Source: Microthrixaceae bacterium | Lineage (GTDB): Bacteria; Actinomycetota; Acidimicrobiia; Acidimicrobiales; Poriferisodalaceae | Assembly (NCBI GenBank): GCA_011523825.1 | Contig: WTFX01000027.1 | Location: forward strand, 124,001 to 188,000 | Direction of reading: 5' to 3' | Length of the DNA: 64,000 nt | In this document: positions 1-64,000 of the stretch, one piece after another | Layout of the letters: every line of letters starts with the position of its first letter | How positions within the stretch are numbered: position 1 is the first letter of the stretch | Position numbers and translations under genes: made by a program | The notes under the pieces: generated by a model | What the model saw: only the letters and a program-made list of their open reading frames with translations | Told to the model about the DNA's origin: nothing | Databases searched by the model: none

Positions 1-660
1 AAGCCTGCCGGAGTTGTGACCCACCCGGGCAGCGGCCACTCCACCGGCACGCTCGCGGACGCACTGGTCGAGCGGTACCCGGATATGGCCGATGTGGGTC
101 AGCCAGGCAGGCCCGGCATCGTGCACCGGCTCGACCGCGGAACCAGCGGGGTCCTGGTGTGCGCACGCAGTTCACGGGCGTATGACGGGCTCGTCGAGCA
201 GCTCTCGAAGCGGCAGGTTCACCGAACCTATGCCGCCCTCGTACGAGGACACCCTTCCTCGCCGACGGGCACGATCGATGCACCGATCGGCCGGGATCGG
301 GAGCATCGCACGCTCATGGCCGTGACTTCCGAGGGCCGTGAGGCCCGGACGCACTACAGCGTCGTGGAAACCTATGTGCATCCTGGGGAGGCCTCGCTGC
401 TCCGCTGCCGGCTCGAGACAGGGCGGACACACCAGATCCGGGTGCATCTGTCCAGCATCGGACTGCCGCTGCTCGGCGACCTGACCTACGGCGTGCCGGA
501 TCCGTTCGGCATCGGCCGTCCGCTGCTGCACGCGATCCGGCTCGCCTTCCAGCACCCTGTCACCGGCGCCGATGTGAGCTTCGGGGCCCCGATGCCCGAC
601 GATTTCGCCAAGGCGCTGGCACGCTTCGGCGCCGAGCCGTCGGCTTTCCCGACGGAGTGA
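1..660 (+). CDS. RluA/RluD-family pseudouridine synthase (5' end cut by window)
   Basis: The reading frame is open from the first base, so the gene starts upstream of the window and an internal ATG/GTG should not be taken as its start. The visible part begins KPAGVVTHPG and carries the family hallmark HRLDRGTSG, in which Asp is the catalytic nucleophile. It also carries RTYAALVRG, the ligand-loop block TGRTHQIRVHL and a later LLHAIRLAF block. Enzymes of this family convert uridine to pseudouridine in 23S rRNA or tRNA in the cytoplasm; the exact target site cannot be read from sequence. Any S4 RNA-binding domain would lie in the missing N-terminus. The gene ends 4 bp before the convergent Rrf2 gene. 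Family assignment is secure, the RluD subtype is likely only. Confidence 0.93.
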   Translation, partial: KPAGVVTHPGSGHSTGTLADALVERYPDMADVGQPGRPGIVHRLDRGTSGVLVCARSSRAYDGLVEQLSKRQVHRTYAALVRGHPSSPTGTIDAPIGRDREHRTLMAVTSEGREARTHYSVVETYVHPGEASLLRCRLETGRTHQIRVHLSSIGLPLLGDLTYGVPDPFGIGRPLLHAIRLAFQHPVTGADVSFGAPMPDDFAKALARFGAEPSAFPTE

Positions 661-664
661 GGCA

Positions 665-1117
665 TCAAGGGGCTGAGCCCGCGGCTCCGGGCCATGGCGC
701 TCGACCACGGGCTATCTCGGCCACGGCAGCGAGGCTGTAGGAATCCAGTTCGGCGCGCATGCGATGGCCGACCGAGTCCCAGATTGCGAGCAAGACGCAC
801 TGACCTTCGTGGTCGCAGGCACCGTCTTGATGGGGTTGGCCGAAATCGCCGAGAGCGATTGGGCCGTCGACTGCTCGAACGATCATCCCGATCGTGATCT
901 CGGCCGGATCGCGAGCCATGACATAACCGCCGCCGACACCGCGCTTGGACCGGACCAAGCCAGCGCCCTTCAGCGCTAGCAGGATCTGTTCGAGGTAGGG
1001 CTGGGGCAGACCTGTACGTACCGCGATGTCGCGCACCGAGGTCGGCCGGCCGTTGTCGTTGAGGACCAGAGACAGCAACGCGCGGCTCGCGTAGTCGCCC
1101 CGCGTCGAGACCGCCAC
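665..1117 (-). CDS. Rrf2-family transcriptional regulator
   Basis: I chose the GTG at 1117 because it restores the canonical Rrf2 N-terminus (MAVSTRGDYASRALL); the longer open frame upstream is antisense to the neighbouring gene. The protein has 150 residues. A winged helix-turn-helix spans about residues 25-65, with the wing motif KRGVGGGY. Rrf2 proteins often sense redox, NO or iron-sulfur status through three cysteines; here only Cys101 and Cys107 (CDHEGQC) are visible and the usual third Cys is absent, so cluster binding is uncertain. A TACGCT box (1129-1124 on this strand) lies 6 nt before the start codon, suggesting a leaderless mRNA. It is divergent from the phosphodiesterase gene and likely controls itself, possibly that neighbour too. 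Confidence 0.88.
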   Translation of the reverse strand: MAVSTRGDYASRALLSLVLNDNGRPTSVRDIAVRTGLPQPYLEQILLALKGAGLVRSKRGVGGGYVMARDPAEITIGMIVRAVDGPIALGDFGQPHQDGACDHEGQCVLLAIWDSVGHRMRAELDSYSLAAVAEIARGRAPWPGAAGSAP

Positions 1118-1165
1118 GGTGGCAGCGTAGCCCCGGTGCCGGCCCAGGCTTCTAAGGTCGGATTC
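1118..1165. promoter_or_regulatory. Divergent leaderless promoters, Rrf2 / phosphodiesterase
   Basis: Only 48 bp separate the two divergent GTG start codons. A TACGCT box on the minus strand (1129-1124) sits 6 nt before the Rrf2 start. A TAAGGT box on the plus strand (1153-1158) sits 7 nt before the phosphodiesterase start. Both fit the actinobacterial TANNNT -10 element feeding leaderless transcripts. The -35 regions would overlap the opposing promoter, so a bound regulator would probably affect both genes. The promoter assignment is inference from spacing. Confidence 0.5.
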
Positions 1166-2302
1166 GTGGAGGGCGACGCCATCGGGCACACTGGAGACAG
1201 CGGGGCACTGGCGCTCGACCGCACGCTGCCGACGTACGACGGCCGCTGTATCACCGCTGTGGCCCCGGCGCTTCTCGCCGGCGTAGAAGCTGATGTCGTC
1301 AGCGATGCCGTTGCAGCTGCGCGCACAGTGGTGCTGCTGGTCGTGGACGGCCTCGGCTGGCACCAGCTGCGCCGTCATGGATCGCTTGCGCCGTCGCTTG
1401 CGGCGGCGAGCGACGCAACCCCGCCGATCACCACCGTTGCCCCGAGCACCACCGCAACGGCGTTGACATCGCTGGCCACCGGGGCAGCACCGGGTGAGCA
1501 TGGACTTGTCGGCTACCGCATTGCGACATCTCTGGGACTGCTCAACGCGCTTCGCTGGCGGGCCGGCGGTCGGGATGTGCGAGCTGAGCTGCCGCCTGAC
1601 GAACTGCAGCCCGTCGAGCCCTTCTGCGGCCAGCCCGCCGCTGTCGTGACCCGAGCGGAATTCCGCCACAGCGGCTTCAGCGGTGCTCACCTGCGCGGCG
1701 GCACGTTCTGGGGATGGCGCGACCTGTCTGGCTTCATCACCGCTGTGCGAGAGGCCGTCAATGAGGGCTTCCGGTTCGTCTTCGCCTACCACGACACTGT
1801 CGACAAGATCGCTCACGAGTTCGGCCTCGGCGAGCACTATCGCTCCGCCGTCGCCGAGACGGAGCGCTTGGCAGTGGCATTGCGCGATGAACTGCCCGCC
1901 GAGATACCGCTCCTGGTCACTGCCGATCACGGCATCGTCGAGGTGCTCGAGCCTCCGGTGATGGTCGATCCGGAGGTCGTTGCTCTCACCGAGGGCTGGT
2001 CAGGTGAGGCCAGGCTGCTGTGGCTGCACGCCTGCGCAGGCGCCGAGTCCGAGCTCGTAGCGGCCTGCGAGCGCTACGCCGGTATTGCCGAGATCGCTCC
2101 AGTTACCCAGGTACTGGACGAACAATGGCTGGGTCGTCATGTCACCGTCACGGCGAGGGGCCGGCTCGGTGACGTCGCGCTGGTGCCCCGAGGACTGCAG
2201 GCCTTCACCATGCCCGACGAAGACCAGCCCCACCACGCACTCATCGGTCGTCACGGGGGCCTGACGGCAGAGGAAATGCTGGTGCCGTTCGCACAGCTCT
2301 GA
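1166..2302 (+). CDS. Alkaline-phosphatase-fold phosphodiesterase / nucleotide pyrophosphatase family
   Basis: This is a 378-residue protein from GTG 1166. A GTG at 1136 is also in frame, but the 1166 start is preceded at 7 nt by TAAGGT. It shows the metal-binding elements of the type I phosphodiesterase/nucleotide pyrophosphatase superfamily: VVLLVVDGLGW (metal Asp), the nucleophile region VAPSTTATALTSLATG, the downstream YHDTVDKIAHEFG block (Asp/His) and LVTADHG (Asp-His). Such enzymes hydrolyse phosphodiester or phosphonate bonds with two zinc ions. No signal peptide is evident, so it is probably cytoplasmic; the substrate is unknown. It is transcribed divergently from the Rrf2 regulator, which hints at co-regulation. 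Confidence 0.85.
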   Translation: MEGDAIGHTGDSGALALDRTLPTYDGRCITAVAPALLAGVEADVVSDAVAAARTVVLLVVDGLGWHQLRRHGSLAPSLAAASDATPPITTVAPSTTATALTSLATGAAPGEHGLVGYRIATSLGLLNALRWRAGGRDVRAELPPDELQPVEPFCGQPAAVVTRAEFRHSGFSGAHLRGGTFWGWRDLSGFITAVREAVNEGFRFVFAYHDTVDKIAHEFGLGEHYRSAVAETERLAVALRDELPAEIPLLVTADHGIVEVLEPPVMVDPEVVALTEGWSGEARLLWLHACAGAESELVAACERYAGIAEIAPVTQVLDEQWLGRHVTVTARGRLGDVALVPRGLQAFTMPDEDQPHHALIGRHGGLTAEEMLVPFAQL

Positions 2303-2376
2303 CCGATCCGGGCGGCAGCGCTGGGTCAACGTGTGCCCAGTGTTTATGCGGCCTGGAGCGCTGCGACCCGGCGGGG

Positions 2377-2901
2377 ATGGAATTTCCGCCAGATAGCATT
2401 TTGCTGGTGGTCGGCGATCCAGTTCCAGACCCAGAACAGGGCGAGTTGCTGGAGAGCGGACCATTCACGGAAGACGGCATCGACGACGAGGCCTTCGTTC
2501 CCGAACCGGCGAAGCTCATGCGCATCGGCGGCATGATTCGCAAGCTGCTCGAAGAGGTCCGCCACGCGGAGCTCGACGAAGCAGGTCGCGATCGCATGCG
2601 CGATGTGTATCACCTGTCGGTTGACGAACTGGCGACAGCGCTGTCCGAACCGCTCGCTGAGGAGCTGAACCGGATTGCGCAGCCGTTCGACGAGGACATC
2701 CCGTCGGATCCTGAGCTGCGGATCGCCCAGGCTCAGCTGGTGGGATGGCTCGAAGGGCTCTTCCACGGCATCCAAGCCGCGGTATCGGCGCAGCAGATGA
2801 TGGCAGAGCGGCAGTTGCGCACTATGCGTGGCAATGCACTCGAAGCCGGCGGGCAGCCCCAGAGCTCGCCGGCAGCGGGGCGGGGCGGTGTCTATCTGTG
2901 A
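2377..2901 (+). CDS. bpa: Bacterial proteasome activator (Bpa/PafE family)
   Basis: This 174-residue protein matches the family formerly DUF2587. A core helical segment starts LMRIGGMIRKLLEEVR near residue 48, and a strongly conserved block RIAQAQLVGWLEGLFHGIQ lies near residue 115. Bpa forms an ATP-independent ring that docks on the 20S proteasome and opens its gate for unfolded substrates. Docking uses a C-terminal GQYL-type tail in mycobacteria; here the protein ends GGVYL, which keeps the Tyr-Leu. This gene is the clearest single marker of an actinobacterial host and implies that a proteasome is encoded elsewhere. The ATG at 2377 has a G-rich stretch directly before it and no well-spaced ribosome-binding site, so the exact start is slightly uncertain. 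Confidence 0.92.
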   Translation: MEFPPDSILLVVGDPVPDPEQGELLESGPFTEDGIDDEAFVPEPAKLMRIGGMIRKLLEEVRHAELDEAGRDRMRDVYHLSVDELATALSEPLAEELNRIAQPFDEDIPSDPELRIAQAQLVGWLEGLFHGIQAAVSAQQMMAERQLRTMRGNALEAGGQPQSSPAAGRGGVYL

Positions 2902-2985
2902 GCAATCACTGAAGGCAATAACTACCGAATCGGTTGGCCGGCATCGGGGGACCGGCCAGCGAGCATCGCGGGGAGCGAGAATCAC

Positions 2986-3651
2986 ATGGCGCTCGAGGTT
3001 GAGACAAAGGACTGCACGGCACTCAGCGATGCTGAGATCTCCGAGATGGCCGAGCTGGTCACCGGCGAGAACGTTCACTTCGACGTCGGCCACCTGTCGA
3101 AGCAACGCGATGCATGGGTGCTCGTCACCCATGTGCGGGACGGCGCCAAGCTCGCTGCATACGGCTTCTGCACGCTTGAGCGGGTCGGTGGCGACCCGAC
3201 GGTGCTGATGGGCGCCGGCGCTACTCGGCGTTCGGCTCGCCGCGACAGCGCGCTACGAGCGATGATGACCGACCAGCTGCGGCGCGCCGTGCTGGCGTTT
3301 CCCGACGAGGACGTGCTGGTGGCCTGCCAGATGGCCGACGCAGCCGCGTTCACAGCCTTCAAGCCGCTTGACCGGGTGGTGCCTCGTCCCGGCTACGAAC
3401 CGAACGGCGAGGACCGCGCCTGGGGACGACGACTGGCCAAGCGCTTCGACGTACAGGGCGAGTACAAGGCACGCGAGTTCAAGGTGTACGGCGATGGCGG
3501 GCCGTCATTTGTCCTGAACCACACTGCACCCCGGCCCGAGAAGCTCGACTCGGCGATGATCGGGCTGTTCGACGGGTTCGACACAGCCAACGGCGATGCA
3601 CTGATCGCGTTCGGCTGGGCCAGCCGGGAAGATCTCGCGAAGTTGCTGTAA
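2986..3651 (+). CDS. Conserved hypothetical protein
   Basis: This is a 221-residue soluble protein that I do not recognise. The start ATG is supported by a GGGGAG ribosome-binding site. The first half alternates predicted strands and helices (WVLVTHVRDGAKLAAYGFCTLERVG and a basic stretch ATRRSARRDSALRAMM) and loosely recalls an acyltransferase-like fold, but no acetyl-CoA P-loop motif is visible. No signal peptide, membrane segment or metal-binding cluster is seen. It lies between the proteasome activator and a nitroreductase on the same strand, with gaps of 84 and 41 bp. Codon use resembles its neighbours, so it looks native and real. Function unknown. Confidence 0.75.
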   Translation: MALEVETKDCTALSDAEISEMAELVTGENVHFDVGHLSKQRDAWVLVTHVRDGAKLAAYGFCTLERVGGDPTVLMGAGATRRSARRDSALRAMMTDQLRRAVLAFPDEDVLVACQMADAAAFTAFKPLDRVVPRPGYEPNGEDRAWGRRLAKRFDVQGEYKAREFKVYGDGGPSFVLNHTAPRPEKLDSAMIGLFDGFDTANGDALIAFGWASREDLAKLL

Positions 3652-3692
3652 CGCTCGCAGCCCATGGGCTCGTACAGGGAGCGCATGCGCTG

Positions 3693-4373
3693 GTGACCTC
3701 CGGATTCAGCGAACTCGCCCGTCGTCGCAGGATGACCCGGCACTTCCTGCCCGACCCCATCGACGAGCCGTTGCTGGCACGTGTGCTCGACTCGGCGCGT
3801 CGGGTGCCGTCGGCTGGCAATGCACAGGGGTTCGATTTCGTTGTGCTGTGCGGCCCCGAGGAGACGGCTCGCTACTGGGATGCGGCCATGCCTGCGGATC
3901 GACGGGCCGGTTTTCGCTGGGCCAGTCTGCTCGCCTGCCCGGTCTTGATCACGGTGTGGGCAGATCCACGGGCGTACGTCGAGCGCTATGCAGAGCCCGA
4001 CAAGGCACAAACCGGCCTCGGCAACAACGAAGGGGCATGGGCGACGCCGTACTGGACGGTGGATGCCGCGTTTGCCGCGATGGCATTGCAGTTCGCCGCA
4101 ATCGACGAGGGCCTCGGTGTTCTCTTCTTCGGGATGTTCGAACATGGCGATGCGGTCGCCGCCGCACTCGGGGTTCCGGCATCGCACGACGCTGTGGGAG
4201 TGATTGCCGTCGGATGGCCGGATCGAGCTGCGGAGACCACCGGCGGGCCCGCCGCCAGCGAGAACCGACCGCGGCGCCCGCTGTTCGGTACAGAACAAGC
4301 CCCGACCCGTGACGGCGACACCGCCGCCAGCCGGCCCGTGGTGCATCGGGGCCGCTGGCTGGGTCACTGGTAA
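3693..4373 (+). CDS. Nitroreductase-family flavoprotein
   Basis: This is a 226-residue protein starting with GTG at 3693. The N-terminus FSELARRRRMTRHFLPDPIDE followed by ARRVPSAGNAQGFDFVV is the standard FMN-binding opening of the nitroreductase/FMN reductase superfamily. A later GVLFFGMFEHG region provides the second flavin-contact segment, and a GVIAVGWPD motif closes the fold. These enzymes use FMN and NAD(P)H to reduce nitro groups, quinones or other electrophiles; the physiological substrate cannot be inferred. Its stop codon lies just upstream of the DUF35 protein start, so it may be co-transcribed with the thiolase pair. Confidence 0.85.
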   Translation: MTSGFSELARRRRMTRHFLPDPIDEPLLARVLDSARRVPSAGNAQGFDFVVLCGPEETARYWDAAMPADRRAGFRWASLLACPVLITVWADPRAYVERYAEPDKAQTGLGNNEGAWATPYWTVDAAFAAMALQFAAIDEGLGVLFFGMFEHGDAVAAALGVPASHDAVGVIAVGWPDRAAETTGGPAASENRPRRPLFGTEQAPTRDGDTAASRPVVHRGRWLGHW

Positions 4374-4382
4374 GTTGCTGAG

Positions 4383-4814
4383 GTGGCCGACGAGAGCGCA
4401 GCCGACGGTGGTCCTTCGAACCAGATTGCGATGGTCGAGTACTTGCATCTGGATGACGAACCTCACTTGGTCGCGAACGTGTGCGACAACTGTGGGGCCA
4501 CCTATTTCGATCGGCGCAATGCGTGCGCAGCGTGCGGGGCGCGCGAGTTCACAGCATCACGGCTGGCCAACACCGGCTCGGTGCGGACCTTCACCATCGT
4601 GCACCGGGCTGCGAGGGGCGTGCCGGCACCGTACGTCTCTGCTGTCGTCGATCTCGACGGCGGCGGGCGCGTCAAGAGCAACATCATCAATGTCGAGCCC
4701 AAGCCCGAGAACGTGACTCTGGGGATGCGTGTGCGCCTTGCCACGTATGTGACGGCGACAGACGACGACGGCGTCGAAGCTGTCGCCTTCGGCTACGAGC
4801 CGGTCGCAGCATGA
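4383..4814 (+). CDS. Zn-ribbon/OB-fold (DUF35) acyl-CoA-binding partner protein
   Basis: This 143-residue protein carries a rubredoxin-like zinc ribbon CDNC...CAAC near residues 38-54, followed by an OB-fold with the conserved GSVRTFTIVHRA and PYVSAVVDLDGG segments. DUF35 proteins pair with SCP-x/thiolase-like enzymes and help hold the acyl-CoA substrate, as in actinobacterial steroid side-chain degradation. The thiolase encoded 95 bp downstream is the obvious partner. The start GTG at 4383 lies 6 nt after TAAGTT, which overlaps the preceding stop codon; an independent leaderless promoter is possible but may be coincidence. The exact substrate of the pair is unknown. Confidence 0.88.
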   Translation: MADESAADGGPSNQIAMVEYLHLDDEPHLVANVCDNCGATYFDRRNACAACGAREFTASRLANTGSVRTFTIVHRAARGVPAPYVSAVVDLDGGGRVKSNIINVEPKPENVTLGMRVRLATYVTATDDDGVEAVAFGYEPVAA

Positions 4815-4909
4815 TCCGGCGCCACTCGCGACCGTCACAGCACCTGACCTGACCATCGACCATCATCAAGAACCAGCACCACCGACCATCACACCGACAG
4901 GGAGCACCC

Positions 4910-6121
4910 ATGAGCAGCGAAGAACCCGTGTGGATTCTCGGCACCTCGATGACAAAGTTCGGCCGCTACACGGACAAAGACCTGATCGACCTGGCTGCCG
5001 AGGCATCCTTGGGGGCACTCGATGACGGCGGCGTGACCATGGCCGAGATGGACGTCCTGGCGGCAGGCTGCCTGTACGAAGCCAACGGGGGCGTCGGCCA
5101 GCGCCTGCAGAAGCAGCTGGGCCAGACCGGCATTCCCGTCTACAACGTGGCCAACGCCTGCGCTACCGGGGCGACTGCCGTCCGCACCGTGATGATGGCG
5201 ATCAAGGCCGGCGAAGCTCACATGGGGCTGGCAGTCGGCGTCGAGCAGATGGGCAAGATGGGCATGCTCGGTGCTGACCGGGCTGCCCGTTCCGACAAGC
5301 AGGTGTTCGAGCGCAAGGGCCGCTTCGGCTCCGTCGTCGGAGTCGAAGGCCGCCTCGGCACCAACATGATGCCGGGTGTGTTCGCGCAGGCAGGCATGGA
5401 GTACGCCTACGAGAACGACGGCGTCGGTTTCGAGCAGTTCGCCAAGGTGGCGCAGAAGAACCACGAGCACTCCACGCTGAACCCGCTGGCGCAGTACCGC
5501 AAGGCGTTCACGCTGGAAGAGGTGATGGGTTCAGAGGTGATCGCCTACCCGAACACGCTGCTGATGTGCTGCCCCACCGGTGACGGCTCGGCGGCAGTGG
5601 TGCTCGTATCGGACGAGAAGCTGAAGTCGCTGCCGCGTGAGCAGCAGCGTCGAGCCGTCAAGGTCTCGGCATCCGTGCTGACGTCAGACCCCTGGACCGA
5701 GGGCTGCCAGGTGCAGCCCGATGTCAACACGCTGACCCGCAATGCTGCCGATGCGGCGTACGAGGCGTCCGGTGTCGATCCTGCCGACCTCGATCTCGTC
5801 GAGCTGCACGACTGCTTTGCCACCGCCGAGCTGCGGCACTACGACAACCTGCGGTTGTGCGAACCCGGTGGTGCCGGCGAGTGGATCGACAAGGGTGGCC
5901 CCTGGCGTGACGGCGAGATCCCGGTGAACGTCTCCGGGGGCTTGCTGTCGAAGGGGCATCCGATCGGCGCGACGGGCGTGGCGAACCTGTTCGAGGTTGC
6001 CACTCACGTTCGCGGCGAGGCAGGGGATCGTCAGGTGCCAGACGCCAAGGTGGGCCTGGCCCACGTGATCGGCCTCGGCTCCAGCTGCGGCATGCACATC
6101 CTGGAGCGCTCCGGCCTCTAG
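4910..6121 (+). CDS. Thiolase-family acetyl-CoA acetyltransferase (SCP-x type)
   Basis: This 403-residue protein has a complete thiolase catalytic set: the nucleophilic Cys in NVANACATGATAV, the His in ELHDCFATAEL, the GLLSKGHPIGATG motif and the second Cys in GLGSSCGMHILERSG. These residues support thiolytic cleavage or condensation rather than the aldolase activity of Ltp2-like relatives, which have lost the thiolase cysteines. The start ATG has a strong AGGGAG site. It sits directly after the DUF35 gene, a pairing typical of fatty-acid or steroid/terpenoid beta-oxidation. Its 3' end overlaps the convergent LLM oxidoreductase gene by 4 bp. The substrate chain is unknown. Confidence 0.92.
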   Translation: MSSEEPVWILGTSMTKFGRYTDKDLIDLAAEASLGALDDGGVTMAEMDVLAAGCLYEANGGVGQRLQKQLGQTGIPVYNVANACATGATAVRTVMMAIKAGEAHMGLAVGVEQMGKMGMLGADRAARSDKQVFERKGRFGSVVGVEGRLGTNMMPGVFAQAGMEYAYENDGVGFEQFAKVAQKNHEHSTLNPLAQYRKAFTLEEVMGSEVIAYPNTLLMCCPTGDGSAAVVLVSDEKLKSLPREQQRRAVKVSASVLTSDPWTEGCQVQPDVNTLTRNAADAAYEASGVDPADLDLVELHDCFATAELRHYDNLRLCEPGGAGEWIDKGGPWRDGEIPVNVSGGLLSKGHPIGATGVANLFEVATHVRGEAGDRQVPDAKVGLAHVIGLGSSCGMHILERSGL

Positions 6122-7005
6122 CTGCTGAACGCTTCGAGCGTGGGCACCAGCTCGTCGAGATACTGCAGCGTCTCGTCTGCTGACGGGAGATCGAAGTTCA
6201 CGGGTGTCAGGATGAACTGGCTGACACCAGCATCGGCGTAGGACTCCAGCCGATCCAGCCGCGGCCGGCCCCAGATGTACAGAGAGATTGGGATGTCGGC
6301 GGCGTTCTCGCGCCCTGCCTCCGTCGCGAGGCGGCGGAATCGCTCGATGCCCCCGATGACATCGGGCTTGCCAGTGGTGTTCATGACGCCGACGTCGATC
6401 GGTGCCCATTCGTCGGCGTACTCCGCCGCGTGCTGAATGCCCAGCGGTCCCGCGTTGCCGAGCGCAACGGGCACCGTGCCGTTGGCTGGCTTCGGATAGA
6501 TCCATGACTCGCTGTAGCTGTCCCATTCGCCCTCGAAGGCGGGCACGGGATCGTCGGCCCAGATCGAGCGCATGGCGGCGATGCGTTCGCGCATCGCGCC
6601 ATAACGACGGCTGAACGGCATATCTGGGCGATGGTCGGCGAGTTCTTCGGCATTCCAGCCGACGCCGACACCCAGCACGACGCGTCCGCTGCTCAGCACA
6701 TCGGCACTGGCGACGGTGCGGGCGAGGTCGATGAGGTCGTGCTGGAGGATGAGGCAGATGCCGGTGCCCAGAGTGATCCGACTTGTCTGCGCGGCGGCGA
6801 CGCCGATGGACACGAAGGGGTCCATCATGTGGAGATAGGTGCCGGGCAGCGGTCCGCCGTTGGGATAGTTGCTCTGGCGGGATGTCGGAATATGGGTGTG
6901 CTCCGGGTACCACACCGATGCGAAGCCTCGTTCCTCAAGTTCGCGGGCGAGGTCGCCAGGATCGATACCGCCGTGATGATTGCCTGTGAGATACCCGAAC
7001 TTCAT
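6118..7005 (-). CDS. LLM-class F420-dependent oxidoreductase
   Basis: This 295-residue protein is a luciferase-like TIM barrel. Recognisable blocks are the N-terminal MKFGYLTGN strand, ELEERGFASVWYPEHTH, TSRITLGTGI and LSSGRVVLGVGVGWNAEEL, the last being the family's cofactor-side signature. In actinobacteria most proteins of this shape use coenzyme F420, though FMN use is not excluded by sequence. The substrate is unknown. The start ATG lies 7 nt downstream of TAAGCT (7018-7013 on this strand), suggesting a leaderless transcript. It is convergent with the thiolase and overlaps it by 4 bp. Confidence 0.88.
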   Translation of the reverse strand: MKFGYLTGNHHGGIDPGDLARELEERGFASVWYPEHTHIPTSRQSNYPNGGPLPGTYLHMMDPFVSIGVAAAQTSRITLGTGICLILQHDLIDLARTVASADVLSSGRVVLGVGVGWNAEELADHRPDMPFSRRYGAMRERIAAMRSIWADDPVPAFEGEWDSYSESWIYPKPANGTVPVALGNAGPLGIQHAAEYADEWAPIDVGVMNTTGKPDVIGGIERFRRLATEAGRENAADIPISLYIWGRPRLDRLESYADAGVSQFILTPVNFDLPSADETLQYLDELVPTLEAFSS

Positions 7006-7059
7006 GGGCCGCAGCTTAGGAAGAAGGACTTGCCCGCGGCCGAGTCCGATGCGATGCGG

Positions 7060-7803
7060 CTACCCGCGGCCGACCAGGGGCATGCCGTTGGCCATCACGG
7101 TCATGGTGAGCACGTTGGTGTCGGCGGGGAGTTCCGCCATGTACAGCACGGCACGAGCCACGTCGTCGACATCCATGAGCGGCTCAGCGCGGACGCTGCC
7201 ATCGGCTTGGGGCACGCCCGTGGCCATCGGGGCCGTCAGGGGCGACTCCGCGTTGCCGATGTCGATCTGCCCCACGGTGATGCCATGATCCCGTCCCTCC
7301 AGCGACAGGGCCTTGGTCAGCCCGGTGATCGCATGCTTCGTCGCCGTGTAGGGCGAAGAATGCGGCCGGGGCGTCTGCGCAGACACGGATCCGTTGTTGA
7401 TGATGCGCCCGCCGGACGGCCGCTGACGCTTCATCTGGGCGAACGCTGCTCGGGCGCACAGCCACGAACCGGTCAGGTTCACCCCGACCGTGGCCATCCA
7501 GTCGGCGACCGGCAACTCATCGACCGGCACGGGGCGGGTGCCCATGCCGGCGTTGTTGAACAGCAGGTCGACGCGGCCGAACTGATCTGTGGCCGCAGCA
7601 AAGAGCGCATCGACCTCCTCGGGGGCCGAGACATCTGCTGTCACGGCCAATGCATCAGCGGCGCACTGATCCACCACCTGGTCAAGCAGTTCCCGACGGC
7701 GGCCGCATACGACCATCTTCCAGCCGGCCTCTGACAGGGCGAGCGCACACGCTCGACCGATACCGCTGCCGCCGCCAGTGATGACTGCCACCCGGTCGTT
7801 CAT
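7060..7803 (-). CDS. SDR-family NAD(P)-dependent oxidoreductase
   Basis: This is a 247-residue classical short-chain dehydrogenase/reductase. The cofactor motif is TGGGSGIG, the NNAG motif sits in LLFNNAGMG, and the catalytic set is Asn in VNLTGSW, Ser in NNGSVS and Tyr-Lys in SPYTATKHA. I took ATG 7803 as the start because it overlaps the glnS stop as ATGA (7800-7803), implying translational coupling; a longer frame to 7845 lies inside glnS. The operon order on the minus strand is the SCO6745-family gene, glnS, then this gene. The substrate is unknown. Confidence 0.9.
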   Translation of the reverse strand: MNDRVAVITGGGSGIGRACALALSEAGWKMVVCGRRRELLDQVVDQCAADALAVTADVSAPEEVDALFAAATDQFGRVDLLFNNAGMGTRPVPVDELPVADWMATVGVNLTGSWLCARAAFAQMKRQRPSGGRIINNGSVSAQTPRPHSSPYTATKHAITGLTKALSLEGRDHGITVGQIDIGNAESPLTAPMATGVPQADGSVRAEPLMDVDDVARAVLYMAELPADTNVLTMTVMANGMPLVGRG

Positions 7804-9557
7804 CGTTGTGCTCCTTGTTGCCGGCGCTTCTGGATATTCGCCCACTCGTCACGTAGCCCGACTGTGCGGTGAAACAGCGCGGGATGTCGACCGTCAGCGC
7901 AGAAGTATCCGATGCGCTCGAACTGCACTACCTCACCGGGGCCGATGTCGGCGATCGCGGGTTCCGCCACGGCATCGAGCCGCTCGCGCGAGTCCGGGTG
8001 CAAGTCATCGAGCGGGTCGCCGGTGCGCTCGCCGGGCAGCTCAGCGTCGAAGAGCCGCTCGTACAGGACGGCGGTGATCGGCAAGGCGTGCTGTTCGCTC
8101 ACCCAGTGGATGGTGGCCTTGACCTTGCGGCCGTCGGGCGCCTGACCGTCTGAGGTTTGCGGATCGTAGGTGCAATGCACCTCCACGACGTTGCCGTCGC
8201 GATCGGTCATGGCATCGGTGCAGCGAACGAAGTATCCGGCCCGAAGCCGGACTTCTCGTCCAGGAGTCAACCGGAAGAACTTGGGAGGGGCTTCCAGCCG
8301 GAAGTCGTCTTCGTCGATCCACAGCGTGCCGCTGAACGGCACCTGCCGGGTGCCGGCGGAAGGATCCTCAGGATTGTTGATGGCCTCGCGGTACTCGATG
8401 GCGGGGTTGCCGTCGTCATCGGTGGGCCAGTTGGTGATCACCAGCTTCAGCGGACGCAACACCACCATCCGTCGCGGGGCCATTGCGTTCAACTCAGCCC
8501 GCACAAACGACTCCAGCAGTTCGGGGGCGTGGCGGCTGTTGGTGCGTGCGACACCGATGAAGGAGCAGAAGTCGCGGATCGCCGCCGGGGGATAGCCCCG
8601 CTTGCGCAAGGCCCGCAGCGTCGGCAACCGGGGGTCATCCCAGCCCTCGACGTGGCTGTCTTCGACGAGGCGACGCAGAATGCGCTTGGAGGTGACCGTG
8701 TGAGTCAGCTCCAGCCGGGCGAATTCGGTCTGGTAGGGCCGGTCGCCGTCATGGCCCAGCTCAGCGGTGGGCAGATGCTCCAAGTACCAGTCGTACAGCG
8801 CCCGGTTGTCGCGAAACTCCAGCGTGCACAGCGAGTGCGTGACGCCCTCGATTGCGTCCCCCTGCCCGTGAGCCCAGTCGTACGTGGGATAGATGCACCA
8901 CCGGTCGCCTTGCCGGTAGTGATGCTGGTGGCGGATGCGGTACATCACCGGATCCCGCATCTGCATGTTCTCGTGCTGCATATCGATGCGGGCCCGCAGC
9001 ACCCGGCTGCCTTCTGGATGCTGGCCGGCTGCCATCTCCCGGAACAGGCGCAGGTTCTCTGACACCGAACGGTCACGGAACGGGCTGTCCGTTCCCGGTT
9101 GGCCGAAGCCTCCTCGTCCAGCGGAGATGGCCTCGGCATCCTGATCGTCGACGTACGCGAGCCCCCGGTTGATCAGCAGCTCTGCCCATTCGTAGAACTG
9201 ATCGAAGTAGTCGGAGGCGTACCGGATCTCCTGGGGCTCGAATCCGAGCCACGCGACATCGGAGATGATGCCGTCGACGTACTCGGGACTCTCGGTGGCG
9301 GGGTTCGTGTCGTCGAAGCGCAGGAAGCAACGCCCACCGGACTCCGCCGCAACGGTGAAGTCGAGGCAGATCGCCTTCGCATGACCGATATGGAGGTATC
9401 CGTTCGGTTCCGGTGGGAACCGCGTCTGGACGCGGCCCTCGAACCGGTTCGAAGCCGTATCGGCGACGACGAGGTCGCGGATGAAGTCGCGCCCGCCCCT
9501 GCCGTCCGGCTCGGAATCGGTGCTGTCGGACGGAGCGGGCCCGCGTTGATCAGGCAC
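7800..9557 (-). CDS. glnS: Glutaminyl-tRNA synthetase
   Basis: This is a 585-residue class I synthetase that charges tRNA-Gln with glutamine in the cytoplasm. The HIGH motif is at residues 56-59 within FPPEPNGYLHIGHAKAI. The KMSKS equivalent is TSKRIL near residue 290, preceded by the GlnRS-type block TEFARLELTHTV. The C-terminus is the two-barrel anticodon-binding domain; no fused YqeY/GatB-like tail is present. The start is GTG 9557, with the upstream gene's stop 6 bp away. Most described actinobacteria make Gln-tRNA indirectly through GatCAB, so a direct GlnRS here is notable and may reflect lateral acquisition. The SDR gene downstream is translationally coupled to it. Confidence 0.95.
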   Translation of the reverse strand: MPDQRGPAPSDSTDSEPDGRGGRDFIRDLVVADTASNRFEGRVQTRFPPEPNGYLHIGHAKAICLDFTVAAESGGRCFLRFDDTNPATESPEYVDGIISDVAWLGFEPQEIRYASDYFDQFYEWAELLINRGLAYVDDQDAEAISAGRGGFGQPGTDSPFRDRSVSENLRLFREMAAGQHPEGSRVLRARIDMQHENMQMRDPVMYRIRHQHHYRQGDRWCIYPTYDWAHGQGDAIEGVTHSLCTLEFRDNRALYDWYLEHLPTAELGHDGDRPYQTEFARLELTHTVTSKRILRRLVEDSHVEGWDDPRLPTLRALRKRGYPPAAIRDFCSFIGVARTNSRHAPELLESFVRAELNAMAPRRMVVLRPLKLVITNWPTDDDGNPAIEYREAINNPEDPSAGTRQVPFSGTLWIDEDDFRLEAPPKFFRLTPGREVRLRAGYFVRCTDAMTDRDGNVVEVHCTYDPQTSDGQAPDGRKVKATIHWVSEQHALPITAVLYERLFDAELPGERTGDPLDDLHPDSRERLDAVAEPAIADIGPGEVVQFERIGYFCADGRHPALFHRTVGLRDEWANIQKRRQQGAQR

Positions 9558-9563
9558 AGGTCC

Positions 9564-10460
9564 TCAGGCGTCGACCGTGACGTGCGGCGGCGGCCAGGTC
9601 CCCGACACGGCGCCGGTCGCCACCAGGTAGTCCATGATCCGCTCCAGCTGTCCCAGCAGCGTCTCGAGATCACCGGCATCGAGTGCTTCGGCCGCGGCCA
9701 GCGAGAGACGGTCGGTTTCCGCTTCGACCGAGCGACGGGCCGCGTTGCCGTCGTCGGTCTGGGATCCCTCGTCGGTGATCCAGCCACGCTCGACGAGTCG
9801 GGCGCAGGCGGCATCCCATTCCTCGAGCGACCAGCCGCGGATCTTCTGGATCGTTGCGCCATTGCCGTGTCCGCCGCTGGTCATCATGACGTGACACTCG
9901 ACAGGGTCGAGGTCGCCTGCCGCCAGCGCGATGTTGTGGGCGTCGAAACGGAATTCCCGCAGCAGGGTGCAGCCGTGCCAGAGATCCATGGTGGCGTTGC
10001 CGCCCTCGTCGCCGGGCCAAGGCTGCTGCGCCCACGCGCCGTAGAGAGGCCGCGCTCCGGCTGGCAGATCAGCCGTGAAGCTGCGCAGAGCTGCAGCAGC
10101 ACCGGCGATGTCGGCGGGTTCGGGATAGTCGCCCAATGTCCTGCTCATCGACGCCGTGGTGATCTCGCGGTAGCGCGCCAGGACCGCGTCGGGCTCCATG
10201 ATGTCCCAGCAGCCCGGCACTGCTCGCTCCACCATGCGAGGGGCAAAGTTGTAGAAGACAGAGGTCACGGTGGGCGCGCTCACTGCGCCCATGGGGGCCG
10301 ACCGGTAGGCGAAATAGGCGTGCCACCAGCCCTTGAAGCCGTCGTCGTTGAAGCCGTAGATCTCTGGCGAGTAGTAGGCGACCGTGTGAATGGGTTCGAC
10401 GAACCGCCCCAACCGCCGGATCGGACTGCGACGGTCCTCGCTGCGCGGGATCTCACCCAT
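9564..10460 (-). CDS. SCO6745-family protein
   Basis: This is a 298-residue soluble protein of a family seen in actinobacteria and sometimes annotated as SalK-like or helix-turn-helix. Visible traits are VEPIHTVAYYSPEIYGFNDD near residue 20, a conserved FYNFAPRMVERAVPG block, the DLWHGCTLLREFRFDAHN segment, and a C-terminal winged-helix-like stretch ending in VERGWITDEG. I chose ATG 10460 because an AGGAG site precedes it at proper spacing; the open frame extends to 10625 without conserved sequence. The molecular role is unknown. It is the first gene of the glnS operon. Confidence 0.8.
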   Translation of the reverse strand: MGEIPRSEDRRSPIRRLGRFVEPIHTVAYYSPEIYGFNDDGFKGWWHAYFAYRSAPMGAVSAPTVTSVFYNFAPRMVERAVPGCWDIMEPDAVLARYREITTASMSRTLGDYPEPADIAGAAAALRSFTADLPAGARPLYGAWAQQPWPGDEGGNATMDLWHGCTLLREFRFDAHNIALAAGDLDPVECHVMMTSGGHGNGATIQKIRGWSLEEWDAACARLVERGWITDEGSQTDDGNAARRSVEAETDRLSLAAAEALDAGDLETLLGQLERIMDYLVATGAVSGTWPPPHVTVDA

Positions 10461-10623
10461 GTGTGCTCCTGGTGCCTGTGGCGCTCGTGCGTCGGTGCCT
10501 GCAGGCGGCCAGACGACCCGCCCGAGGTGGCCGCAATGGTATGGCCCGAGGCTTCGAGACGCGATGCTCACCACCGGACACCAGCCCAGGCTGACTCGAC
10601 GAGGCCGCATTACGGTTCGTGCC

Positions 10624-11094
10624 ATGACCGTTCATGGAATGCAGCACGAGACGAGCGTGGAAATCGCTGCGTCTCCGCAGGCCGTCTACGCCTTGGTGTC
10701 CGACGTTCCCCGCATGGGGGAGTGGAGCCCCGAGAATGTCGGAGCCGACTGGACCAACGGCACACCGGGTGCCGAAGGCTCGACGTTCGAAGGCCACAAT
10801 CGAATCGGCGAACGTGAATGGAGCGTGCCCTGCACCGTCACGGTGGCCCAGGCGCCCGAGTGCTTCGAATGGGTGACCCGCCCGGAAGATCCCCAAGGGC
10901 CGTATGTGCGTTGGACCTATCGCATGGCACCCAACGATGCCGGCGGCACATCACTGACTGAAGTCTGGGACGTCCTGTCGCTGCCGCCCACACTCCAGCC
11001 GCTGAGTGCCGAGCAGCTGGCTGCGCGGGCTGACGTCGTGCGTGCCGGCATGGCCGCAACGCTCGAAGCCATCAAGGCCGCCGCCGAGTCCTAG
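10624..11094 (+). CDS. SRPBCC-superfamily (START-like) protein
   Basis: This 156-residue protein has the helix-grip signature of SRPBCC proteins: an initial strand HETSVEIAASPQAVYALVSD, then MGEWSPE, then a central beta region with FEGHNRIGEREW, and a long C-terminal amphipathic helix. Members bind lipids, polyketides or other hydrophobic ligands, and many actinobacterial copies are uncharacterised. The start ATG is 7 nt after TACGGT (10611-10616), consistent with a leaderless promoter; an upstream extension of the frame has no support. A strong hairpin follows the stop codon. Function is unknown beyond the fold. Confidence 0.82.
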   Translation: MTVHGMQHETSVEIAASPQAVYALVSDVPRMGEWSPENVGADWTNGTPGAEGSTFEGHNRIGEREWSVPCTVTVAQAPECFEWVTRPEDPQGPYVRWTYRMAPNDAGGTSLTEVWDVLSLPPTLQPLSAEQLAARADVVRAGMAATLEAIKAAAES

Positions 11095-11098
11095 CCCC

Positions 11099-11122
11099 GC
11101 CTGCTGGCATCATCCGGCAGGC
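11099..11122 (+). terminator. Hairpin terminator after the SRPBCC gene
   Basis: Left arm GCCTGCTGG (11099-11107) pairs with right arm CCGGCAGGC (11114-11122) across the loop CATCAT. All nine positions pair, one as a G-U wobble. It starts 5 bp after the SRPBCC stop codon. There is no U-tract, which is common for actinobacterial terminators. The remaining stretch to 11320 shows nothing I can assign. Confidence 0.55.
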
Positions 11123-11320
11123 TCAGGGCCAAGAGGCCTTCCTGTTCGCCTTGCAATACAGCCACTACAAATCCGCGCCCATGAAGCCTGCGGTTCTCTG
11201 CGCAGCGTGACTGAGCGCCGCAGGTCGGTGAACCCAAATGCGCCGCAAGTCCATGAATCATCGTCACTCAAGTAGCTGTGTGCCTCATGGCACCTCGGAG
11301 ACGGTGCAATACTCCCGCAC

Positions 11321-11629
11321 GTGCTTGTACGTCTCAAGAGGCGCTTGGATGCACTTGCAGATCGACTTGTTCAGCGTCAACGTGACGTAGACGAGCAGGG
11401 CTTTCCTGGCTCGCTGGTCTGGAGATCGGTCGAGCAGTTAGTTGCTTGGCCTCGGTGGTTGCTTGGCTACTGGCTAGACAGTGGGCCCCACGTCGTCGCA
11501 AAGACTCTTGCGCTGCCTTGGGCGCTGGTGAATTGTGCCTTCTGGCTCTTGATGCTCGCCGCCTTTTGTGCGGGCGCGGGACTCGTCATATGGCTGCTGT
11601 GGCAAGTGATCGCATCGATCGCCTCGTGA
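11321..11629 (+). CDS. Small membrane protein, function unknown
   Basis: This is a 102-residue product from GTG 11321. A basic N-terminal helix (LVRLKRRLDALADRLVQRQRD) leads into one or two hydrophobic segments, roughly residues 40-60 and 68-98 (ALVNCAFWLLMLAAFCAG and the following stretch). I do not recognise the family. The stop codon overlaps the GTG of the downstream lipoprotein gene (GTGA, 11626-11629), so the two are probably translated together. Local base composition is somewhat less GC-rich than the surroundings, which may mean recent acquisition. The start has no clear ribosome-binding site, so the true N-terminus could differ. Confidence 0.45.
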   Translation: MLVRLKRRLDALADRLVQRQRDVDEQGFPGSLVWRSVEQLVAWPRWLLGYWLDSGPHVVAKTLALPWALVNCAFWLLMLAAFCAGAGLVIWLLWQVIASIAS

Positions 11630-12003
11630 GGCTCCGCCGGCTCGTCTTGAGACTGGTCGTAGTGGCCTCGATTGTCATCGCGGGTTGCTCAGAGGATGCG
11701 TGTGAACAGGCACGCCGTGAAGCTCTCCAAGCTCATCACGCCTTCGCTTCAGCACAAGAGGCGAAGTTGGACGCCGAAGCCGAATGGGAGGCCGCACGGG
11801 CGGCGGGGCGAGTAGCCGCAGGTTGCCCAAGTGGATCGTTGTTGCCGTGGGAGGCGGACCTGCCGAGAGAATGCCGTCAATGGCTCGATTCGGGTGAGAT
11901 TTCGAAGCCAGACACAAGTGAGTACGACGCAGCACTTCGAGCCATGCGGATAGCCAATCACGCAGTAGAGAGCGTCTGCGTCGGGCTGGCACCCGACTCG
12001 TGA
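11626..12003 (+). CDS. Predicted lipoprotein, function unknown
   Basis: This is a 125-residue product. I chose GTG 11626 because it overlaps the previous stop and gives a textbook lipoprotein signal: basic start VRLRRLVLRL, hydrophobic core VVVASIVIA, and lipobox IVIAGC with the acylated Cys near residue 20. The mature part is charged and probably helical (an ACEQARREALQAHHAF stretch followed by EAEWEAARAAG) and contains three further cysteines, which could form disulfides outside the membrane. It should be anchored to the outer face of the cytoplasmic membrane. No known domain is recognised. It pairs with the small membrane protein upstream. Confidence 0.6.
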   Translation: MRLRRLVLRLVVVASIVIAGCSEDACEQARREALQAHHAFASAQEAKLDAEAEWEAARAAGRVAAGCPSGSLLPWEADLPRECRQWLDSGEISKPDTSEYDAALRAMRIANHAVESVCVGLAPDS

Positions 12004-12134
12004 TGCGGCTGAAGGCGGCGGTTGGTACCGGAACGATGCGACGAGCTGAAGGACACCAGTAATCGCAGCGTCGATTCCGCAGATGTGTCGCCCGGTAGGC
12101 ACGCAGAGGTCTACCGATACGAAAAAATAGGCTG

Positions 12135-12159
12135 CCAGCGAGAGTCGGACGCTCGCTGG
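12135..12159 (+). promoter_or_regulatory. Leader hairpin abutting the DUF1761 ribosome-binding site
   Basis: A perfect 8-bp inverted repeat, CCAGCGAG (12135-12142) and CTCGCTGG (12152-12159), is separated by 9 nt. The right arm directly abuts the GGAGGAG-type purine tract upstream of the DUF1761 start. It could be a terminator for the lipoprotein gene or a structure in the DUF1761 leader. The rest of the 177-bp gap (12004-12180) shows no further signal. Confidence 0.4.
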
Positions 12160-12180
12160 AGGAGATTCAGGAGGGCACAG

Positions 12181-12606
12181 ATGGACGCGATGGACTTGGG
12201 GAGTCTGAACTGGTGGGCGATCATCGTGGCGATCGTGTTCAACCAGGTGCTCGGGGCGGCGTGGTACAGCACGCTGGCCAAGCCGTGGATGGCCGAAGTC
12301 GGGCTGACCGATGAGGACATGGAGGCGATGAAGGGCACCCCACGCCAGTGGTACCCCTACGTGCTGGCGATCGTGCTCGCTTTCGTCTTCACGCTGGCAC
12401 TGGCGCTGCTGGGCCAAGGCCTCGATGTCGATTCCTTCGGCGAGGGTCTCGGGCTGGGCGTGTTGGCCGCAGTGGGCTTCGTGCTCACGTCCAACGGGAT
12501 CAACTACGCCTTCGAGGGACGCAGCTTCAGACTGTTCGCGATCAACGCCGGCTACCCACTGGTCTCCTACAGCGTCATCGGCGTACTGCTCGCCCTGTGG
12601 AACTAG
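12181..12606 (+). CDS. DUF1761-family membrane protein
   Basis: This 141-residue integral membrane protein has four hydrophobic segments (near residues 10-28, 56-78, 86-105 and 118-139). It contains the DUF1761 traits: NWWAIIVAIVFNQVLGAAWYS at the start and a GVLAAVGFV core. The function of the family is not established. I chose ATG 12181 because AGGAGGG (about 12169-12175) precedes it; the open frame to 12022 has no conserved content. Its stop overlaps the convergent protease gene by 4 bp. Confidence 0.85.
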   Translation: MDAMDLGSLNWWAIIVAIVFNQVLGAAWYSTLAKPWMAEVGLTDEDMEAMKGTPRQWYPYVLAIVLAFVFTLALALLGQGLDVDSFGEGLGLGVLAAVGFVLTSNGINYAFEGRSFRLFAINAGYPLVSYSVIGVLLALWN

Positions 12607-13034
12607 CCGGCTGAGCGCTGCCGCCGTCGAATGGTGCAGCTGCCACCGTCGATCTTGACGGCGAAGCGCTCGATGATGTCCATGCCTACAAGCACGTCGA
12701 ATCCCTCGGGCTGTTTCGGCATCTGCCAATAGAGGCCGTAGCCGCCACCGAAGCCCGGCTCGCTGCCGTGGCTGTCAAAGCGGAGCCCCATCCACAGTCG
12801 GAAGGCAGGGGTCCGGACCCCGGGGGCACCGAGCGGCGATACCCGCTTGAAGCTGTCTGGCTCTAACGGTGCCGCCAGTGCGAGTCGCTCGATCACTCGC
12901 TGGGAGATGCCCGACTCTTGCGAGCCGGTGTCGATGAGACCGGTGAACTGCCCTCCTTCGCCGGGCACGACGGTGGCCACATCGATCTCCGTGACGATTT
13001 GGCCTTGCCGAATCTTGATGATGCGTTCGCTCAT
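12603..13034 (-). CDS. Retropepsin-like aspartyl protease family protein
   Basis: This is a 143-residue single-domain protein of the clan AA aspartic protease type. The catalytic motif D-T-G appears as GLIDTGSQESGIS near residue 33. A later FDVLVGMDIIERFAV block is the hydrophobic-hydrophobic-Gly flap/core element typical of these folds. Such single-domain proteins act as dimers. There is no signal peptide, so it is probably cytoplasmic. The start ATG overlaps the stop of the 80-residue upstream gene as ATGA, making a coupled pair. Similar pairs of a small DUF5678-like protein and a retropepsin-like protein occur in many prokaryotes; their role is unproven. Confidence 0.8.
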   Translation of the reverse strand: MSERIIKIRQGQIVTEIDVATVVPGEGGQFTGLIDTGSQESGISQRVIERLALAAPLEPDSFKRVSPLGAPGVRTPAFRLWMGLRFDSHGSEPGFGGGYGLYWQMPKQPEGFDVLVGMDIIERFAVKIDGGSCTIRRRQRSAG

Positions 13035-13273
13035 GCGGTCTCGCCGAGGTCGAATGTGCTCACGAACACGGGCTTTGCCCCGATCTCCTGGAAAGAAAAC
13101 TCACCCCTTCCGAATCTCTCCACGCCAGCGGCGAAGGCAGCTTCACAGTCGTCGTAGATGCCGACGACCTCCTCGTTGCGCATGAGCGCGACCTTGCCAT
13201 TGTGCTCGGGCTCAAGTTTGGCCTGATGCCTCGCTTCGTACGCGTCGAAGTTGATTTCGGCCTGAAGAACCAT
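13031..13273 (-). CDS. DUF5678-like small protein, partner of the protease
   Basis: This is an 80-residue protein. ATG 13273 is preceded by a GGAGG ribosome-binding site, which decides the start. The core HNGKVALMRNEEVVGIYDD followed by a helix ending in GVERFGRGEF and a final strand resembles DUF5678, a short domain usually encoded next to clan AA aspartic proteases. The stop overlaps the protease start by 4 bp. The pairing suggests a partner, substrate or inhibitor of the protease, or a toxin-antitoxin-like module. None of these roles is shown by the sequence itself. Confidence 0.65.
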   Translation of the reverse strand: MVLQAEINFDAYEARHQAKLEPEHNGKVALMRNEEVVGIYDDCEAAFAAGVERFGRGEFSFQEIGAKPVFVSTFDLGETA

Positions 13274-13398
13274 GCGAGACCTCCGTGACGCTTGGCATTC
13301 AACACCTGCTCGTCGGGACGCTTCAAACTGTTTTCGAGGGTACGCGGGCTCAAGCTGCGATCCGGGGATCGACGAGATCTCTGCGGATACTGACGTAG

Positions 13399-14970
13399 TC
13401 ACGGGCTGGCGATGTGACGGAACGCCGAGTACTTGGGCTGATCGATGGCCACCTGGTGTGCAACTGAGGTGCGCAGGTAGTCCGCCAGTCCCGGTTCGTC
13501 CAGCGGCATCGAGCCGTCGCGCAACGTATGGGTGAGCTTCCAGCGCAGGGCAGTGATCTGCTCGGCAATCGCAGCGTCCCCCGCGCGACCTGAGCGCGCC
13601 GGAAGCGCCGCGTCGCCGACCAGTGCAGTGAGCCGGTCCAGCTCGTAACGATGCAGCTGCGGGCCGATCAGGCGTTCCCGCAGCGCGATGTCGATCGAAT
13701 TGCCCGCCACGAGAGCCAAGAAGTTCGTGCGTCCCTCAGTGGCTTGACGGACCTCGCCGTGCAGGAAGTCGCGCACACTCTCGAGCAGCTCGTCCACCCG
13801 GGGCATATCGCCCGCTGCAGCATGCGCAGCGGCGCTGGTATGACTGCCGCCGAGCAGCGACGGCTCACTCGGGCGCCGGCCGAAGTCAGGTTCGAGCAGG
13901 CCCAGACTGTTCACCGCCGGCACAAACTCCACTCGTCCCGGGATGATGAGGTTTACGCAGTCGAGCTGGCACTCGGAACTGCGGCGGCCGATGCCGGGCC
14001 GTTCCACAGTGGCATCGGAGCCCATCCGGTAACGATCAGCCATGCCGAGGCAGCCCACCGCCCACCAGAAGGATCCGAACACTTCCCAGTACTGCACCCG
14101 ATCCCGGTCCACCGGCGTGCCGGCGACGTCTTCGTAGCCGGCAAACAGGTCCTCGTACTCCCCGAACCCGCCCACGGGCAGGTGACGCTGCCCGAACCGC
14201 CACGAGTTGGTGCACATCCAGCCCAGGTCGCGCATTGGGTCGCCGATATGTGCCGTTTCCCAATCGAGCACGGCGGTCAAGCCCTCGTCGGCATCCACCA
14301 TCACGTTGCCGTTGCGGAAGTCGTTGTGCACCAACGTGAGTTCGACCGATCCCCGGCCTTCGAGTTGCTCGGTCAACCACCGGCCTGCATAGTCGATCAT
14401 CGGTTGGGGGGTGGGCATCTCCCTGTAGCGGTCCCATGACTCGGCCAGGTACTCAGCGGGGTCGACCCTGCGCAGCACCTTCGCCAAGCCAGTGGCCTCC
14501 AGGTCGATGCCGTGGATGCGCGCCATCTCCTGCCCGCACTGGAAGGCCAGCCGTGAGCGAGCCCCTGCCAGATCGGGCGCCCGGGCTATGCGAGCGCCCA
14601 AGGTCACGCCGTCCAGCCATTCCATGAGGAACCCGGAGCCGATGCCGTCAGCGGCCGTCAGCACGTACAGCACCTCGGGCTCGGGAACGCCTGCCGAGCG
14701 TGCCGTGCTCATGCACAACGCCTCGGCCTCCACCCCGGTGACGTTGTCGCCTTCACGATCTTCGCCGTCAGGCCCCCGGCGCAGGCAGACGTCGAAGGTG
14801 TCCGCAGCATCCGACACACGGCGGCACCGCAGCCGGTACGTCTCCATGCTGGCCCCGCCGCTCAGGCGCTCAGCGTTCTCCAAACGGGCGCAATCGGGAA
14901 TCTCACGGCGCACCACCGCATCGAGTGCCTGGAAGAAGTCCGGCAACCGATGGTGGCCTTCGCCGGTCAT
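13399..14970 (-). CDS. Aminoglycoside-phosphotransferase-like kinase fused to DUF6285
   Basis: This is a 523-residue two-domain protein. The N-terminal part (about residues 1-340) is an APH/choline-kinase-like fold: nucleotide-binding LSGGASMETYRLR, the catalytic loop LVHNDFRNGNVMVD (Brenner motif, catalytic Asp) and metal-binding AVLDWETAHIGDP. The C-terminal part (about residues 390-510) resembles DUF6285: VDELLESVRDFLHGEV followed by a conserved GNSIDIALRERLIG stretch. In many actinobacteria and proteobacteria the two domains are encoded as neighbouring genes near acyl-CoA dehydrogenases; here they are one polypeptide. The substrate is unknown; an acyl or small-molecule alcohol is likelier than an antibiotic. 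An SD-like GGGAG precedes the ATG. Confidence 0.85.
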   Translation of the reverse strand: MTGEGHHRLPDFFQALDAVVRREIPDCARLENAERLSGGASMETYRLRCRRVSDAADTFDVCLRRGPDGEDREGDNVTGVEAEALCMSTARSAGVPEPEVLYVLTAADGIGSGFLMEWLDGVTLGARIARAPDLAGARSRLAFQCGQEMARIHGIDLEATGLAKVLRRVDPAEYLAESWDRYREMPTPQPMIDYAGRWLTEQLEGRGSVELTLVHNDFRNGNVMVDADEGLTAVLDWETAHIGDPMRDLGWMCTNSWRFGQRHLPVGGFGEYEDLFAGYEDVAGTPVDRDRVQYWEVFGSFWWAVGCLGMADRYRMGSDATVERPGIGRRSSECQLDCVNLIIPGRVEFVPAVNSLGLLEPDFGRRPSEPSLLGGSHTSAAAHAAAGDMPRVDELLESVRDFLHGEVRQATEGRTNFLALVAGNSIDIALRERLIGPQLHRYELDRLTALVGDAALPARSGRAGDAAIAEQITALRWKLTHTLRDGSMPLDEPGLADYLRTSVAHQVAIDQPKYSAFRHIASP

Positions 14971-15015
14971 CGCGCACTCCCGAGGTGGGGATCGAGTCCC
15001 GTGCGATCCTGCAGA

Positions 15016-15921
15016 TCAGCTGCCGGTGTGGTCGTTCTGCTGCGACCCGAAGATCGTTGGCGGGCCCTTGCAGGACCAGTCCGGCGCCCCGTGCATCTGG
15101 CGGCCGTCGATGGTGAGCATCTGGGACGCTTCCCCGCCGCAGATCCGACCCCCGCTCGAACCGAGCACGCCGTTCGCGCCGATGTGGCCGATGGGGTAGG
15201 AGTCGATAGCCGAGTAGGTCTGCAGCAGCAAGGGCCGCGGCCGCGGCGAGTTGTTGGGCAGCGAGCCGTGGATCATGCAGCAGTTGTGCACCGTGACCGA
15301 TCCCGCCGGTCCGCCGAGGTACACCATCCGGTCGAGATCCAGGGTCGCGACATCGGCATCAGCCATGGACCCTGCCCAGCTTCCGTCGGGCGCGTACTGG
15401 TCGAACAGCGGGCCACGGTGGCTGCCGGGCAGCACACCCATCGGGGACATCTCGGCATCGACATCTTCGAGGTACACGCCGATGGTCAACGGCGTGAAAT
15501 CGGTGTGAGGCCAGAACTGGATGTCCTGGTGCCACTTCACCTCCTCGCCGCCGCCGGACCACTTGAAGTTGAGCTTGGAGTGGTGGTAGCGCACCGGTCC
15601 GCCCAGCAATGCTGCAGCGAACTGCGCAGGCGGTCCCTCGAAGGTGAAGCGTGCATATGCAGGGTGCTGGTCCACCGGCGAGATGAGCCGGCGCAACCGA
15701 GGCGCCTCGGCGGTGTGCGTGGGTTCGAGGTCGAAGACCTTGCCGGAGGCAGTCTCGGCACGGCTGGCTTCGATGAACTCCGCCGTCACCGACCGAAGCT
15801 CGTCTAGCCATTCGGGCCCGACGAAGCCGGGCAGGCACAAGTAGCCGTTCGCCTCGTAGTCGGCACGCTGGCTGTCCGTGATGACGTCGCTGGCGGACGG
15901 GGCAACTTCGGCGAGTGTCAT
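15016..15921 (-). CDS. Phytanoyl-CoA dioxygenase (PhyH) family protein
   Basis: This is a 301-residue Fe(II)/2-oxoglutarate-dependent oxygenase. The double-stranded beta-helix shows the H-x-D pair in VKWHQDIQFWPH and the distal His in VTVHNCCMIHGSLPNNS, with a nearby Arg (SPRPRPLLLQTYSA) placed for 2-oxoglutarate. Members hydroxylate lipids, amino acids or natural products; the substrate here is unknown. I chose ATG 15921 because TACGGT (15934-15929 on this strand) lies 7 nt upstream, a leaderless arrangement; a further ATG at 15942 adds only seven non-conserved residues. The downstream phosphotransferase gene may follow in the same transcript. Confidence 0.87.
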   Translation of the reverse strand: MTLAEVAPSASDVITDSQRADYEANGYLCLPGFVGPEWLDELRSVTAEFIEASRAETASGKVFDLEPTHTAEAPRLRRLISPVDQHPAYARFTFEGPPAQFAAALLGGPVRYHHSKLNFKWSGGGEEVKWHQDIQFWPHTDFTPLTIGVYLEDVDAEMSPMGVLPGSHRGPLFDQYAPDGSWAGSMADADVATLDLDRMVYLGGPAGSVTVHNCCMIHGSLPNNSPRPRPLLLQTYSAIDSYPIGHIGANGVLGSSGGRICGGEASQMLTIDGRQMHGAPDWSCKGPPTIFGSQQNDHTGS

Positions 15922-15963
15922 GGCGCAAACCGTACCGGGCATCGCTCTGCGAGTTCTGCGTGC

Positions 15964-17598
15964 TCAGTCGGGCTGCGGCTTGATCTCGTCCATCAGCAGC
16001 AGCAGGTCGATGACGTCGTGGGTTGCGACGGTGCCGCAGAAGTCTCCGTCGGGTCCGTCCACTACTGGCGTCACACTGATGGCGTACTTGGCCATGCGTT
16101 CAAGCACGTCGCTGATCGGCTCATCGGGGCGGGCTGCCATCGGGCACGGACGCATCACCGCACGCAGCGGCGTCGTGGGCCGGCTGCCGCGCCGAACCCT
16201 TCGGAGTCGAGAGAGCGAGACGACGCCCACTGCCTCGCCGTCGGACGCCACGACATAGTCGGTGTGCCCGGGGAACGTCCATTCCGCGAGGAGCTCTTCG
16301 ACCGTCACGTTCGGGCCTGGCAGTTCGCGCGTTGCGTCCAGCAAGCTGCCCACCCGGACGTCAGCGAGCGCGTAGCGAGCGAACGACGGCGGCATGGAGT
16401 GCGACGCCACCCGCACCGTGCTGGTCCGGGCGCGCTCGACCGCGGCGGTGATGAGCGGCGGCATCACCAGCATGTACCCGAGCATGACGAGCACGAGCAG
16501 CGAGAAGACATCCGCACCGATGACACCCTGTTCCAGCATCACCAGCAGGAAGGCAACCTCGGCAACGCCCTTGGCCATCAGACCCGTGGCCATCGTCAAC
16601 GGCACGTCGATGCGTACCAGGAACGTGCCGATGAAGGCCCCGGCGAACTTGCCCGCCAGCGGGATGACGACCAGAGCGACGATGGTGGTCAGCGGCTGAT
16701 CCAGGAACGACAAGTCGAAGTACAGCCCGGCTGACGCGAAGAATAGCGGCACGAACAAGCCCTCAGACGCGCTGCGGAACCCGGGCATGATGTCGTTGCG
16801 CACTTGCTCGGGTAGGCCGGACAGCGCCGCTCCGAAGAGCAGCGCTCCGATGCTGCCGTGCAGGCCCATGCGCTCTGCACCGACCACCACCAGGAACAGA
16901 CCGCCCAGCAGTAGGCCGAACGACAGCTGCGGCACGTCGAATATGCGTTGCAGGAGCGAGATGGCTGCCGGCAGCACGCGGGCCGACAGCAGCCAGGCAA
17001 TCAGGACGAAACCGATGATCTGGGCGATGAGCCGAACGATCGCTGCGGCATCGGAAGCTTCGGCATGTTCGCCGATCGTGAAACCGACCACCAGCAGCGC
17101 CATGATCTCGGCGATGAGCACGACGGCAAAGATCTTGAGGCCGATGCGCTCGCGCAGCTGACCGCTGTCGGACAGCACTTTGGCCACCAGGCCCAAGCTG
17201 GAGAGCGACAGCACGCCCGCCAGGGCGAGCGCGTCGGTAATCGGAAGGCCGAGCGAGAAGCTCATGCCGAAGATGTCCGACGTGACCGACAGGGAGACCG
17301 CCGTGGAGATGGCAACCGAGATGAGCGCGGCGGCGAAGTAGCGGCCGCGGATGATCGACACGAAGCCGCGCACATCGATCTCGTCGAAGCCGATGACGAA
17401 GAACAGCACGAAGATTCCCAGGCCCAGAAAAATCTGCAGTTCGCTGGTGGGCTCGACCGCGCCCAAAACTGGGCCGAGCAGGATGCCGGTCAGCGCGTAC
17501 GCCACGATGGAGCTCAGGCCGAGTCGTCCCAGCAATCCCTCGAGCAGCTTGGCCACCACAATGAGGAGCCCCAGCGGGACCAGCAGATCAACCAGCAT
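15964..17598 (-). CDS. CPA2-type cation:proton antiporter with C-terminal CBS pair
   Basis: This is a 544-residue integral membrane protein with about 12 hydrophobic segments across residues 1-385, typical of the KefB/CPA2 family. Hallmarks include LTGILLGPVLGAV, FFVIGFDEID and the TDALALAGVLSLSSLGLVAKVL region with its essential acidic residue. The cytoplasmic tail (about residues 415-544) has two CBS-like modules (VEELLAEWTF through VVSLSRLRRV, and LRAVMRPCPMAARPDEPISDVLERM), which in other transporters bind adenine nucleotides and gate activity. It should exchange Na+ or K+ for H+ at the cytoplasmic membrane. The ion is not determinable. Confidence 0.88.
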   Translation of the reverse strand: MLVDLLVPLGLLIVVAKLLEGLLGRLGLSSIVAYALTGILLGPVLGAVEPTSELQIFLGLGIFVLFFVIGFDEIDVRGFVSIIRGRYFAAALISVAISTAVSLSVTSDIFGMSFSLGLPITDALALAGVLSLSSLGLVAKVLSDSGQLRERIGLKIFAVVLIAEIMALLVVGFTIGEHAEASDAAAIVRLIAQIIGFVLIAWLLSARVLPAAISLLQRIFDVPQLSFGLLLGGLFLVVVGAERMGLHGSIGALLFGAALSGLPEQVRNDIMPGFRSASEGLFVPLFFASAGLYFDLSFLDQPLTTIVALVVIPLAGKFAGAFIGTFLVRIDVPLTMATGLMAKGVAEVAFLLVMLEQGVIGADVFSLLVLVMLGYMLVMPPLITAAVERARTSTVRVASHSMPPSFARYALADVRVGSLLDATRELPGPNVTVEELLAEWTFPGHTDYVVASDGEAVGVVSLSRLRRVRRGSRPTTPLRAVMRPCPMAARPDEPISDVLERMAKYAISVTPVVDGPDGDFCGTVATHDVIDLLLLMDEIKPQPD

Positions 17599-17717
17599 GT
17601 CGAGTCACACCTGGGTCAGAAGGAACTCTGGAGGCTCCAGAGTCTCGCGCAGCCAGAGCATCACAAAAATAGTGGCGGTTATCTGCTGTCGTCAGATCGT
17701 GCACTTAGGGTGAGGCG

Positions 17718-19016
17718 ATGACTGCGGAGCTGGTGATCTCCGGGGGTCGCTTGGTGGCTCCGACCGACGCTGTCGAACCGGTCGATCTGGTCGTCGAGGA
17801 CGGACGCATCGCGGGAATCCTGCCGGCGGGGGAGGGCCCGGCTGCGCGGCGGCGCTTGGACGCGTCGGATGCCTGGGTGATGCCTGGTTTCGTCGACATC
17901 CAGGTGCACTTCCGGACCCCGGGGGGCACCGAGAGCGAAGACATCGCCTCGGGCGCTGCAGGAGCGGCCATGGGCGGCGTGACCGCATGCGTGATGATGC
18001 CCAACACGATCCCGCCGATCGATTCACCCGACATGGTGCACGACGTCCTCGCCATGGCCGCTGGCGCTCCGTGCGATGTCCGTACGTCCGCTTGCGTCAC
18101 CGCGGGTCGGGCAGGGGAGCGGCTCGCTGACATCGGGGCGATGTATGCGGCAGGCGTGCGGGTCTTCACTGACGATGGCGACTGCGTAGCCGATGATGCG
18201 CTCATGGAAGCTGCGCTGGCGGCGACCGTCGAACTGCGGGGTGGAGTCATCAGCCAACATGCCGAGGACCCCGCCATGGTCTCGGGGGGAGTGATCAACG
18301 AGGGGCCCGTGGCGGAGCGGCTTGGTGTGCGCGGCAGGCCCGCCGAAGCCGAGATCTCAGTGGTGCATCGGGACATCGAACTCGCACGGCGCACCGGCGG
18401 TCGCTACCACGTACTGCATCTGTCCACTGCAGCCGCGATGGAGCTGGTGGCCCAGGCCAAACGCGACGGCGTCCAGGTCACGGCTGAAGTCACCCCCCAG
18501 CACCTGGTGCTCACCGAGGACGACGTCGAGCGCCTCGGCACGACCGGCAAGATGAACCCCCCGCTGCGCTTGGCCGACGACGTGGGGGCACTGCGGAGGG
18601 GGATCATCGATGGTGCGCTCGATGCCGTGGCGACCGATCACGCTCCGCACCATCCCTCTCTCAAGGACTGCTCGCTCGTAGATGCGGCGCCGGGCATGAT
18701 CGGCGTCGAGACCATGGCCGCGGTCGTGTGGAGTGAGCTCGTGGCAACCGGCCAGATGACTCCACAGCGCTTTGTGGAGGTGGTCTCGGCAGCGCCGGCG
18801 CGCATCGCCGGCATCGACGGCCACGGGCGACCCGTCGCTGCGGGCTCGCCGGCCAATATCGCCGTGTTCGATCCGGCTGAGGCATGGACGGTGCGTGTCG
18901 ACGCCCTGCAGTCCCGCAGCCTCAACTCGCCGTGGGCCGGCCAGGCACTCACGGGCCGGGTGCGTCACACAGTGCTGTCAGGAAGCCCGGTTGTGGTCGA
19001 CTCCCAGTTGGCCTGA
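17718..19016 (+). CDS. Dihydroorotase-like cyclic amidohydrolase with His-to-Gln metal ligand
   Basis: This is a 432-residue amidohydrolase most like class I dihydroorotase, the third enzyme of pyrimidine synthesis. It keeps MPNT, FTDDG (bridging Asp), QHAED, HLST and ATDHAPHH. The N-terminal HxH metal motif is changed: residues 60-67 read DIQVHFRT, so Gln62 replaces the first His. This could reduce binding of one metal or mark a non-catalytic or altered-specificity member such as a hydantoinase-like enzyme. No pyrB or other pyr gene is adjacent. The ATG lies 6 nt after TAGGGT (17706-17711), again a leaderless pattern. Confidence 0.8.
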   Translation: MTAELVISGGRLVAPTDAVEPVDLVVEDGRIAGILPAGEGPAARRRLDASDAWVMPGFVDIQVHFRTPGGTESEDIASGAAGAAMGGVTACVMMPNTIPPIDSPDMVHDVLAMAAGAPCDVRTSACVTAGRAGERLADIGAMYAAGVRVFTDDGDCVADDALMEAALAATVELRGGVISQHAEDPAMVSGGVINEGPVAERLGVRGRPAEAEISVVHRDIELARRTGGRYHVLHLSTAAAMELVAQAKRDGVQVTAEVTPQHLVLTEDDVERLGTTGKMNPPLRLADDVGALRRGIIDGALDAVATDHAPHHPSLKDCSLVDAAPGMIGVETMAAVVWSELVATGQMTPQRFVEVVSAAPARIAGIDGHGRPVAAGSPANIAVFDPAEAWTVRVDALQSRSLNSPWAGQALTGRVRHTVLSGSPVVVDSQLA

Positions 19017-19033
19017 GACGCAGCCTCGCCGAG

Positions 19034-20224
19034 CTACCAGGCGCCGGCCTCACGCCAGGCTTCGAGCTCTTCCCATTCAGCACCGGCTTCGAGCAGCACC
19101 TCTTCGGTGTGCTGACCCAGCTCGGCCACCCACGTGCCGGTCCGAGTCGGCGTGTCCGACATCGTGATCGGGCAGCCCACCCATGTCTGCTCGCCCCATT
19201 CGTCGTGATCAGCCCTGACGAGGTAGTTGTTGGCATAGGGCTGATCGCTGGCGACAACCTCCGAATGCGACCGAACGGGGCAGAAACGCTGCTCGGCAGC
19301 TTCGAGTCGCTTGGACCACTCCTCGGTGCTGCGGGTCTGGAATACCTCGGTGAAGAAGGCCCGCATCTCCAGTGCTACTTCCTTGGGCACGAAGTAGGCG
19401 TTCCAGGTGGGATGGTCGGCGAGATCGGGGCGTTCGATTGCCTCGCACATGCCGGGCCACAGGTGTTCTGGGCAGCCGGCCATGGCAAGGGCACCGTCCG
19501 AGGTCGGGAACACGCCGTACAGGGCATGCACCAGCGGATGCCCGCCGTTCGAGCGGCCGGCCTCCTCCCCGGTGAGCAGCAGATGGGTGTACTCGGTCGC
19601 CTGCAGCCAGATCTGCCCGCCGAGCAGGCTCACGTCGACGCGCTGGCCCCTGCCGGTGCGTTCACGAGCGAACAGCGCCGCCAAGATCCCGGTCTGGAGA
19701 TTCTGCGCCCCGCAATGGTCGGCGACCAGCGCGCCGTATGTCGACAGCGGGCCGCCGTCGAAGCCGCTCGAGGCGACCACGCCACCGGCCGCCTGCCCGG
19801 CGATGTCGGCGCCTTCCCGGTCAGCGTCGGGTCCGTACGGCCCGAGGAAACTGCCGGCGGCCCAGATGATGCGGGGATTCACCTCTGCCAAGTCGTCATA
19901 GCCGAGGCCCCACTCGTCCAGGGTCCCCGGCTTGAAGTTCGACAGAACGACATCGGAAGTCTCCACCAGCTTCAGGAACGCTTCACGTCCCGCATCGGTA
20001 CGCAGGTCGAGTGTCACCGAGCGCTTGCCCCGGTTGCAGGCGATGAACACCGAGGTATGCCCGAAGTCTTCGAGCATGTCGACATGACGGCCGACATCGC
20101 CGATCTGCGGCAGCTCAATCTTGATGACCTCGGCGCCGAGGCCGTGCAGCATGGCACCGGCCTGCGGGCCTTGCACGAGGGTCGACAGGTCGAGGATGCG
20201 AACTCCGTCCAGTGCACCGGGCAT
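19034..20224 (-). CDS. CaiB/BaiF-family CoA-transferase
   Basis: This 396-residue protein opens with ALDGVRILDLSTLVQGPQAG, continues through GAEVIKIELP and NRGKRSVTLDL, and contains the catalytic-Asp region REGADIAGQAAGGV. These are all signatures of class III (formyl-CoA/carnitine-type) CoA-transferases, which move CoA between carboxylic acids through an Asp-anhydride intermediate. The start ATG 20224 has an AAAGGA site; the frame extends upstream to 20398 without conserved sequence. The acid substrate is unknown. It is convergent with the dihydroorotase-like gene at a 17-bp gap. Confidence 0.9.
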   Translation of the reverse strand: MPGALDGVRILDLSTLVQGPQAGAMLHGLGAEVIKIELPQIGDVGRHVDMLEDFGHTSVFIACNRGKRSVTLDLRTDAGREAFLKLVETSDVVLSNFKPGTLDEWGLGYDDLAEVNPRIIWAAGSFLGPYGPDADREGADIAGQAAGGVVASSGFDGGPLSTYGALVADHCGAQNLQTGILAALFARERTGRGQRVDVSLLGGQIWLQATEYTHLLLTGEEAGRSNGGHPLVHALYGVFPTSDGALAMAGCPEHLWPGMCEAIERPDLADHPTWNAYFVPKEVALEMRAFFTEVFQTRSTEEWSKRLEAAEQRFCPVRSHSEVVASDQPYANNYLVRADHDEWGEQTWVGCPITMSDTPTRTGTWVAELGQHTEEVLLEAGAEWEELEAWREAGAW

Positions 20225-20303
20225 GGCTGTTCCTTTGTCGGGGGTGTCGGCAGCGGTTCGGAAGGATCGTAATTGGCAAAAGCGGCTGCGAGAATGGGCG
20301 GCC

Positions 20304-20630
20304 GTGAGCGGGACCGCTGCCACCACAGCCGCCGAACTCGAAGAGGCATCGGCCCGGACCCTCCGGTTCTCGATCCTGATCTCGGCAGTGCGCTGCACGC
20401 TGGCTTATGTGATCCTGCCTTTTGTAGCGCCGGCCATCGGATTGGCAGCAGGGGTCGGACCTGCAGTGGGGATCCCCATTGCCGTGGTAGCGCTCTGGGC
20501 GAACGTGGCCAGCATCAGACGGCACTGGCACACCGGCCATCGGTGGAAGTGGCCGATCAGCCTGCTCAATGCTGGGATCGTCGTTCTGCTGGTAATCCTG
20601 CTCGTTCTCGATGTGGGACAGCTGCTGTAG
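20304..20630 (+). CDS. Small membrane protein, function unknown
   Basis: This is a 108-residue product from GTG 20304, chosen because the hydrophobic protein proper begins just after it; the longer frame overlaps the CaiB promoter and coding region. Three hydrophobic segments are visible: about residues 20-42 (ISAVRCTLAYVILPFVAP), 43-65 (a Gly/Ala-rich stretch ending VALWANVASI) and 86-105 (the NAGIVVLLVILLVLDVG tail). Basic residues RRHWHTGHRWKW separate the last two. No family is recognised. It is transcribed divergently from the CaiB gene. Confidence 0.6.
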   Translation: MSGTAATTAAELEEASARTLRFSILISAVRCTLAYVILPFVAPAIGLAAGVGPAVGIPIAVVALWANVASIRRHWHTGHRWKWPISLLNAGIVVLLVILLVLDVGQLL

Positions 20631-20691
20631 GACTGCGCAACTGGCGTTGTCCGCAGCGTCCGAGGGGGCGGTCTCCAGTTAGGTTCGCCGG

Positions 20692-21651
20692 ATGCACGTG
20701 CTGATCACGGGGGCCGCCGGGATGCTCGGCCGGAAACTGGCCAAGCGCTTGGCGGACGTCGGCGCATTGCGTGCGAAACCCATCGAGCGGATCGATCTCA
20801 TCGACATCATGGAAGGGCCGGCCGCCCCGGCCATCTGTGCCTCATCTGTCGCCGATATCTGCGAACCCGGGGTCGCCGCCGGATTGCTGAGGCCGATGCC
20901 CGATGTGATCTTCCACCTTGCCGGCGTCGTGTCCGGTGAAGCGGAGGCCGATTTCGACAAGGGCATGGCCGTCAACATCGACGGCACGCGGGCGCTCTTC
21001 GATGCAATCCGCTGGGCCGACGGCACCCCACGCGTCGTGTTCACTTCGTCGATAGCGGTGTTCGGCGTGCCGTTCCCCGATCCGATCCCCGACGACTTCC
21101 ACCTCACACCGCTCACCTCCTATGGCACACAGAAGATGGTCGCCGAGGCACTGCTCGCTGACTACAGCCGCCGCGGATTCTTCGATGGCATCGGCGTTCG
21201 CCTGCCCACCATCAGCGTGCGCCCAGGTTCCCCGAACGCCGCCGCCTCTGGCTTCTTCAGCGGCATCATCCGTGAACCGCTGGCCGGCGTCCAAGCCGTG
21301 CTGCCGGTGTCCAGGCAGGTACGCCACAGCCATGCCAGCCCGCGTACAGCGATCAGGTACCTGCTCCATGCTGCGGAGCTGGACAGCGCAGCTCTGGGAG
21401 CACGCCGGAATCTCACCATGCCTGGGGTCTCGGTCACCGTCGGTGAGCAGATCGAAGCTCTCGCTCGTGTGGCTGGACCTGATGCAGCGGAATTGATCGT
21501 CGAATCACCCGAGCCGGCCATCGCTGAGATCGTTGCCGGATGGCCTGAGCGATTCGATGCGCGGCGAGCCCTGAGCCTGGGTTTCGTTCCGGACCAGAGC
21601 TACGACGACATCATCCGGGCCTACCTCGAAGACGACGTTGTGAGCGATTGA
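20692..21651 (+). CDS. denD: NAD-dependent epimerase/dehydratase family, D-erythronate dehydrogenase-like
   Basis: This is a 319-residue extended SDR. The Rossmann motif ITGAAGMLG is at the start, the catalytic Ser lies in VVFTSSIAVFG, and the Tyr-Lys pair in SYGTQKMVAE. The overall pattern, including GVRLPTISVRPGSPNAAASGF with the substrate-loop SRQVRHSHASPRTA, matches D-erythronate dehydrogenases (DenD), which oxidise D-erythronate to 2-oxo-tetronate. The other genes of that pathway (kinase, isomerase, aldolase) are not present, so the substrate is inferred from similarity only. TAGGTT (20680-20685) sits 6 nt before the ATG, a leaderless promoter candidate. Confidence 0.78.
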   Translation: MHVLITGAAGMLGRKLAKRLADVGALRAKPIERIDLIDIMEGPAAPAICASSVADICEPGVAAGLLRPMPDVIFHLAGVVSGEAEADFDKGMAVNIDGTRALFDAIRWADGTPRVVFTSSIAVFGVPFPDPIPDDFHLTPLTSYGTQKMVAEALLADYSRRGFFDGIGVRLPTISVRPGSPNAAASGFFSGIIREPLAGVQAVLPVSRQVRHSHASPRTAIRYLLHAAELDSAALGARRNLTMPGVSVTVGEQIEALARVAGPDAAELIVESPEPAIAEIVAGWPERFDARRALSLGFVPDQSYDDIIRAYLEDDVVSD

Positions 21652-21697
21652 TGCAGGTGCACCGCGCGGGGTCGCGCGTTTGGCACACTGGCTGGAC

Positions 21698-21739
21698 ATG
21701 CGGGTATATGTCCCGGCGGCTGCTGCGGCGGCGCTGTGA
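21698..21739 (+). CDS. Possible 13-residue alanine-rich leader peptide
   Basis: An ATG at 21698 opens a 13-codon frame encoding MRVYVPAAAAAAL. Its TGA (21737-21739) overlaps the GTG start of the downstream dehydrogenase as GTGA. The first six residues resemble the start of actinobacterial DUF6912 proteins, so it may be a decayed remnant of such a gene. Alternatively it is a coupling leader. No clear ribosome-binding site precedes it, so translation is uncertain. Confidence 0.3.
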   Translation: MRVYVPAAAAAAL

Positions 21740-22983
21740 CCGCAAACCCTGTCCTAGCGGTGACGCCGATGCGCATTCTGTTTGCCGACAAGATCGATAC
21801 TGGACGCTTGGGTCGACTCGAAGCCGCGGGACACGAGTGCATTGTCAAGCCCGAACTGACAGCGGACGACCTTCCGGAGCACATCGAGGGCATCGAAGTC
21901 CTGGTGGTACGCAGCACTGACGTCAATCGCAAGGTATTCAAGTCGGCCGATCGGCTCAGCATGGTGCTGCGCGCGGGTGCGGGGACCGACACCATCGACT
22001 GCGACGGAGCCGCCAAGTTCGGCGTGTACGTCTGCAACGTGCCTGGGCGCAACGCGGTGGCCGTGGCCGAGCTCACCATGGGCTTGCTGTTGGCGGTCGA
22101 CCGCCAGATCCCCGACGCCACCTCGGACCTGCATGAGGGTCGTTGGAACAAGGCCTCCTACATGGGCGCCACGGGCCTGAAAGGGCGTCGCATGGCGATC
22201 GTGGGCATGGGCGCGATCGGCATCGAGGTCGCTCGCCGGGCGGCGGCATTCGGCATCGAGCTCTCCGCGCTGTACCGCTCTGATCGCTCCCGCGCTCTGC
22301 TCGCTGAGATGAAGCAGCACGAGATTCAGATCCATCCGGATTGGGACAGCTTGCTCGCAGGCGCCGACATCGTGTCGGTGCACCTGCCCGCCACACCTGA
22401 GACGTGCGGCCTCGTGGATGCCGATTTTCTGGCAAAGATGCCCGACGGGGCGATCCTGCTCAACACTTCGCGCGGCGAGATAGTGGACGAGGAGGCGCTG
22501 CTGCGTGTTCTCGACGAGCGCGGCATGCGGGCTGGACTGGATGTTTTCTGCGGGGAGCCTCCTGGTACAGCCTCGGATTGGCATTCGCCGCTGGCATCCC
22601 ACCCGCGTGTGACCGGCACCCATCACATCGGCGCATCCACGGTGCAGGCCTCCGAAGACATCGCCGACGGCGTCGTCGAAGTGCTCGAGGCCTTCACTGC
22701 GGGTGACGTGCTGAATTGTGTCAACCGTGCGGAGCGACCCTTGGGTCGCAGCACCATCGTGGTCCGCCATCGCGATCAGGTGGGTGTGCTGGCGGGGATC
22801 CTCATGGCCTTGCGTGCCAGCGGCATCAACGTTCAGCAGATGCAGAACGAGATCCTGGCGGGGCCGAAACACCATGCTGCAGTGGCGACGATCCGAGTGT
22901 CGCGGCGTCCTTCGCAGAAGGTGCTCGCAGAGATCGCCGAGATGGAGGCCATCTACGGCATCCGGCTGATCAACAGCGGCTGA
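21736..22983 (+). CDS. D-3-phosphoglycerate dehydrogenase-like 2-hydroxyacid dehydrogenase with ACT-like domain
   Basis: This is a 415-residue protein. The NAD-binding domain has IVGMGAIGIEVARRAAAFG. Catalytic residues are Arg in LLNTSRGEIVDEEAL, Glu in VFCGEPP and His in GTHHIGAST. A C-terminal ACT-like regulatory domain begins near residue 335 (VVRHRDQVGVLAGILMAL, then GINVQQMQNE). This architecture matches SerA-type enzymes of serine synthesis, but other 2-hydroxyacids are possible. The start is GTG 21736, overlapping a short upstream frame; ATG 21769 is an alternative start that begins exactly at the conserved MRILFAD strand. Confidence 0.82.
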   Translation: MTANPVLAVTPMRILFADKIDTGRLGRLEAAGHECIVKPELTADDLPEHIEGIEVLVVRSTDVNRKVFKSADRLSMVLRAGAGTDTIDCDGAAKFGVYVCNVPGRNAVAVAELTMGLLLAVDRQIPDATSDLHEGRWNKASYMGATGLKGRRMAIVGMGAIGIEVARRAAAFGIELSALYRSDRSRALLAEMKQHEIQIHPDWDSLLAGADIVSVHLPATPETCGLVDADFLAKMPDGAILLNTSRGEIVDEEALLRVLDERGMRAGLDVFCGEPPGTASDWHSPLASHPRVTGTHHIGASTVQASEDIADGVVEVLEAFTAGDVLNCVNRAERPLGRSTIVVRHRDQVGVLAGILMALRASGINVQQMQNEILAGPKHHAAVATIRVSRRPSQKVLAEIAEMEAIYGIRLINSG

Positions 22984-23002
22984 GCTCGCTTGGGATGCAT
23001 TT

Positions 23003-23020
23003 GGTATCTGATCAGATACC
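23003..23020. promoter_or_regulatory. Perfect 18-bp palindromic operator
   Basis: GGTATCTGATCAGATACC is identical to its reverse complement. It ends 9 bp before the ATG of the XRE regulator. A TACCAT box (23017-23022), which overlaps its right end, lies 7 nt before that ATG and fits a leaderless -10 element. A dimeric XRE protein bound here would block the promoter, so this is probably the autoregulatory operator of the pair. The link to the regulator is inference from position. Confidence 0.7.
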
Positions 23021-23029
23021 ATTGTGGCG

Positions 23030-23341
23030 ATGAACGCAGCCCAGGCGATCCGTTCCGCCCGATCGCGAGCCGGCCTCACGCTGCGGGAACTCGCAGTGAA
23101 GGCCAGTACGTCCCATTCTGCGATTGCCGCATACGAATCGGGCGCCAAGTCGCCGTCAGCTTCCACCGTCGATCGCATCATCGAGGCAGCCGGCTTTGCG
23201 CTCGACCGGCAGCTCAGCCTCCGAGTGCGGGGAGACGGTCGGCAGGACAGAGGCGCCGAGCTGGCCGCCGTATTGGAATTGGCCGCTGAGTTCCCCGCGC
23301 GCCATTCCGTCAAGCTCGAATTCCCCGTCTTCGGACGATGA
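23030..23341 (+). CDS. XRE-family helix-turn-helix regulator (antitoxin-like)
   Basis: This is a 103-residue protein. The helix-turn-helix spans about residues 15-58, with LTLRELAVKASTSHSAIAAYESG and SPSASTVDRIIEAAG, a standard Cro/CI pattern. The C-terminal third is acidic and non-conserved, as in antitoxins whose tail contacts a toxin. ATG 23030 is preferred over GTG 23024 because TACCAT lies 7 nt upstream. The stop overlaps the start of the nucleotidyltransferase gene (ATGA, 23338-23341). An operator palindrome immediately upstream supports autoregulation. Confidence 0.88.
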   Translation: MNAAQAIRSARSRAGLTLRELAVKASTSHSAIAAYESGAKSPSASTVDRIIEAAGFALDRQLSLRVRGDGRQDRGAELAAVLELAAEFPARHSVKLEFPVFGR

Positions 23342-23871
23342 ATCTGGTCGAGCGCGTCGTCGCCCTGCATCGTGCCTTGGAGGAGGCCGGCATTCCCCAC
23401 GCGTTCGGCGGCGCACTGGCCCTTGCCTGGTGCACCCGGCAGGCTCGGGGAACCATCGACATCGACGTGAATCTCTTCGTCGGCATCGAGCAGGCTGACG
23501 CGGCGCTGTCTGCGCTTCCCGCTGGCGTCGCGGTGACTGCCGGCAACCGGCGCGAGCTGAGCGCCGACGGCCAGACCCGATTGTGGTGGGACACGACGCC
23601 GCTGGATGTCTTCCTCAACACCACACCGTTCCACGAAGCGGCCGCAGGGCGAGCGCGCATCGAGCGCTTCGGCGGGGCAGACGTTCCCTTCCTCGCTTGC
23701 CGAGATCTGGCCGTGTTCAAGGCGTTTTTCGACCGGACTCGGGACTGGGCCGATCTCGAAGACATGAACTCGGCAGGCACGCTCGACCACGAGGCCGTGC
23801 TCGGCGTTCTCGCCCGTTACCTCGGCGGCGACGACCATCGAGTGGCCCGCCTGCGTTCCCTCGCGGCCTGA
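23338..23871 (+). CDS. Nucleotidyltransferase-fold protein (toxin-like)
   Basis: This is a 177-residue protein of the DNA polymerase beta-like superfamily. The active-site pattern is GGALALAW, then TIDIDVNLF supplying the Asp-x-Asp pair, with a third acidic residue in TPLDVFLN. A C-terminal FKAFFDRTRDWADLEDM block is typical of stand-alone nucleotidyltransferases of AbiEii/MenT-like type. Such proteins can transfer nucleotides to tRNA or protein and act as toxins or abortive-infection effectors. Translational overlap with an XRE regulator supports a toxin-antitoxin or defence pair. Toxicity is not demonstrated by the sequence. Confidence 0.8.
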   Translation: MNLVERVVALHRALEEAGIPHAFGGALALAWCTRQARGTIDIDVNLFVGIEQADAALSALPAGVAVTAGNRRELSADGQTRLWWDTTPLDVFLNTTPFHEAAAGRARIERFGGADVPFLACRDLAVFKAFFDRTRDWADLEDMNSAGTLDHEAVLGVLARYLGGDDHRVARLRSLAA

Positions 23872-23914
23872 CCCCAATCGGCGACGAGCTGCAGGGGCGG
23901 CGTACGCTGACCCG

Positions 23915-25207
23915 ATGTCCGGCAGGGCTCTGAGCCAGCAGCGCCCTGCGCGCAGCCCGATGGCCACCATCGTCATCGCGGGCAGCATCATCACAGCGAT
24001 CTCGCTCGGCGTGCGGGCCACCATGGGCCTGTTCACCGACGAGATCGATCTTGCCTTGGGCGTCGGCGTCGACACGTTCGGCCTCACCATCGCTGTGCAG
24101 AACCTGGTGTGGGGTCTCAGCCAGCCGCTGGCCGGAGCTGTTGCCGACCGTTTCGGCGCCGGTCGGGTGCTGATCTTCGGGGCCGTCGTCTATGCGGGCG
24201 GGCTGCTTGTCATGGCGAGTGCGGGTGGCGCTGCCGGTTTGTATACCGGCGGCGGACTCATCGTGGGACTCGGCATGTCGGCGGCATCGTTCGCGGTGGT
24301 GCTGTCGTCGATCGGCAAGCTCGTCGAGCCGGAGCGTCGCTCGATGGCCTTGGGCATCGCCACCGCATTCGGCTCATTCGGCCATTTCCTGCTGGTGCCG
24401 GTCACGCGGATCTTCATCGACCTGCTCGGCTGGCGCGGCTCGATCGTCTTCCTGGCGGCTGTCACGATGGTCATCACCACCGTGGTGCGGCCACTGCGCA
24501 CCGGGATTCGCATCACTGCCATCGAGGGCGTCGGCACGTCCAACCCAAGGGCCGCCGGCCCAGACCACGAGCCCCTCGGCCAGATCACCAGCCGGGCGCT
24601 GCGCCACCGCGACTACATCCTGGTGAACGCTGCATTCTTCGTATGCGGCTTTCACGTGACCTTCATCGGCGTCCACCTGCCCAAGTCGCTGGCTGATGCC
24701 GGCTATACGACCAGTGTCGCCACGTGGTCTCTGGCACTCATCGGGCTGTTCAACATCTTCGGTGCGTTCGCCGCGGGGCTGCTCGGCGTCCGCTTCAACA
24801 AGAGCCGCTTGCTCAGCATCATCTACATCACCCGTGCCGTCGCCTTCGCGGGCTTGCTGTTGCTGCCGGTCATGCCGCTGGTGGCGCTTGGTTTTGGGGC
24901 GCTGCTGGGGGTGGTATGGCTCGCCAGCGTTCCGCTCACCTCAGGCATCGTGCTGGGCCAATTCGGCGTGCGAAATGCGGGAACGCTGATCGGTTTCGTC
25001 TTCTTGTCCCACCAGGTCGGCGCGTTCCTCGGCTCTTGGGGAGCCGGCGAGATCCGGGAATTGACCGGCTCCTACGACCTGTGGTGGTGGCTCGCAGCCG
25101 CATTGGGAGTCATGGCTGCTGCGATTCACTTCAGCATCTCCGACGAGCCCGTGCCCGCCGCCGCGGTTCCGGTGGGAATCTCGGCTCAGCCGCCAAGCAC
25201 GCCGTAG
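23915..25207 (+). CDS. MFS transporter
   Basis: This is a 430-residue major facilitator protein with 12 hydrophobic segments. The family signature between segments 2 and 3 appears as PLAGAVADRFGAGRVL. The layout (GLTIAVQNLVWGLSQP early, long glycine-rich segments) resembles monocarboxylate/oxalate-formate type transporters. The substrate is unknown. TACGCT (23903-23908) lies 6 nt before the ATG, a leaderless promoter candidate. The 3' end overlaps the convergent membrane-protein gene by 22 bp. Confidence 0.88.
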   Translation: MSGRALSQQRPARSPMATIVIAGSIITAISLGVRATMGLFTDEIDLALGVGVDTFGLTIAVQNLVWGLSQPLAGAVADRFGAGRVLIFGAVVYAGGLLVMASAGGAAGLYTGGGLIVGLGMSAASFAVVLSSIGKLVEPERRSMALGIATAFGSFGHFLLVPVTRIFIDLLGWRGSIVFLAAVTMVITTVVRPLRTGIRITAIEGVGTSNPRAAGPDHEPLGQITSRALRHRDYILVNAAFFVCGFHVTFIGVHLPKSLADAGYTTSVATWSLALIGLFNIFGAFAAGLLGVRFNKSRLLSIIYITRAVAFAGLLLLPVMPLVALGFGALLGVVWLASVPLTSGIVLGQFGVRNAGTLIGFVFLSHQVGAFLGSWGAGEIRELTGSYDLWWWLAAALGVMAAAIHFSISDEPVPAAAVPVGISAQPPSTP

Positions 25208-25857
25208 CTGCCCTCGACAACCAGGCGGATGGAGACATACAGACCCAACAGCGGGCACAGGATCCAGGGGGCGTTGAATCCCAGGATCATGCCGTACAAC
25301 TCGCCCCTGCTGATGTCCCGGTGACGCTTCGCAATGAAGAAGCTGGCCAGGTAGATGGACGTCGCATATGTCCACTGCCAGAAGAACATGATCCCGAGGA
25401 TTCCTGCCGCAAGCGGCGACAGGAACTCCGTCGTGAATGCCGCGTACAGGATCAGTGTGGGTATGGCCGTGATGACACCATTGCCCACGTCCACGTTGAA
25501 TCCATAACTGCGGCGATCGGCATACGAACCGTCGTATACGCAATAGGCAGCCCACACGTCGGCCCAGGTGTCCGGAGAGAACACGGACCGCAGCGGAACC
25601 TTGGTCATGAGGAACGCGAGTGCCGGGCTCCTGCCGCTGTGCAGCCGTTGCTGTTGCCAGTAGGCAAAACGGGACTCGATGTAATCCCGCCGGAGGAAGA
25701 GGCAGATCTCCCAGAAACAGATCACAAGATTGGTCGATAGGAACAGGGCAAAGACCACATACGTGATGTCGATGCCCCCGTGCCAGTACCCGCGATGTGC
25801 AATGCCCAATGCCGCGAGCACGGCGATCTTGAGCGCGGCCAACAGCCCCGCCGGCAA
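25186..25857 (-). CDS. Polytopic membrane protein, function unknown
   Basis: This is a 223-residue product starting with TTG 25857, 2 bp after the MTHFR-family stop, so it is the third gene of the fhs operon. About five membrane segments are visible: residues 4-22, 29-52, 128-150, 152-175 and 190-212. Conserved-looking aromatic and charged loops (RRDYIESRFAYWQQQRLH and YCVYDGSYADRRSYGFNVD) face one side. I do not recognise the family. Its place beside folate one-carbon genes suggests a transporter or membrane partner of that pathway, but this is only context. Confidence 0.7.
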   Translation of the reverse strand: MPAGLLAALKIAVLAALGIAHRGYWHGGIDITYVVFALFLSTNLVICFWEICLFLRRDYIESRFAYWQQQRLHSGRSPALAFLMTKVPLRSVFSPDTWADVWAAYCVYDGSYADRRSYGFNVDVGNGVITAIPTLILYAAFTTEFLSPLAAGILGIMFFWQWTYATSIYLASFFIAKRHRDISRGELYGMILGFNAPWILCPLLGLYVSIRLVVEGSYGVLGG

Positions 25858-25859
25858 AG

Positions 25860-26738
25860 TCAGCGACCCTTTGCTCGCCTGCGGCGCGAGGGCGTCCCGT
25901 TGAGGGCCGTCTCGCGCCAGGCCACCGTGTCGGCGATCGCATTGAAGGTGAAGACGTGCAGGCCGGCTATGGCGAGCCGCTCGGCATGAGGGGCGATCTG
26001 ATCGACCAACCCGCTCGGGTCGTAGCCGCCAGGACGCAGCATGCGGGCCACGGCCCCGGTGTTCTTGCGCAGGTAGCGCAGGGACGCTCCGACCCCCAGG
26101 CGGGTGCCGATCCGCAGCAACCGTGCCGGGTCGACCGCTCCGGGAATGCCCAGGTGCACGGGAAGGGTGAAACCGCTGTCACGCTCGGCGGCCAGCCAGA
26201 CCAGGATGGCCTTGGGATGAAAGCACATTTGGGTGGCTGCATGACCCTCAATGCCCGCCTCGGCGAGCAGCACCTGCTTGATGTGCAGCGCCTCGTGCAG
26301 CACGGCATCGGTGATGAGCGCATGTCCCTCGGGGTACGAAGTGACTCCGATGTGGGTGAGCGAGTGGTTGACCTCGCGCAGCGCCTCGAGCAGACCGACG
26401 GCGCTGTCGAACGGTCCTGCAGGGGAGGTGACATCGCCGCCGACCAGGAATATCTCGCTGAGGCCCATCGATTCGATGCGGCCCAATAGCTCTTCCAGAT
26501 GATCTCGGCTGGCCACCATGCGAGCTGCGACATGGGGCACCGGGCGATGGCCTAACGCACACAGCTCAGCTGTCAGATCCAGCGTGTCCTCGAGCGTCTT
26601 GGAAGCCGACGCTGTCACCGACACCGGCGACTGGGGGGGCAGGTACGGCAGCTGCTCGGCCAGATTGCGCAGCGGGATCAGTTCCCACTGGGCGTGCTGC
26701 AGCAGCCGACGAAGCTCGGAGACGTCCTTCAGCAACAA
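25860..26738 (-). CDS. Methylenetetrahydrofolate reductase family protein
   Basis: This is a 292-residue TIM-barrel protein. Family features are the early VSVTASASKTLEDTLDL strand-helix, HVAARMV, IFLVGGDVTSP, the GVTSYPEGHAL motif and the ATQMCFHPKAILVWL segment before LGIPGAVDP. MTHFR interconverts 5,10-methylene- and 5-methyl-tetrahydrofolate using FAD. Here, 9 bp after fhs and near a corrinoid methyltransferase operon, it probably works in the oxidative direction, turning methyl-THF from demethylation into methylene-THF. It diverges from canonical MetF, so the direction and electron acceptor are inferred. Confidence 0.8.
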   Translation of the reverse strand: MLLKDVSELRRLLQHAQWELIPLRNLAEQLPYLPPQSPVSVTASASKTLEDTLDLTAELCALGHRPVPHVAARMVASRDHLEELLGRIESMGLSEIFLVGGDVTSPAGPFDSAVGLLEALREVNHSLTHIGVTSYPEGHALITDAVLHEALHIKQVLLAEAGIEGHAATQMCFHPKAILVWLAAERDSGFTLPVHLGIPGAVDPARLLRIGTRLGVGASLRYLRKNTGAVARMLRPGGYDPSGLVDQIAPHAERLAIAGLHVFTFNAIADTVAWRETALNGTPSRRRRAKGR

Positions 26739-26747
26739 CTGCTCCGC

Positions 26748-28457
26748 TCAGCTCAGGCCGACGATGTCGCCGTCGGCATCCAAGTCGATGTGGCGGGCTG
26801 CGGGGTCACGTCCGAGACCGGGCATCGTGCGCATGTCGCCGCAGATCGGGTACACGAACCCGGCACCGACCGACGCCCGCACCTCACGCACCGGCAGTGT
26901 CCAGCCGGTCGGGGCGCCCTTGAGCGAGGCATCCGACGAGATCGACAGGTGGGTCTTGGCGATGCACACCGGCAGGTTCCCGAAGCCATTGCGCTCGTAT
27001 CCGTCGATCTCGCGGTTGGCCCGGGCGGTGTAGCTCACATCGTCGGCGCCGTACACATTGGTCGCGACAGCCCGGATCTTGTCGCGCAGTGACATGTCGT
27101 CGGGGTACAGCACCGAGAAGTCCGTCGGCTCCTCGGCCGCTTCGGCCACGGCTTCGGCCAGGTCGGCCGCGCCGGCGCCGCCGTCGGCGAAGTGGGTGCA
27201 GCGGGCCGAACGGGCACCGTACTCGGCGGCGATCTCGGCGATGGCGGCGAGGTCGGCCTCGTGGTCGCCAGGGAATTGGTTGATCGCCACCACCGGCGAG
27301 ACACCGTGCATCCGCACATTCTCGAGCTGTTTGCGGAGGTTGTCGCCGCCGGCATGGACCTCCTCCGGGTTGGCCTCGAGAAGGGCCGGCGGCAGCGGTC
27401 GCCCGGCCACGATCCGATGCTTGCCCGAGTGAGCCTTGAGGCCACGCACGGTCGCCACGATCACAGCGGCATCGGGTGAGACTCCCGAGTACCGGCACTT
27501 GATGTTGAAGAACCGCTCTGCGCCCATGTCGGCACCGAACCCGGCCTCGGTGAGCAGGAAGTCGGACGTGCCGATGCCGATCTGGTCGGCGACGATCGAG
27601 GAATTCCCGGTCGCGATGTTGCCGAAGGGACCCGTGTGCACGAGCGCCGGGGAACCCTCCAAAGTCTGCATGAGGTTCGGTTTGATGGCCTCGCGCAGGA
27701 GCACCGCCATCGACCCGGCAGCGCCGATGTCCTCTGCGGTCACCGGTTCGCCGCCCTTGGTGTAGCCCAGCACGATGCGGCCGAGCCGGGCGCGCAGGTC
27801 TGACATGGAAGTACACAGCGCGAGCGTCGCCATCACCTCCGAGGCGGCGGTGATGTCGAAGCCCGATTCGCGCGGGATGCCGTCGAGGCGACCGCCCAAT
27901 CCGATCGTGATATTGCGCAAGGCCCGGTCGTTGACATCGAGCACCCGCCGCCAGGTGATGTTGTGGATGTCGAACCCGGCCTCGTTGCCGTGGTACAGGT
28001 GAGCATCCAGCATCGCTGCGCAGAGATTGTGCGCAGCGGTCACGGCGTGCATGTCGCCAGTGAGATGCAGGTTGAACAGGTCCATCGGCACTACCTGGCT
28101 GTAGCCGCCGCCGGCCGCACCGCCCTTGATACCGAACGTGGGACCCATCGACGGCTGCCGGATGGCGATGGTGGCGGTGCGCCCGATGTGTCCGAACGCC
28201 TGCCCGAGCCCCACCGTGGTGGTCGTCTTGCCCTCGCCGAGCGGCGTCGGGGTGATGGCCGTCACCACCACGTAGCGCCCGCGGGGACGGTCAGCCATGG
28301 CATCGACGGCCTCCAGCTTGACCTTGGCCACGCCGGTGCCGTACAGCTCCAGGTAGTCCCGCGGGATGCCCGCCTCGTCTGCGATCTCGGTCAGCGGCCG
28401 GATCTGCGCAGCCGATGCAATCTCGAGATCGCTTGGAAATCCGCCTGTTGTCGCCAT
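26748..28457 (-). CDS. fhs: Formate--tetrahydrofolate ligase
   Basis: This is a 569-residue protein. The P-loop-like motif TPLGEGKTTT sits at residues 71-80, followed by TIAIRQPSMGPTFGIKGGAAGGGYSQV and the downstream LVHTGPFGNIATGNSS substrate region, all diagnostic. It catalyses the ATP-linked interconversion of formate and 10-formyl-THF. In a demethylation pathway it can run in reverse, conserving ATP and releasing formate for formate dehydrogenase. I chose ATG 28457 (GGGGGTG site upstream) over a frame extension to 28541. It leads an operon with the MTHFR-family and membrane genes and is divergent from the dimethylglycine dehydrogenase gene across a shared operator region. Confidence 0.96.
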   Translation of the reverse strand: MATTGGFPSDLEIASAAQIRPLTEIADEAGIPRDYLELYGTGVAKVKLEAVDAMADRPRGRYVVVTAITPTPLGEGKTTTTVGLGQAFGHIGRTATIAIRQPSMGPTFGIKGGAAGGGYSQVVPMDLFNLHLTGDMHAVTAAHNLCAAMLDAHLYHGNEAGFDIHNITWRRVLDVNDRALRNITIGLGGRLDGIPRESGFDITAASEVMATLALCTSMSDLRARLGRIVLGYTKGGEPVTAEDIGAAGSMAVLLREAIKPNLMQTLEGSPALVHTGPFGNIATGNSSIVADQIGIGTSDFLLTEAGFGADMGAERFFNIKCRYSGVSPDAAVIVATVRGLKAHSGKHRIVAGRPLPPALLEANPEEVHAGGDNLRKQLENVRMHGVSPVVAINQFPGDHEADLAAIAEIAAEYGARSARCTHFADGGAGAADLAEAVAEAAEEPTDFSVLYPDDMSLRDKIRAVATNVYGADDVSYTARANREIDGYERNGFGNLPVCIAKTHLSISSDASLKGAPTGWTLPVREVRASVGAGFVYPICGDMRTMPGLGRDPAARHIDLDADGDIVGLS

Positions 28458-28577
28458 GCCGTGCACCCCCACACGAGTCGAGCCCTCTACACCCTGCCAG
28501 AACCCTGTGGCACCGCTGTGCCACCGACTCCATGTCGTCAATTGCCAGGTCGTTCGGCTACTGTTCCCCTAGTTGCT

Positions 28578-28612
28578 GTTCCGCTGAGTGGAACTGTTCC
28601 ATCATACAGAAC
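28578..28612. promoter_or_regulatory. Tandem palindromic operator, copy A (fhs / dimethylglycine dehydrogenase)
   Basis: Two 17-bp dyads are separated by a single T: GTTCCGCTGAGTGGAAC (28578-28594) and GTTCCATCATACAGAAC (28596-28612). The same layout recurs at 33865-33899 and 47291-47325. It lies in the divergent region between fhs and the dimethylglycine dehydrogenase gene, about 80 bp before the latter's ATG. It is probably a binding site for the island's IclR regulator; that link is inference. Confidence 0.75.
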
Positions 28613-28690
28613 AGCATTGATCCATAACAGCGATATGCGGCAGCCGTGCTGCGGCATGCTGTCGACCGGCAACAGTGGGGGATGCGAGCT

Positions 28691-31213
28691 ATGAGTGACT
28701 TCCCGGCGCGGGCAGATTGTGTCGTCATCGGTGCAGGCATCGTCGGCAACTGCCTGGTCGGCCATCTCAGCGACCTCGGCTGGACCGACATCGTGCTGCT
28801 CGACAAGGGCCCGCTGCCCAATCCTGGCGGGTCCACCGGCCATGCGTCGAACTTCATCTTCCCCGTCGATCACTCCAAGGAGATCGTCGATCTCACCGTC
28901 GACAGCCAGCACCAGTACGAGGCACTCGGTTTGCAGAACACGTGCGGCGGCATCGAAGTGGCACGCAGCCCCGAGCGCATGGAGGAATTCCGCCGCCGCA
29001 TGACTTCAGCAACGTGCTGGGGCATCGAAGCGAGGTTGCTCACGGTCGACGAGGTCGTCGAGATGGTGCCCTTCATCGACCCCGACGTCATCTTGGGCGG
29101 GTTCTACACGCCGAGCGTCTCGGCCGTGGACTCACTGGAGACGGGCACACAGATGCGCCGGCGAGCCACCGATGCGGGGCACTTGCAGACGTTCGCCAAC
29201 ACCGAGGTGCTCGACATCGAGACCGTGGCCGGACCGAACCGGCCCCGCATCTCCGCAGTGGTAACCGACCGGGGCCGCATCGAGTGCGACACGGTGGCGA
29301 TCGCCTGCGGCGTCTGGAGCCCCAAGCTCGCCCAGATGGCCGGCGCCACCATCCCGCTGACGCCTGCCGTGCACCAGATGGTCGACGTCGGCCCGTTCGA
29401 CCTGCTCGTCGAGACCAACCAGGAACTGGCCTACCCGATCGTCCGCGACATGGACACCTTCTGCTACGAGCGCCAGTCGGCCGGCTCCATGGAGGTGGGC
29501 AGCTACGCCCACCGGCCGATTCTGCACCGTGTGGAGGACATCCCCTCCAACTCCGAAGCGGCGCTCAGCCCGACCGAGATGCCGTTCACGCCCGATGACT
29601 TCGACGAACAGCTCGAGCAGGCCATCGAACTGATGGAGTTTCTGGGTGACGGCGAGATCAAGTACGCCATCAACGGCCTGCTCTCGCTGACACCCGATGC
29701 CTCGCCGGTCTTGGGTCCGACACCAGAGGTCGAGAATCTGTGGTCGGTGGCGGCGGTGTGGGTCAAGGAAGGTCCTGGTGTGGGGCGCCTGATGGCCGAA
29801 TGGATGACCTACGGCTATCCCCGCATGACCGATCCGCACGGTTCGGACGTCACGCGCTTCTACCCCCAGGATCGCAACGTCATCCACATCGAGACCCGGG
29901 CCGACGAGCACTTCAACAAGACCTACGGCATCGTGCATCCTCGCGAGCAGTGGGCGACGCGCCGCAACCTGACCTGCGGCCCCGCCAAGGCCCGCACCGA
30001 TGACCTCGGCGCCTTCTACTTCGAGGCCGGCGGCTGGGAGCGTCCGCACTGGTACGAATCGAACGCTGACCTCGTCGAGCACCACGGCATCGAGGGCCGT
30101 ACCCACGAGTGGGACGCCCGCTGGTGGAGCCCCATCACCGATGCCGAGCACCTGCACCTGCGCGAGCACTGCGGGCTGGTGGACATCTCGCCGTTCCAGG
30201 TGTTCGAAGCATCAGGCCCAGGCGTGGTGCCCTACATCGAGAAGATGGTGGTCAACAAATGCGACCTACCGGTCGGGCGCTCGATCTACACCCCGGTGCT
30301 CACCGCCGACGGCGGCTTCCGTTCCGACCTCACCATCGTGCGCCTGTCCGAGGATCGCTTCCGCATAGCCACCGGCGCATTCGACGGCGGTCGCGACGAG
30401 TACTGGTTCCGCCACAACCTGCCCGCCGACGGCGTGCACTTCGAGAATCGCACCGAGGCGCTGGCCACCTACGGCGTGTGGGGTCCCAACGCCGTCGCAC
30501 TGCTGCAGACGCTGACCGAGACCGACCTGTCCCAGGAGGCCTTCGGCTATGGCCAGGTGCGCGATGGGTTGCTCTCGGGGATCCCGGTGCAGATGTTCCG
30601 CATCTCCTACGTGGGCGATGCAGGCTTCGAGATCTACTGCTCCACGAGCGCAGGGCTGGCTCTGTGGGACGCCATCACCCAGGCCGGGCGGGAATACAGC
30701 CTGCGACCGGTCGGTGCCGGGGTGTACGGCACCACCGGGCGACTCGAGAAGGGCTACCGGCTCATGGGCGCCGAACTCGAGAGCGACTACAACCCGGTCG
30801 AGGCGGGCCTGGCCCGGCCGCGGGTGAAGGCTGCCGATTTCATCGGCAAGGAGGCCTACCTGGCAGCCCGGGAAGCACCGCCCGCAGCCCAGCTCGCCAT
30901 GCTGCGCTTCGAGAGCCTGCGCTGTGCTGAGGGCTACGACCGCTTCCCGATGGGGGCAGGCAACGAGCCGGTGCTGACGCCAGCGGGGGAGCGGATCGTC
31001 GACTCGCACGGCAGGGTCAGCCGCGTCACCACCGCGGGCAACGCGCCATCGCTCGGCGCCTACCTGGCCATGGCCTACCTGCCGCCTGAGCTCGCCGCCG
31101 TGGGCACTGAGCTGTCGGTCATGTACCAGCATGAGCGGTATCCGGTGACAGTGGCGGCGACGGGTGCGAATCTCGCGCTGTTCGATCCCGACGACAGCCG
31201 CATGAAGGCCTGA
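28691..31213 (+). CDS. Dimethylglycine/sarcosine dehydrogenase-like FAD oxidoreductase with GcvT domain
   Basis: This is an 840-residue, three-part protein. The N-terminal FAD-binding DAO domain begins CVVIGAGIVGNC, with a candidate covalent-flavin His in GSTGHASN. A linker domain (FAO_M type) follows around residues 375-430, and the C-terminal GcvT/aminomethyl-folate domain has GLVDISPFQVFEASG and YVGDAGFEIYC. Such enzymes oxidatively demethylate dimethylglycine or sarcosine, hand the carbon to THF as methylene-THF, and pass electrons to ETF. Both ETF subunits follow directly. ATG 28691 is preferred over the 28646 extension because of the GGGG site before it. A tandem operator lies upstream. 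Confidence 0.9.
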   Translation: MSDFPARADCVVIGAGIVGNCLVGHLSDLGWTDIVLLDKGPLPNPGGSTGHASNFIFPVDHSKEIVDLTVDSQHQYEALGLQNTCGGIEVARSPERMEEFRRRMTSATCWGIEARLLTVDEVVEMVPFIDPDVILGGFYTPSVSAVDSLETGTQMRRRATDAGHLQTFANTEVLDIETVAGPNRPRISAVVTDRGRIECDTVAIACGVWSPKLAQMAGATIPLTPAVHQMVDVGPFDLLVETNQELAYPIVRDMDTFCYERQSAGSMEVGSYAHRPILHRVEDIPSNSEAALSPTEMPFTPDDFDEQLEQAIELMEFLGDGEIKYAINGLLSLTPDASPVLGPTPEVENLWSVAAVWVKEGPGVGRLMAEWMTYGYPRMTDPHGSDVTRFYPQDRNVIHIETRADEHFNKTYGIVHPREQWATRRNLTCGPAKARTDDLGAFYFEAGGWERPHWYESNADLVEHHGIEGRTHEWDARWWSPITDAEHLHLREHCGLVDISPFQVFEASGPGVVPYIEKMVVNKCDLPVGRSIYTPVLTADGGFRSDLTIVRLSEDRFRIATGAFDGGRDEYWFRHNLPADGVHFENRTEALATYGVWGPNAVALLQTLTETDLSQEAFGYGQVRDGLLSGIPVQMFRISYVGDAGFEIYCSTSAGLALWDAITQAGREYSLRPVGAGVYGTTGRLEKGYRLMGAELESDYNPVEAGLARPRVKAADFIGKEAYLAAREAPPAAQLAMLRFESLRCAEGYDRFPMGAGNEPVLTPAGERIVDSHGRVSRVTTAGNAPSLGAYLAMAYLPPELAAVGTELSVMYQHERYPVTVAATGANLALFDPDDSRMKA

Positions 31214-31223
31214 GGGCTCGCCG

Positions 31224-32006
31224 GTGCGCATCCTGGTTTGCGTGAAGCGGGTGCCTGCTGTCGGCTCGCGCATCAACGTCACCGACGACGGCCAGCAGGT
31301 CGACACTGCCCACTTGGGCTTCACCACCAGCCCGCACGAGGAATGCGCGTTGGAGGAAGCCGCCCAGATCATCGAGCGACTTGACGGCGATGACCATGCC
31401 GTCGTGGTGCTCACACTGGGTCCCGAGGCGTCCGCTGAGCAGCTGCGCTATGCGGCCAGCGTCGGCGGCAGCGAATTCGCACTGGTGATCGCAGATGGCG
31501 GCCTCGACTGGGATCCTCAGCGAACGGCAGTCGCGATCACCTCCGCCGTGCGGGAGCTCGAGGCCGGCGGGGGCCAGTTCGACCTGATCCTGTTCGGCAA
31601 CGAATCTGCCGACGGGGGCAACTTTCAGGTGGGCATCCGGGTCGCACGTGCGCTCGGACGGCCGATCGTGAACGGCATCAAGGGCATTGACCCCCATGAG
31701 CGAGGGTTCATCGCGCGCCGCGAGACCGACGCCGGCTACGAGGTGTACGAACTCGAGGCTCCCTGCGCGCTCGGTGTCAAGGAAGGCATCAACCTGCCTC
31801 GCTACCCGACCATGAAAGGGCGCCTCGCCTCGCGCAAGGCCCAGATCCAGGTGCTCGACTGCGCCGCCGATGCTGACGCCGGCGGGCAGTCGCGGATTCG
31901 GCTGCATCGCCCGCCCGAGCGTGCCAGCACCACGGTGCAGCTCGGTGACAGCGCCGCGGCGGCACCCGCGGTGGTGGACCTGCTGGACGAGTTGGGCGTG
32001 CTGTGA
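31224..32006 (+). CDS. etfB: Electron transfer flavoprotein beta subunit
   Basis: This is a 260-residue protein beginning MRILVCVKRVPAVGSRI, with the ETF-beta recognition region APCALGVKEGINLPRYPTMKGR near residue 180. It carries AMP and pairs with EtfA to accept electrons from flavoprotein dehydrogenases. It starts at GTG 31224, 10 bp after the dimethylglycine dehydrogenase gene, so its electron donor is almost certainly that enzyme. The stop overlaps the etfA start (GTGA, 32003-32006). An ETF-quinone oxidoreductase must be encoded elsewhere. Confidence 0.94.
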   Translation: MRILVCVKRVPAVGSRINVTDDGQQVDTAHLGFTTSPHEECALEEAAQIIERLDGDDHAVVVLTLGPEASAEQLRYAASVGGSEFALVIADGGLDWDPQRTAVAITSAVRELEAGGGQFDLILFGNESADGGNFQVGIRVARALGRPIVNGIKGIDPHERGFIARRETDAGYEVYELEAPCALGVKEGINLPRYPTMKGRLASRKAQIQVLDCAADADAGGQSRIRLHRPPERASTTVQLGDSAAAAPAVVDLLDELGVL

Positions 32007-33046
32007 GCGGCATTGCCGTCCTGGTCGACCACGACCGTGGTGTGCCCTCCGGCGGTGCCCTGGAGGCCCTGACTTCGGCCCGCGCGCTCGCCGCGGACAT
32101 GAGTGCCGACCTCGATGCCGTCATCCTGGGCGACGGCGACCTGTTCGATGCACATGGCGCGGACCTCGTTGCCATCTGCGCCGCCTACGGCGCCGCTGCG
32201 GTGCATTGCGGCCGCCATCAGTTCCTGGCCGACTACGGACCGGACGCCTGGGGTGCAGCACTCGCAGAGTTCGTCGAGACTGCGGCGCCTCTTGCCGTGG
32301 TTGCGGCAGGCACCGATCGGGGTGCCGAGGCCATGGCCCAGCTCGCTGCCCGCACCAACCTCCCGCTCGTCGCCAACTGCGTGAACGTGTCGCCCAAGGG
32401 CTCACCGGCTGATGCGTCGACTGCTCCCTCAGCCGGCGGGGCGTGGCATGTCACCCGCATCCAGTGGGGCGGCTCGCTGCTCGAGGACGTGACCCTCACC
32501 TCAACCCTGCCGCTGCTCACCATTGCGCAGCACTCCATCGAGGCGGAGCCACGCGAAGACGGTCCCCTCCCAGCGGCCGTTGCCGATTTCGAGCCCGACT
32601 TGGGGCCTGAAGTGCAGCAGACTCTGGTCCGCGATCGGGTGACCCTTGCCGAGGGCGTCACACTGTCCACCGCGCCGGTCGTGGTGTCGGGCGGCCGAGG
32701 CGTCGGCTCAGCAGACGGGTTTGCCCCGCTCGAGGAGCTTGCGGAACTGCTCGGCGGCCGCGTCGGCTGCTCGCGAGCGGTGACCAACAATGGCTGGCGC
32801 TCGCACGCAGACCAAGTCGGGCAGACCGGCACCCGAATCGCCCCGGAGATCTACATTGCCTGCGGCATCTCGGGCGCGATCCAGCATTGGGTCGGCGCCA
32901 TGGGCTCGAAGAACATCCTGGCGATCAACATCGACCCGGAGGCCAACATGGTCACCAAGGCGGGCTACGCCGTCATTGCCGACCTGCACGAGGTCGTGCC
33001 CGCGATCTGCGACGAGATCCGGCGGCGCCGCGACCGCCCCAGCTGA
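32003..33046 (+). CDS. etfA: Electron transfer flavoprotein alpha subunit
   Basis: This is a 347-residue protein whose C-terminal FAD-binding domain is unmistakable: VVSGGRGVG, then PLEELAELLGGRVGCSRA, QVGQTGTRIAPEIYIACGISGAIQH and the final AINIDPEANM. It binds FAD and completes the ETF dimer that carries electrons from dimethylglycine dehydrogenase to the quinone pool. Translation is coupled to etfB by a 4-bp overlap. It is the last gene of the operon, convergent with the IclR gene 10 bp away. Confidence 0.95.
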   Translation: MSGIAVLVDHDRGVPSGGALEALTSARALAADMSADLDAVILGDGDLFDAHGADLVAICAAYGAAAVHCGRHQFLADYGPDAWGAALAEFVETAAPLAVVAAGTDRGAEAMAQLAARTNLPLVANCVNVSPKGSPADASTAPSAGGAWHVTRIQWGGSLLEDVTLTSTLPLLTIAQHSIEAEPREDGPLPAAVADFEPDLGPEVQQTLVRDRVTLAEGVTLSTAPVVVSGGRGVGSADGFAPLEELAELLGGRVGCSRAVTNNGWRSHADQVGQTGTRIAPEIYIACGISGAIQHWVGAMGSKNILAINIDPEANMVTKAGYAVIADLHEVVPAICDEIRRRRDRPS

Positions 33047-33055
33047 ACGCCCGGG

Positions 33056-33811
33056 CTAGGTCGGCAGCGGCGCCCGGCCGGACAGGTGCTCGGCCAGATT
33101 CGACGCGGCCTCGATCAGCACGAGGCCGATGTCGTGGGTGCTATTCGGATCGGGGAAACGGTACGCCGGGCCGTGAACATGCAAGGCCGCCACCACCGCT
33201 CCCTCCTCGTTCAATACCGGCGCAGCCGCCGAGTTGATCCCGATGGCGAACTCCTCGTACACCCAGACGTACCCGGCGCTGGCCACTTGGCTGAGCCGCG
33301 TCTTCAGCGCCTCGGCATCGACCATGCTGTTCGCGGTCGTCGCCTCGAGACCGGCACTCATGTAGTCGTCGAGTGCTTCCGGGCTGAGGTGGGCCAGGTA
33401 CACGAGCCCCGACGGCACCAAGTGCATCGGGCAGTACTCGCCTGTCCATGAGCGCACCTGCACCTCCGACTCGGGCTCGACCTGGTCGAGGTAGTACACC
33501 GTCCGATCAGCACGAACGCTCACCCCGGCTGTCTCGCCGACCTGGTTGACCAGACTGTGCAGGTGCGGGCGCGCTGCGGCCAACAGACTCCGATCGGCTC
33601 CAGCAGCGCCGATGATGTCGATGAGCCCTTGCCCGAGCCGGTAATCGCCGCCCGCGTCGTCCTGGACGACGGCGTCGACCGCTTCGAGCGACGTCAGCAG
33701 CCGAGCCACGGTGCTCTTGGGCAGCCCGACGTGATCGGCAACATCGGTGACGCCCTGCGGTCCGACGGCCAATGCCCGCAGCACGGCGAATGCACGAGAG
33801 ATCGACTGCAT
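33056..33811 (-). CDS. IclR-family transcriptional regulator
   Basis: This is a 251-residue protein. The N-terminal winged helix (MQSISRAFAVLRALAVG, then GVTDVADHVGLPKSTVARLLTSLEA) and the C-terminal IclR effector domain (GIDIIG-like turn, VEPESEVQVRSWTGEY, GINSAAAPVLNEEGAVVAALHVHGP) are both intact. I chose ATG 33811, which has a GGAG site; the longer frame runs into the operator region. It lies between etfA and the formate dehydrogenase operon and has a tandem operator in its own promoter. It is the natural candidate to control the three operator-bearing promoters. Its effector is unknown; a methylated amine is plausible. Confidence 0.9.
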   Translation of the reverse strand: MQSISRAFAVLRALAVGPQGVTDVADHVGLPKSTVARLLTSLEAVDAVVQDDAGGDYRLGQGLIDIIGAAGADRSLLAAARPHLHSLVNQVGETAGVSVRADRTVYYLDQVEPESEVQVRSWTGEYCPMHLVPSGLVYLAHLSPEALDDYMSAGLEATTANSMVDAEALKTRLSQVASAGYVWVYEEFAIGINSAAAPVLNEEGAVVAALHVHGPAYRFPDPNSTHDIGLVLIEAASNLAEHLSGRAPLPT

Positions 33812-33864
33812 CGGCTCCACGGTAGCCCGCGGCCAGCTCGGACCTGTCAGTTGAGCGTGATTTT

Positions 33865-33899
33865 GTGCCGTATTGTGGAACTGTTCTGCAATGCGGAAC
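33865..33899. promoter_or_regulatory. Tandem palindromic operator, copy B (iclR / formate dehydrogenase)
   Basis: The two dyads GTGCCGTATTGTGGAAC (33865-33881) and GTTCTGCAATGCGGAAC (33883-33899) are separated by one T, exactly as in copies A and C. It lies 54 bp before the iclR start and 122 bp before the formate dehydrogenase start, so it can serve both. Beyond it (33900-34021) an AT-richer stretch near 33940-33965 may hold the formate dehydrogenase promoter. Confidence 0.75.
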
Positions 33900-34021
33900 G
33901 CTGGCTCGTTCATGCAACGCACGCGAGATGTAGTCAGGGTGAAATAATTCTCATCACAGTAAAGGCGCCCGCGGCAACGTAGAATTCGAGGTCACGGGAC
34001 GTATGCGACCGGGGAGGGGCG

Positions 34022-36052
34022 ATGCCGCGGGGGACCGGTGCCCGACGAAACAGTGCACGATCGGGGGGGCGTCAGGCACCTCTCGCACGACTCGACACGC
34101 CCCTGGTACGCGACGGCGGTGTCTTGCGCCCGGCGAGCTGGGACGATGCGCTCGACCGGGCTGCATCGGGGCTGCGGGCGGCTACCCAGCAGCACGGTGC
34201 CGGCGGCGTCGGCATGTTCTCCTGCTCCAAGAGCACCAACGAGATGAACTACGCAGCCCAGAAGTTCATGCGGACGGTGCTGAAGTCCAACAACATCGAT
34301 TCCTGTAACCGCACCTGACACGCTCCGTCGGTCGTCGGTCTGGCGACAGTGTTCGGACTCGGGGGCGGAACGTGCTCCTACCAGGAGATCACTGAGACTG
34401 ATGTGATCCTGCTGTGGGGATCGAATGCCCGCGAGGCACACCCCATCTTCTTCCATCACCTGCTGCGGGGTCTCGACAACGGCGCGGCCATGTACGCCGT
34501 GGATCCCCGCCGCACCTCCTCAGCCGAGTTCGCCGACGTGTGGCTCGGCCTCGACGTCGGCACAGACATCGCGCTGTCCAACACGGTGGCTCGCGAGATC
34601 ATCGCCCGCCGAATGCACAACCAGTCCTTCATCGATCATGCGACAACAGGGTTCGATGCCTACGCAGAATCGGTAGAGCCGTTCACCCTCGACGAGGGCG
34701 AGCGGCTCACCGGAGTCCCGGCAGAGGCCATCGCGGAGATGGCTCACACGTACGCCACAGCCGACCGAGCGCAGATCCTGTGGACCCTGGGCATCACGGA
34801 GCACCACACGGCGGTCGAGAACGTGCTCTCGCTGTGCAACTTGGCGCTGCTGACCGGTCATGTCGGTCGGCGCGGTTCGGGCCTGGTGCCTCTGCGAGGC
34901 CAGAACAACGTGCAGGGCGGCGGCGACATGGGTGCTCTGCCTGATCGGCTGCCCGGGTTCCAACCGCTCACCGACCCGCAGGTCCGGGCTCGCTACGAGA
35001 GCACCTGGGGTTGCGAGCTGAATCCCGTCCCGGGAAAGCACCTCACCGCGATGTTCGACGCCATGGAAGCTGGAGAACTGCGGGCTCTCTATGTCATCGG
35101 GGAGAACCCGGCAGACTCCGAAGCCAATGTGGCGCACGCCCGCAAGCTGCTCGAAGGGCTGGATCTGCTGGTCGTTCAGGACATCTCGCTGACACGCACC
35201 GCGCGGATGGCTGATGTGGTGCTGCCCGCGGCCGCGGGTTGGGCCTCCAGCGAGGGCACTGTCACCTCCTCCGAGCGGCGTGTCCAGCGGGTGCGTGCCG
35301 CGGTGCCCCCCCAGGGTGACGCACGCGACGACGTGCACATCATCAGCGAGTTGGCAGCGCACATGGGCACCCAGTGGCCGGCCACGTCGGCGCAGGAACT
35401 GTGGGACGAGATGCGTTCGCTGTCGCCGCTGCATGGCGGCATGAGCTGGGAACGCCTCGAGGCGAGCGGCGGCCTGCAGTGGCCCTGCCCCCACGACGAC
35501 CATCCCGGCACCGAGTTCCTGCATAGCTGGCTCTGGGAACCCGACCTCGACGGTCGTGCGCCGGCACCGTTCTCGGTCGTCGTCCACCGTCCTCCCGCGG
35601 AGGCGTTGAGCGAGCAGTTCCCGTTGCGCCTGACCACCGGCCGGGTACTCGACTCATACAACACCGGCGCCCAGTCCGCCGGCTACTCCTCGCCGATCCG
35701 TTCCGGTGACGCCATCGAGATCAGCCCTGCCGACGCAGCGGATCTCGGGCTTGCCGAAGGCGACACCGTTCGTGTGAGCTCACCGCGGGGCTCGGTCGAT
35801 ATGCATGTGCATGTCACCGATCGCCTTCCGACAGGCCTGGTCTTCACGACGTTCCATTTTCCGGAGCTCGTGGATGCGAATCTGCTCACGAACGATGCCT
35901 GGGACGTCCGCAGCGGCACGGCGGAGTTCAAGGCAGCGGCTGTGCGCATCGACCCGTTGCCGGCTGCCACAGCCGCCACCGGCGGCACATTCGGCACAGC
36001 CGCCGCTGGCAGCACATCGGGCGTTGCAGCGGCAGGTGGCGCCGGTGGCTGA
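34022..36052 (+). CDS. Selenocysteine formate dehydrogenase, molybdopterin catalytic subunit (UGA at 34316 read as Sec)
   Basis: The gene is one 676-residue frame interrupted only by TGA at 34316-34318 (codon 99). The context NNIDSCNRT-U-HAPSVVGL is the active site of molybdenum/tungsten formate dehydrogenases, where Sec or Cys binds the metal and the next residue is His. An SECIS hairpin follows. The enzyme oxidises formate to CO2. Further family blocks are EITETDVILLWGSNAREAHP, LGITEHHTAVENVLSLCNLALLTG, GQNNVQGGGDMG and the C-terminal molybdopterin-dinucleotide domain (FPLRLTTGRVLDSYNTG). The usual N-terminal CxxCxxxC [4Fe-4S] domain is absent and is encoded instead by the gene at 37826. 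A GGGGAGGGG ribosome-binding site supports ATG 34022. The last ~30 residues are an odd Ala/Gly/Thr-rich tail. Confidence 0.9.
34316..34347 (+). other. Selenocysteine UGA codon and SECIS hairpin
   Basis: TGA (34316-34318) is followed by a 6-bp stem, GTCGTC (34331-34336) with GGCGAC (34342-34347), closing the pentaloop GGTCT (34337-34341). GGUCU is the apical loop of the E. coli fdhF SECIS recognised by SelB, and the 18-nt distance from UGA to the loop equals the fdhF spacing as I recall it. The hairpin lies inside the coding sequence, as in other bacteria. No selA, selB, selD or tRNA-Sec gene was seen in the window. Confidence 0.85.
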
Positions 36053-37829
36053 CCTGCACTTCTCCGATGCGGAGCCCACCGCATCGGAGCGACGAGCGGT
36101 GCTCGCTGCACTCAGCGTCACCTCCGAGCGCGATGGCGCCGTCGTTTTCGAGCATCCGCGCGTTGTGCGCGCAGGGATGCAACGGCGCAGGCAGCTGCGG
36201 CACCAGTTGCTGCCCGCACTGCACGCGCTCCAGCGCGAGGCCGGGTGGATCTCGCCGGGCGGCCTCAACTTCGTCGGCCGGACGCTGGGCGTGCCGCCGG
36301 CGGAGGCCTACGGCGTGGCCACCTTCTACGAGATGTTCCGCACCGAGGCCCCCGCCCACGAGCTCAGCGTCCGCCATGTCTGCGTCGATCCCATCTGCGC
36401 GCTGGCCGGCGCCGCGCCGCTGGCAGAGCACCTGCGCTCTCAGGGTCACGCCGTGCACGAGGGCCCATGCCTCGGGCAGTGCGAACGGGCACCGGCGACC
36501 TTCATCCAGGGCCGCCGCGAGCCCGACCGCGTCCCCGCAGACGGCAGCGGTCCTGACTCGCTGCTGGTGAGCCTCACGGCGACGACGCCCGAAGCGCCCA
36601 GCCTGCTGCGGCACATGATCGGAAGGGATCGGGACCACAGCGATCCCGTATCCATACAGGTGTACCGGGAGCGAGGTGGGGGAGCAGCCCTGGATGCAGC
36701 TCTGCGACTCGGAACCGACGAAGTCATCGCCCAGGTGACCGCAGCCGGGCTGTCGGGGCGCGGCGGGGCCGCCTTTCCGACTGGCATCAAATGGCGAGCT
36801 GTGGCCGACGGCGACGGCCCCAAGCACGTCGTGGCCAACATCGACGAATCTGAGCCGGGAACGTTCAAGGATCGGCTGCTCTGCGAGCTGGATCCCTTGG
36901 CCATCATCGAGTCCATCGCTGTGGCCGGCTTGACCGTCGGGGCCGAGCACGGCTGGATCTACATACGCGGCGAATACCCGCTGGCCACCCAACGCCTCCG
37001 GCACGCCATCGCGCAAGCCCGCAGCGCCGGCTGGCTTGGCGATGATGCGGCTGGGTCCGGGCAGCCATTCGACATCGAGTTGCGCAGGGGCGCCGGCGCA
37101 TACATCTGCGGCGAGGAAACCGCCCTGTTCAACTCGCTCGAAGGCTTCAGGGGGGAGCCCCGCAACAAGCCGCCGTTCCCCACCACCCACGGATTGTTCG
37201 GCCGCCCGACGGTGGTGAACAACCCAGAGACGCTGCTCAACGTGAACGAGATCCTGCGCATCGGTCCTGAGGCGTACCGCAGCGTCGGAACCGAGGGCTC
37301 GCCGGGCACGAAGCTGTTCTGCCTGTCCGGCCACGTCGGCCGGCCTGGGCTCTACGAAGCTCCTTTCGGTGTATCGTTGGGCGAGCTGCTGGAGCTGGCC
37401 GGAGGTGTGCAGGGCACGCTGGCCGCAGTGCTGCTCGGCGGCGCTGCGGGCAGCTTCGTCGGACCCGACGCGGAGGCGCTGCCGCTGTCCCTGGAAGACA
37501 CCCGTGCCGCCGGCACGACGCTCGGCTCGGGTCCAGTGATGGTCTTCAACGACACTGCCGACATGAGCGCCGTGATCGAGCGACTGGCCAAGTTCTTCCG
37601 CGACGAGTCCTGCGGACAGTGCGTTCCGTGCCGCGTCGGCACGGTCCGCCAGCACGAGCTGGTGACGCAGATCCGTCGGGCAGGCAGCCCGACGGAGCCT
37701 CAGCGTGAGCTGCTCGGCGACATCGCAGATGCCATGGGCGATGCTTCCATCTGCGGTCTCGGCCATACTGCGGCCTCGGCGGTGCTGTCGGGGATGCGGC
37801 TGGGCTTGCTGGAGGCTCAAGAGTCATGA
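36045..37829 (+). CDS. NAD-linked formate dehydrogenase diaphorase subunit, NuoE-NuoF fusion
   Basis: This is a 594-residue fusion of two proteins that are usually separate. The NuoE/FdsG-like part (about residues 1-165) has the [2Fe-2S] cysteines 113, 118, 142 and 146. The NuoF/FdsB-like part follows with the FMN/NADH motifs GLSGRGGAAFPTG and GAGAYICGEETALFNSLEG, and the [4Fe-4S] motif SCGQCVPCRVGT with a distal Cys in ICGLG. It should pass electrons from formate oxidation to NAD+. I chose GTG 36045, which overlaps the catalytic gene's stop by 8 nt; GTG 36036 is an alternative. The stop overlaps the next gene's start (ATGA). Confidence 0.92.
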   Translation: MADLHFSDAEPTASERRAVLAALSVTSERDGAVVFEHPRVVRAGMQRRRQLRHQLLPALHALQREAGWISPGGLNFVGRTLGVPPAEAYGVATFYEMFRTEAPAHELSVRHVCVDPICALAGAAPLAEHLRSQGHAVHEGPCLGQCERAPATFIQGRREPDRVPADGSGPDSLLVSLTATTPEAPSLLRHMIGRDRDHSDPVSIQVYRERGGGAALDAALRLGTDEVIAQVTAAGLSGRGGAAFPTGIKWRAVADGDGPKHVVANIDESEPGTFKDRLLCELDPLAIIESIAVAGLTVGAEHGWIYIRGEYPLATQRLRHAIAQARSAGWLGDDAAGSGQPFDIELRRGAGAYICGEETALFNSLEGFRGEPRNKPPFPTTHGLFGRPTVVNNPETLLNVNEILRIGPEAYRSVGTEGSPGTKLFCLSGHVGRPGLYEAPFGVSLGELLELAGGVQGTLAAVLLGGAAGSFVGPDAEALPLSLEDTRAAGTTLGSGPVMVFNDTADMSAVIERLAKFFRDESCGQCVPCRVGTVRQHELVTQIRRAGSPTEPQRELLGDIADAMGDASICGLGHTAASAVLSGMRLGLLEAQES

Positions 37830-38770
37830 GTTCCGGAAACGGCAGCACCACATCGCAGGTCACGGTCAGCATCGACGGACATGAGGTGACGGTGCCGCTG
37901 GGCCAGACCATCCTGGCTGCATGCACTGCTGCCGGTGTGGACACACCGACAATCTGCTGGGCGCCCAACCTCACGCCGGTGAACGTGTGTCGTGTCTGCG
38001 TGGTGGAGCTGGAAGGCTCCCGCACGCTCGTGCCTGCCTGTTCACGGCCCGCCGAAGACGGCATGCAGATCAGCACAGATTCTGAGCGGGTGCGCCACAG
38101 CAGGCGCATGGTGCTGGAGTTCCTGGACTCGGCCAATGATCTGTCCCAAGCGACAGAGATCACAGCGTGGTCCCAGCACTACGGTGCCGATGCGGGCCGT
38201 TATGGCTCTGCAGTGAATGACGCCGCCGAGGTCGAGATTTCCCAGGTGGACGATCCCGTGCGGATTCAGGACGATCTCTATATCCGCGCCTATGACCGTT
38301 GCGTGCTGTGCTACAAGTGCGTCGAGGCGTGCGGCGACGATGCCCAGCACACCTTTGCCATAGCGGTGGCGGGGCGAGGTTTCGACGCCCGTATCCGTAC
38401 CGAGTACGACGTCGAACTCCCGGAGAGCGCGTGTGTCTATTGCGGCAATTGCGTCGCGGTGTGTCCCACCGGTGCCTTGCAGTTCCGTACCGAGTTCGAT
38501 CTGCGGGCGGTGGGCGAGTGGCGACCCGATGACCAGACGGTCACCCGCACGGTGTGCTCGTACTGCGGAGTGGGATGCAATCTCGAGCTGCATACCCAGG
38601 ACGATCAGATCGTGAAGGTGACGTCGCCGGCAGATCATTCGGTGACGAGCGGCCACCTGTGCATCAAGGGCCGATTCGGCTGGCAGTACGTCCACGCGCC
38701 GGCCTTCGAACCGCCTGCGGCTGACACGTCCGCCTCAGAAGGCCCTTCTCCCGACAACACAGGGTCCTAG
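37826..38770 (+). CDS. Formate dehydrogenase iron-sulfur subunit carrying the detached N-terminal domains of the catalytic subunit
   Basis: This 314-residue protein is built like the N-terminus of a FdhA/FdsA catalytic subunit. A plant-type [2Fe-2S] domain uses Cys44, 55, 58 and 72. Two [4Fe-4S] motifs use Cys159/162/165/169 and Cys203/206/209/213. Finally there is a Mo-enzyme [4Fe-4S] domain with CSYCGVGC (244, 247, 251) and Cys279 in CIKGRFGWQYV. In ordinary enzymes that last domain leads straight into the sequence that opens the catalytic gene at 34022, so the chain is split exactly at this boundary. The NuoG-type His-Cys3 cluster motif is missing. It is the last enzyme gene of the operon. 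Confidence 0.9.
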   Translation: MSSGNGSTTSQVTVSIDGHEVTVPLGQTILAACTAAGVDTPTICWAPNLTPVNVCRVCVVELEGSRTLVPACSRPAEDGMQISTDSERVRHSRRMVLEFLDSANDLSQATEITAWSQHYGADAGRYGSAVNDAAEVEISQVDDPVRIQDDLYIRAYDRCVLCYKCVEACGDDAQHTFAIAVAGRGFDARIRTEYDVELPESACVYCGNCVAVCPTGALQFRTEFDLRAVGEWRPDDQTVTRTVCSYCGVGCNLELHTQDDQIVKVTSPADHSVTSGHLCIKGRFGWQYVHAPAFEPPAADTSASEGPSPDNTGS

Positions 38771-38776
38771 ACGCCG

Positions 38777-40162
38777 GTGTCGGCGGACGATCCGGCCCCA
38801 CCTGCCGGAGGCGGCGGCTCAGCAACAGCGCGCGTTTCCCGCCGCAATCGCGCCCTCCGGCGTGCTCGGGACATGGCGACCGAACACCTGCCGCGCATTG
38901 CACGTTCGGAGGCGCCCGAACCGCTCGTCGGCGGTCCCGCTCTCGCTTCGACGGCAGCTCGCAGCACAGCGCTGTTCGTGGGCATAGCGCTGCTGATGGC
39001 CGGTAACGGCCTGCAGAACACGCTGCTGGGAGTCCGGGCCGAATCAGAGGGGTTCGGATCCACGGTCGCCGGCCTGGTCATGGCGATGAACTTCGTGGGA
39101 TTCCTCGTGGGTGCCGCCGTCGCCCCGCATTTCCTGCGCCAGGTCGGCCACGTGCGGGTCTTCGCGGCTCTGGCTTCCGCCGGCAGCAGTGTCGTGCTGG
39201 TGCAGGCGGTGTTCGTCAACCCGGTGGTATGGGGTGTCGGCCGCTTCGGCTGGGGTGTCTGCTTTGCCGCACTGATCGTGGTGGCGGAAACCTGGCTCAA
39301 CGAATTGGCGACCAACGAGAACCGGGGCCGGATGCTGGCTCGCTACATGGTCATCACCATGGGCGCCATAGCGACCGGCCAGCTGCTGGTGGCCACCGCA
39401 GACACCGATGGCTTCGCGCTGTTCGCCGTGGTGTCGGTGATGGTCTCGCTGGCGTTGGTGCCGATGTCGCTGTCGGCCTCTGCCAATCCACCGGTGGTGG
39501 TGCCTGAGCGGGTCGGGCTGCGCACGCTGATGCAGACGGCACCCACCGGGGTCGTCGTGGCATTCCTGGTCGGGGCTGCGCTGGGTTCCATCTCGGCGAT
39601 CGGGCCGGTCTATGCGGCGTCGCGAGGGCTGACACCGATCCAAGTGGCGCTCTTTGTCGCAGCGCCGATGGTCGGCAGTCTCTTCGGGCAGGTGCCGCTG
39701 GGCCGTCTCTCCGATCGCGTTCCGCGGCGCATTGTCATCGTTGCCGCCGCCGTGATTGCGGGCAGCGCATGCGCACTGATGATGCTGCTCGATGAGGCGA
39801 CGCCGCTCGGTATCGCTGTCATGGGCCTCATGGGGATGTTCGCTTACCCGATCTACTCCATGGCGGTGGCACAGGCGAATGACTGGCTGCGAGACTCCCA
39901 GCGAGCCGGCGCCAGTGCTGTGATGGTGCGGATGAACGGCGTCGGCGCCACGGTAGGGCCGATCTGTGCGGCGATCGGCATGTCAGTGACCCTCAATGCC
40001 TTCTACGTGGTCATGACGGCAGCGCACATCTCCATCGCCACCTTCGTTGCCGGGCGCATGCTGCTGGTCGCCGGTCCGACGGTGGCGCAGCAGGGGACGT
40101 TCCTGCCGATTCCTGCCCGAGCCTCAGCAGCCGTGGCAACGCTGCTGCGGTGGCGGCGGTAG
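38777..40162 (+). CDS. MFS transporter in the formate dehydrogenase operon
   Basis: This is a 461-residue protein with a 60-residue charged cytoplasmic N-terminus and 12 hydrophobic segments. It resembles the YcaD-like subgroup of major facilitators (ALLMAGNGLQNTLLGVRA; WLNELATNENRGRMLARY in the central loop). The GTG start lies 6 bp after the iron-sulfur subunit stop, so it is probably co-transcribed with formate dehydrogenase. The context suggests uptake of a methylated one-carbon substrate or export of a pathway product, but the substrate is not evident from sequence. Confidence 0.85.
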   Translation: MSADDPAPPAGGGGSATARVSRRNRALRRARDMATEHLPRIARSEAPEPLVGGPALASTAARSTALFVGIALLMAGNGLQNTLLGVRAESEGFGSTVAGLVMAMNFVGFLVGAAVAPHFLRQVGHVRVFAALASAGSSVVLVQAVFVNPVVWGVGRFGWGVCFAALIVVAETWLNELATNENRGRMLARYMVITMGAIATGQLLVATADTDGFALFAVVSVMVSLALVPMSLSASANPPVVVPERVGLRTLMQTAPTGVVVAFLVGAALGSISAIGPVYAASRGLTPIQVALFVAAPMVGSLFGQVPLGRLSDRVPRRIVIVAAAVIAGSACALMMLLDEATPLGIAVMGLMGMFAYPIYSMAVAQANDWLRDSQRAGASAVMVRMNGVGATVGPICAAIGMSVTLNAFYVVMTAAHISIATFVAGRMLLVAGPTVAQQGTFLPIPARASAAVATLLRWRR

Positions 40163-40184
40163 AGCGTCTGCGAGAGACAGCAGC

Positions 40185-41009
40185 GTGGGAGCCCTGTTCG
40201 GCCTGCTGACGTCGGTGAGCATCGGCACCAGCGATCTGTTCGGGCGCCGGGTAGTGACTCGCTGCCACGTGCTGTCGGCGATGATCGTGTTTCAGGGTGC
40301 TGCAGCGCTCGTATCGCTCGCGATGCTGCCCCTCATCGGAGGCTCGTTCGCGGTTGACGATTTCGGGAGGGGGCTGGCATCAGGACTCGGGCTCGGCGCG
40401 GGCTTGGCGTTGTACTACACGTCACTCGATCGGGCCGGTTCGGCCATCGCCGCGCCGATCGTGGCGACACTGTCAGCAGTCATTCCGTTTGCGTACACCG
40501 CTCTGCGGGGTCATGAACCGCCGCTCATCGGCATCATCGGGGCCGCAGTGGCATTCGGCGGGCTTGGCCTGGTGACAGCCGGCGGGACCCGCGGCCGCCA
40601 TGCAGCAGCGGGAACGGTCTGGGCAATCCTGTCGGGCCTGGGATACGGCGTCGGCCTCAGCGTCCTGGTGGATCTGTCCGAGAGCTCGGGAGCATGGCCC
40701 GGATTCGGCCAGCGGCTGACGTCGGTGGCGCTCATGGCCGCGGTGGTCGCGATCCGCGGTCTCCCGGCGCTGCCGCCAGCCGAGGTGATGGGCTTCGCGC
40801 TGCTGACCGGAGTCGCCAGCGCCGGCGCCACCATCTTCTACATCATCGGCATCTGGTTCGATCCGCCCACCACCGTGGTAGGTGCGTCGATGTTCCCGGT
40901 GATGAGCGTCATCGTCGGCAGGATCGCCTACCAGGATTCTCTCAACGCGCGCCAAGGGGTCGGCATCGTCGCGGCCGTGGCCGGTGTCACTGCCGTCGTT
41001 GCCACTTGA
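40185..41009 (+). CDS. EamA/DMT-family transporter
   Basis: This is a 274-residue protein with ten hydrophobic segments in two repeats, the layout of the drug/metabolite transporter superfamily. Repeat one includes GLGAGLALYYTSLDRAGSAIAAPI and repeat two GVASAGATIFYIIGIWFDPPTTVV. GTG 40185 is used because the membrane protein begins there; the frame extends into the upstream gene without support. It follows the MFS gene at 22 bp and is convergent with the mttB operon at 12 bp. The substrate is unknown. Confidence 0.85.
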   Translation: MGALFGLLTSVSIGTSDLFGRRVVTRCHVLSAMIVFQGAAALVSLAMLPLIGGSFAVDDFGRGLASGLGLGAGLALYYTSLDRAGSAIAAPIVATLSAVIPFAYTALRGHEPPLIGIIGAAVAFGGLGLVTAGGTRGRHAAAGTVWAILSGLGYGVGLSVLVDLSESSGAWPGFGQRLTSVALMAAVVAIRGLPALPPAEVMGFALLTGVASAGATIFYIIGIWFDPPTTVVGASMFPVMSVIVGRIAYQDSLNARQGVGIVAAVAGVTAVVAT

Positions 41010-41021
41010 GACGCCGAGGCG

Positions 41022-42554
41022 CTACACGATGGCGTCGGGCTCTTCGGCTTTGCGCCGGGCGATGTAGTCGCACAGCTCGGCGTCGATTGCGTCGTCGATG
41101 GGCGGCGGCTCGTAGTCGGCGAGCATCTGCTTCATCAGGCGGTTGGCTCGCTGGGCCGCATCGAGCGAGCCCTCGTCGGACCATTGCTCGAAGCTGTTGT
41201 TGTCGGCAATCGACGATTGGTAGAAGGCGGTCTCGAAATTGGCCAGTGTGTGCGGATGCCCCAAGAAGTGGTCGCCGTGGGGGTTCGTCGTGAACGCCTC
41301 GACCGCCTGGCCGTTGTCGGACATGTCCACGCCCCTGGCGTACACCTCCATCATGCCGAGCTGGTCGGCGTCCATCAGCAGCTTCTCGTAGCTCAGCGTC
41401 AGCCCGCCTTCGAGCCAGCCCGCTGCATGCAGTACGAAGTTCACCCCTGCAGCCATCGTCGGCAGCAGCGTCGAGGCCGATTCGTAGGCCGCCTGTGCAT
41501 CAGGCGCCTTGGAAGATGTGAACTGCCCGCCCGACCGAAATGGCACGCCGACCCGTCGCGCCAGCGCGGCCATGACGTAGATCGCCAAGCCTGCCTCGGG
41601 TGTGCCGAACGTGGGCGCACCGGTGGCCATCGACATCGACGACGCGAACGTGCCGAAGATCACCGGCGCCCCCGGACGCACCAGCTGGCAGAACGCCATG
41701 CCGGACAGCGCTTCAGCCAGCGCCTGGGCCGCCAGCGCCGCCACCGTGACCGGTGACATGGCTCCGGCCAGTATGAACGGCGAGATCACGCATGCCTGGT
41801 TGTGCTGCGCGTACACCTCGGCCGCGCCAAGCATGGTGGCGTCCCAGCGCAGCGGCGACGATGCGTTGATGAGGCTGGTCAGCACGGTGCGATCGCTCAG
41901 GTCGCCGCCGAAGGCGATGCGGCAGAGTTCCACCGAATCGGCTGCGCGCTGGGCCGCCGTCACCGAGCCCATCAGCGGCTTGTCGCTGTAGCGCAAATGC
42001 GCGTACACCATGTCGAGGTGGCGTTTGTTGACCGGCACGTCCACCGGCTCACAGACCGTGCCGCCGCTGTGGTGAAGGTGGGGAAGCATCCAGGTCAGCT
42101 TCACCACCTGCTCGAAGTCGCCGAGAGTGGCGTACCGGCGCCCGGCATCGAGGTCTGTGACGAACGGCGAGCCGTAGTTGGGGGCGAACACGGTGGCGTC
42201 GCCGCCGATCGGCACTGAACGCGCCGGGTTGCGCGCATGCTGGAGATAGGTGGCCGGCGCCGTGGCCTGGACGATCTCGCGGCACATGCCCCGCGGGAAG
42301 CGCACCATCTCGCCGTCGACATCTGCGCCGGCGTCACGCCACAGCTCGAGCGCGCGGGGGAAGTCCTGGAAGGCGACTCCTACCTCGGACAGGATCGTCT
42401 CGGCGTTCTCCTCGATCTGGATCAGGCCATCGGCGTCGAGCACGTTCACCGGCGGCAGTGTCCGTTGTACGTGGGTGTTGAACGCCATATCTGCCGTTGC
42501 CCGCTGCGCCTGACGAGCCGCGCGGCCGCCTCCTCGCCGTCGTCGCTCGTTCAT
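41022..42554 (-). CDS. MttB-family corrinoid methyltransferase (non-pyrrolysine, MtgB-like)
   Basis: This is a 510-residue protein of the trimethylamine methyltransferase family. Typical blocks are DGLIQIEENAETILSEVGV, the long TIM-barrel core with DKPLMGSVTAAQRAADSVEL, and FGTFASSMSMATGAPTFGTPEAGL. The frame contains no in-frame amber codon, so pyrrolysine is not used; such homologues (MtgB and relatives) demethylate quaternary amines such as glycine betaine, proline betaine or carnitine. The methyl group would go to the corrinoid protein encoded upstream. The start overlaps the stop of the activator gene (ATGA, 42551-42554). With dimethylglycine dehydrogenase in the same island, glycine betaine is the best substrate guess. 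Confidence 0.88.
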   Translation of the reverse strand: MNERRRRGGGRAARQAQRATADMAFNTHVQRTLPPVNVLDADGLIQIEENAETILSEVGVAFQDFPRALELWRDAGADVDGEMVRFPRGMCREIVQATAPATYLQHARNPARSVPIGGDATVFAPNYGSPFVTDLDAGRRYATLGDFEQVVKLTWMLPHLHHSGGTVCEPVDVPVNKRHLDMVYAHLRYSDKPLMGSVTAAQRAADSVELCRIAFGGDLSDRTVLTSLINASSPLRWDATMLGAAEVYAQHNQACVISPFILAGAMSPVTVAALAAQALAEALSGMAFCQLVRPGAPVIFGTFASSMSMATGAPTFGTPEAGLAIYVMAALARRVGVPFRSGGQFTSSKAPDAQAAYESASTLLPTMAAGVNFVLHAAGWLEGGLTLSYEKLLMDADQLGMMEVYARGVDMSDNGQAVEAFTTNPHGDHFLGHPHTLANFETAFYQSSIADNNSFEQWSDEGSLDAAQRANRLMKQMLADYEPPPIDDAIDAELCDYIARRKAEEPDAIV

Positions 42555-44665
42555 GATTCCTCGCTCATCGGGGCCGCTCGCCGTCGTCGGGTGCGGTGGT
42601 GGGGACTCGAAGTTCTACGGGATGGGCGGGGCAGGTCCACCGCCGCAGCAAGCAGCGGGTTGGGTGCCGTGGCATGGGGGAGTGCCATGGCTGCCACGAA
42701 CAGCTCCTGGAATCGGGGCTCGGTGGCAGTCTCGATCTTGCGGATGCTGCGGACCACTTGCTCCATCTCGGCCCGCTGACTCCCCGACAGCAGCGCGCGC
42801 ACAGCTCCGGTGCCTGCTGCGTTGCCCACCGACCGCACCTCGTCCGGGTCGCAGTCGCCGATGAGTCCGAGCACCATCGCCCGTACCGGATCAATGTGCG
42901 CGCCGAAGGCTCCAGCGAGCTGCACACGATCAGGGGCCGCGATGCCGGCGTGCTCGCGCAGGAGGTCGATGCCGGCGCGCAGCGCCGCTTTCGCCAGCTG
43001 GATGGCTCGCACATCATTCTGGGTGATGGTGATCGTGGGTCCGTCCGTACCCTCGGGCGGCTCGTACAGCAGGAATGACGACGTCCGGCCATCGGAGATC
43101 ACACGCGACGCCCGCACGCCCTCTGCCGGGGATGCTGCAACAACCCCATCTGGCGACAGCACGCCGGCCAGATACATCTCGGCGATGACCTCGATGATGC
43201 CGGAGCCGCAGATTCCAGTGACACCTGCGGCCGCACTGCGAGCGCCGGCGGCGACTCGCCGTTCGACCGCCTCCGCGAAGCCGGGTTCGTCGGACCACAG
43301 GTCACAGCCGATGACACGCACCCGAGGAGTCCAGGTCGCCGGATCGATGCGCACGCGCTCGATCGCTCCAGGCGTCGCTCGCTGGCCGCAGCTGATCTGC
43401 GCGCCCTCGAATGCGGGCCCGGTCGGGCTCGACGCCGCCCACAGGCCGTCCGAGTTCCCCAGCACGATCTCGGCATTGGTGCCCACGTCCACCAGCAGGG
43501 TGACCGCTTCGTCGCGATGCGGCCCTCCAGCGAGCACTGCCGCTGCAGTGTCGGCACCCACATGACCGGCGATCGCGGGCGCGACGTAGACGCGAGCTGA
43601 TGGGCACGGAAGTTCCAGCTCCGGCCCGTCGACCTCGACACTGGCGTCGGTCGCCAAGGTGAACGGTGCCTGCCCGAGCGGGGTCGGGTCGATGCCGAGG
43701 GCAATGTGGACCATGATCGGATTTCCGACCAGCACCACCTCGAGCACGGCGTCTGGCTCAGCACCGGCATCGGAACACAGCTCGGAGATCAGCGCCGCGA
43801 GCGAGTCGCGGACGAGCGCAGTGAGCTCCCGGGCGCCGCCGGGGTTCATCATCACGTAGGAGACCCGGCTCATCAGGTCCTCGCCGAGGCGGATCTGCGG
43901 GTTCATGCGGCCTGCGGAAGCCAGCACGTCACCGCTGTGAAGATCAACTAGGTGGCCCGCGATCGTGGTGGAGCCGATGTCGATCGCAACGCCGAGTGCC
44001 GCCGTCGCGACGCCAGGCCATACCGCCGTCACCATGCCGGTGCGATTGGGGCGCTCAGGTCCGCTCCAGCGAACGGCAACCGTGACCAGCCTGCCACCAG
44101 TGTCGTCGGGCGAGCCGGCAGCGACTGACGCGTGGAGTCCCGCAAGTGCCCCGGGCAAGATGCCGGCCAGATGAACGCCCCATTCGTCGGCCACGCAGTC
44201 GATCACGACCTGCGCCAGCCCGCGGCGCTCGTCGAGCGTCGGCGGCGGCACGGTGACGGCATGCAGCGTTGCCAGCGGGTCGAGCGCTATGTCGCCCACG
44301 TCGACCGTCTTGCGCACCACCGGACCGTGCAGCTGGCTCTCCGGCGGCACATCCACTACGACGTCGGCCTGCACACGCGCCTGGCAGCCCAGCCGGGCCC
44401 CCGCATGCAGCGGGCGTCGGCCCTCATATGCGGCTTCGGTAGCGCTGGGCGAGCTGAGCGATTCGGAGCCAGCAGTGATGGCCCACTTGGGAAACGAACC
44501 CACTGACGGCACGACCTGGCAGCGGCCGCAGATGCCACGCCCACCGCACACGCTGTCGAGATCCACGCCGAGTTCACGAGCGGCATCGAGCACCGTGGTG
44601 CCCGCGCTCACGTTGCCAGCGCGTCCCGCCGGGGTGAACACCACCCTGACCGCGGCCGTCGGCAC
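42551..44665 (-). CDS. RACo-type ATP-dependent reductive activator of corrinoid proteins
   Basis: This is a 704-residue protein. An N-terminal plant-type [2Fe-2S] domain uses Cys40, 46, 49 (CGGRGICGRC) and 94, a linker follows, and then a DUF4445/ASKHA ATPase with VAIDIGSTTIAGHLVDL, LLVDVGTNAEIVLGN and GICGSGIIEVIAEM. RACo-type enzymes re-reduce inactive Co(II) corrinoid to Co(I) using ATP, which methyltransferase systems need. I chose GTG 44665 because the upstream gene's TGA (44678-44676) is followed by GGAG and then this GTG at proper spacing; the frame to 44806 overlaps that gene. It has a basic Ser/Arg-rich C-terminal tail. Confidence 0.9.
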   Translation of the reverse strand: MPTAAVRVVFTPAGRAGNVSAGTTVLDAARELGVDLDSVCGGRGICGRCQVVPSVGSFPKWAITAGSESLSSPSATEAAYEGRRPLHAGARLGCQARVQADVVVDVPPESQLHGPVVRKTVDVGDIALDPLATLHAVTVPPPTLDERRGLAQVVIDCVADEWGVHLAGILPGALAGLHASVAAGSPDDTGGRLVTVAVRWSGPERPNRTGMVTAVWPGVATAALGVAIDIGSTTIAGHLVDLHSGDVLASAGRMNPQIRLGEDLMSRVSYVMMNPGGARELTALVRDSLAALISELCSDAGAEPDAVLEVVLVGNPIMVHIALGIDPTPLGQAPFTLATDASVEVDGPELELPCPSARVYVAPAIAGHVGADTAAAVLAGGPHRDEAVTLLVDVGTNAEIVLGNSDGLWAASSPTGPAFEGAQISCGQRATPGAIERVRIDPATWTPRVRVIGCDLWSDEPGFAEAVERRVAAGARSAAAGVTGICGSGIIEVIAEMYLAGVLSPDGVVAASPAEGVRASRVISDGRTSSFLLYEPPEGTDGPTITITQNDVRAIQLAKAALRAGIDLLREHAGIAAPDRVQLAGAFGAHIDPVRAMVLGLIGDCDPDEVRSVGNAAGTGAVRALLSGSQRAEMEQVVRSIRKIETATEPRFQELFVAAMALPHATAPNPLLAAAVDLPRPSRRTSSPHHRTRRRRAAPMSEES

Positions 44666-44675
44666 CAGGGCTCCG

Positions 44676-45605
44676 TCAGCCGGTGCGAGCGCGGCGGCCG
44701 CCCCGTCGTCGGCCTCCAGCTGCGGCCCGGCCGTTCGCTGGCGTGTCCTCGCCCATGGCGCTGCGGTCGCGGTGCTCGGCAATCCATGCGGCGCAATTCG
44801 TGTCATTGCCTGCGAGCACGTCGCCGGCCATGACCGCCGCCTTCACGTCGGCGTGGAGCGGGTTCATGATGGCAGAAGTCATGCCGGCACCGATGGCCAT
44901 GGCCAGGAACGTGCCAGTGACCACGTGTCGATTGGGCAGGCCGAAGCTGACATTCGACGCACCGCAGGTGGTGTTGACGCCGAGTTCGCTGCGCAGTCGC
45001 TGCACGAGCTGGAACACCTGCCGACCCGCCGTTGGCATAGCACCGATGGGCATCACCAGCGGATCCACCACCACGTCGTGCGACGGGATGCCGTAGTCGG
45101 CGGCAGCGCTCACGATGCGCCTGGCCACCTCAAATCGGACATCGGGGTCTTCGCTGATGCCGGTCTCGTCGTTGGATATGGCCACGACAGCGGCGCCGGC
45201 GCGTGCAACCAGCGGCAGCACTCGCTCCATGACCTCCGCCTCGCCAGTGACTGAGTTGATGAGCGGCTTGCCGACGTAGGCATCGATGCCGGCCTCGAGT
45301 GCTTCAATGATCGAGGAGTCGATGCTGAGCGGCACGTCGGTGACCGACTGCACGAGCTTGACAGCCGAGGCCAGCAGCGCGGGCTCGTCGGCAAGCGGCA
45401 CTCCGGCGTTGACGTCCAGCATGTGAGCTCCCGCGGCCACCTGCGCCAGGGCATCGGCCTCCACCCGGCTGAAATCGCCCTCCTTCATCTCCGCGGCCAG
45501 CAGCTTGCGGCCCGTGGGGTTGATGCGTTCGCCGATCATCACGAACGGCCGATCGAAGCCGATCACGACTTCCCGGGTAGCGGAGCTGATGACGGTGTCG
45601 GTCAC
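44676..45605 (-). CDS. Pterin-binding methyltransferase (methylcorrinoid:tetrahydrofolate, MtgA-like)
   Basis: This 309-residue pterin-binding TIM barrel is of the MetH-domain/AcsE type. Signatures are VMIGERINPTGRKLLAAEM, HMLDVNAG, LSIDSS, INSVTGE and the late TTCGASNVSFGLPNR. It should move the methyl group from the methylated corrinoid protein to tetrahydrofolate, feeding the MTHFR-family enzyme and Fhs. The GTG start (45605) overlaps the DUF1638 stop. The C-terminal 25 residues are Arg/Gly-rich and not conserved in the family. Confidence 0.9.
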   Translation of the reverse strand: MTDTVISSATREVVIGFDRPFVMIGERINPTGRKLLAAEMKEGDFSRVEADALAQVAAGAHMLDVNAGVPLADEPALLASAVKLVQSVTDVPLSIDSSIIEALEAGIDAYVGKPLINSVTGEAEVMERVLPLVARAGAAVVAISNDETGISEDPDVRFEVARRIVSAAADYGIPSHDVVVDPLVMPIGAMPTAGRQVFQLVQRLRSELGVNTTCGASNVSFGLPNRHVVTGTFLAMAIGAGMTSAIMNPLHADVKAAVMAGDVLAGNDTNCAAWIAEHRDRSAMGEDTPANGRAAAGGRRRGGRRARTG

Positions 45606-46465
45606 GGGACCTTCCGTTGCGTCGCAGAACTGGTCTCCATCGACGTGGCCCTGGAGATCGAGGCGACGCTCACCGAAGCCACCGCTTCGGCCAGGTCGCC
45701 ATAGCCGGTGCGAACGACTTCCAACCGCAGACCCAACCGCTCGGCGCCAGCTCGTGCGCAGGCCTCCACCCGAGAGCGCTCAGCGGCGTCAGGGGTTTGC
45801 GTCAACAGCACGACGCGCCGGTAGTTGCCGAAATACATCTCGGCCAGCTCGGGATGGTCGGCTATGCCGAGGCCCTTCCATACCAGCAGGTCGAAGTGCC
45901 GGGCCAAGTAGTCGGTCAGGTAAAACGTGGCCGGTTCGTCGTCGCTGAGCTGGGAGAAGCCGGCCGCTCCCGCGAAGAACTCGTAGCAGTGCGCGCCGGG
46001 CACTCGGGTCATGGCCGGACCGTTGCCTGCGGCGTGAGCTCGCTCGAACTCGTCGCACAGATCGTCGATGGCACCTGCGCTGCCGCAGTCGCCATAGCCG
46101 AGCAGTACCCGCTCGTATGTGCGGCCTTCCGCCGACAGCCGGGCCAGCCGGTCGCGAACCTCGCCGGCAATGAGCGCCGGCCGATTGTGGAGCTTGGCAG
46201 GCAGGCATTCGATGTCGATGTCACCGCGTTCGCTGTTGTCGGCCTGCTTCGTCAGCGCCTTCAGCTCATTCGCCAGTGCACCGCAGCCCAGCACGAGCAC
46301 ACGGCGCGACGGGTCAGTGGTGCCAGGGTTCAACACGGTGCGGCCTGCAGGCCGTGCCGACGCTCGCTCACCGTCCGTCCCGGCAGCCCGGCGGGTGCGT
46401 GTGCGCCGGCGCCGTTGAGCGCTCGGGGCCCCAGGTGAGGCGGTGGCGATCTCAGGCGGCGGCAC
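45602..46465 (-). CDS. DUF1638-domain protein
   Basis: About 287 residues from GTG 46465, which overlaps the corrinoid gene's stop by 14 bp. GTG 46336, close to the first conserved strand RRVLVLGCGALANEL, is a plausible shorter start, and the Arg-rich N-terminal stretch looks dispensable. The conserved part has KLHNRPALIAGEVRDRL, LLGYGDCGSAGAIDDLC, GAHCYEFFAG and TFYLTDYLARHFDLLVWKGLG. DUF1638 proteins recur in methylamine-type corrinoid methyltransferase operons, including archaeal ones, but their role is not known to me. The conserved Cys and His residues could bind metal or corrinoid; this is speculation. Confidence 0.75.
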   Translation of the reverse strand: MPPPEIATASPGAPSAQRRRRTRTRRAAGTDGERASARPAGRTVLNPGTTDPSRRVLVLGCGALANELKALTKQADNSERGDIDIECLPAKLHNRPALIAGEVRDRLARLSAEGRTYERVLLGYGDCGSAGAIDDLCDEFERAHAAGNGPAMTRVPGAHCYEFFAGAAGFSQLSDDEPATFYLTDYLARHFDLLVWKGLGIADHPELAEMYFGNYRRVVLLTQTPDAAERSRVEACARAGAERLGLRLEVVRTGYGDLAEAVASVSVASISRATSMETSSATQRKVP

Positions 46466-47171
46466 GCCGGGCCCTGATGAGATCCGTCGCTGTCTCGGCT
46501 GCCACGGCAGCATCGCGACAGTAGGCGTCGGCGCCGACGGCCTCGCCGAACTCCTGGTTCAACGGGGCACCACCGACGATGACGAGGTAGTCGTCGCGCA
46601 GGCCCTGCTCGATCAGCGTGTCGACCACCACCTTCATGTACGGCATGGTCGTGGTCAGCAGCGCTGACATGCCCAGGATGTCGGGCCGATGCTCAGCCAG
46701 GGCGCCGAGGAACTCGTCGACATCGGTGTTGATCCCCAAGTCCACCACCTCGAAGCCCGCTCCCTCGAGCATCATGCCCACGAGGTTCTTGCCGATGTCG
46801 TGGATATCGCCTTTGACGGTGCCGATGACAATCTTGCCGATCGGCTCAGCACCGGTCTCCGCAAGCAGGGGCCGGAGCACCTCCATGCCGGCCTTCATGG
46901 CATTGGCAGCGAGCAGAACCTCGGGAACGAACAGGATCCCGTCGCGAAAGTCGATGCCGACGATGCGCATGGCCTCCACCAGCGCCTCATTGAGGACTTT
47001 GTCGGCCGCCCAGCCGCGCCCGAGCAACAGCTCGGTGCCTTCTACGATCTCGGGGCCGAGCCCGTCATAGAGATCGTCATGCATCTGTGCGATGAGATCG
47101 TCATCGTCGAGGGCTGAGAGGTCGATGTCCTCGTCAGCATCGGCGCTGTCGACGGTTGCCGCATCGGCCAT
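46452..47171 (-). CDS. Corrinoid (B12)-binding methyl carrier protein, MtgC/MtbC-like
   Basis: This is a 239-residue protein. An N-terminal helical cap domain (about residues 25-110) precedes a Rossmann-like B12 domain with the axial-ligand motif GDIHDIG (Asp122, His124, Gly127) and later GMSALLTTTM. His124 coordinates cobalt. The protein accepts methyl groups from the MttB-family enzyme and donates them to the pterin methyltransferase. I chose ATG 47171 because GAGGGGG lies before it; ATGs at 47189 and 47195 are alternatives. It is the first gene of the five-gene operon, and the tandem operator copy C lies about 120-155 bp upstream. Confidence 0.93.
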   Translation of the reverse strand: MADAATVDSADADEDIDLSALDDDDLIAQMHDDLYDGLGPEIVEGTELLLGRGWAADKVLNEALVEAMRIVGIDFRDGILFVPEVLLAANAMKAGMEVLRPLLAETGAEPIGKIVIGTVKGDIHDIGKNLVGMMLEGAGFEVVDLGINTDVDEFLGALAEHRPDILGMSALLTTTMPYMKVVVDTLIEQGLRDDYLVIVGGAPLNQEFGEAVGADAYCRDAAVAAETATDLIRARRAAA

Positions 47172-47290
47172 GCCTTGCCCCCTCGCCATGGTCATGACGT
47201 GTGCCGGGCACCCCCGGCCCGGTCAACTGTCCAAGATTCAGCATGGGTCCTGCGGCCGGGTGGTTCCGCTGTGCTGTCCAGCATCAAGCT

Positions 47291-47325
47291 GTTCCGCATA
47301 GTGGAACTGTGCCGCAGAACGGTAC
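47291..47325. promoter_or_regulatory. Tandem palindromic operator, copy C (corrinoid operon)
   Basis: The two dyads GTTCCGCATAGTGGAAC (47291-47307) and GTGCCGCAGAACGGTAC (47309-47325) are again separated by one T. The first dyad differs from the first dyad of copy A only in the 3-bp centre. A further GGTACAGCAGTACGGTACC stretch (47321-47339) may hold a third, degenerate site. The rest of 47172-47412 has no gene. Confidence 0.75.
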
Positions 47326-47412
47326 AGCAGTACGGTACCACGAACCCTGCCGGAACAGCGACAATCGAGGGCCGGAATTTCGGGGCAAGATCCGGGTGCC
47401 CAGCGGCAGGTT

Positions 47413-49125
47413 TCAGCCCCGATTGGTGTCGATCTCTCTGGCTGTCACGGCCGCTGCCTCGGCCACCGTGACCAGACGTGTCTCGCGGGTTGAGCGTTCA
47501 GTCAGTTCCACGTTGCCCTCTGCCAGGCTGCGCGCACCGACCGTGAGCCGGTAGGGGACACCCACGAGCTCCGCATCCGCAAGCTTCACGCCCGGTCGCA
47601 ACGGACGATCGTCATACAGACAATCGATGCCGAGTGCTGCCAGTTCCCGCCGAAGCCCCGCGCCAGCCGCCGACTGAGCATCATCGGCAGGATCGAGCAC
47701 GGTGATGACTGCTTCGAACGGCGCCACAGCGACGGGCCAGCACAGGCCTCGCTCGTCGTGATGGGTCTCGGCCACCGCAGCCATCGCCCGTCCTATGCCG
47801 ATGCCGTAGCTGCCCATGATCGGGGTCTGGGCCACGCCGTTTGCATCCAGCACCGACACGCCCATCGCCTCGCAGTACTTGCGGCCCAGCTTGAAGATGT
47901 GGCCCGCCTCGATGCAGCGCACGATCTCCAGCGGTTTGCCGCACTCCACGCACGCCTCGCCTGCCGCGACCTCGCGCAGATCAGCCCAGCGAGGATCGAT
48001 GATGTCGCGCCCTACGTCGATGTTTCGCAGGTGCCAGTCATCCTCGTTGGCGCCGGTGGTCATTGATCTGCGGCCCCGTAGGGCCTCATCGGCATAGATG
48101 GGCAGGTCGTCGACGCCAACCGCCCCCAGGCTTCCGGGACTGGCGCCGAGCTGCGCCACCGTCTCGGACTCGGTGGCAGGACGCACATCGGTCGCGCCGC
48201 TGCCATCGGCCAGCTTCTGCAGGTTGAGCTGATGATCGCCTCGCAGGACCACCAGCGTGAGCTGATCGTCCAAGACCATGACCATCGTCTTGAGCTGCCG
48301 GTCGGCGGGCGCGCCGCCCTCGAAGGACGCGAGCGCATCGATGGTGCGGATGCCCGGTGTCGCGAATCGCTCAGGTGCGTCGCCGGAGGGTGGGTCAGCG
48401 ACCGGCGGCACTGCCGCACGGGCCCGCTCGATATTGGCGCGGTACCCACAGCCCGCGCAGCGCGCCACATCGTCCTCGCCTGCAGGCGACTCCACCATGA
48501 ATTCGACGCTGGCGTCGCCGCCCATGGCACCCGAGGAAGCCTGCACGGCCATGACATCGAGGTTGAGCCGTTCGAAGATCCGCAGATATGCCTCGCGGTG
48601 CGCCTCGAATGACACGTCGAGGCCTGCTTCATCCATGTCGAAGCTGTACGAGTCCTTCATCATGAACTCGCGCACTCGCAGCAGGCCGCTGCGCGGGCGC
48701 GGTTCGTCACGAAACTTGGTCTGGATCTGGTACCAGGTCTGGGGCAGTTCCCGGTACGAGCTCATTTCCGCCGCCAGCACCGCGAAGACCTCTTCGTGCG
48801 TCATGCCCAGCACGACATCTGCATCATTGCGGTCGCGCAGGCGGAACATTTCCGAGCCCATGAGGCTCCACCGGCCGCTGCGCCGCCACAGATCGCCCGG
48901 ATGCATTGCTGGCAGCAGGAACTCCTGCGCGCCGATGGCGTCCATTTCCGCTCGAACCACATCGGCGACCTTGTTGTGCACGCGCAATCCGAGCGGCAGC
49001 AGGCTGTAGTGCCCCGAGTGCAACTGCCGGATGAAGCCAGCCCGCACGAGCAGCTGATGGCTCGCGGCAGTGGCGTCGCCGGGCGCATCGCGCAGCGTCG
49101 GGATGAACGAATCAGACCATCGCAT
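47413..49125 (-). CDS. proS: Prolyl-tRNA synthetase, bacterial type
   Basis: This is a 570-residue class II synthetase that charges tRNA-Pro. It begins MRWSDSFIPTLRDAPGDA and holds motif 1 around RAGFIRQLHSGHYSLLPLG, motif 2 with FRDEPRPRSGLLRVREFMMKD, the bacterial INS editing domain (about residues 225-390, ending near the ATDVRPATESE region) and motif 3 in GSYGIGIGRAMAAV. ATG 49125 is correct by homology; the frame runs on upstream to 49413. TACCCT (49138-49133 on this strand) lies 7 nt before the ATG, so a leaderless transcript is likely. It is unrelated to the methyltransfer operon that precedes it on the same strand. Confidence 0.95.
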   Translation of the reverse strand: MRWSDSFIPTLRDAPGDATAASHQLLVRAGFIRQLHSGHYSLLPLGLRVHNKVADVVRAEMDAIGAQEFLLPAMHPGDLWRRSGRWSLMGSEMFRLRDRNDADVVLGMTHEEVFAVLAAEMSSYRELPQTWYQIQTKFRDEPRPRSGLLRVREFMMKDSYSFDMDEAGLDVSFEAHREAYLRIFERLNLDVMAVQASSGAMGGDASVEFMVESPAGEDDVARCAGCGYRANIERARAAVPPVADPPSGDAPERFATPGIRTIDALASFEGGAPADRQLKTMVMVLDDQLTLVVLRGDHQLNLQKLADGSGATDVRPATESETVAQLGASPGSLGAVGVDDLPIYADEALRGRRSMTTGANEDDWHLRNIDVGRDIIDPRWADLREVAAGEACVECGKPLEIVRCIEAGHIFKLGRKYCEAMGVSVLDANGVAQTPIMGSYGIGIGRAMAAVAETHHDERGLCWPVAVAPFEAVITVLDPADDAQSAAGAGLRRELAALGIDCLYDDRPLRPGVKLADAELVGVPYRLTVGARSLAEGNVELTERSTRETRLVTVAEAAAVTAREIDTNRG

Positions 49126-49204
49126 CCGACGCAGGGTAAGCGGGCAACCCGCGACATGACTCAGTCGTGTGCCCAGATCCGGACATTTGGATGGGAGCGT
49201 TGCG

Positions 49205-49423
49205 ATGCAACCCGTGTCCAGTACCCTCAATCCGCGTAGCCGGCGACTGCACACCGGCGACCGTGCATCGGTCGTGCGGTTCCGGCAGCGGACCGGGGCC
49301 ACAGTGCCGACCACGGTGACTGTGTCCGCAGCAGGTCCTGCGGCGACGGTTCGGGCCATGCCCCCAGCGCAGGCCGGACAGACGTTGCAGCACACCTGCC
49401 CGTGCCCCTGCATGACGCGATGA
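49205..49423 (+). CDS. Possible small protein coupled to the helicase gene
   Basis: This is a 72-codon frame with a well-placed GGGAG site (49193-49197) before ATG 49205. Its TGA overlaps the helicase ATG (ATGA, 49420-49423), the same coupling used elsewhere in the window. The product is basic and ends in a cysteine-rich tail (QHTCPCPCMTR). No family is recognised. It could equally be chance frame in the divergent promoter region of proS and the helicase. Confidence 0.35.
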   Translation: MQPVSSTLNPRSRRLHTGDRASVVRFRQRTGATVPTTVTVSAAGPAATVRAMPPAQAGQTLQHTCPCPCMTR

Positions 49424-52400
49424 GCGACGAAGACTCACCGACCCATACTCCGAACCGGGGCGCGCCGGCGCTTCAGCAGCTCGCGCCTTCCGATGGCATC
49501 GCTCACAACGGCGACATCTCGGGTTCCGCCAGAGAGACCAACGGCACAGGGCGCAATGGCCCCGGGCTCATCGGCACAGGGCCCTCTGCCCTCGCGGCGA
49601 TGCGCTGGTCGCAGATTGCGCGTCTGGTCTGGGCCGAAGCGCAGGGCACCGCTGGGAAGGACGACATCGCCACGCTTGAAACCGACCGGTTGCGCTGGGA
49701 GCGAGTTCTTCTCGACCTGCTCGACCAGACGGAAGCCTCGCTGACAGGGGCTCGACGGCTGCCCCGGCCTATCCGCCGGCAAGTCGTGCGAGACTTCGAG
49801 ACCGATTTCTCCGAGCTTGCCGCCGCCTACGAGCGCCTGACGGGCCTCGACGCCACCGAGTCGCCCGATGATTCAGCAGCGGATCCAGACACCGGCGATG
49901 CCGCAGCAGGTCCGCTGCCAGAACCGGCTGCACTGCAGCTTTCCTGGCAGCCCGGCCGGATCGTTGCGTGGGCTGCAGGCGCCGGTACCGAGCCCGACCC
50001 CACAGATCGAATCATGGATCGCTTGGTGGCAACCGGGGCCCCGGACAGCGTCTGGCGCTCTCATCCGAACATCAAGCTGCCGGGCGGCATGAGCGCCGAG
50101 GCACTGGTGGCCGACGTCGACGATGTCCTGGGATGGTTGGTCGGTCTCCATGGTCCGGCCGCTGGCAGCCCGTCCGGCTCATCGTCGGTGGCCCCGACCT
50201 CACCCGGCGTCGTGGCCGACGGTGATCCACCTGGCGATGACGAGTCCCTGCACGGCAACGAGCAGCTCGACACTGCCGAGAGCGGCCCGAACGACGACCT
50301 CCTGCTCGGTGCCAGCGCACTGTGGCTGCGAACCGCGGCCAGAACGGCCGTGGAACTGGTGGCAGGAGGACGAACGGTGCCGCGGCTCCACCGTGTCCGC
50401 AAGCGCCGTAACCGCAAACGGCCCGACACAGCGGAGTTTTCGGTGCAGTGGCAGCCGGCCTCACCGCCTGCGGATCGACTGGCGGCGCTCATCGACTGCC
50501 TGCCAGGCGCAGTGGCTGCGCCCGAGCCCAAGGCAGAGGCGCGAACCACGGTGCAATCGGCTCTGTCTGGCATGGTCGACGCCATCGTGACGAGCGCCGC
50601 GAAGCGGCTCGATGTTCCTGCCGCATCGCCCGAGCCACGGAGCCGGGCGGAGATGGCCGAAGCCTTCCTGGCGTACCTCAACGGCACTCGCTTTGTCGGC
50701 TCGGCAACGCAGGGCTCGGATCTGGCCCGACGCATCGAACTGTGGGCCAGGCCGGTGACTGCCGCCGCTCGGCAGTCGTTGGTCGTTCGGCTGGACGAGC
50801 CCGACGACGCCGGTGCTTGGCACATGGAGGTGCTCGCCACCAGCCCCGAGGGAGCAACCGAGCCCGTCGAGGTCGCGATGGTGAGCGGCGCCAGCTCGCA
50901 TCGCACCGAAGTACGTGATCAGCTCACCCGCCTCGAACGGCTGCTGCCGGTGCTGATGCGACCCGGCGGCAAACGGCGGGGCGAGGTGATCCTCAGCCAG
51001 GACGAGGCATGGGAACTCATGTCGGTGACAGGGCCGGCACTGCAGTCCGCTGGCTTCAAGGTCGAGGTCCCGAACCTCTCCCGGGAGCGCCCGGCGCCCT
51101 CGCTTCGGCTCACCGCTGCCACCGACGCCGACAGCGCCTTGGGAGCGCAGCAACTCACCGCAGTGAGCTGGACAGCGGTCTTCGGAGACGTGGAGCTGAC
51201 CGCAGATCAGATCCACGAGCTGGCCTCCCAAGCACGGCCGCTCGTACGCGACCGGGGCCAGTGGATAGCGCTCGATCATGCCGACCTCGCCGAAGCGGCT
51301 GCCGCGCTTGCCGAGCGTGCAGATGTCACAGCGCTCACCGGTTCGCAGATGCTGCGCCAGGTACTGGGCCTCGAGGGTCCGTCTGTACGCGGCGGCATCA
51401 CCGTCTCTGGCAGCGGCTGGGCAGCCGACCTGCTGCGCTCTGCGTCGGAAATCTCATCCGCGCCACGGCCCAGACCTGAGGGATTCGTGGGCGAGCTGCG
51501 CAACTACCAGGCTGAAGCGGTTGCCTGGCTGGAATTCCTCGACGGGGCGGGCCTGGGCGGCTGCCTCGCCTTGGACATGGGATTGGGCAAGACCCCCACT
51601 GTGCTTGCCCGCATCGCTGCGGACCAGCGCCGAGGCCCCGCTCTGGTCATCGCACCGCCAGCCGTGGTCAGCAACTGGGCAGCCGAGGCAGCGCGCTTCA
51701 CACCGGGGCTCTCGACGATCATTCATCACGGCCCTGCTCGACGTGAGCCCGCAGAACTGGTCGGGGCCCTGCGTGACGGCGCCGCCACTGATGATCGTGA
51801 AGCGGCCGGGAACGGGCAGATCGATGTGGTGATCACCACCTACGGCACTGCCGTGCGCGACATCGACGCCCTCGAAGAGGTGGCCTGGGACCGGATCGTG
51901 GTCGATGAGGCACAGGTCATCAAGAACCACACCAGCGAGACCGCCAAGCAACTGCGCCGACTGTCGGCCCGGATTCGCCTCGCATTGACCGGGACCCCGA
52001 TCGAGAATGGCCTTGGCGACCTCTGGGCGATCATGGACTTCTGCAATCCAGGCCTGGTCGGCTCCAGGACGCCGTTCATCGCACAGTTGCAGCGTCCCGG
52101 CGACGCACGCGGCGCCGCCGAGTCGGCCCTGCATGCGCTCAATGGAGTGCTGGTGTTCCGACGTACCAAGGCGGAGCCGCAGATCGCCGCCGAGCTGCCG
52201 GACCGCATCGACGAGCTCGCGCATTGCGCCATGACGCCGGAGCAGATCGGCCTGTACCAGGCAGTGCTCGACCAGCTGATCGTCGACACAGCCGAGAGTG
52301 AGCAAGCGGGCGAGAAGCGCAAGGGAGCCGTCCTCGCGGCCATCACCGCCCTCAAGCAGATCTGCAATCACCCGCTCAACTACCGCCCCGACGACATCGA

Positions 52401-53028
52401 CGGGCAGATCGAGGGGCGCAGCGGCAAGCTCGACCGGCTGCACGAGATCCTCGAGGCGGTCTTCGCAGCGGGGGAGCGGGCGCTGGTGTTCACCCACTTC
52501 GCCACTTGGGGCGAGCGGCTCGCCGCACACCTGACGCGACAGACCGGATTGCAGATCGACTGTTACCACGGTGGGCTGGGTCGCTCTGCACGCGATCGCA
52601 TGGTCCGCCGCTTCCAGTCAGAGGAAGGGCCCGGGGCGATGGTGCTGTCGCTCAAGGCCGGCGGCACGGGCTTGAACCTGACCGCAGCGAGCCATGTAGT
52701 GCTCTACGACCGTTGGTGGAACCCCGCGGTCGAGGACCAGGCTCGCGATCGGGCGTGGCGCATCGGCCAGACGCGCACGGTCATCTGCCACCGCCTGGTC
52801 TGTCCGGGCACGGTGGATGAACGGGTAGAGGAGGTCGTGGCCGGCAAACGGCGCATCGCCGACATGGTGCTGCCGAAGTCCAGCTCCATCGGCGATCTCG
52901 ACACCGAGCAGCTCCGGCACGCCTTGGGTATCGATCCTGATGCCCTCCTCGCCGACGATTCCAACGGGATCGCCACGGTCGCGCCGCCCACAGCAGACCT
53001 GGTGCAGGCAAGCGCAGGTGGGTCATGA
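49420..53028 (+). CDS. SNF2-family DEAD/DEAH-box helicase
   Basis: This 1202-residue protein has a long N-terminal region (about residues 1-680) containing an SNF2-associated domain with a LTGSQMLRQVLGLEG-type end. The ATPase core follows: Walker A ALDMGLGKTPTV, DEAQ box IVVDEAQVIKN, motif III LALTGTPIENGL, and the C-terminal helicase lobe with ALVFTHFATWGERL, LSLKAGGTGLNLTAAS and DRAWRIGQTRTV. It is a DNA-translocating motor of the RapA/HepA-like bacterial group; its partner process (repair, transcription recycling or defence) is not clear. ATG 49420 fits the overlap with the small upstream frame. The stop overlaps the next gene (ATGA). Confidence 0.93.
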   Translation: MSDEDSPTHTPNRGAPALQQLAPSDGIAHNGDISGSARETNGTGRNGPGLIGTGPSALAAMRWSQIARLVWAEAQGTAGKDDIATLETDRLRWERVLLDLLDQTEASLTGARRLPRPIRRQVVRDFETDFSELAAAYERLTGLDATESPDDSAADPDTGDAAAGPLPEPAALQLSWQPGRIVAWAAGAGTEPDPTDRIMDRLVATGAPDSVWRSHPNIKLPGGMSAEALVADVDDVLGWLVGLHGPAAGSPSGSSSVAPTSPGVVADGDPPGDDESLHGNEQLDTAESGPNDDLLLGASALWLRTAARTAVELVAGGRTVPRLHRVRKRRNRKRPDTAEFSVQWQPASPPADRLAALIDCLPGAVAAPEPKAEARTTVQSALSGMVDAIVTSAAKRLDVPAASPEPRSRAEMAEAFLAYLNGTRFVGSATQGSDLARRIELWARPVTAAARQSLVVRLDEPDDAGAWHMEVLATSPEGATEPVEVAMVSGASSHRTEVRDQLTRLERLLPVLMRPGGKRRGEVILSQDEAWELMSVTGPALQSAGFKVEVPNLSRERPAPSLRLTAATDADSALGAQQLTAVSWTAVFGDVELTADQIHELASQARPLVRDRGQWIALDHADLAEAAAALAERADVTALTGSQMLRQVLGLEGPSVRGGITVSGSGWAADLLRSASEISSAPRPRPEGFVGELRNYQAEAVAWLEFLDGAGLGGCLALDMGLGKTPTVLARIAADQRRGPALVIAPPAVVSNWAAEAARFTPGLSTIIHHGPARREPAELVGALRDGAATDDREAAGNGQIDVVITTYGTAVRDIDALEEVAWDRIVVDEAQVIKNHTSETAKQLRRLSARIRLALTGTPIENGLGDLWAIMDFCNPGLVGSRTPFIAQLQRPGDARGAAESALHALNGVLVFRRTKAEPQIAAELPDRIDELAHCAMTPEQIGLYQAVLDQLIVDTAESEQAGEKRKGAVLAAITALKQICNHPLNYRPDDIDGQIEGRSGKLDRLHEILEAVFAAGERALVFTHFATWGERLAAHLTRQTGLQIDCYHGGLGRSARDRMVRRFQSEEGPGAMVLSLKAGGTGLNLTAASHVVLYDRWWNPAVEDQARDRAWRIGQTRTVICHRLVCPGTVDERVEEVVAGKRRIADMVLPKSSSIGDLDTEQLRHALGIDPDALLADDSNGIATVAPPTADLVQASAGGS

Positions 53029-53432
53029 GCAATCGCCGTCGCCGCAAGACGTCGCGCACCCGCCGCATCGACGGTGCTGAGGTTCAGCAACGGCAAGCCG
53101 CCGAGGCGAGCGCAGCGTTCTGGCATGGAGCTGCGGCGGCGCCGCCAGAGCAACCTGATGCCGCCGCCAATGGAACAGCAGACGGGTCGCCCGACGCCGA
53201 GGCTGCACCGGTGCAACCGCCCGACACTCTCACTGAGACACGCCGCATCTCGGTCACGACGGATCCGACGTCGACCGTGCGGTCGCTGGGAAAACCGCCG
53301 CTGGCAGGGCGCGAGGCAGCGGCTGAGCACTACTTCGAAGCCGTCTACCAGCGTGCCGTTGCGATGGCCGGGGCCCTGGCGGCAGCGGGCGATCTGCTCG
53401 CTTCAGATGACGAGGAGATCACGGCGTCCTGA
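53025..53432 (+). CDS. Small protein translationally coupled to the SNF2 helicase
   Basis: This is a 135-residue product whose ATG overlaps the helicase stop by 4 bp. It has a very basic N-terminus (SNRRRRKTSRTRR), a Pro/Ala-rich disordered middle, and a C-terminal helix AAAEHYFEAVYQRAVAMAGALAA. In related actinobacterial loci the SNF2 gene is followed by a SWIM zinc-finger gene; no zinc finger is present here. It may be a nucleic-acid-binding accessory of the helicase. No family is recognised. Confidence 0.7.
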   Translation: MSNRRRRKTSRTRRIDGAEVQQRQAAEASAAFWHGAAAAPPEQPDAAANGTADGSPDAEAAPVQPPDTLTETRRISVTTDPTSTVRSLGKPPLAGREAAAEHYFEAVYQRAVAMAGALAAAGDLLASDDEEITAS

Positions 53433-53450
53433 GTGCTGTCCAAACTGCCG

Positions 53451-53477
53451 GTCCACCGCACCTCGATGTGCACGGAC
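53451..53477. terminator. Possible bidirectional hairpin between convergent genes
   Basis: GTCC (53451-53454) pairs with GGAC (53474-53477) and GCAC (53458-53461) with GTGC (53468-53471), giving two 4-bp stems with a small internal loop and a 6-nt apical loop. It lies in the 55-bp gap between the convergent helicase-partner and monooxygenase genes. The stems are short, so confidence is limited. Confidence 0.3.
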
Positions 53478-53487
53478 CCGGTCGGCG

Positions 53488-55101
53488 TCACGCGAATTGG
53501 ATGCCCTGATAGCCGTCAGCGGCGATCGCGTCGACCTTGGCCCGGTAGCGGGGCGCCCCTCCGAAATAGGCCTGGTAGCGAACGCTGCCCTCCTCATGGC
53601 CGGCAACGTTGGAGTTGTAGCCAGTGAACCAGCCCTTGCTGCGACGGAACAGCATCCGCTCGTGTGCACGGATCACCTCGTTCACCCACTCCTGCTCGGC
53701 CGCGAACTCGGCCTCGACCTTGCTGTGGCCGTTCTCGAACGCATAGGCGACCAAGTCGGTGACCCAATCCACTCCGGTCTCGATGGCCCGGGGGAAGTTC
53801 GTCGATCCCGACACGCTCTGAGGCCCAGCCACCATGAACAGATTGGGAAACCCGTGCGAGAGCACGCCGACGTACGTGCTCGGACCGTCCCGCCAGCGCT
53901 CGGCCAGCGAGGTGCCGTCGACTCCGAGAATCTCCACGCGGTCATACGCGCCGGTGATGGCGTCGAACCCGGTGGCATAGACGATGAGATCGAGGTCGTA
54001 GTGGGCGCCGCTGGTCTGAATGCCGGTCGAGGTGAAGTGCTCGATCGGCGTTTCTCGCAGATCGACCAACTCCACATTTGGCAGGTTGTAGGCCTCGAAG
54101 TACTGGGTTTCCAGCGGCAGGCGTTGGAGACCGAAGCCATGGTCTGTCGGGATCAGCTTCTCCGCCACGGCAGGATCGTCGACCCGGCCGCGAATGCGAT
54201 CCGCGATGTAGTCGGACAATTCCCGGTTGGCCGTCTCATCGAAGAAGATCTCTGCGAAGTTCGCGGCCAGAATGGCGAAGCCGGACTGCGAGTAGAGCTC
54301 ATCCCAGAGAGCATGACGCTCGTCCGCCGTCACGTCCCAGAACCCCCACCGCGGCACGTGCTCGAAGCCGCCGGGCGAGGCTGCGCAGTTGGCGAAGATC
54401 TCGTCGTAGCGTCCCCGGATCTCGTCCATCTCGTCGTCGCTGATCGCCGAGTTGTTGAGCGGGGTACTCCAGTTGGGTCGGCGCTGGAACACCTTGAGCT
54501 CATCAACCACATCAGCGATCTCGGCGATCACCTGGATGCCTGTGGCCCCGGTGCCGATGACGCCGACCCGCCGACCCGCCAGCGCAACCGGTTCAGTGGG
54601 CCAGAAGAAGGTGTGGAATGCCTCGCCCTCGAAGGCGTCCATGCCTTCGTAGCTCGGCAGCGTCGGTGCGGACAGGGGACCGAGGCTGGTGATGACGAAG
54701 CGCGCCGTATGCGAACTGCCGTCGCTGAGCCCCAGGCACCAGTGCCGTGCGCTGTCATCCCACGCCATCCGCTCGACCCGGGAACCGAATCGCATATGGC
54801 GACGGAGGTCAAACTTGTCGACCACGAAATTCAGGTAGCGAAGATTCTCCGGCTGAGACGAGAAGCGCTCCTTCCAGTGCCACTCGTCGAGCACCTCCTT
54901 CGAGAAGGAGTACCCGTATGTGTAGCTCTCCGAGTCGAACCGGCAACCTGGGTAGCGATTGCGATACCACGTCCCGCCGAGATCATCTTCGCCTTCGAGG
55001 ACGACAGCATCGATGCCAAGATCGACCAGCCGTTTGATCTGGTAGATGCCGGACACCCCGGCGCCCAGCACCACGACATCGCTGTGCCGTGCAGGGTTCA
55101 T
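53488..55101 (-). CDS. Type I Baeyer-Villiger-like flavin monooxygenase
   Basis: This is a 537-residue FAD/NADPH enzyme. The first Rossmann motif is VVLGAGVSGIYQIKRL, the second VGVIGTGATGIQVI, and between them lies the BVMO fingerprint FEGEAFHTFFWP (FxGxxxHxxxWP). A later DLIVYATGFDAITG block is the conserved ATG motif. Such enzymes insert oxygen next to a ketone to form esters or lactones, often in steroid, terpenoid or alkanone breakdown. The gene starts 3 bp after the DsbA-like gene and is the last of a three-gene minus-strand cluster. The substrate is unknown. Confidence 0.92.
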   Translation of the reverse strand: MNPARHSDVVVLGAGVSGIYQIKRLVDLGIDAVVLEGEDDLGGTWYRNRYPGCRFDSESYTYGYSFSKEVLDEWHWKERFSSQPENLRYLNFVVDKFDLRRHMRFGSRVERMAWDDSARHWCLGLSDGSSHTARFVITSLGPLSAPTLPSYEGMDAFEGEAFHTFFWPTEPVALAGRRVGVIGTGATGIQVIAEIADVVDELKVFQRRPNWSTPLNNSAISDDEMDEIRGRYDEIFANCAASPGGFEHVPRWGFWDVTADERHALWDELYSQSGFAILAANFAEIFFDETANRELSDYIADRIRGRVDDPAVAEKLIPTDHGFGLQRLPLETQYFEAYNLPNVELVDLRETPIEHFTSTGIQTSGAHYDLDLIVYATGFDAITGAYDRVEILGVDGTSLAERWRDGPSTYVGVLSHGFPNLFMVAGPQSVSGSTNFPRAIETGVDWVTDLVAYAFENGHSKVEAEFAAEQEWVNEVIRAHERMLFRRSKGWFTGYNSNVAGHEEGSVRYQAYFGGAPRYRAKVDAIAADGYQGIQFA

Positions 55102-55104
55102 CGA

Positions 55105-55818
55105 TCAGTCCGCTGCCGCAGGCTCGAAACCGACTTCCTTGCCGCGGTTGATGCTCGCCCAGTCGCGTGCCTCGAGATACGGCCTGAAAGTGTCGAAGAT
55201 CTTCTTCTCGTCGCGCGGCATGTGCTGGATCTCGTAGAGGTGGGGGAATTCCAGCCAGCCCAGCACCAAGTCCCACATGCGCAGCGCCGCGTCGCCGGTG
55301 GGCGGGTCGAGCAGCACCGGACCGAAGATCGCGGTATCGCCGAAGTACAGCGTCGGCACCCCAAAGCCACCCGAGTCGATGACTCGCTGATGCTCGGCCT
55401 TGATCTCCTCGTGAGTGCTCTGGTCGGAGATGGAGAGGTCGACGATTGCGGGATCAGCACCGATCTGCTCCAGCAGGTGCCGGGCCACGTCAGGGTTGTG
55501 GGGTCGGTGGCCATCCACATGCAGGGCCTTGCCTGACGCTGCGTACCAGTGGTCGAGCAGGTCCATGGATTCGCGCCGCAGGATCGCCCCGATGCGCATC
55601 ATCGACCAGCCGTAGCTCCAGTCGCGCTCCCAAGGATGCTTCTTGCCCTCGCGCAGGTTCACCTCTTCGAGGCTGAAGAACTTCCAGTTCACGGTGAGCC
55701 CGAGCTGGTCACGCACGTCGCGCATCCAGATGGAGGTCTGGTAGGCCCACGGGCACATCACGTCGAAGTGAAAGTCGACCTCGGTGGGGCCGTCGTAGGT
55801 CTCAGCAGTGATGTTCAT
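55105..55818 (-). CDS. DsbA-like thioredoxin-fold protein with CPWA active site
   Basis: This is a 237-residue protein of the DsbA/FrnE-type family that includes actinobacterial mycothiol-dependent reductases. The N-terminal strand VDFHFDVMCPWAYQTSIW carries the redox motif, but as C-P-W-A: the second Cys of CPWC is Ala. The cis-Pro loop appears in GGFGVPTLYFGD. A single-Cys centre suggests a mycothiol-dependent monothiol mechanism, or an isomerase-like role as in hydroxychromene carboxylate isomerases. ATG 55818 has a GGAG site; an upstream frame extension overlaps the amidohydrolase gene. It lies between the amidohydrolase and BVMO genes. Confidence 0.82.
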   Translation of the reverse strand: MNITAETYDGPTEVDFHFDVMCPWAYQTSIWMRDVRDQLGLTVNWKFFSLEEVNLREGKKHPWERDWSYGWSMMRIGAILRRESMDLLDHWYAASGKALHVDGHRPHNPDVARHLLEQIGADPAIVDLSISDQSTHEEIKAEHQRVIDSGGFGVPTLYFGDTAIFGPVLLDPPTGDAALRMWDLVLGWLEFPHLYEIQHMPRDEKKIFDTFRPYLEARDWASINRGKEVGFEPAAAD

Positions 55819-55856
55819 GAGTGCTCCGCTCAGCCGCGTCGTGCCTAATGGGCCGC

Positions 55857-57593
55857 TCAGCCGCGGCCGTGGCGCAGCAGGCGGCCGGGGGTTGCGCCGG
55901 TGCACTCGCCCGATTCGAACGTGATCTCGCCGTTGACGATGATCTGGTCGTAGCCCTTGGCACGCTGGACCCGGCGCCATTCGCCGCCTGGCAGGTCGTG
56001 CTCGACGTTGCCGATCCACGGCGGGTCGATCTCGAGCTCTTCCATGTCGTAAACCACCACGTCGGCAGCTGCGCCCTCGCGCAGCGTGCCACGGTCCTTG
56101 AAGCCTGCAGCGTGGGCAGCCAGCGCCGAGAGCCGGTAATGCGCTTCCTCCAGTGTCACGGTGCCCTCGTCGCGCACCAGCCACGTCAGGAAATCGGTGG
56201 TGTAGGAGCCGCCGCTGAAGAACTTGGTGTGCGCGCCGCCATCGGAGACACCGGGAATGGCGTACGGCGACTGCATCATCTCGCCCATGAACTCGGCGTT
56301 CGAACCCTTGTCGGGGCCCAGGAACTCCACATTCAGATCGCCCTGCAGGGACAGATCCAGCATGACCTCGATGGGGTGCTTGTCTTGTTCTTCAGCGAGA
56401 TCGCCGACCGAGCGGCCGACGTACTGCTGCATATCGGCCTGGCGGTTGACGCCCTGGACGATCAGGCCCTTGGGGTTGCCGCCCACACCTGCCTGGATGA
56501 CCTGCAGCCGGCGGTCGGCTTCCTCGGCCTCGTCCACGAGCGCCTTTCGCAGCTCCGGATCGGACATCTTTTCGATCTTCTCGTCCTTGGTGCCCGTGGT
56601 GACCGCACGCCAGGCGGGGGAGGCGTCGTAGAGATTCCAGTGCTCGAGCGTGAAGGCGAAGCCGGCGCGCCCGGTGCCGCACTGTGCATAGATCGGCAGA
56701 TCCTGGTTCCAGCACTTGTCGATCCAGCGCAGCGGCCGTCGATGCACCTCAGGATCCTTACGGGCGGGCGCGACCACGTTGTGCAGGATCGGCCGCCGCG
56801 CTGCGGCCGCGAGCACCTCGAGGAACTTGATGTCGGCACGGATGTCGCCGGTGCCTTGTGTGATCTGGATGAAGCCCTCGTCACGTTCCGCCAGCACGCG
56901 CGCCAAGTTCAGGATGTCCTCGTCGCACATGATGTCGGTGACCATGGGGGAGCCGTCAAAGTCGGCCTGCACGCTGTCTGGGCCGAGGCGCTGGATCGAG
57001 AAGCCGCAGAGCCCGGCGTCCATGCCCTCGTGCAGGAGCCGGGCCATCTCCTTGCGCTCGTTCTCAGATGCCGGTTCGCCCGCTTTGGCCTTCTCGAGGC
57101 CCATGACGTAGGTCATCAGCGACGCCGTGGGCATGTACTGGATGACATTGACGCCCTTGGGGGCGCGGTCGAGCGAGTCCAAGTACTCGGGGATCGTCTC
57201 CCAATCCCAGTCCATGCCCAGCCGCATCGACTCGTAGGGGATCGCTTCGGTGCGGGTCATCGTGAGCATCGAGCGGTCGCGAAACTCGGGCCTGACCGGT
57301 GCAAAGCCGAAACCGCAGTTCCCGAGCACCACCGAGGTCACGCCGTGGTAACCCGAGATGGTGCACCACGGGTCCCAGCGAATCTGGGCGTCGTAGTGGG
57401 TGTGCAGGTCGACAAAGCCAGGCGCCACGATCTTGCCGGTGGCGTCGATCTCCTGTTCGGCCGTTCCCTGCGGGCGGCCGCCGAGCTGAGCCACCTTGCC
57501 GTCGCGGATCCAGACGTCGCCCTTGTAGCGCGGCACCCGTGTGCCGTCGACGACCGTCCCGCCCTTGATGTGAATGTCGAACTCAGCGCTCAT
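55857..57593 (-). CDS. Amidohydrolase, N-acyl-D-amino-acid deacylase family
   Basis: This is a 578-residue enzyme of the amidohydrolase superfamily. The HxH metal motif is GFVDLHTHYDAQ near residue 65, followed by GVTSVVLGNCGFGFAPV, the D-aminoacylase signature. A C-terminal PGVSDGGAHTKFFSG region supplies the catalytic Asp, and the beta-sandwich closes with TLREGAAADVVVYDMEEL. These zinc enzymes hydrolyse N-acyl-D-amino acids or similar amides; many environmental paralogues have unknown substrates. It leads the minus-strand cluster with the DsbA-like and BVMO genes. Confidence 0.88.
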   Translation of the reverse strand: MSAEFDIHIKGGTVVDGTRVPRYKGDVWIRDGKVAQLGGRPQGTAEQEIDATGKIVAPGFVDLHTHYDAQIRWDPWCTISGYHGVTSVVLGNCGFGFAPVRPEFRDRSMLTMTRTEAIPYESMRLGMDWDWETIPEYLDSLDRAPKGVNVIQYMPTASLMTYVMGLEKAKAGEPASENERKEMARLLHEGMDAGLCGFSIQRLGPDSVQADFDGSPMVTDIMCDEDILNLARVLAERDEGFIQITQGTGDIRADIKFLEVLAAAARRPILHNVVAPARKDPEVHRRPLRWIDKCWNQDLPIYAQCGTGRAGFAFTLEHWNLYDASPAWRAVTTGTKDEKIEKMSDPELRKALVDEAEEADRRLQVIQAGVGGNPKGLIVQGVNRQADMQQYVGRSVGDLAEEQDKHPIEVMLDLSLQGDLNVEFLGPDKGSNAEFMGEMMQSPYAIPGVSDGGAHTKFFSGGSYTTDFLTWLVRDEGTVTLEEAHYRLSALAAHAAGFKDRGTLREGAAADVVVYDMEELEIDPPWIGNVEHDLPGGEWRRVQRAKGYDQIIVNGEITFESGECTGATPGRLLRHGRG

Positions 57594-57770
57594 GGCATGC
57601 CCCCGTACCGCTCGGCGTGATCTGATCGCAGCGGTTGCAGTCGAGCCAGGCGCCCGTGTAACCGCCTCCTCACGCTACCTGTCCCGCTCCACGCCTGCCG
57701 GGACGCTGCCGTCGCTCTGCGGACGTCGAACCATAGGCTCCCGCCTCGTTTGCCGACCCCCCCAAAGGCA

Positions 57771-58625
57771 ATGTCCCGTCTCTCACAACACTTCAAGCGC
57801 ATTGCCGCAGCCATGGTCTGTGTGTCAGCAGTGGCCACCGGTGCCTTGGTCCTGGCTGCTGCGAGCGCGCCGGAGACGGTCACTTCGCCGCCTCCGGCGA
57901 GCCCGTCCGTGCATCGCTCCACACTGTCATCAGCAAATGCAGCCTCGGAGGCCCAACGCAGCCCGCTGACAGCCCCGCCGGTCATCATCGAAGCCAGTTC
58001 CGAGCCGGCGTCGCCTCGGAAGGAGGGAGTGGAAGCAAATGCAGTTACCGAACACCCGAATCTGCCCGCCTCGCCCATTGCGACCGCATACCAACTCATC
58101 GAACCGAGCCGGCAGTTCCGCCGCACGGTGGCTCCGGGAGTGTCGCTGGCCTGCGACCGCTATCGATCCCAGGTGCAGGACGTGGGGGAGTGGGATCCCG
58201 ACATCGTCCTCGCGCTGATGTGGCGAGAGTCACGCTGCACTGAACACCTGGTTTCGGTGACCAATGACTGGGGCCTGCTCCAGCTCAACGCCACCTGTTG
58301 GGCAGGCAAGGGCATCGACCGGCTGCCCCACGTCGCCCGCTTGCCCGACGGTGTCACCGCACCAGAACTGCGCTGCGACGGCGCCACGACCGCCACGCCG
58401 GCCGCCCAGTGGTGCTTCCTCGCCAAGGAACAAGGCCGCCGCACAGGGTATCGACCGCCGTCGCCATGTGACCCGTGGCTGCAAGCAGAAACCAACCTCC
58501 AGGTGGCACATGACATGTGGCTCATCCGGGGATGGCAGCCCTGGTGTTTCGATGACCGAAGCCGAGCGACGCCAGCCTGCGAAGCCGCCGCAGATTCGTC
58601 GAGTCCTTCGCAGACGACGGGATAG
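57771..58625 (+). CDS. Secreted lytic-transglycosylase-like protein
   Basis: This is a 284-residue protein. A signal or anchor segment (HFKRIAAAMVCVSAVATGALVLAAA, about residues 7-33) precedes a Pro/Ser-rich linker to about residue 105. The C-terminal domain has ALMWRESRCTEHLVSVTNDWGLLQLN, in which the Glu of WRES is the probable catalytic acid and the GLLQLN motif is SLT-like. Four or more cysteines suggest disulfides outside the cell. It would cleave peptidoglycan glycan strands or be a related muralytic protein. ATG 57771 is chosen for the AAAGG site; an in-frame TTG at 57750 is less likely. Confidence 0.8.
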   Translation: MSRLSQHFKRIAAAMVCVSAVATGALVLAAASAPETVTSPPPASPSVHRSTLSSANAASEAQRSPLTAPPVIIEASSEPASPRKEGVEANAVTEHPNLPASPIATAYQLIEPSRQFRRTVAPGVSLACDRYRSQVQDVGEWDPDIVLALMWRESRCTEHLVSVTNDWGLLQLNATCWAGKGIDRLPHVARLPDGVTAPELRCDGATTATPAAQWCFLAKEQGRRTGYRPPSPCDPWLQAETNLQVAHDMWLIRGWQPWCFDDRSRATPACEAAADSSSPSQTTG

Positions 58626-58707
58626 CCGCCGTCATCCGGGCGACAGGGTCGGAGCCGAGCTTGGAGTTCGGCGTTCGGCTGAATTTGCTCAACTTGACAT
58701 AATGTCT

Positions 58708-58734
58708 ATTATCGGCGTTCTTGGCGCCGATAAT
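58708..58734. repeat. Perfect inverted repeat between convergent genes
   Basis: ATTATCGGCG (58708-58717) and CGCCGATAAT (58725-58734) are exact reverse complements around a 7-nt loop. Just upstream are TTGACA (58694-58699) and a second dyad, GACATAATGTC (58696-58706). A short frame, ATG 58702 to TAG 58740s-58773, runs across it (24 codons). There is no U-tract on either strand, so it may be a terminator for either convergent gene or a left-over operator of a lost gene. The stretch is AT-rich for this genome. Confidence 0.55.
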
Positions 58735-58769
58735 GACTCAGCCTTCAGCGACGACCGCGACAGGGCGCT

Positions 58770-60914
58770 TTAGATGTCGAGGGCTTGGCCGTATGCCTGA
58801 CTGTGCTTGACGATGAACTTCCTGCGGGGTTCTACCTCTGAGCCCATCATCACCTTGAAAGCCTCTGCCGCACGTGACTGCTCAGCTCGAGCCTCGCCGA
58901 GGGTCACCTTGCGCAGCACCCGTGTCTCAGGATTGAGTGTGGTCTCGTACAGCTCGCCGTCGTCCATCTCGCCCAAACCTTTGAACCGGGTCAGCCGGTA
59001 ACGGCGGCCGGCGGCGTCGAGATCGGCCACGAGCGTTTCGCGCTCGGCCTCGGAGTACACGAAGCGCTTCTCGGCACCGATCGTGAAGGCATGCGTAGGC
59101 GGCTGGGCCGCGTAGACGCGCCCCGCCTCCAGCAATGAGCGCATGTAGTGGTACATGAGGGTGAGCACCAGGCAGCGGATGTGGCTGCCGTCGACATCTG
59201 CGTCAGCCAGCAGCACCACTCGCTCGTAACGGCAGCCGTCGGCATCGAAATCCGGTCCCGAGCCGGCCCCTAAGGCAGTGAAGAGTGCTGTCGCCTCCGC
59301 GTTGTCGAGCACGGCTCTCAGCGTGCCCTTGCCGGCATTCACCACCTTGCCCCGCAGCGGCAGCACGGCCTGCCAGGCGCTGTCGCGGGCACGCTTCGCC
59401 GGCCCGGCCGCAGAGTCGCCCTCCACGATCAGCAGTTCCCCATCGGGATGCAGCCGGCAGTCGGCCAGCTTGTCGGGCATGCCGTTGCTGCCCAGTGCCG
59501 CCGCCTTGCGACGCTGGTCGAGTGCCCGCCGCGACTCCACCCGGTTCAGCACGGCATCGGCCAGCTTGTCGATCAGCGCACGCACGTGCACCTTGCGTGA
59601 CCCCGGAGCGCTGCCGTCGAACCAGGCTCGCAAGCCCTCCCGCACGACGTTGGCCACGATGCGCTGCACCTGCGGGGTGCCGAGCTCCCGCTTGGTCTGG
59701 CCACGGAACTGCGGCTCGGCAAACGTCGCCCGTACCACCGCCACCAGGCCCTCCTGGGCGTCTTCCCGCTGGGCCCGGGCGTCGTCTTTGAGGCGTCGCA
59801 GCTTGCGCGGATCGGCTTCGGTCAACGCAGTGTTCACCGTGGCGGTGAGCGACCGCTCGAACCCGGCGATGTGGGTGCCGCCCTCGGGGGTCGGGATCGT
59901 GTTCACGAAACCGATGATGCGAGTGTCGTACGAGCGAGTCCAGCGCATGGCGATCTCGACATCGCACTGGCGCTCGACATCGGTGAGCTTGCCGTCCACC
60001 GGCACCCGCTCGGTGAACGACTCCGCGCCGGTCAGGCGGATCAGCCCGGTCACCGGCTCGTCGTCGCCCGACAGCTTGTCGACGAAATCGCCGAGGCCGC
60101 CGCTGGACACGAGCTCCTCCACCACGGCTGGGTCGCGGCGGCGATCGGCAATGCTGATCTTGACTTTGGGCACCAGGAAACAGACCTGCTCGATGCGCTC
60201 ACGGACCTCCTCGAGGTCCACCGTGGCGGCGGGGTCGAAGATCCCCGTGTCGGGCCAGAACCGCACCCGGGTCCCCGTGCGCCCTGCGGGCACCCGCCCG
60301 ACCCGCTTGAGCTTGTGACCGGGTCGGAAGCGGCCGGCGCTGTCGGTGTGGCCGGCGATGCGGTCCTTGAATTCCAGGCGATGGGTGGCGCCCTTGCGGT
60401 TCACGTCCACTTCCATGCGGCTGGACAGCGCGTTCACCACCGAGGCGCCCACGCCGTGCAGGCCGCCGGAGGCTCCGTAGGCGCCGTTGCCGAACTTGCC
60501 GCCTGCGTGCAGCTCGGTGAACACCACCTCCACGGCGGTGATGTCGTCGTGCTTGACGTCGATCGGGATGCCCCGGCCGCGGTCGACGACCTCGTAGGAG
60601 CTGTCGTCATGCAGCGTGATCTCGATCAGCTTTCCGTGGCCGGCGGCGGCCTCGTCGACCGCGTTGTCGATCATCTCCCACAGCAGGTGTATGAGACCGC
60701 CCGAACCGGTGCCGCCGATGTACATGCCGGGGCGCTTGCGCACCGCTTCGAGGCCTTCCAGCACCTCGATGGCGCTCGCGTCGTAGGAGTCGGCGTCTGG
60801 CCGAGCGCCACGAGGCGCTGTGGGCGCGTTCGGTTCGGGGTCGACGCCGTCTGCCATCTTGAGCGTCCGCCCCTTCGAGGTTCCGCGAATGGTCGGTGAT
60901 GCCGGTGGTGCCAT
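58770..60914 (-). CDS. Type IIA topoisomerase B subunit (GyrB/ParE)
   Basis: This is a 714-residue ATPase subunit. The GHKL Bergerat fold is clear (RPGMYIGGTG, EMIDNAVDEAAAG, VVDRGRGIPID, GLHGVGASVVNAL), followed by the transducer and a Toprim domain with LLIVEGDSAAG and LLADADVDGSHIRCL. It changes DNA topology together with the A subunit encoded just upstream. ATG 60914 overlaps that subunit's stop (TGATG); a second ATG 19 residues on is an alternative start. The length and the lack of a GyrB insertion favour a ParE-like topoisomerase IV subunit, but gyrase cannot be excluded. Confidence 0.9.
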   Translation of the reverse strand: MAPPASPTIRGTSKGRTLKMADGVDPEPNAPTAPRGARPDADSYDASAIEVLEGLEAVRKRPGMYIGGTGSGGLIHLLWEMIDNAVDEAAAGHGKLIEITLHDDSSYEVVDRGRGIPIDVKHDDITAVEVVFTELHAGGKFGNGAYGASGGLHGVGASVVNALSSRMEVDVNRKGATHRLEFKDRIAGHTDSAGRFRPGHKLKRVGRVPAGRTGTRVRFWPDTGIFDPAATVDLEEVRERIEQVCFLVPKVKISIADRRRDPAVVEELVSSGGLGDFVDKLSGDDEPVTGLIRLTGAESFTERVPVDGKLTDVERQCDVEIAMRWTRSYDTRIIGFVNTIPTPEGGTHIAGFERSLTATVNTALTEADPRKLRRLKDDARAQREDAQEGLVAVVRATFAEPQFRGQTKRELGTPQVQRIVANVVREGLRAWFDGSAPGSRKVHVRALIDKLADAVLNRVESRRALDQRRKAAALGSNGMPDKLADCRLHPDGELLIVEGDSAAGPAKRARDSAWQAVLPLRGKVVNAGKGTLRAVLDNAEATALFTALGAGSGPDFDADGCRYERVVLLADADVDGSHIRCLVLTLMYHYMRSLLEAGRVYAAQPPTHAFTIGAEKRFVYSEAERETLVADLDAAGRRYRLTRFKGLGEMDDGELYETTLNPETRVLRKVTLGEARAEQSRAAEAFKVMMGSEVEPRRKFIVKHSQAYGQALDI

Positions 60915-63361
60915 CAGAACCGGTACTCCCCCAGCGTCAGGATCCGCTGGGCTGCCCGCTTGGCTGGTCCATTGCGCCGGGTCGGCTCGAGTTCAGGTCG
61001 CTGCGGCACCGGATCGGGCGAGCCGATGCCGTCCGGCGGTGCCACGACCGCCGCAAGCTGGCGGTTGAGACCCACCCACCCGTAGACGATCTGCGTCTCG
61101 AATCCGGTCAGCTTCACCGTCGGCGAGCCTGAGGTTCCCCGTCCCCGCGATGGCACGTCCGATATCTCGGTGACCTTGGCGGCGCCCTCGTCGGTGATCA
61201 GCACCACCAGTGCCCCGTACGACACTGCTGCGGCTGCCAGCACCGTTGCGCCGGGCCGCAGCTTCATGCCGGTGACACCGGCTGCGCCGGGGCCTCGCAC
61301 CGTGAGCGCGTCGGCCCCGAATCGCAGCGCGTGTCCTGTCGTGGACACGAGCGCCACCTCCGAACCGTCGGGAGCGTCGAAGGCGGCAACAACCCGGTCG
61401 CCGTCGCCGAGCGACATCACGGTGTTCCCGCTGCGCACCGAGGCAAGCGAGCCCGCATCGAGACGCTTCGCGACGCCGGCGCGCGTCACCAGGGCGATCG
61501 GGGCGCCAGCGTGGCCGAAGAGGGCCACCGGCTGCTCGCCACGCGCCAGCGAGAACATCTCTCGTACAGGTGCGCCTCGACTCCCCCGCAGCATTTCGGG
61601 TATCGAGCGCACCTCGGTTCGCAGGACCCTGCCCCGGTCGGTGACCAGATGCACGACGTCGAAGTCTGAGGCAGTCGCCGTCGCCAGGAGCACGTCGTGG
61701 CGGCCCGGCTTGGCGCTCAGGGGGTCTTCCTCGTGGCGACGACCCAGCAGGCCCGATGTGGACAGCGTCACGAGGCTGGTTCGCTCGTCGCCGGCGATGT
61801 CGCGCTCCAGGTCGAGGGTTCCTTCGGTCCCCCCCTCCCCCACCGCTGGCGCAGCGTTCACCATCTCGTCACGATGGCGGATCTGGGTACGGCGCGGCTG
61901 CGCGAACTGCTCGACCAGGTCGTCCAGCTCACGCTCGACGATCGTCCTGCGCCGAGCGTCCGATGCCAGGATCTTGCGGTAGCCGTCGATGGCCTCGCGG
62001 ACCTCTGCGAGCTCGTCGCGCAGGCGCTGCGTCTCCAGGGCGGTCAGCCGCCGAAGCTGCATGTCCAGGATGTGGTTGGCCTGGATCTCGGTGAGCTCCA
62101 GCAGCGCCATGAGCTCAGAGCGCGCAGCCGTCACGTCGGCCGCGCCCCGGATGATCGCGATGACCGCATCGATGTTGTCGAGCGCCACCAGCAGGCCCGC
62201 CAGGATGTGCTCCCGCTCGGTCGCCCTGTCCAGCCGGTACTGGGTGCGCCGCACGATCACGTCGAGCCGGTGCGCGATGTAGTGCTCGCACAGTGCCAGC
62301 AGGCCGAGCTGGCGGGGCACCCCGTCCACCAGGGCCACGTTGTTGATGCCGAACGTGTCCTCCAGCGGCGTCAAACTCCACAGGCTCTCGAGCACAGCGT
62401 GCGCGTTCGCGCCCGGCTTGCACTCGATCACCAACCGCAGTCCGTGGTTGCGATCCGAGAGATCATTCACGGCGGCCACGCCCTCGAGCCGCCCGGCTGC
62501 CACCAGCTCGCGCACCTTGGCCTGCACCCGCTCGGGACCGACCATGTAGGGCATCTCGGTCACCACGATGCCGTCGCGGCGAGCAGTCAGCGGCTCGATG
62601 TGGGCCTTTGCCCGGACGCGAACGGTGCCACGACCCGTCTCGTAGACCTCGGCGAGCGCACCATCAACGATCACCACTCCGCCGGAGGGGAAATCGGGCC
62701 CCGGCACGTGAGCCATGAGCTCGGCGATGGCGGGCTTGGGACGGCGCTGGCGCAGCACCAGCCGCAGGGCCGCGCAGATCTCGGCCAAGTTGTGCGGCGC
62801 CATGTTGGTGGCCATGCCCACCGCGATGCCGCTCGCTCCATTGACCAGCAGGTTCGGCAACAGAGCCGGCAGGCACTCCGGCTCGAGACGCTCGCCGTCG
62901 AAGTTCGGCACGAGTTCGACGGTGTTCTCGTCGATGCCGGTCACCATCGTCATGGCCGCCGGGCTCAGCCGTGCCTCGGTGTACCGGTAGGCAGCAGGCG
63001 GATCGTCGAGACTGCCGAAGTTCCCTTTCGGCTCCACCAGCGGCACCGACATGGCGAAGTCTTGGCCCATGCGTACCATCGCCTCGTAGATCGCGCTGTC
63101 GCCGTGGGGGTGGTACTTGCCCATCACCTCGCCTACGACTCCAGCCGACTTGCGGAACGGCGTGCCTGGCCGCAGCCCCAGATCGTCCATGACGTAGAGG
63201 ATCCGCCGCTGCACCGGCTTGAGGCCGTCACGGACGTCGGGAATCGCCCGGGCCGTCGTGACCGACAGCGCGTAGGGCATGAACGAGTCCCGCATCTCGT
63301 CAGCGACATCGATGTCGTGAATCTCTCGGGCGATCGTCGTCGGTGCGGTCGGTCCGGCCAT
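60914..63361 (-). CDS. Type IIA topoisomerase A subunit (GyrA/ParC)
   Basis: This is an 815-residue DNA-cleaving subunit. The catalytic Tyr is in [11 protein letters not shown] near residue 128. The quinolone-resistance region reads [17 protein letters not shown], with wild-type Ser and an acidic Glu at the usual positions. The C-terminal six-bladed pinwheel follows from about residue 510; its GyrA-box is degenerate (RGSRGAP), which favours a ParC-like decatenase over gyrase. The gene precedes the B subunit in the operon with an overlap, the reverse of the common gyrB-gyrA order. AAAGGG lies upstream of the ATG. Confidence 0.92.
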
Positions 63362-63610
63362 CGTCAGAGGCCCTTTCGGGAACGGGAGGTGTTGCAGAAC
63401 AGGAGGGGACGCGTGCGCGCCTCAAATGCCGGATGGCACCGTTGGGTTTGGCGCACTCCGGCGGTTGCTGTCGAGGGTACGACGCTCGCCATCCTGCCCG
63501 GAGGCAATTCTTGGGCGGCCCTCGATGCCGTGCCATTCTCCGTACGCCGCCGTTGTGCGGTCAAACTGGAGGCACGCCACTAGCCTCCCGCGAGTGTTGG
63601 TGAAGACCCC

Positions 63611-64000
63611 GTGAGCCGACGCCTTGAAGTCGAGTTGACCAGTCGGCGCGACGACGGCTCGTGGACGTGGCGTGCCGCTGGCGCGAAGCAGCCCAAGGGC
63701 GTGCTCGACGGCGATCTGCTGCCGAAGGGCGCCGCTGAGGGCGACGTCCTGCGCGTCGACGCAGAGTTCGAGATCGACGGCATCTTCGTCACCGAAGTAC
63801 TGCCGCCGAAGGCCCGCAGCGGTCGCCCACCGAGCGAGCGCATCGAGATGATCGGCCCGCCCGATCGGGGTGCGGGCGCGACCACCACGCGAGTCGGCGG
63901 CGGACGCAATCAAGGGCGCAAACGAGACAATGACAGCCGTCGGCCTAAGCGCCGCGGCGGCGAGCGAGACTCGCGAGATTCCCGGCGTAAGCGAGAGGGA
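63611..64000 (+). CDS. Conserved basic protein, 3' end cut by window
   Basis: GTG 63611 opens a frame that runs off the right edge (130 codons visible). The N-terminus reads SRRLEVELTSRRDDGSWTWR, then AAGAKQPKGVLDGDLLPKGA, then GDVLRVDAEFEIDGIFVTEVLPP and RIEMIGPP, a compact beta-rich domain resembling an OB- or SH3-like nucleic-acid-binding fold. After about residue 95 it turns into an Arg/Asp/Gly-rich, probably disordered, tail typical of RNA-binding proteins. I believe similar N-termini occur in other actinobacteria, but I cannot name the family. The 63362-63610 stretch before it holds only the divergent promoters. Confidence 0.7.
   Translation, partial: MSRRLEVELTSRRDDGSWTWRAAGAKQPKGVLDGDLLPKGAAEGDVLRVDAEFEIDGIFVTEVLPPKARSGRPPSERIEMIGPPDRGAGATTTRVGGGRNQGRKRDNDSRRPKRRGGERDSRDSRRKREG

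Follow-up and report, generated by a model that had tools for sequence, protein, structure and literature searches.

An internal UGA very probably read as selenocysteine in a three-gene formate dehydrogenase operon from the Acidimicrobiia

A gene resembling the catalytic subunit of a formate dehydrogenase (FDH) is interrupted by a TGA codon in the window, by which we mean the whole 64,000-nucleotide stretch of DNA analyzed here. This raises the question of whether the codon ends the protein, is translated as an ordinary amino acid, or is decoded as selenocysteine (Sec), and which reaction the resulting enzyme would serve. We are nearly certain that the locus encodes an NAD-linked molybdenum (or tungsten) FDH made from three genes, in which the internal UGA and a hairpin downstream of it specify Sec at residue 99.

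Reading frame and catalytic chain

The frame from 34022 to 36052 on the forward strand (676 amino acids) encodes the catalytic Mo-bisPGD subunit of the enzyme, here called FdhA-C. It holds two stop codons only, the internal TGA at 34316–34318 and the terminal TGA at 36050. The ATG start at 34022 is preceded by GGGGAGGGG, and both the start and the purine-rich stretch upstream of it are conserved in the corresponding loci of relatives (L091–L094). The protein matched the Pfam families Molybdopterin (1.1e-65) and Molydop_binding (1.3e-25). Its parts upstream and downstream of the TGA aligned jointly to one Mo-bisPGD oxidoreductase, the homology being unbroken across the codon. A preliminary description of this DNA had proposed that a single in-frame TGA splits an otherwise continuous frame, and the stop count, together with equal GC3 on the two sides of the codon (0.79 before and 0.80 after), confirmed this.

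The residues around the internal stop read NRT-TGA-HAPSVVGL. In phmmer alignments, residue 99 paired with the Sec (X in the PDB sequence) of Escherichia coli FDH-H, where the context is CARV-Sec-HGPSVAGL, with the Sec (again X in the PDB sequence) of an F420-linked FDH, and with a Cys of the hydrogen-dependent CO2 reductase. The preliminary description had placed the TGA at the metal-ligand position and called for an alignment of the recoded protein with FdhF; that alignment, which sets residue 99 opposite the Sec of FDH-H, is in agreement with this placement. We therefore annotate 34316–34318 (forward strand) as a UGA codon decoded as Sec (Sec99), based on the alignment with the Sec of known FDHs and on the TGA found in homologues.

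Three-gene operon, split alpha subunit, and predicted role

The start of the second gene (36045–37829, forward strand, 594 amino acids) overlaps the fdhA stop. Its product, FdhB, is a fusion of NuoE and NuoF and represents the NADH/FMN/Fe-S electron-transfer subunit (Complex1_51K, 1.6e-41; NADH_4Fe-4S, 1.4e-20; 2Fe-2S_thioredx, 1.3e-19). The third gene (37826–38770, forward strand, 314 amino acids) encodes FdhA-N, a HoxU-like Fe-S (2Fe-2S/4Fe-4S) subunit that ends in a Molybdop_Fe4S4 domain (Fer2_4, 5.5e-22; Molybdop_Fe4S4, 5.5e-21), a domain that normally lies at the N terminus of FdhA. When compared with the Fdh-alpha model TIGR01591 (672 positions), FdhA-C covered positions 52–672 with 629.7 bits and did not reach the single-chain score of 666.25 bits; positions 1–50 corresponded to residues 242–291 of FdhA-N, a separate protein. 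The earlier identification of a Sec-containing FDH is supported, with the correction that 34022–36052 encodes only part of an alpha subunit, the Fe4S4 domain of which resides in the gene two places downstream.

The gene order catalytic subunit, NuoEF, Fe-S subunit was found in 71 of 80 named loci of relatives; in the other 9, the available stretch lacked a match to at least one of the two partners, and most of these stretches end near the operon. More distant Sec FDHs (L203, L209, and L210) carry the Fe4S4 part directly ahead of the catalytic part, and the division of the alpha subunit therefore marks this subfamily. The location of the Fe4S4 domain on a HoxU-like protein was also conserved across Acidimicrobiia relatives and other actinobacterial genomes.

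A Mo-bisPGD domain, NuoE/NuoF, and an Fe-S chain encoded in one operon are what defines an NAD-linked Mo FDH, and the domain set fits formate oxidation with NAD reduction as the predicted activity. In the assembled enzyme, which would comprise all three products, the HoxU-like subunit would supply the Fe4S4 domain and the NuoE/NuoF fusion would reduce NAD. A divergently transcribed IclR-family gene (33056–33922, reverse strand; IclR_C, 1.5e-30; HTH_IclR, 2.5e-14) is a candidate regulator of the operon by position only. On this side of the operon lie genes for an MTHFR-like protein (25860–26738), formate-tetrahydrofolate ligase (26748–28541), a sarcosine oxidase/GcvT-like protein (28646–31213), and ETF subunits (31224–33046). 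On the other side are an MttB-family methyltransferase (41022–42554), a corrinoid activase-like protein (42551–44806), a pterin-binding protein (44676–45605), and a DUF1638 gene (45602–46513) that adjoins the methyltransferase/corrinoid genes (window 41022–46513). The MttB-family frame is open without an internal TAG, and the methyltransferase is therefore probably not pyrrolysine-dependent.

A Sec-containing FDH could instead act mainly as a CO2 reductase or use an acceptor other than NAD, and among PDB entries it is indeed the FdhF of a hydrogen-dependent CO2 reductase that the catalytic part matches best. We consider this unlikely, given the adjacent NuoE/NuoF fusion with its FMN-binding domain and the methyl-group oxidation neighborhood; moreover, a hydrogenase catalytic subunit was not seen in the operon. 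We favor NAD-linked formate oxidation in the service of formate disposal: the enzyme would oxidize formate arising from the demethylation of methylated amines or betaines, most likely that released by the surrounding folate/corrinoid demethylation genes.

Decoding of the UGA and the downstream hairpin

The genome (3.3 Mb in 31 contigs, 95% complete) encodes a tRNA-Sec with the anticodon TCA (Rfam, 66.3 bits), SelA (389.9 bits), SelB (275.2 bits, above the family cut-off), and a Sec-type SelD (359.8 bits, above the cut-off), as well as FdhD. All four components that the preliminary description had expected of the host were therefore recovered by the genome search. Its expectation that selenoproteins are uncommon in this group proved incorrect, as out of 296 genomes in the class about 96 carry a homologue with an in-frame TGA at no less than 58% identity (a count taken from the match table). 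All 50 class genes compared have the TGA at exactly the Sec99 codon, and both the TGA codon and the GGTCT loop described below recurred in 80 of 80 named loci, nearly all from metagenome-assembled genomes labeled Acidimicrobiia, Acidimicrobiales, or Acidimicrobiaceae. A named isolate, Ilumatobacter nonamiensis (L123), is also among these relatives, from which the class of the window is probably Acidimicrobiia. Among the homologues in which the codon at this position was read, nothing besides TGA or a Cys codon was found, and hence no sister species with the other kind of sense codon that had been named beforehand as an argument against Sec. The selA gene was present in 92 of the 96 genomes with a Sec FDH compared with 109 of the 200 others in the class (odds ratio 19, Fisher p 9e-15, with the sets compared by hand and kinship uncorrected).

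Immediately downstream of the UGA we annotate a SECIS element (34322–34359, forward strand) composed of an apical stem, a loop, and a lower helix, based on the comparison of relatives and a subthreshold Rfam match. The apical stem GUCGUC/GGCGAC (34331–34336 paired with 34342–34347) has 6 bp and begins 12 nt past the UGA; it carries the pentaloop GGUCU at 34337–34341, 18 nt past the UGA. This is exactly the hairpin described previously, and the claim that its loop distance equals that of E. coli fdhF agrees with the fdhF sequence, which has GGTCTG at the identical offset; we compared this sequence directly, a limited literature search for details of the E. coli SECIS loop having given no result. 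In the lower helix, GCUCC at 34322–34326 faces 34355–34359, where the window has GGACU instead of GGAGC, leaving the helix partly broken.

The folding energy of the single stem-loop showed no significant difference from shuffled sequences (z = +1.19), and the Rfam search of the window at gathering score gave no match. The family SECIS_3 (RF01989) aligned to 34313–34371 with 21.1 bits (E 0.014) and did not reach its gathering score of 63 bits, and no SECIS family was found at E up to 1 when nine related loci were searched together. In the comparison of relatives, the 11 pairs of both helices were kept at 97.4% over 46 distinct sequences (window included), a level attained by 0 of 500 shuffles. 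A compensatory change from C-G to G-C occurred at columns 18–30 in four sequences, and two sequences had both-sided changes at columns 9–42. Because relatedness inflates such pairing counts, they weigh less than the comparison with Cys forms given below. All 50 class genes have GGT and CTG as their loop codons, although in the remainder of these genes GGT accounts for only 18% of Gly codons and CTG for 37% of Leu codons. These two codons (106 and 107) had zero synonymous entropy in the 50 genes, and the four lowest values among conserved four- and six-fold codons were those of codons 104, 106, 107, and 108, with codon 101 also very low.

Natural Cys forms served as a control. Four large-genome actinobacteria of the same phylum, outside the class (L199–L202), have the same three-gene split operon, with a catalytic part 58–59% identical to that of the window, and carry TGT or TGC where the window has TGA. 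Their loop codons are GGG CTG, GGA CTG, or GGA CTC, so that the GGUCU loop is lost, and the 6-bp stem is reduced to 3 to 5 pairs. The selA gene was missing from three of these four genomes and present in 13 of 13 Sec genomes of the same search, counting as present the selA of genome G316, which is in two pieces that each score under the family cut-off. These data show that the hairpin is under selection at synonymous sites and that this selection is lost in the Cys forms. A covariance model of the hairpin (R1) separated the forms incompletely, with 34–51 bits for Sec forms outside the split family and 15–49 bits for Cys forms, an overlap that probably arises because the score is governed mainly by the coding sequence common to both.

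An in-frame UGA at a Sec/Cys position, a genome that holds tRNA-Sec, SelA, SelB, and SelD, and a hairpin immediately downstream of the UGA that is conserved beyond coding need are the hallmarks of a SelB-decoded bacterial selenoprotein. From the presence of the machinery, the conserved TGA and loop, and the Cys forms that lose the loop, we conclude that the TGA at 34316 is very probably read as Sec in a formate-oxidizing enzyme, with its SECIS just downstream. The hairpin 12 nt downstream would direct SelB with Sec-tRNA-Sec to insert Sec at this codon, and the free-standing Mo-bisPGD subunit would use Sec99 as its metal ligand.

Some bacteria read UGA as Trp or through near-cognate tRNAs, and the codon could accordingly stand for another residue, such as Trp or Cys, or reflect general UGA recoding. 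Such a reading is extremely improbable here: UGA also functions as a stop in this organism, being the terminal codon of this very gene (36050), and tRNA-Sec and SelB are present. Furthermore, non-Sec relatives have Cys at the position, as expected for Sec/Cys exchange, and the hairpin codons are constrained in the TGA forms only. We give equally little credence to a pseudogene or a sequencing or assembly error, in which the TGA would be a true stop in a broken gene: the stop does interrupt the frame, and translation table 11 yields two open reading frames, but the TGA recurs throughout the class and named-locus counts given above, is kept across genera, and is followed by a sequence in which conservation and codon use persist.

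Comparison with known formate dehydrogenases

The window's enzyme shares with E. coli FDH-H (FdhF, PDB entry 1aa6) the position of its predicted Sec metal ligand in the alignment and a GGUCU loop at the same distance from the UGA. FDH-H, which is not NAD-linked, has its Fe4S4 domain within one continuous chain, whereas the alpha subunit of the window is split; in addition, the predicted fdhF stem has an unpaired U, whereas that of the window is continuous. The set of HoxU-like Fe-S, Fe4S4, Mo, NuoE, and NuoF domains is shared with FdsABG-type NAD-linked FDHs such as PDB entry 6tg9, residues 308–931 of whose alpha chain match the window's catalytic part. The 6tg9 alpha subunit is one long chain of 958 amino acids in contrast to the split found here. 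FdsABG-type enzymes have Cys rather than Sec, with NuoE and NuoF as separate subunits.

In subunit composition the enzyme resembles FDH3 of Actinomycetospora chiangmaiensis DSM 45062, which consists of FdhA3 (640 amino acids, with Sec), FdhB3 (614), and FdhC3 (316). FDH3 has been described as NAD-dependent and located in the cytoplasm, and the organism requires selenium (selenite) to remove formate (PMC7176365). The window likewise encodes three subunits of similar length (676, 594, and 314 amino acids) with Sec in the catalytic chain, although in another organism and another metabolic context. FDH3 probably belongs to the same subfamily, an assignment based on its subunit lengths and description rather than its sequence; the main-text passages on FDH3 that we compared do not mention a split of domains.

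The alpha subunit of FDH and SelD are reported to be the most widespread bacterial selenoproteins (PMC5029168). As FDH3 is also published, the present finding is ordinary in kind: the enzyme is of a common and already described kind in the group, and its mild oddity is a catalytic chain encoded as two genes. A limited literature search that combined Acidimicrobiia with Sec FDH or selenoproteins returned nothing relevant. We raise only tentatively the idea that the split-alpha Sec FDHs form a distinct, widespread actinobacterial subfamily, undescribed as such, in which the Fe4S4 domain has moved onto the HoxU-like subunit and the Sec chain might be loaded with Mo cofactor and exchanged independently of the electron wire.

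Sec decoding is indicated as common in Acidimicrobiia, and gene callers that treat UGA as a stop will report broken formate dehydrogenases in this class. The Cys versions of the operon offer a natural comparison for the demands that a SECIS makes on coding sequence.

Apart from the FDH, SelA was found in 201 of the 296 class genomes. Many of these are about 1 Mb in size, come from one genus (g66), and do not appear in the class-wide FDH match table. The selD gene of the window's own genome (L020 1501–2451; C28:31140–32090, reverse strand) contains one in-frame TGA near its start, in a Gly-Sec-Ala-Cys-Lys context, suggesting that SelD is probably itself a selenoprotein.

Follow-up and report, generated by a model that had tools for sequence, protein, structure and literature searches.

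A putative NAD-linked selenocysteine formate dehydrogenase with its alpha chain encoded as two proteins, found in a widespread bacterial family

To our knowledge, the Mo/W-bisPGD enzymes carry the [4Fe-4S] cluster that lies beside the pterin on the catalytic chain itself. In formate dehydrogenases of the FdsGBACD type (Rhodobacter capsulatus, 6tg9), the alpha chain FdsA is a single polypeptide that includes a His-Cys3 [4Fe-4S] motif, and the G and B subunits are separate; in these respects they differ from the locus described here, although both halves of its alpha chain align to FdsA and the diaphorase logic is the same. MeFDH1 of Methylorubrum extorquens (7vw6, 8j83) shares with this locus a fused NuoE-NuoF beta subunit, the metal-half fold (VIA Z 43-44) and, according to a printed alignment, an alpha N-terminus without the His-Cys3 cluster, but its alpha subunit is one chain and it uses tungsten and cysteine. 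A split NuoG homologue is found in complex I of Euglena gracilis (8iuf, chain 1A), where NDUFS1 consists of two proteins, one the Fe-S half and the other the molybdopterin-like half; there, however, the break falls inside the Rossmann-like subdomain II rather than at the [4Fe-4S] boundary, and the complex is a eukaryotic complex I with no formate site (PMC10884005). The catalytic subunit of a selenocysteine (Sec) formate dehydrogenase in Sulfobacillus is syntenic with NuoEFG homologues (PMC4378227), the accessible text of that source being silent on any chain split. Splitting and fusion of subunits are common among oxidoreductases of this sort (PMC10478512). No description of a formate dehydrogenase divided at the [4Fe-4S]/molybdopterin boundary was found in the literature searched, which was mostly without subscription journals, and the accessible text of PMC5736913 has no bearing on the split.

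FDH3 of Actinomycetospora chiangmaiensis DSM 45062, reported in 2020, consists of FdhA3 (640 aa, with Sec), FdhB3 (614 aa) and FdhC3 (316 aa) and is described as cytoplasmic and NAD dependent; all three proteins were seen in the proteome and were 3.1-, 2.8- and 2.2-fold up, respectively, on 2-HIBA, a substrate that yields formate (PMC7176365). Formate removal by this organism depended on selenite, and tungstate was without effect (PMC7176365); because A. chiangmaiensis has two further Sec formate dehydrogenases, the effect of selenium cannot be assigned to FDH3 specifically. Like the operon considered here, FDH3 has three subunits of matching size and Sec in the alpha subunit. Actinomycetospora genomes related to A. 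chiangmaiensis carry an operon of the present type (loci L132 and L151), and the open reading frames of Actinomycetospora and Pseudonocardia relatives are similar in length to the FDH3 subunits. FDH3 is a putative match to the split family by its subunit sizes, its Sec residue and its close relatives, and not by its own sequence. The accessible text of the report gives lengths and expression and makes no mention of a split alpha subunit or of a cluster domain borne by FdhC. The statement in a preliminary description of this DNA that no formate dehydrogenase so arranged was known holds, within the literature searched, for the split itself, but a gene cluster of matching lengths had already been reported and found to be expressed (PMC7176365).

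The window, i.e., the whole 64,000-nucleotide stretch of DNA that was analyzed, comes from a 3.3-Mb genome that is 95% complete by its own listing and whose nearest named relatives in our scan of species genomes are Acidimicrobiia metagenome-assembled genomes (MAGs). It includes three genes in the order metal half, NuoE-NuoF fusion, cluster half, each start overlapping the preceding stop (Table 1). The GTG at 36045 overlaps the metal-half stop at 36050-36052 and was picked as the start of the fusion gene for that overlap, and the ATG at 37826 overlaps the fusion stop at 37827-37829. The best PDB relatives of the fusion protein are the beta subunit of NAD-dependent formate dehydrogenase and HydB/NuoF. 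The operon includes the NuoE/NuoF diaphorase partner seen in NAD-linked Mo/W-bisPGD formate dehydrogenases of the Fds/MeFDH1 type. Upstream lie genes for an FAD oxidoreductase/aminomethyltransferase resembling dimethylglycine or sarcosine dehydrogenase and for EtfBA; an IclR regulator is divergent; downstream there are MFS and DMT-like transporters (the latter label assigned from sequence), followed by an MTTB methyltransferase with a RACo-type activator. A search of the window with Rfam at the gathering threshold gave no match, and a scan for promoters and terminators found nothing.

Table 1. Coordinates of the split formate dehydrogenase (FDH) operon and its elements within the window
Feature	Position	Strand	Description or basis
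Putative FDH alpha, metal half (P0001)	34022..36052 (coding 34022-36049 + stop)	+	Molybdopterin (bis-MGD) subunit without the N-terminal [4Fe-4S] domain
In-frame TGA, selenocysteine (putative Mo ligand)	34316..34318	+	P0001 is open if TGA is read as Sec
SECIS-like hairpin, GGUCU loop, directly 3' of the UGA	34331..34347	+	RNAalifold stem, codon conservation
Putative FDH beta, NuoE-NuoF fusion	36045..37829	+	Thioredoxin-like [2Fe-2S], FMN/NADH domain, SLBB, [4Fe-4S]; Pfam
Putative FDH alpha, cluster half (P0003)	37826..38770 (coding to 38767)	+	[2Fe-2S] + two [4Fe-4S] + C-terminal Molybdop_Fe4S4
Mo4Fe4S domain absent from the metal half	38537..38695	+	PF04879, 79.1 bits (genome search); Cys244/247/251/279, Lys281

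The metal half, P0001, is a molybdopterin oxidoreductase of the formate dehydrogenase type that starts at the “RLTTPLVR” stretch of its family. Pfam recognizes only Molybdopterin (residues 23 to 446) and Molydop_binding (535 to 639) and finds no Molybdop_Fe4S4, so that the FdhF-type order, an N-terminal Mo4Fe4S domain followed by the metal domains in one chain, is absent. An in-frame stop 13 codons before the ATG closes the frame, and no N-terminus is therefore hidden there. The molybdopterin domains have the formate dehydrogenase-type active site, with Sec99, His100 and Arg292 at catalytic positions whose roles we take to be those established for E. coli FdhF; all three residues are invariant in 41 metal halves (alignment A4). 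The AF2 model of P0001 has a confident fold (pLDDT 81.7), matching MeFDH1, NapA, FdhF and FdsA (VIA Z 40 to 44), with a VIA-align Z of 40.2 against residues 307 to 936 of 6tg9_A.

The cluster half, P0003, has 314 residues, with Fer2_4 at 10 to 86, Fer4_7 at 158 to 217 and Molybdop_Fe4S4 at 238 to 290, the chain ending 24 residues later. Such an early end is general: the distance from the CxKGRF motif to the end of the chain is 5 to 38 residues (median, 11) in 80 loci. Sixteen cysteines, which by position correspond to one [2Fe-2S] and three [4Fe-4S] clusters and include the four of the Mo4Fe4S domain, are invariant along with Lys281 in 61 of 61 cluster halves. The His-Cys3 [4Fe-4S] motif of FdsA was found in none of these 61; among 18 intact comparators, it is likewise unmatched, or only spuriously matched, in 10. 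AF2 gave a weak model of the cluster half (pLDDT 67.8, with residues 281 to 314 below 50 and blocks over the Mo4Fe4S domain running from 93 down to 43). This model has FdsA as its top Foldseek match and NuoG-like chains by VIA (Z 13 to 17); given its low confidence it says little about docking.

The two halves tile the chain of an intact enzyme. On the 672-position model TIGR01591 (Fdh-alpha), P0003 covers positions 1 to 50 (54.9 bits) and P0001 positions 52 to 672 (629.8 bits). The equivalog cut-off of 666.25 bits is not reached by P0001 alone, and by the letter of the score P0001 is not a member; such a shortfall would follow from 51 columns lying on a different chain, and the plain sum for the two proteins, indicative only, is 684.7 bits. 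On FdsA of R. capsulatus (6tg9_A), the P0003 profile covers residues 25 to 304 and the P0001 profile 305 to 931. Among 34 intact-type rows from 296 genomes of the phylum, two had no listed partner match; in the other 32, coordinates compared by eye showed the half-profiles abutting within 3 bases every time, 25 of them without a gap. The preliminary description was accurate, therefore, in holding that the molybdopterin subunit lacks its CxxCxxxC domain, that the missing piece forms the C-terminus of the protein encoded at 37826, and that the two chains meet at the same family position. Its claim that the gene order is permuted is right in that the metal half comes first, but diaphorase followed by cluster half is the fdsG-B-A order, and “permuted” is accordingly a relative term.

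The metal half is read through an in-frame UGA. RNAalifold applied to 82 different sequences gave a six-pair stem with a GGUCU loop downstream of this codon; the element was located by sequence comparison, Rfam at its gathering threshold having given nothing. Within the hairpin, the codons GGT and CTG are kept in 103 of 103 loci and GTC in 95%, whereas 112 invariant 4- or 6-fold sites have a median of 51%. GGTCTG also occurs in E. coli fdhF. Two loci (L202 and L203) encode Cys at the TGA position, with GGACTG in place and the operon otherwise the same. TGA follows CNRT in 92 of 92 sites extracted by script, but since the script picked its sites by that very pattern, the figure is uninformative on variants, and L202 and L203 came from other searches. 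The genome encodes selA (389.9 bits), selB (275.2), selD (359.8) and a tRNA-Sec (selC, 66.3 bits; ARAGORN anticodon tca), all above cut-offs, and so the in-frame UGA, the SECIS-like element and the Sec machinery expected for a bacterial selenoprotein are all in place. Neither the UGA codon nor the overlap of all three genes featured in the preliminary description.

The arrangement is not peculiar to one genome but is that of a widespread family. Scanning 84,980 species genomes turned up at least 538 relatives, not all of which need be split; the best 80 were examined as named loci. The complete operon in the same order is present in 63 of these (62 by script, plus L159, with genes overlapping by 8 bases). 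In another 14 the locus starts at a contig edge that falls within or next to the operon, and in three (L129, L137 and L140) the metal gene is elsewhere in the genome; in L129 and L137 it is on the same contig, by hand measurement ~7 to 11 kb from the other two genes. According to their records, the loci belong to Acidimicrobiia, Pseudonocardiaceae, Nitriliruptorales, Acidobacteriota, Chloroflexota, Bacillota, Eremiobacterota and Dormiibacterota, and they include the Pseudonocardiaceae isolates Actinomycetospora succinea DSM 45775 and Pseudonocardia ammonioxydans. A cluster half of at least 59% identity was found in 33 of 61 genomes, a set that includes that of the window; one of the 33 is cut by a contig edge. 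The 32 stretches fetched showed metal, NuoEF, cluster as the sole gene order, with the metal gene missing in three and partial in one, at a contig end; in fetched split loci with the full set of genes, the metal match leads and is followed, ~1.8 to 2.0 kb past its end, by the start of the cluster match. A collection of plasmids gave 347 matching records, all below 60% identity, the 30 listed being mostly annotated as formate dehydrogenase alpha chains or unannotated.

The two halves also occur together. Among 296 Actinomycetota genomes, in which split-type metal halves were taken as the 33 genomes scoring at least 931 bits (next, 842) and cluster halves as the 34 scoring at least 439 bits (next, 249), 31 have both, two have only the metal half (G328 and G295) and three only the cluster half (G211, G264 and G189). 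All five of these single-half genomes are <90% complete and in at least 210 contigs; among genomes at least 90% complete with either half, both were present in 23 of 23 (read by eye). The recurrence of the split in dozens of genomes means that it is not an assembly error, one of the two findings that the preliminary description had named as telling against the idea. The other, a second intact alpha chain, was not encountered in the 95% complete genome, where the next best match to P0001 is 28% identical and the five other molybdopterin-type open reading frames scanned either are NuoG or reach no more than 268 bits, the TIGR01591 cut-off being 666.

As to origin, a set of 143 loci with a metal-domain match divides into 104 split, 33 intact and 6 cut off; the set has duplicates of the same genome, reached through two tools, and setting aside one split locus (L100) whose start coincides with a contig edge leaves 103 that can be judged. 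The Mo4Fe4S domain is absent from the metal chain in all 103 and present in 33 of 33 intact comparators; in this the split loci depart from Fds/MeFDH1-type enzymes, whose metal chain carries the domain itself. Identity to P0001 is at least 58% in all split loci and at most 51% in all intact ones. In a metal-domain tree of hand-chosen rows (36 split, 24 intact), the split rows form one side of a branch with an SH-aLRT of 100, and in a cluster-half tree, 31 split rows form one group against 18 intact N-termini, with long branches flagged. The sister clade of the split metal halves consists of FdhF-type single chains of ~712 aa that carry a Mo4Fe4S domain themselves and lack the ferredoxin part (SH-aLRT 100), and a tree of 56 domain columns places the trans domain with the domain of these sisters (99). 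The split could have arisen by the breaking of an FdsA-type chain or by the move of the [4Fe-4S] domain of an FdhF-type chain onto a HoxU-like diaphorase subunit, a matter that concerns the origin and not the working of the enzyme. The move is a credible account, in line with both groupings and with an FdhF-type locus (L205) that has no diaphorase match; we hold it somewhat less readily than the breaking of a chain, as FdsA-type chains are deeper outgroups, a loss of the ferredoxin part in the FdhF type is conceivable, and the domain tree is short in columns and includes a long branch. That tree fits shared descent of both halves and is too short to settle the matter.

Taken together, these sequences make it very likely that the operon encodes a cytoplasmic NAD+-linked Sec formate dehydrogenase whose alpha chain is made as two proteins and whose proximal cluster would be supplied in trans. 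The metal half would hold bis-MGD and the Sec ligand, and the cluster half the [2Fe-2S] cluster, two ferredoxin-type [4Fe-4S] clusters and the C-terminal [4Fe-4S] domain that elsewhere begins the metal chain. We infer that this C-terminal domain docks on the metal half and so places Lys281 and its cluster beside the pterin, and that electrons would pass from formate to Mo (rather than W), to the trans cluster, through the two [4Fe-4S] clusters to the [2Fe-2S]/NuoEF clusters, and by way of FMN to NAD+. Methyl-group oxidation yields formate, and an NAD-linked formate dehydrogenase would therefore suit the gene surroundings; the enzyme probably serves the adjacent methylated-amine/C1 genes.

Several NAD-linked formate dehydrogenases are reversible, and a substrate cannot be read with certainty from sequence, so the enzyme might instead mainly reduce CO2, producing formate, or act on another substrate. 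We think this improbable: every one of the 41 metal halves matches TIGR01591 at E≤1e-100, the lowest E-value among the three families listed, the methyl-group oxidation genes adjoin the operon, and formate removal in A. chiangmaiensis is selenite dependent.

HoxU is an example of an Fe-S half protein that occurs without a metal half. The metal half might stand alone or work with some other partner, the Mo4Fe4S domain on the cluster half being a leftover like N7, a cluster present in certain complex I NuoG proteins and described as isolated (PMC10478512); the distance between the genes in L129 and L137 would agree with this. Such a reading is more doubtful still, as a leftover domain would not be expected to retain its four cysteines and Lys281, with all 16 cysteines, in every cluster half compared, and the halves co-occur and their operon genes overlap in the window. 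That the locus is an assembly or sequencing artefact or a pseudogene broken by the TGA, to which the single in-frame TGA and the MAG-like genome might point, is a negligible prospect and was rejected, given the recurrence of the split at 103 judged loci in independent assemblies and isolate genomes, the TGA after CNRT at all 92 extracted sites, the conserved hairpin codons and the complete Sec machinery.

For the two-protein formate dehydrogenase, the breadth of the family and the earlier report of FDH3 lower the novelty, and the finding is moderately surprising. The new part would be a whole Mo-bisMGD clade that supplies its pterin-side cluster from another chain. We suggest, with considerable hesitation, that in this clade the domain covering the pterin and bearing the adjacent cluster belongs to the electron-transfer subunit, with the cofactor at the interface and the metal half perhaps loaded open and closed on docking; if so, docking would serve as an assembly checkpoint, and metal half and diaphorase would be exchangeable modules. 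If the cluster does come from the partner, the family would offer a natural dissection of formate dehydrogenase, metal half apart from cluster half, of use in finding out whether catalysis requires the proximal cluster or whether that cluster serves electron exit alone, how bis-MGD is inserted, and how formate/CO2 catalysts might be engineered. With an in-frame stop and a sub-cut-off formate dehydrogenase score in the metal half, and a cluster half that resembles a fragment of NuoG or HoxU, such operons are likely to escape annotation, which may have led to an undercount of formate metabolism in the Acidimicrobiia, Acidobacteriota and Chloroflexota.

The arrangement of split formate dehydrogenase genes seen in the window recurs at two loci, L202 and L203, in which Cys replaces Sec in the metal half; the SECIS loop is altered in both of these Cys-encoding genes, and the hosts are two large Actinomycetota genomes of about 9 Mb. 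At two further loci, L129 and L137, both from Acidimicrobiia, ~7-11 kb separate the metal gene from NuoEF and the cluster half. Between or beside these separated genes lie ORFs that, from a reading of their sequences, resemble Rieske-type and CO-dehydrogenase-medium-subunit-like proteins.

A split NuoG homologue is described for Euglena complex I (8iuf chain 1A) in PMC10884005; it shares a protein superfamily with the split formate dehydrogenase, and the break is a separate one.

The neighbors of the operon in the window include an MFS transporter gene, which may lie on one transcript with the cluster half.

Genes flanking the formate dehydrogenase operon in the window
Feature	Position	Remarks
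MFS transporter gene	38777-40162	starts 6 bases past cluster half
Methylated-amine/C1 genes	28646-33046 and 41022-44806	both sides of operon; FAD oxidoreductase-GcvT fusion, EtfBA, MTTB, RACo-type activator

The selD gene of the same genome (L165, G000:C28:31140-32090) contains a single in-frame TGA, and SelD is therefore probably a selenoprotein itself.
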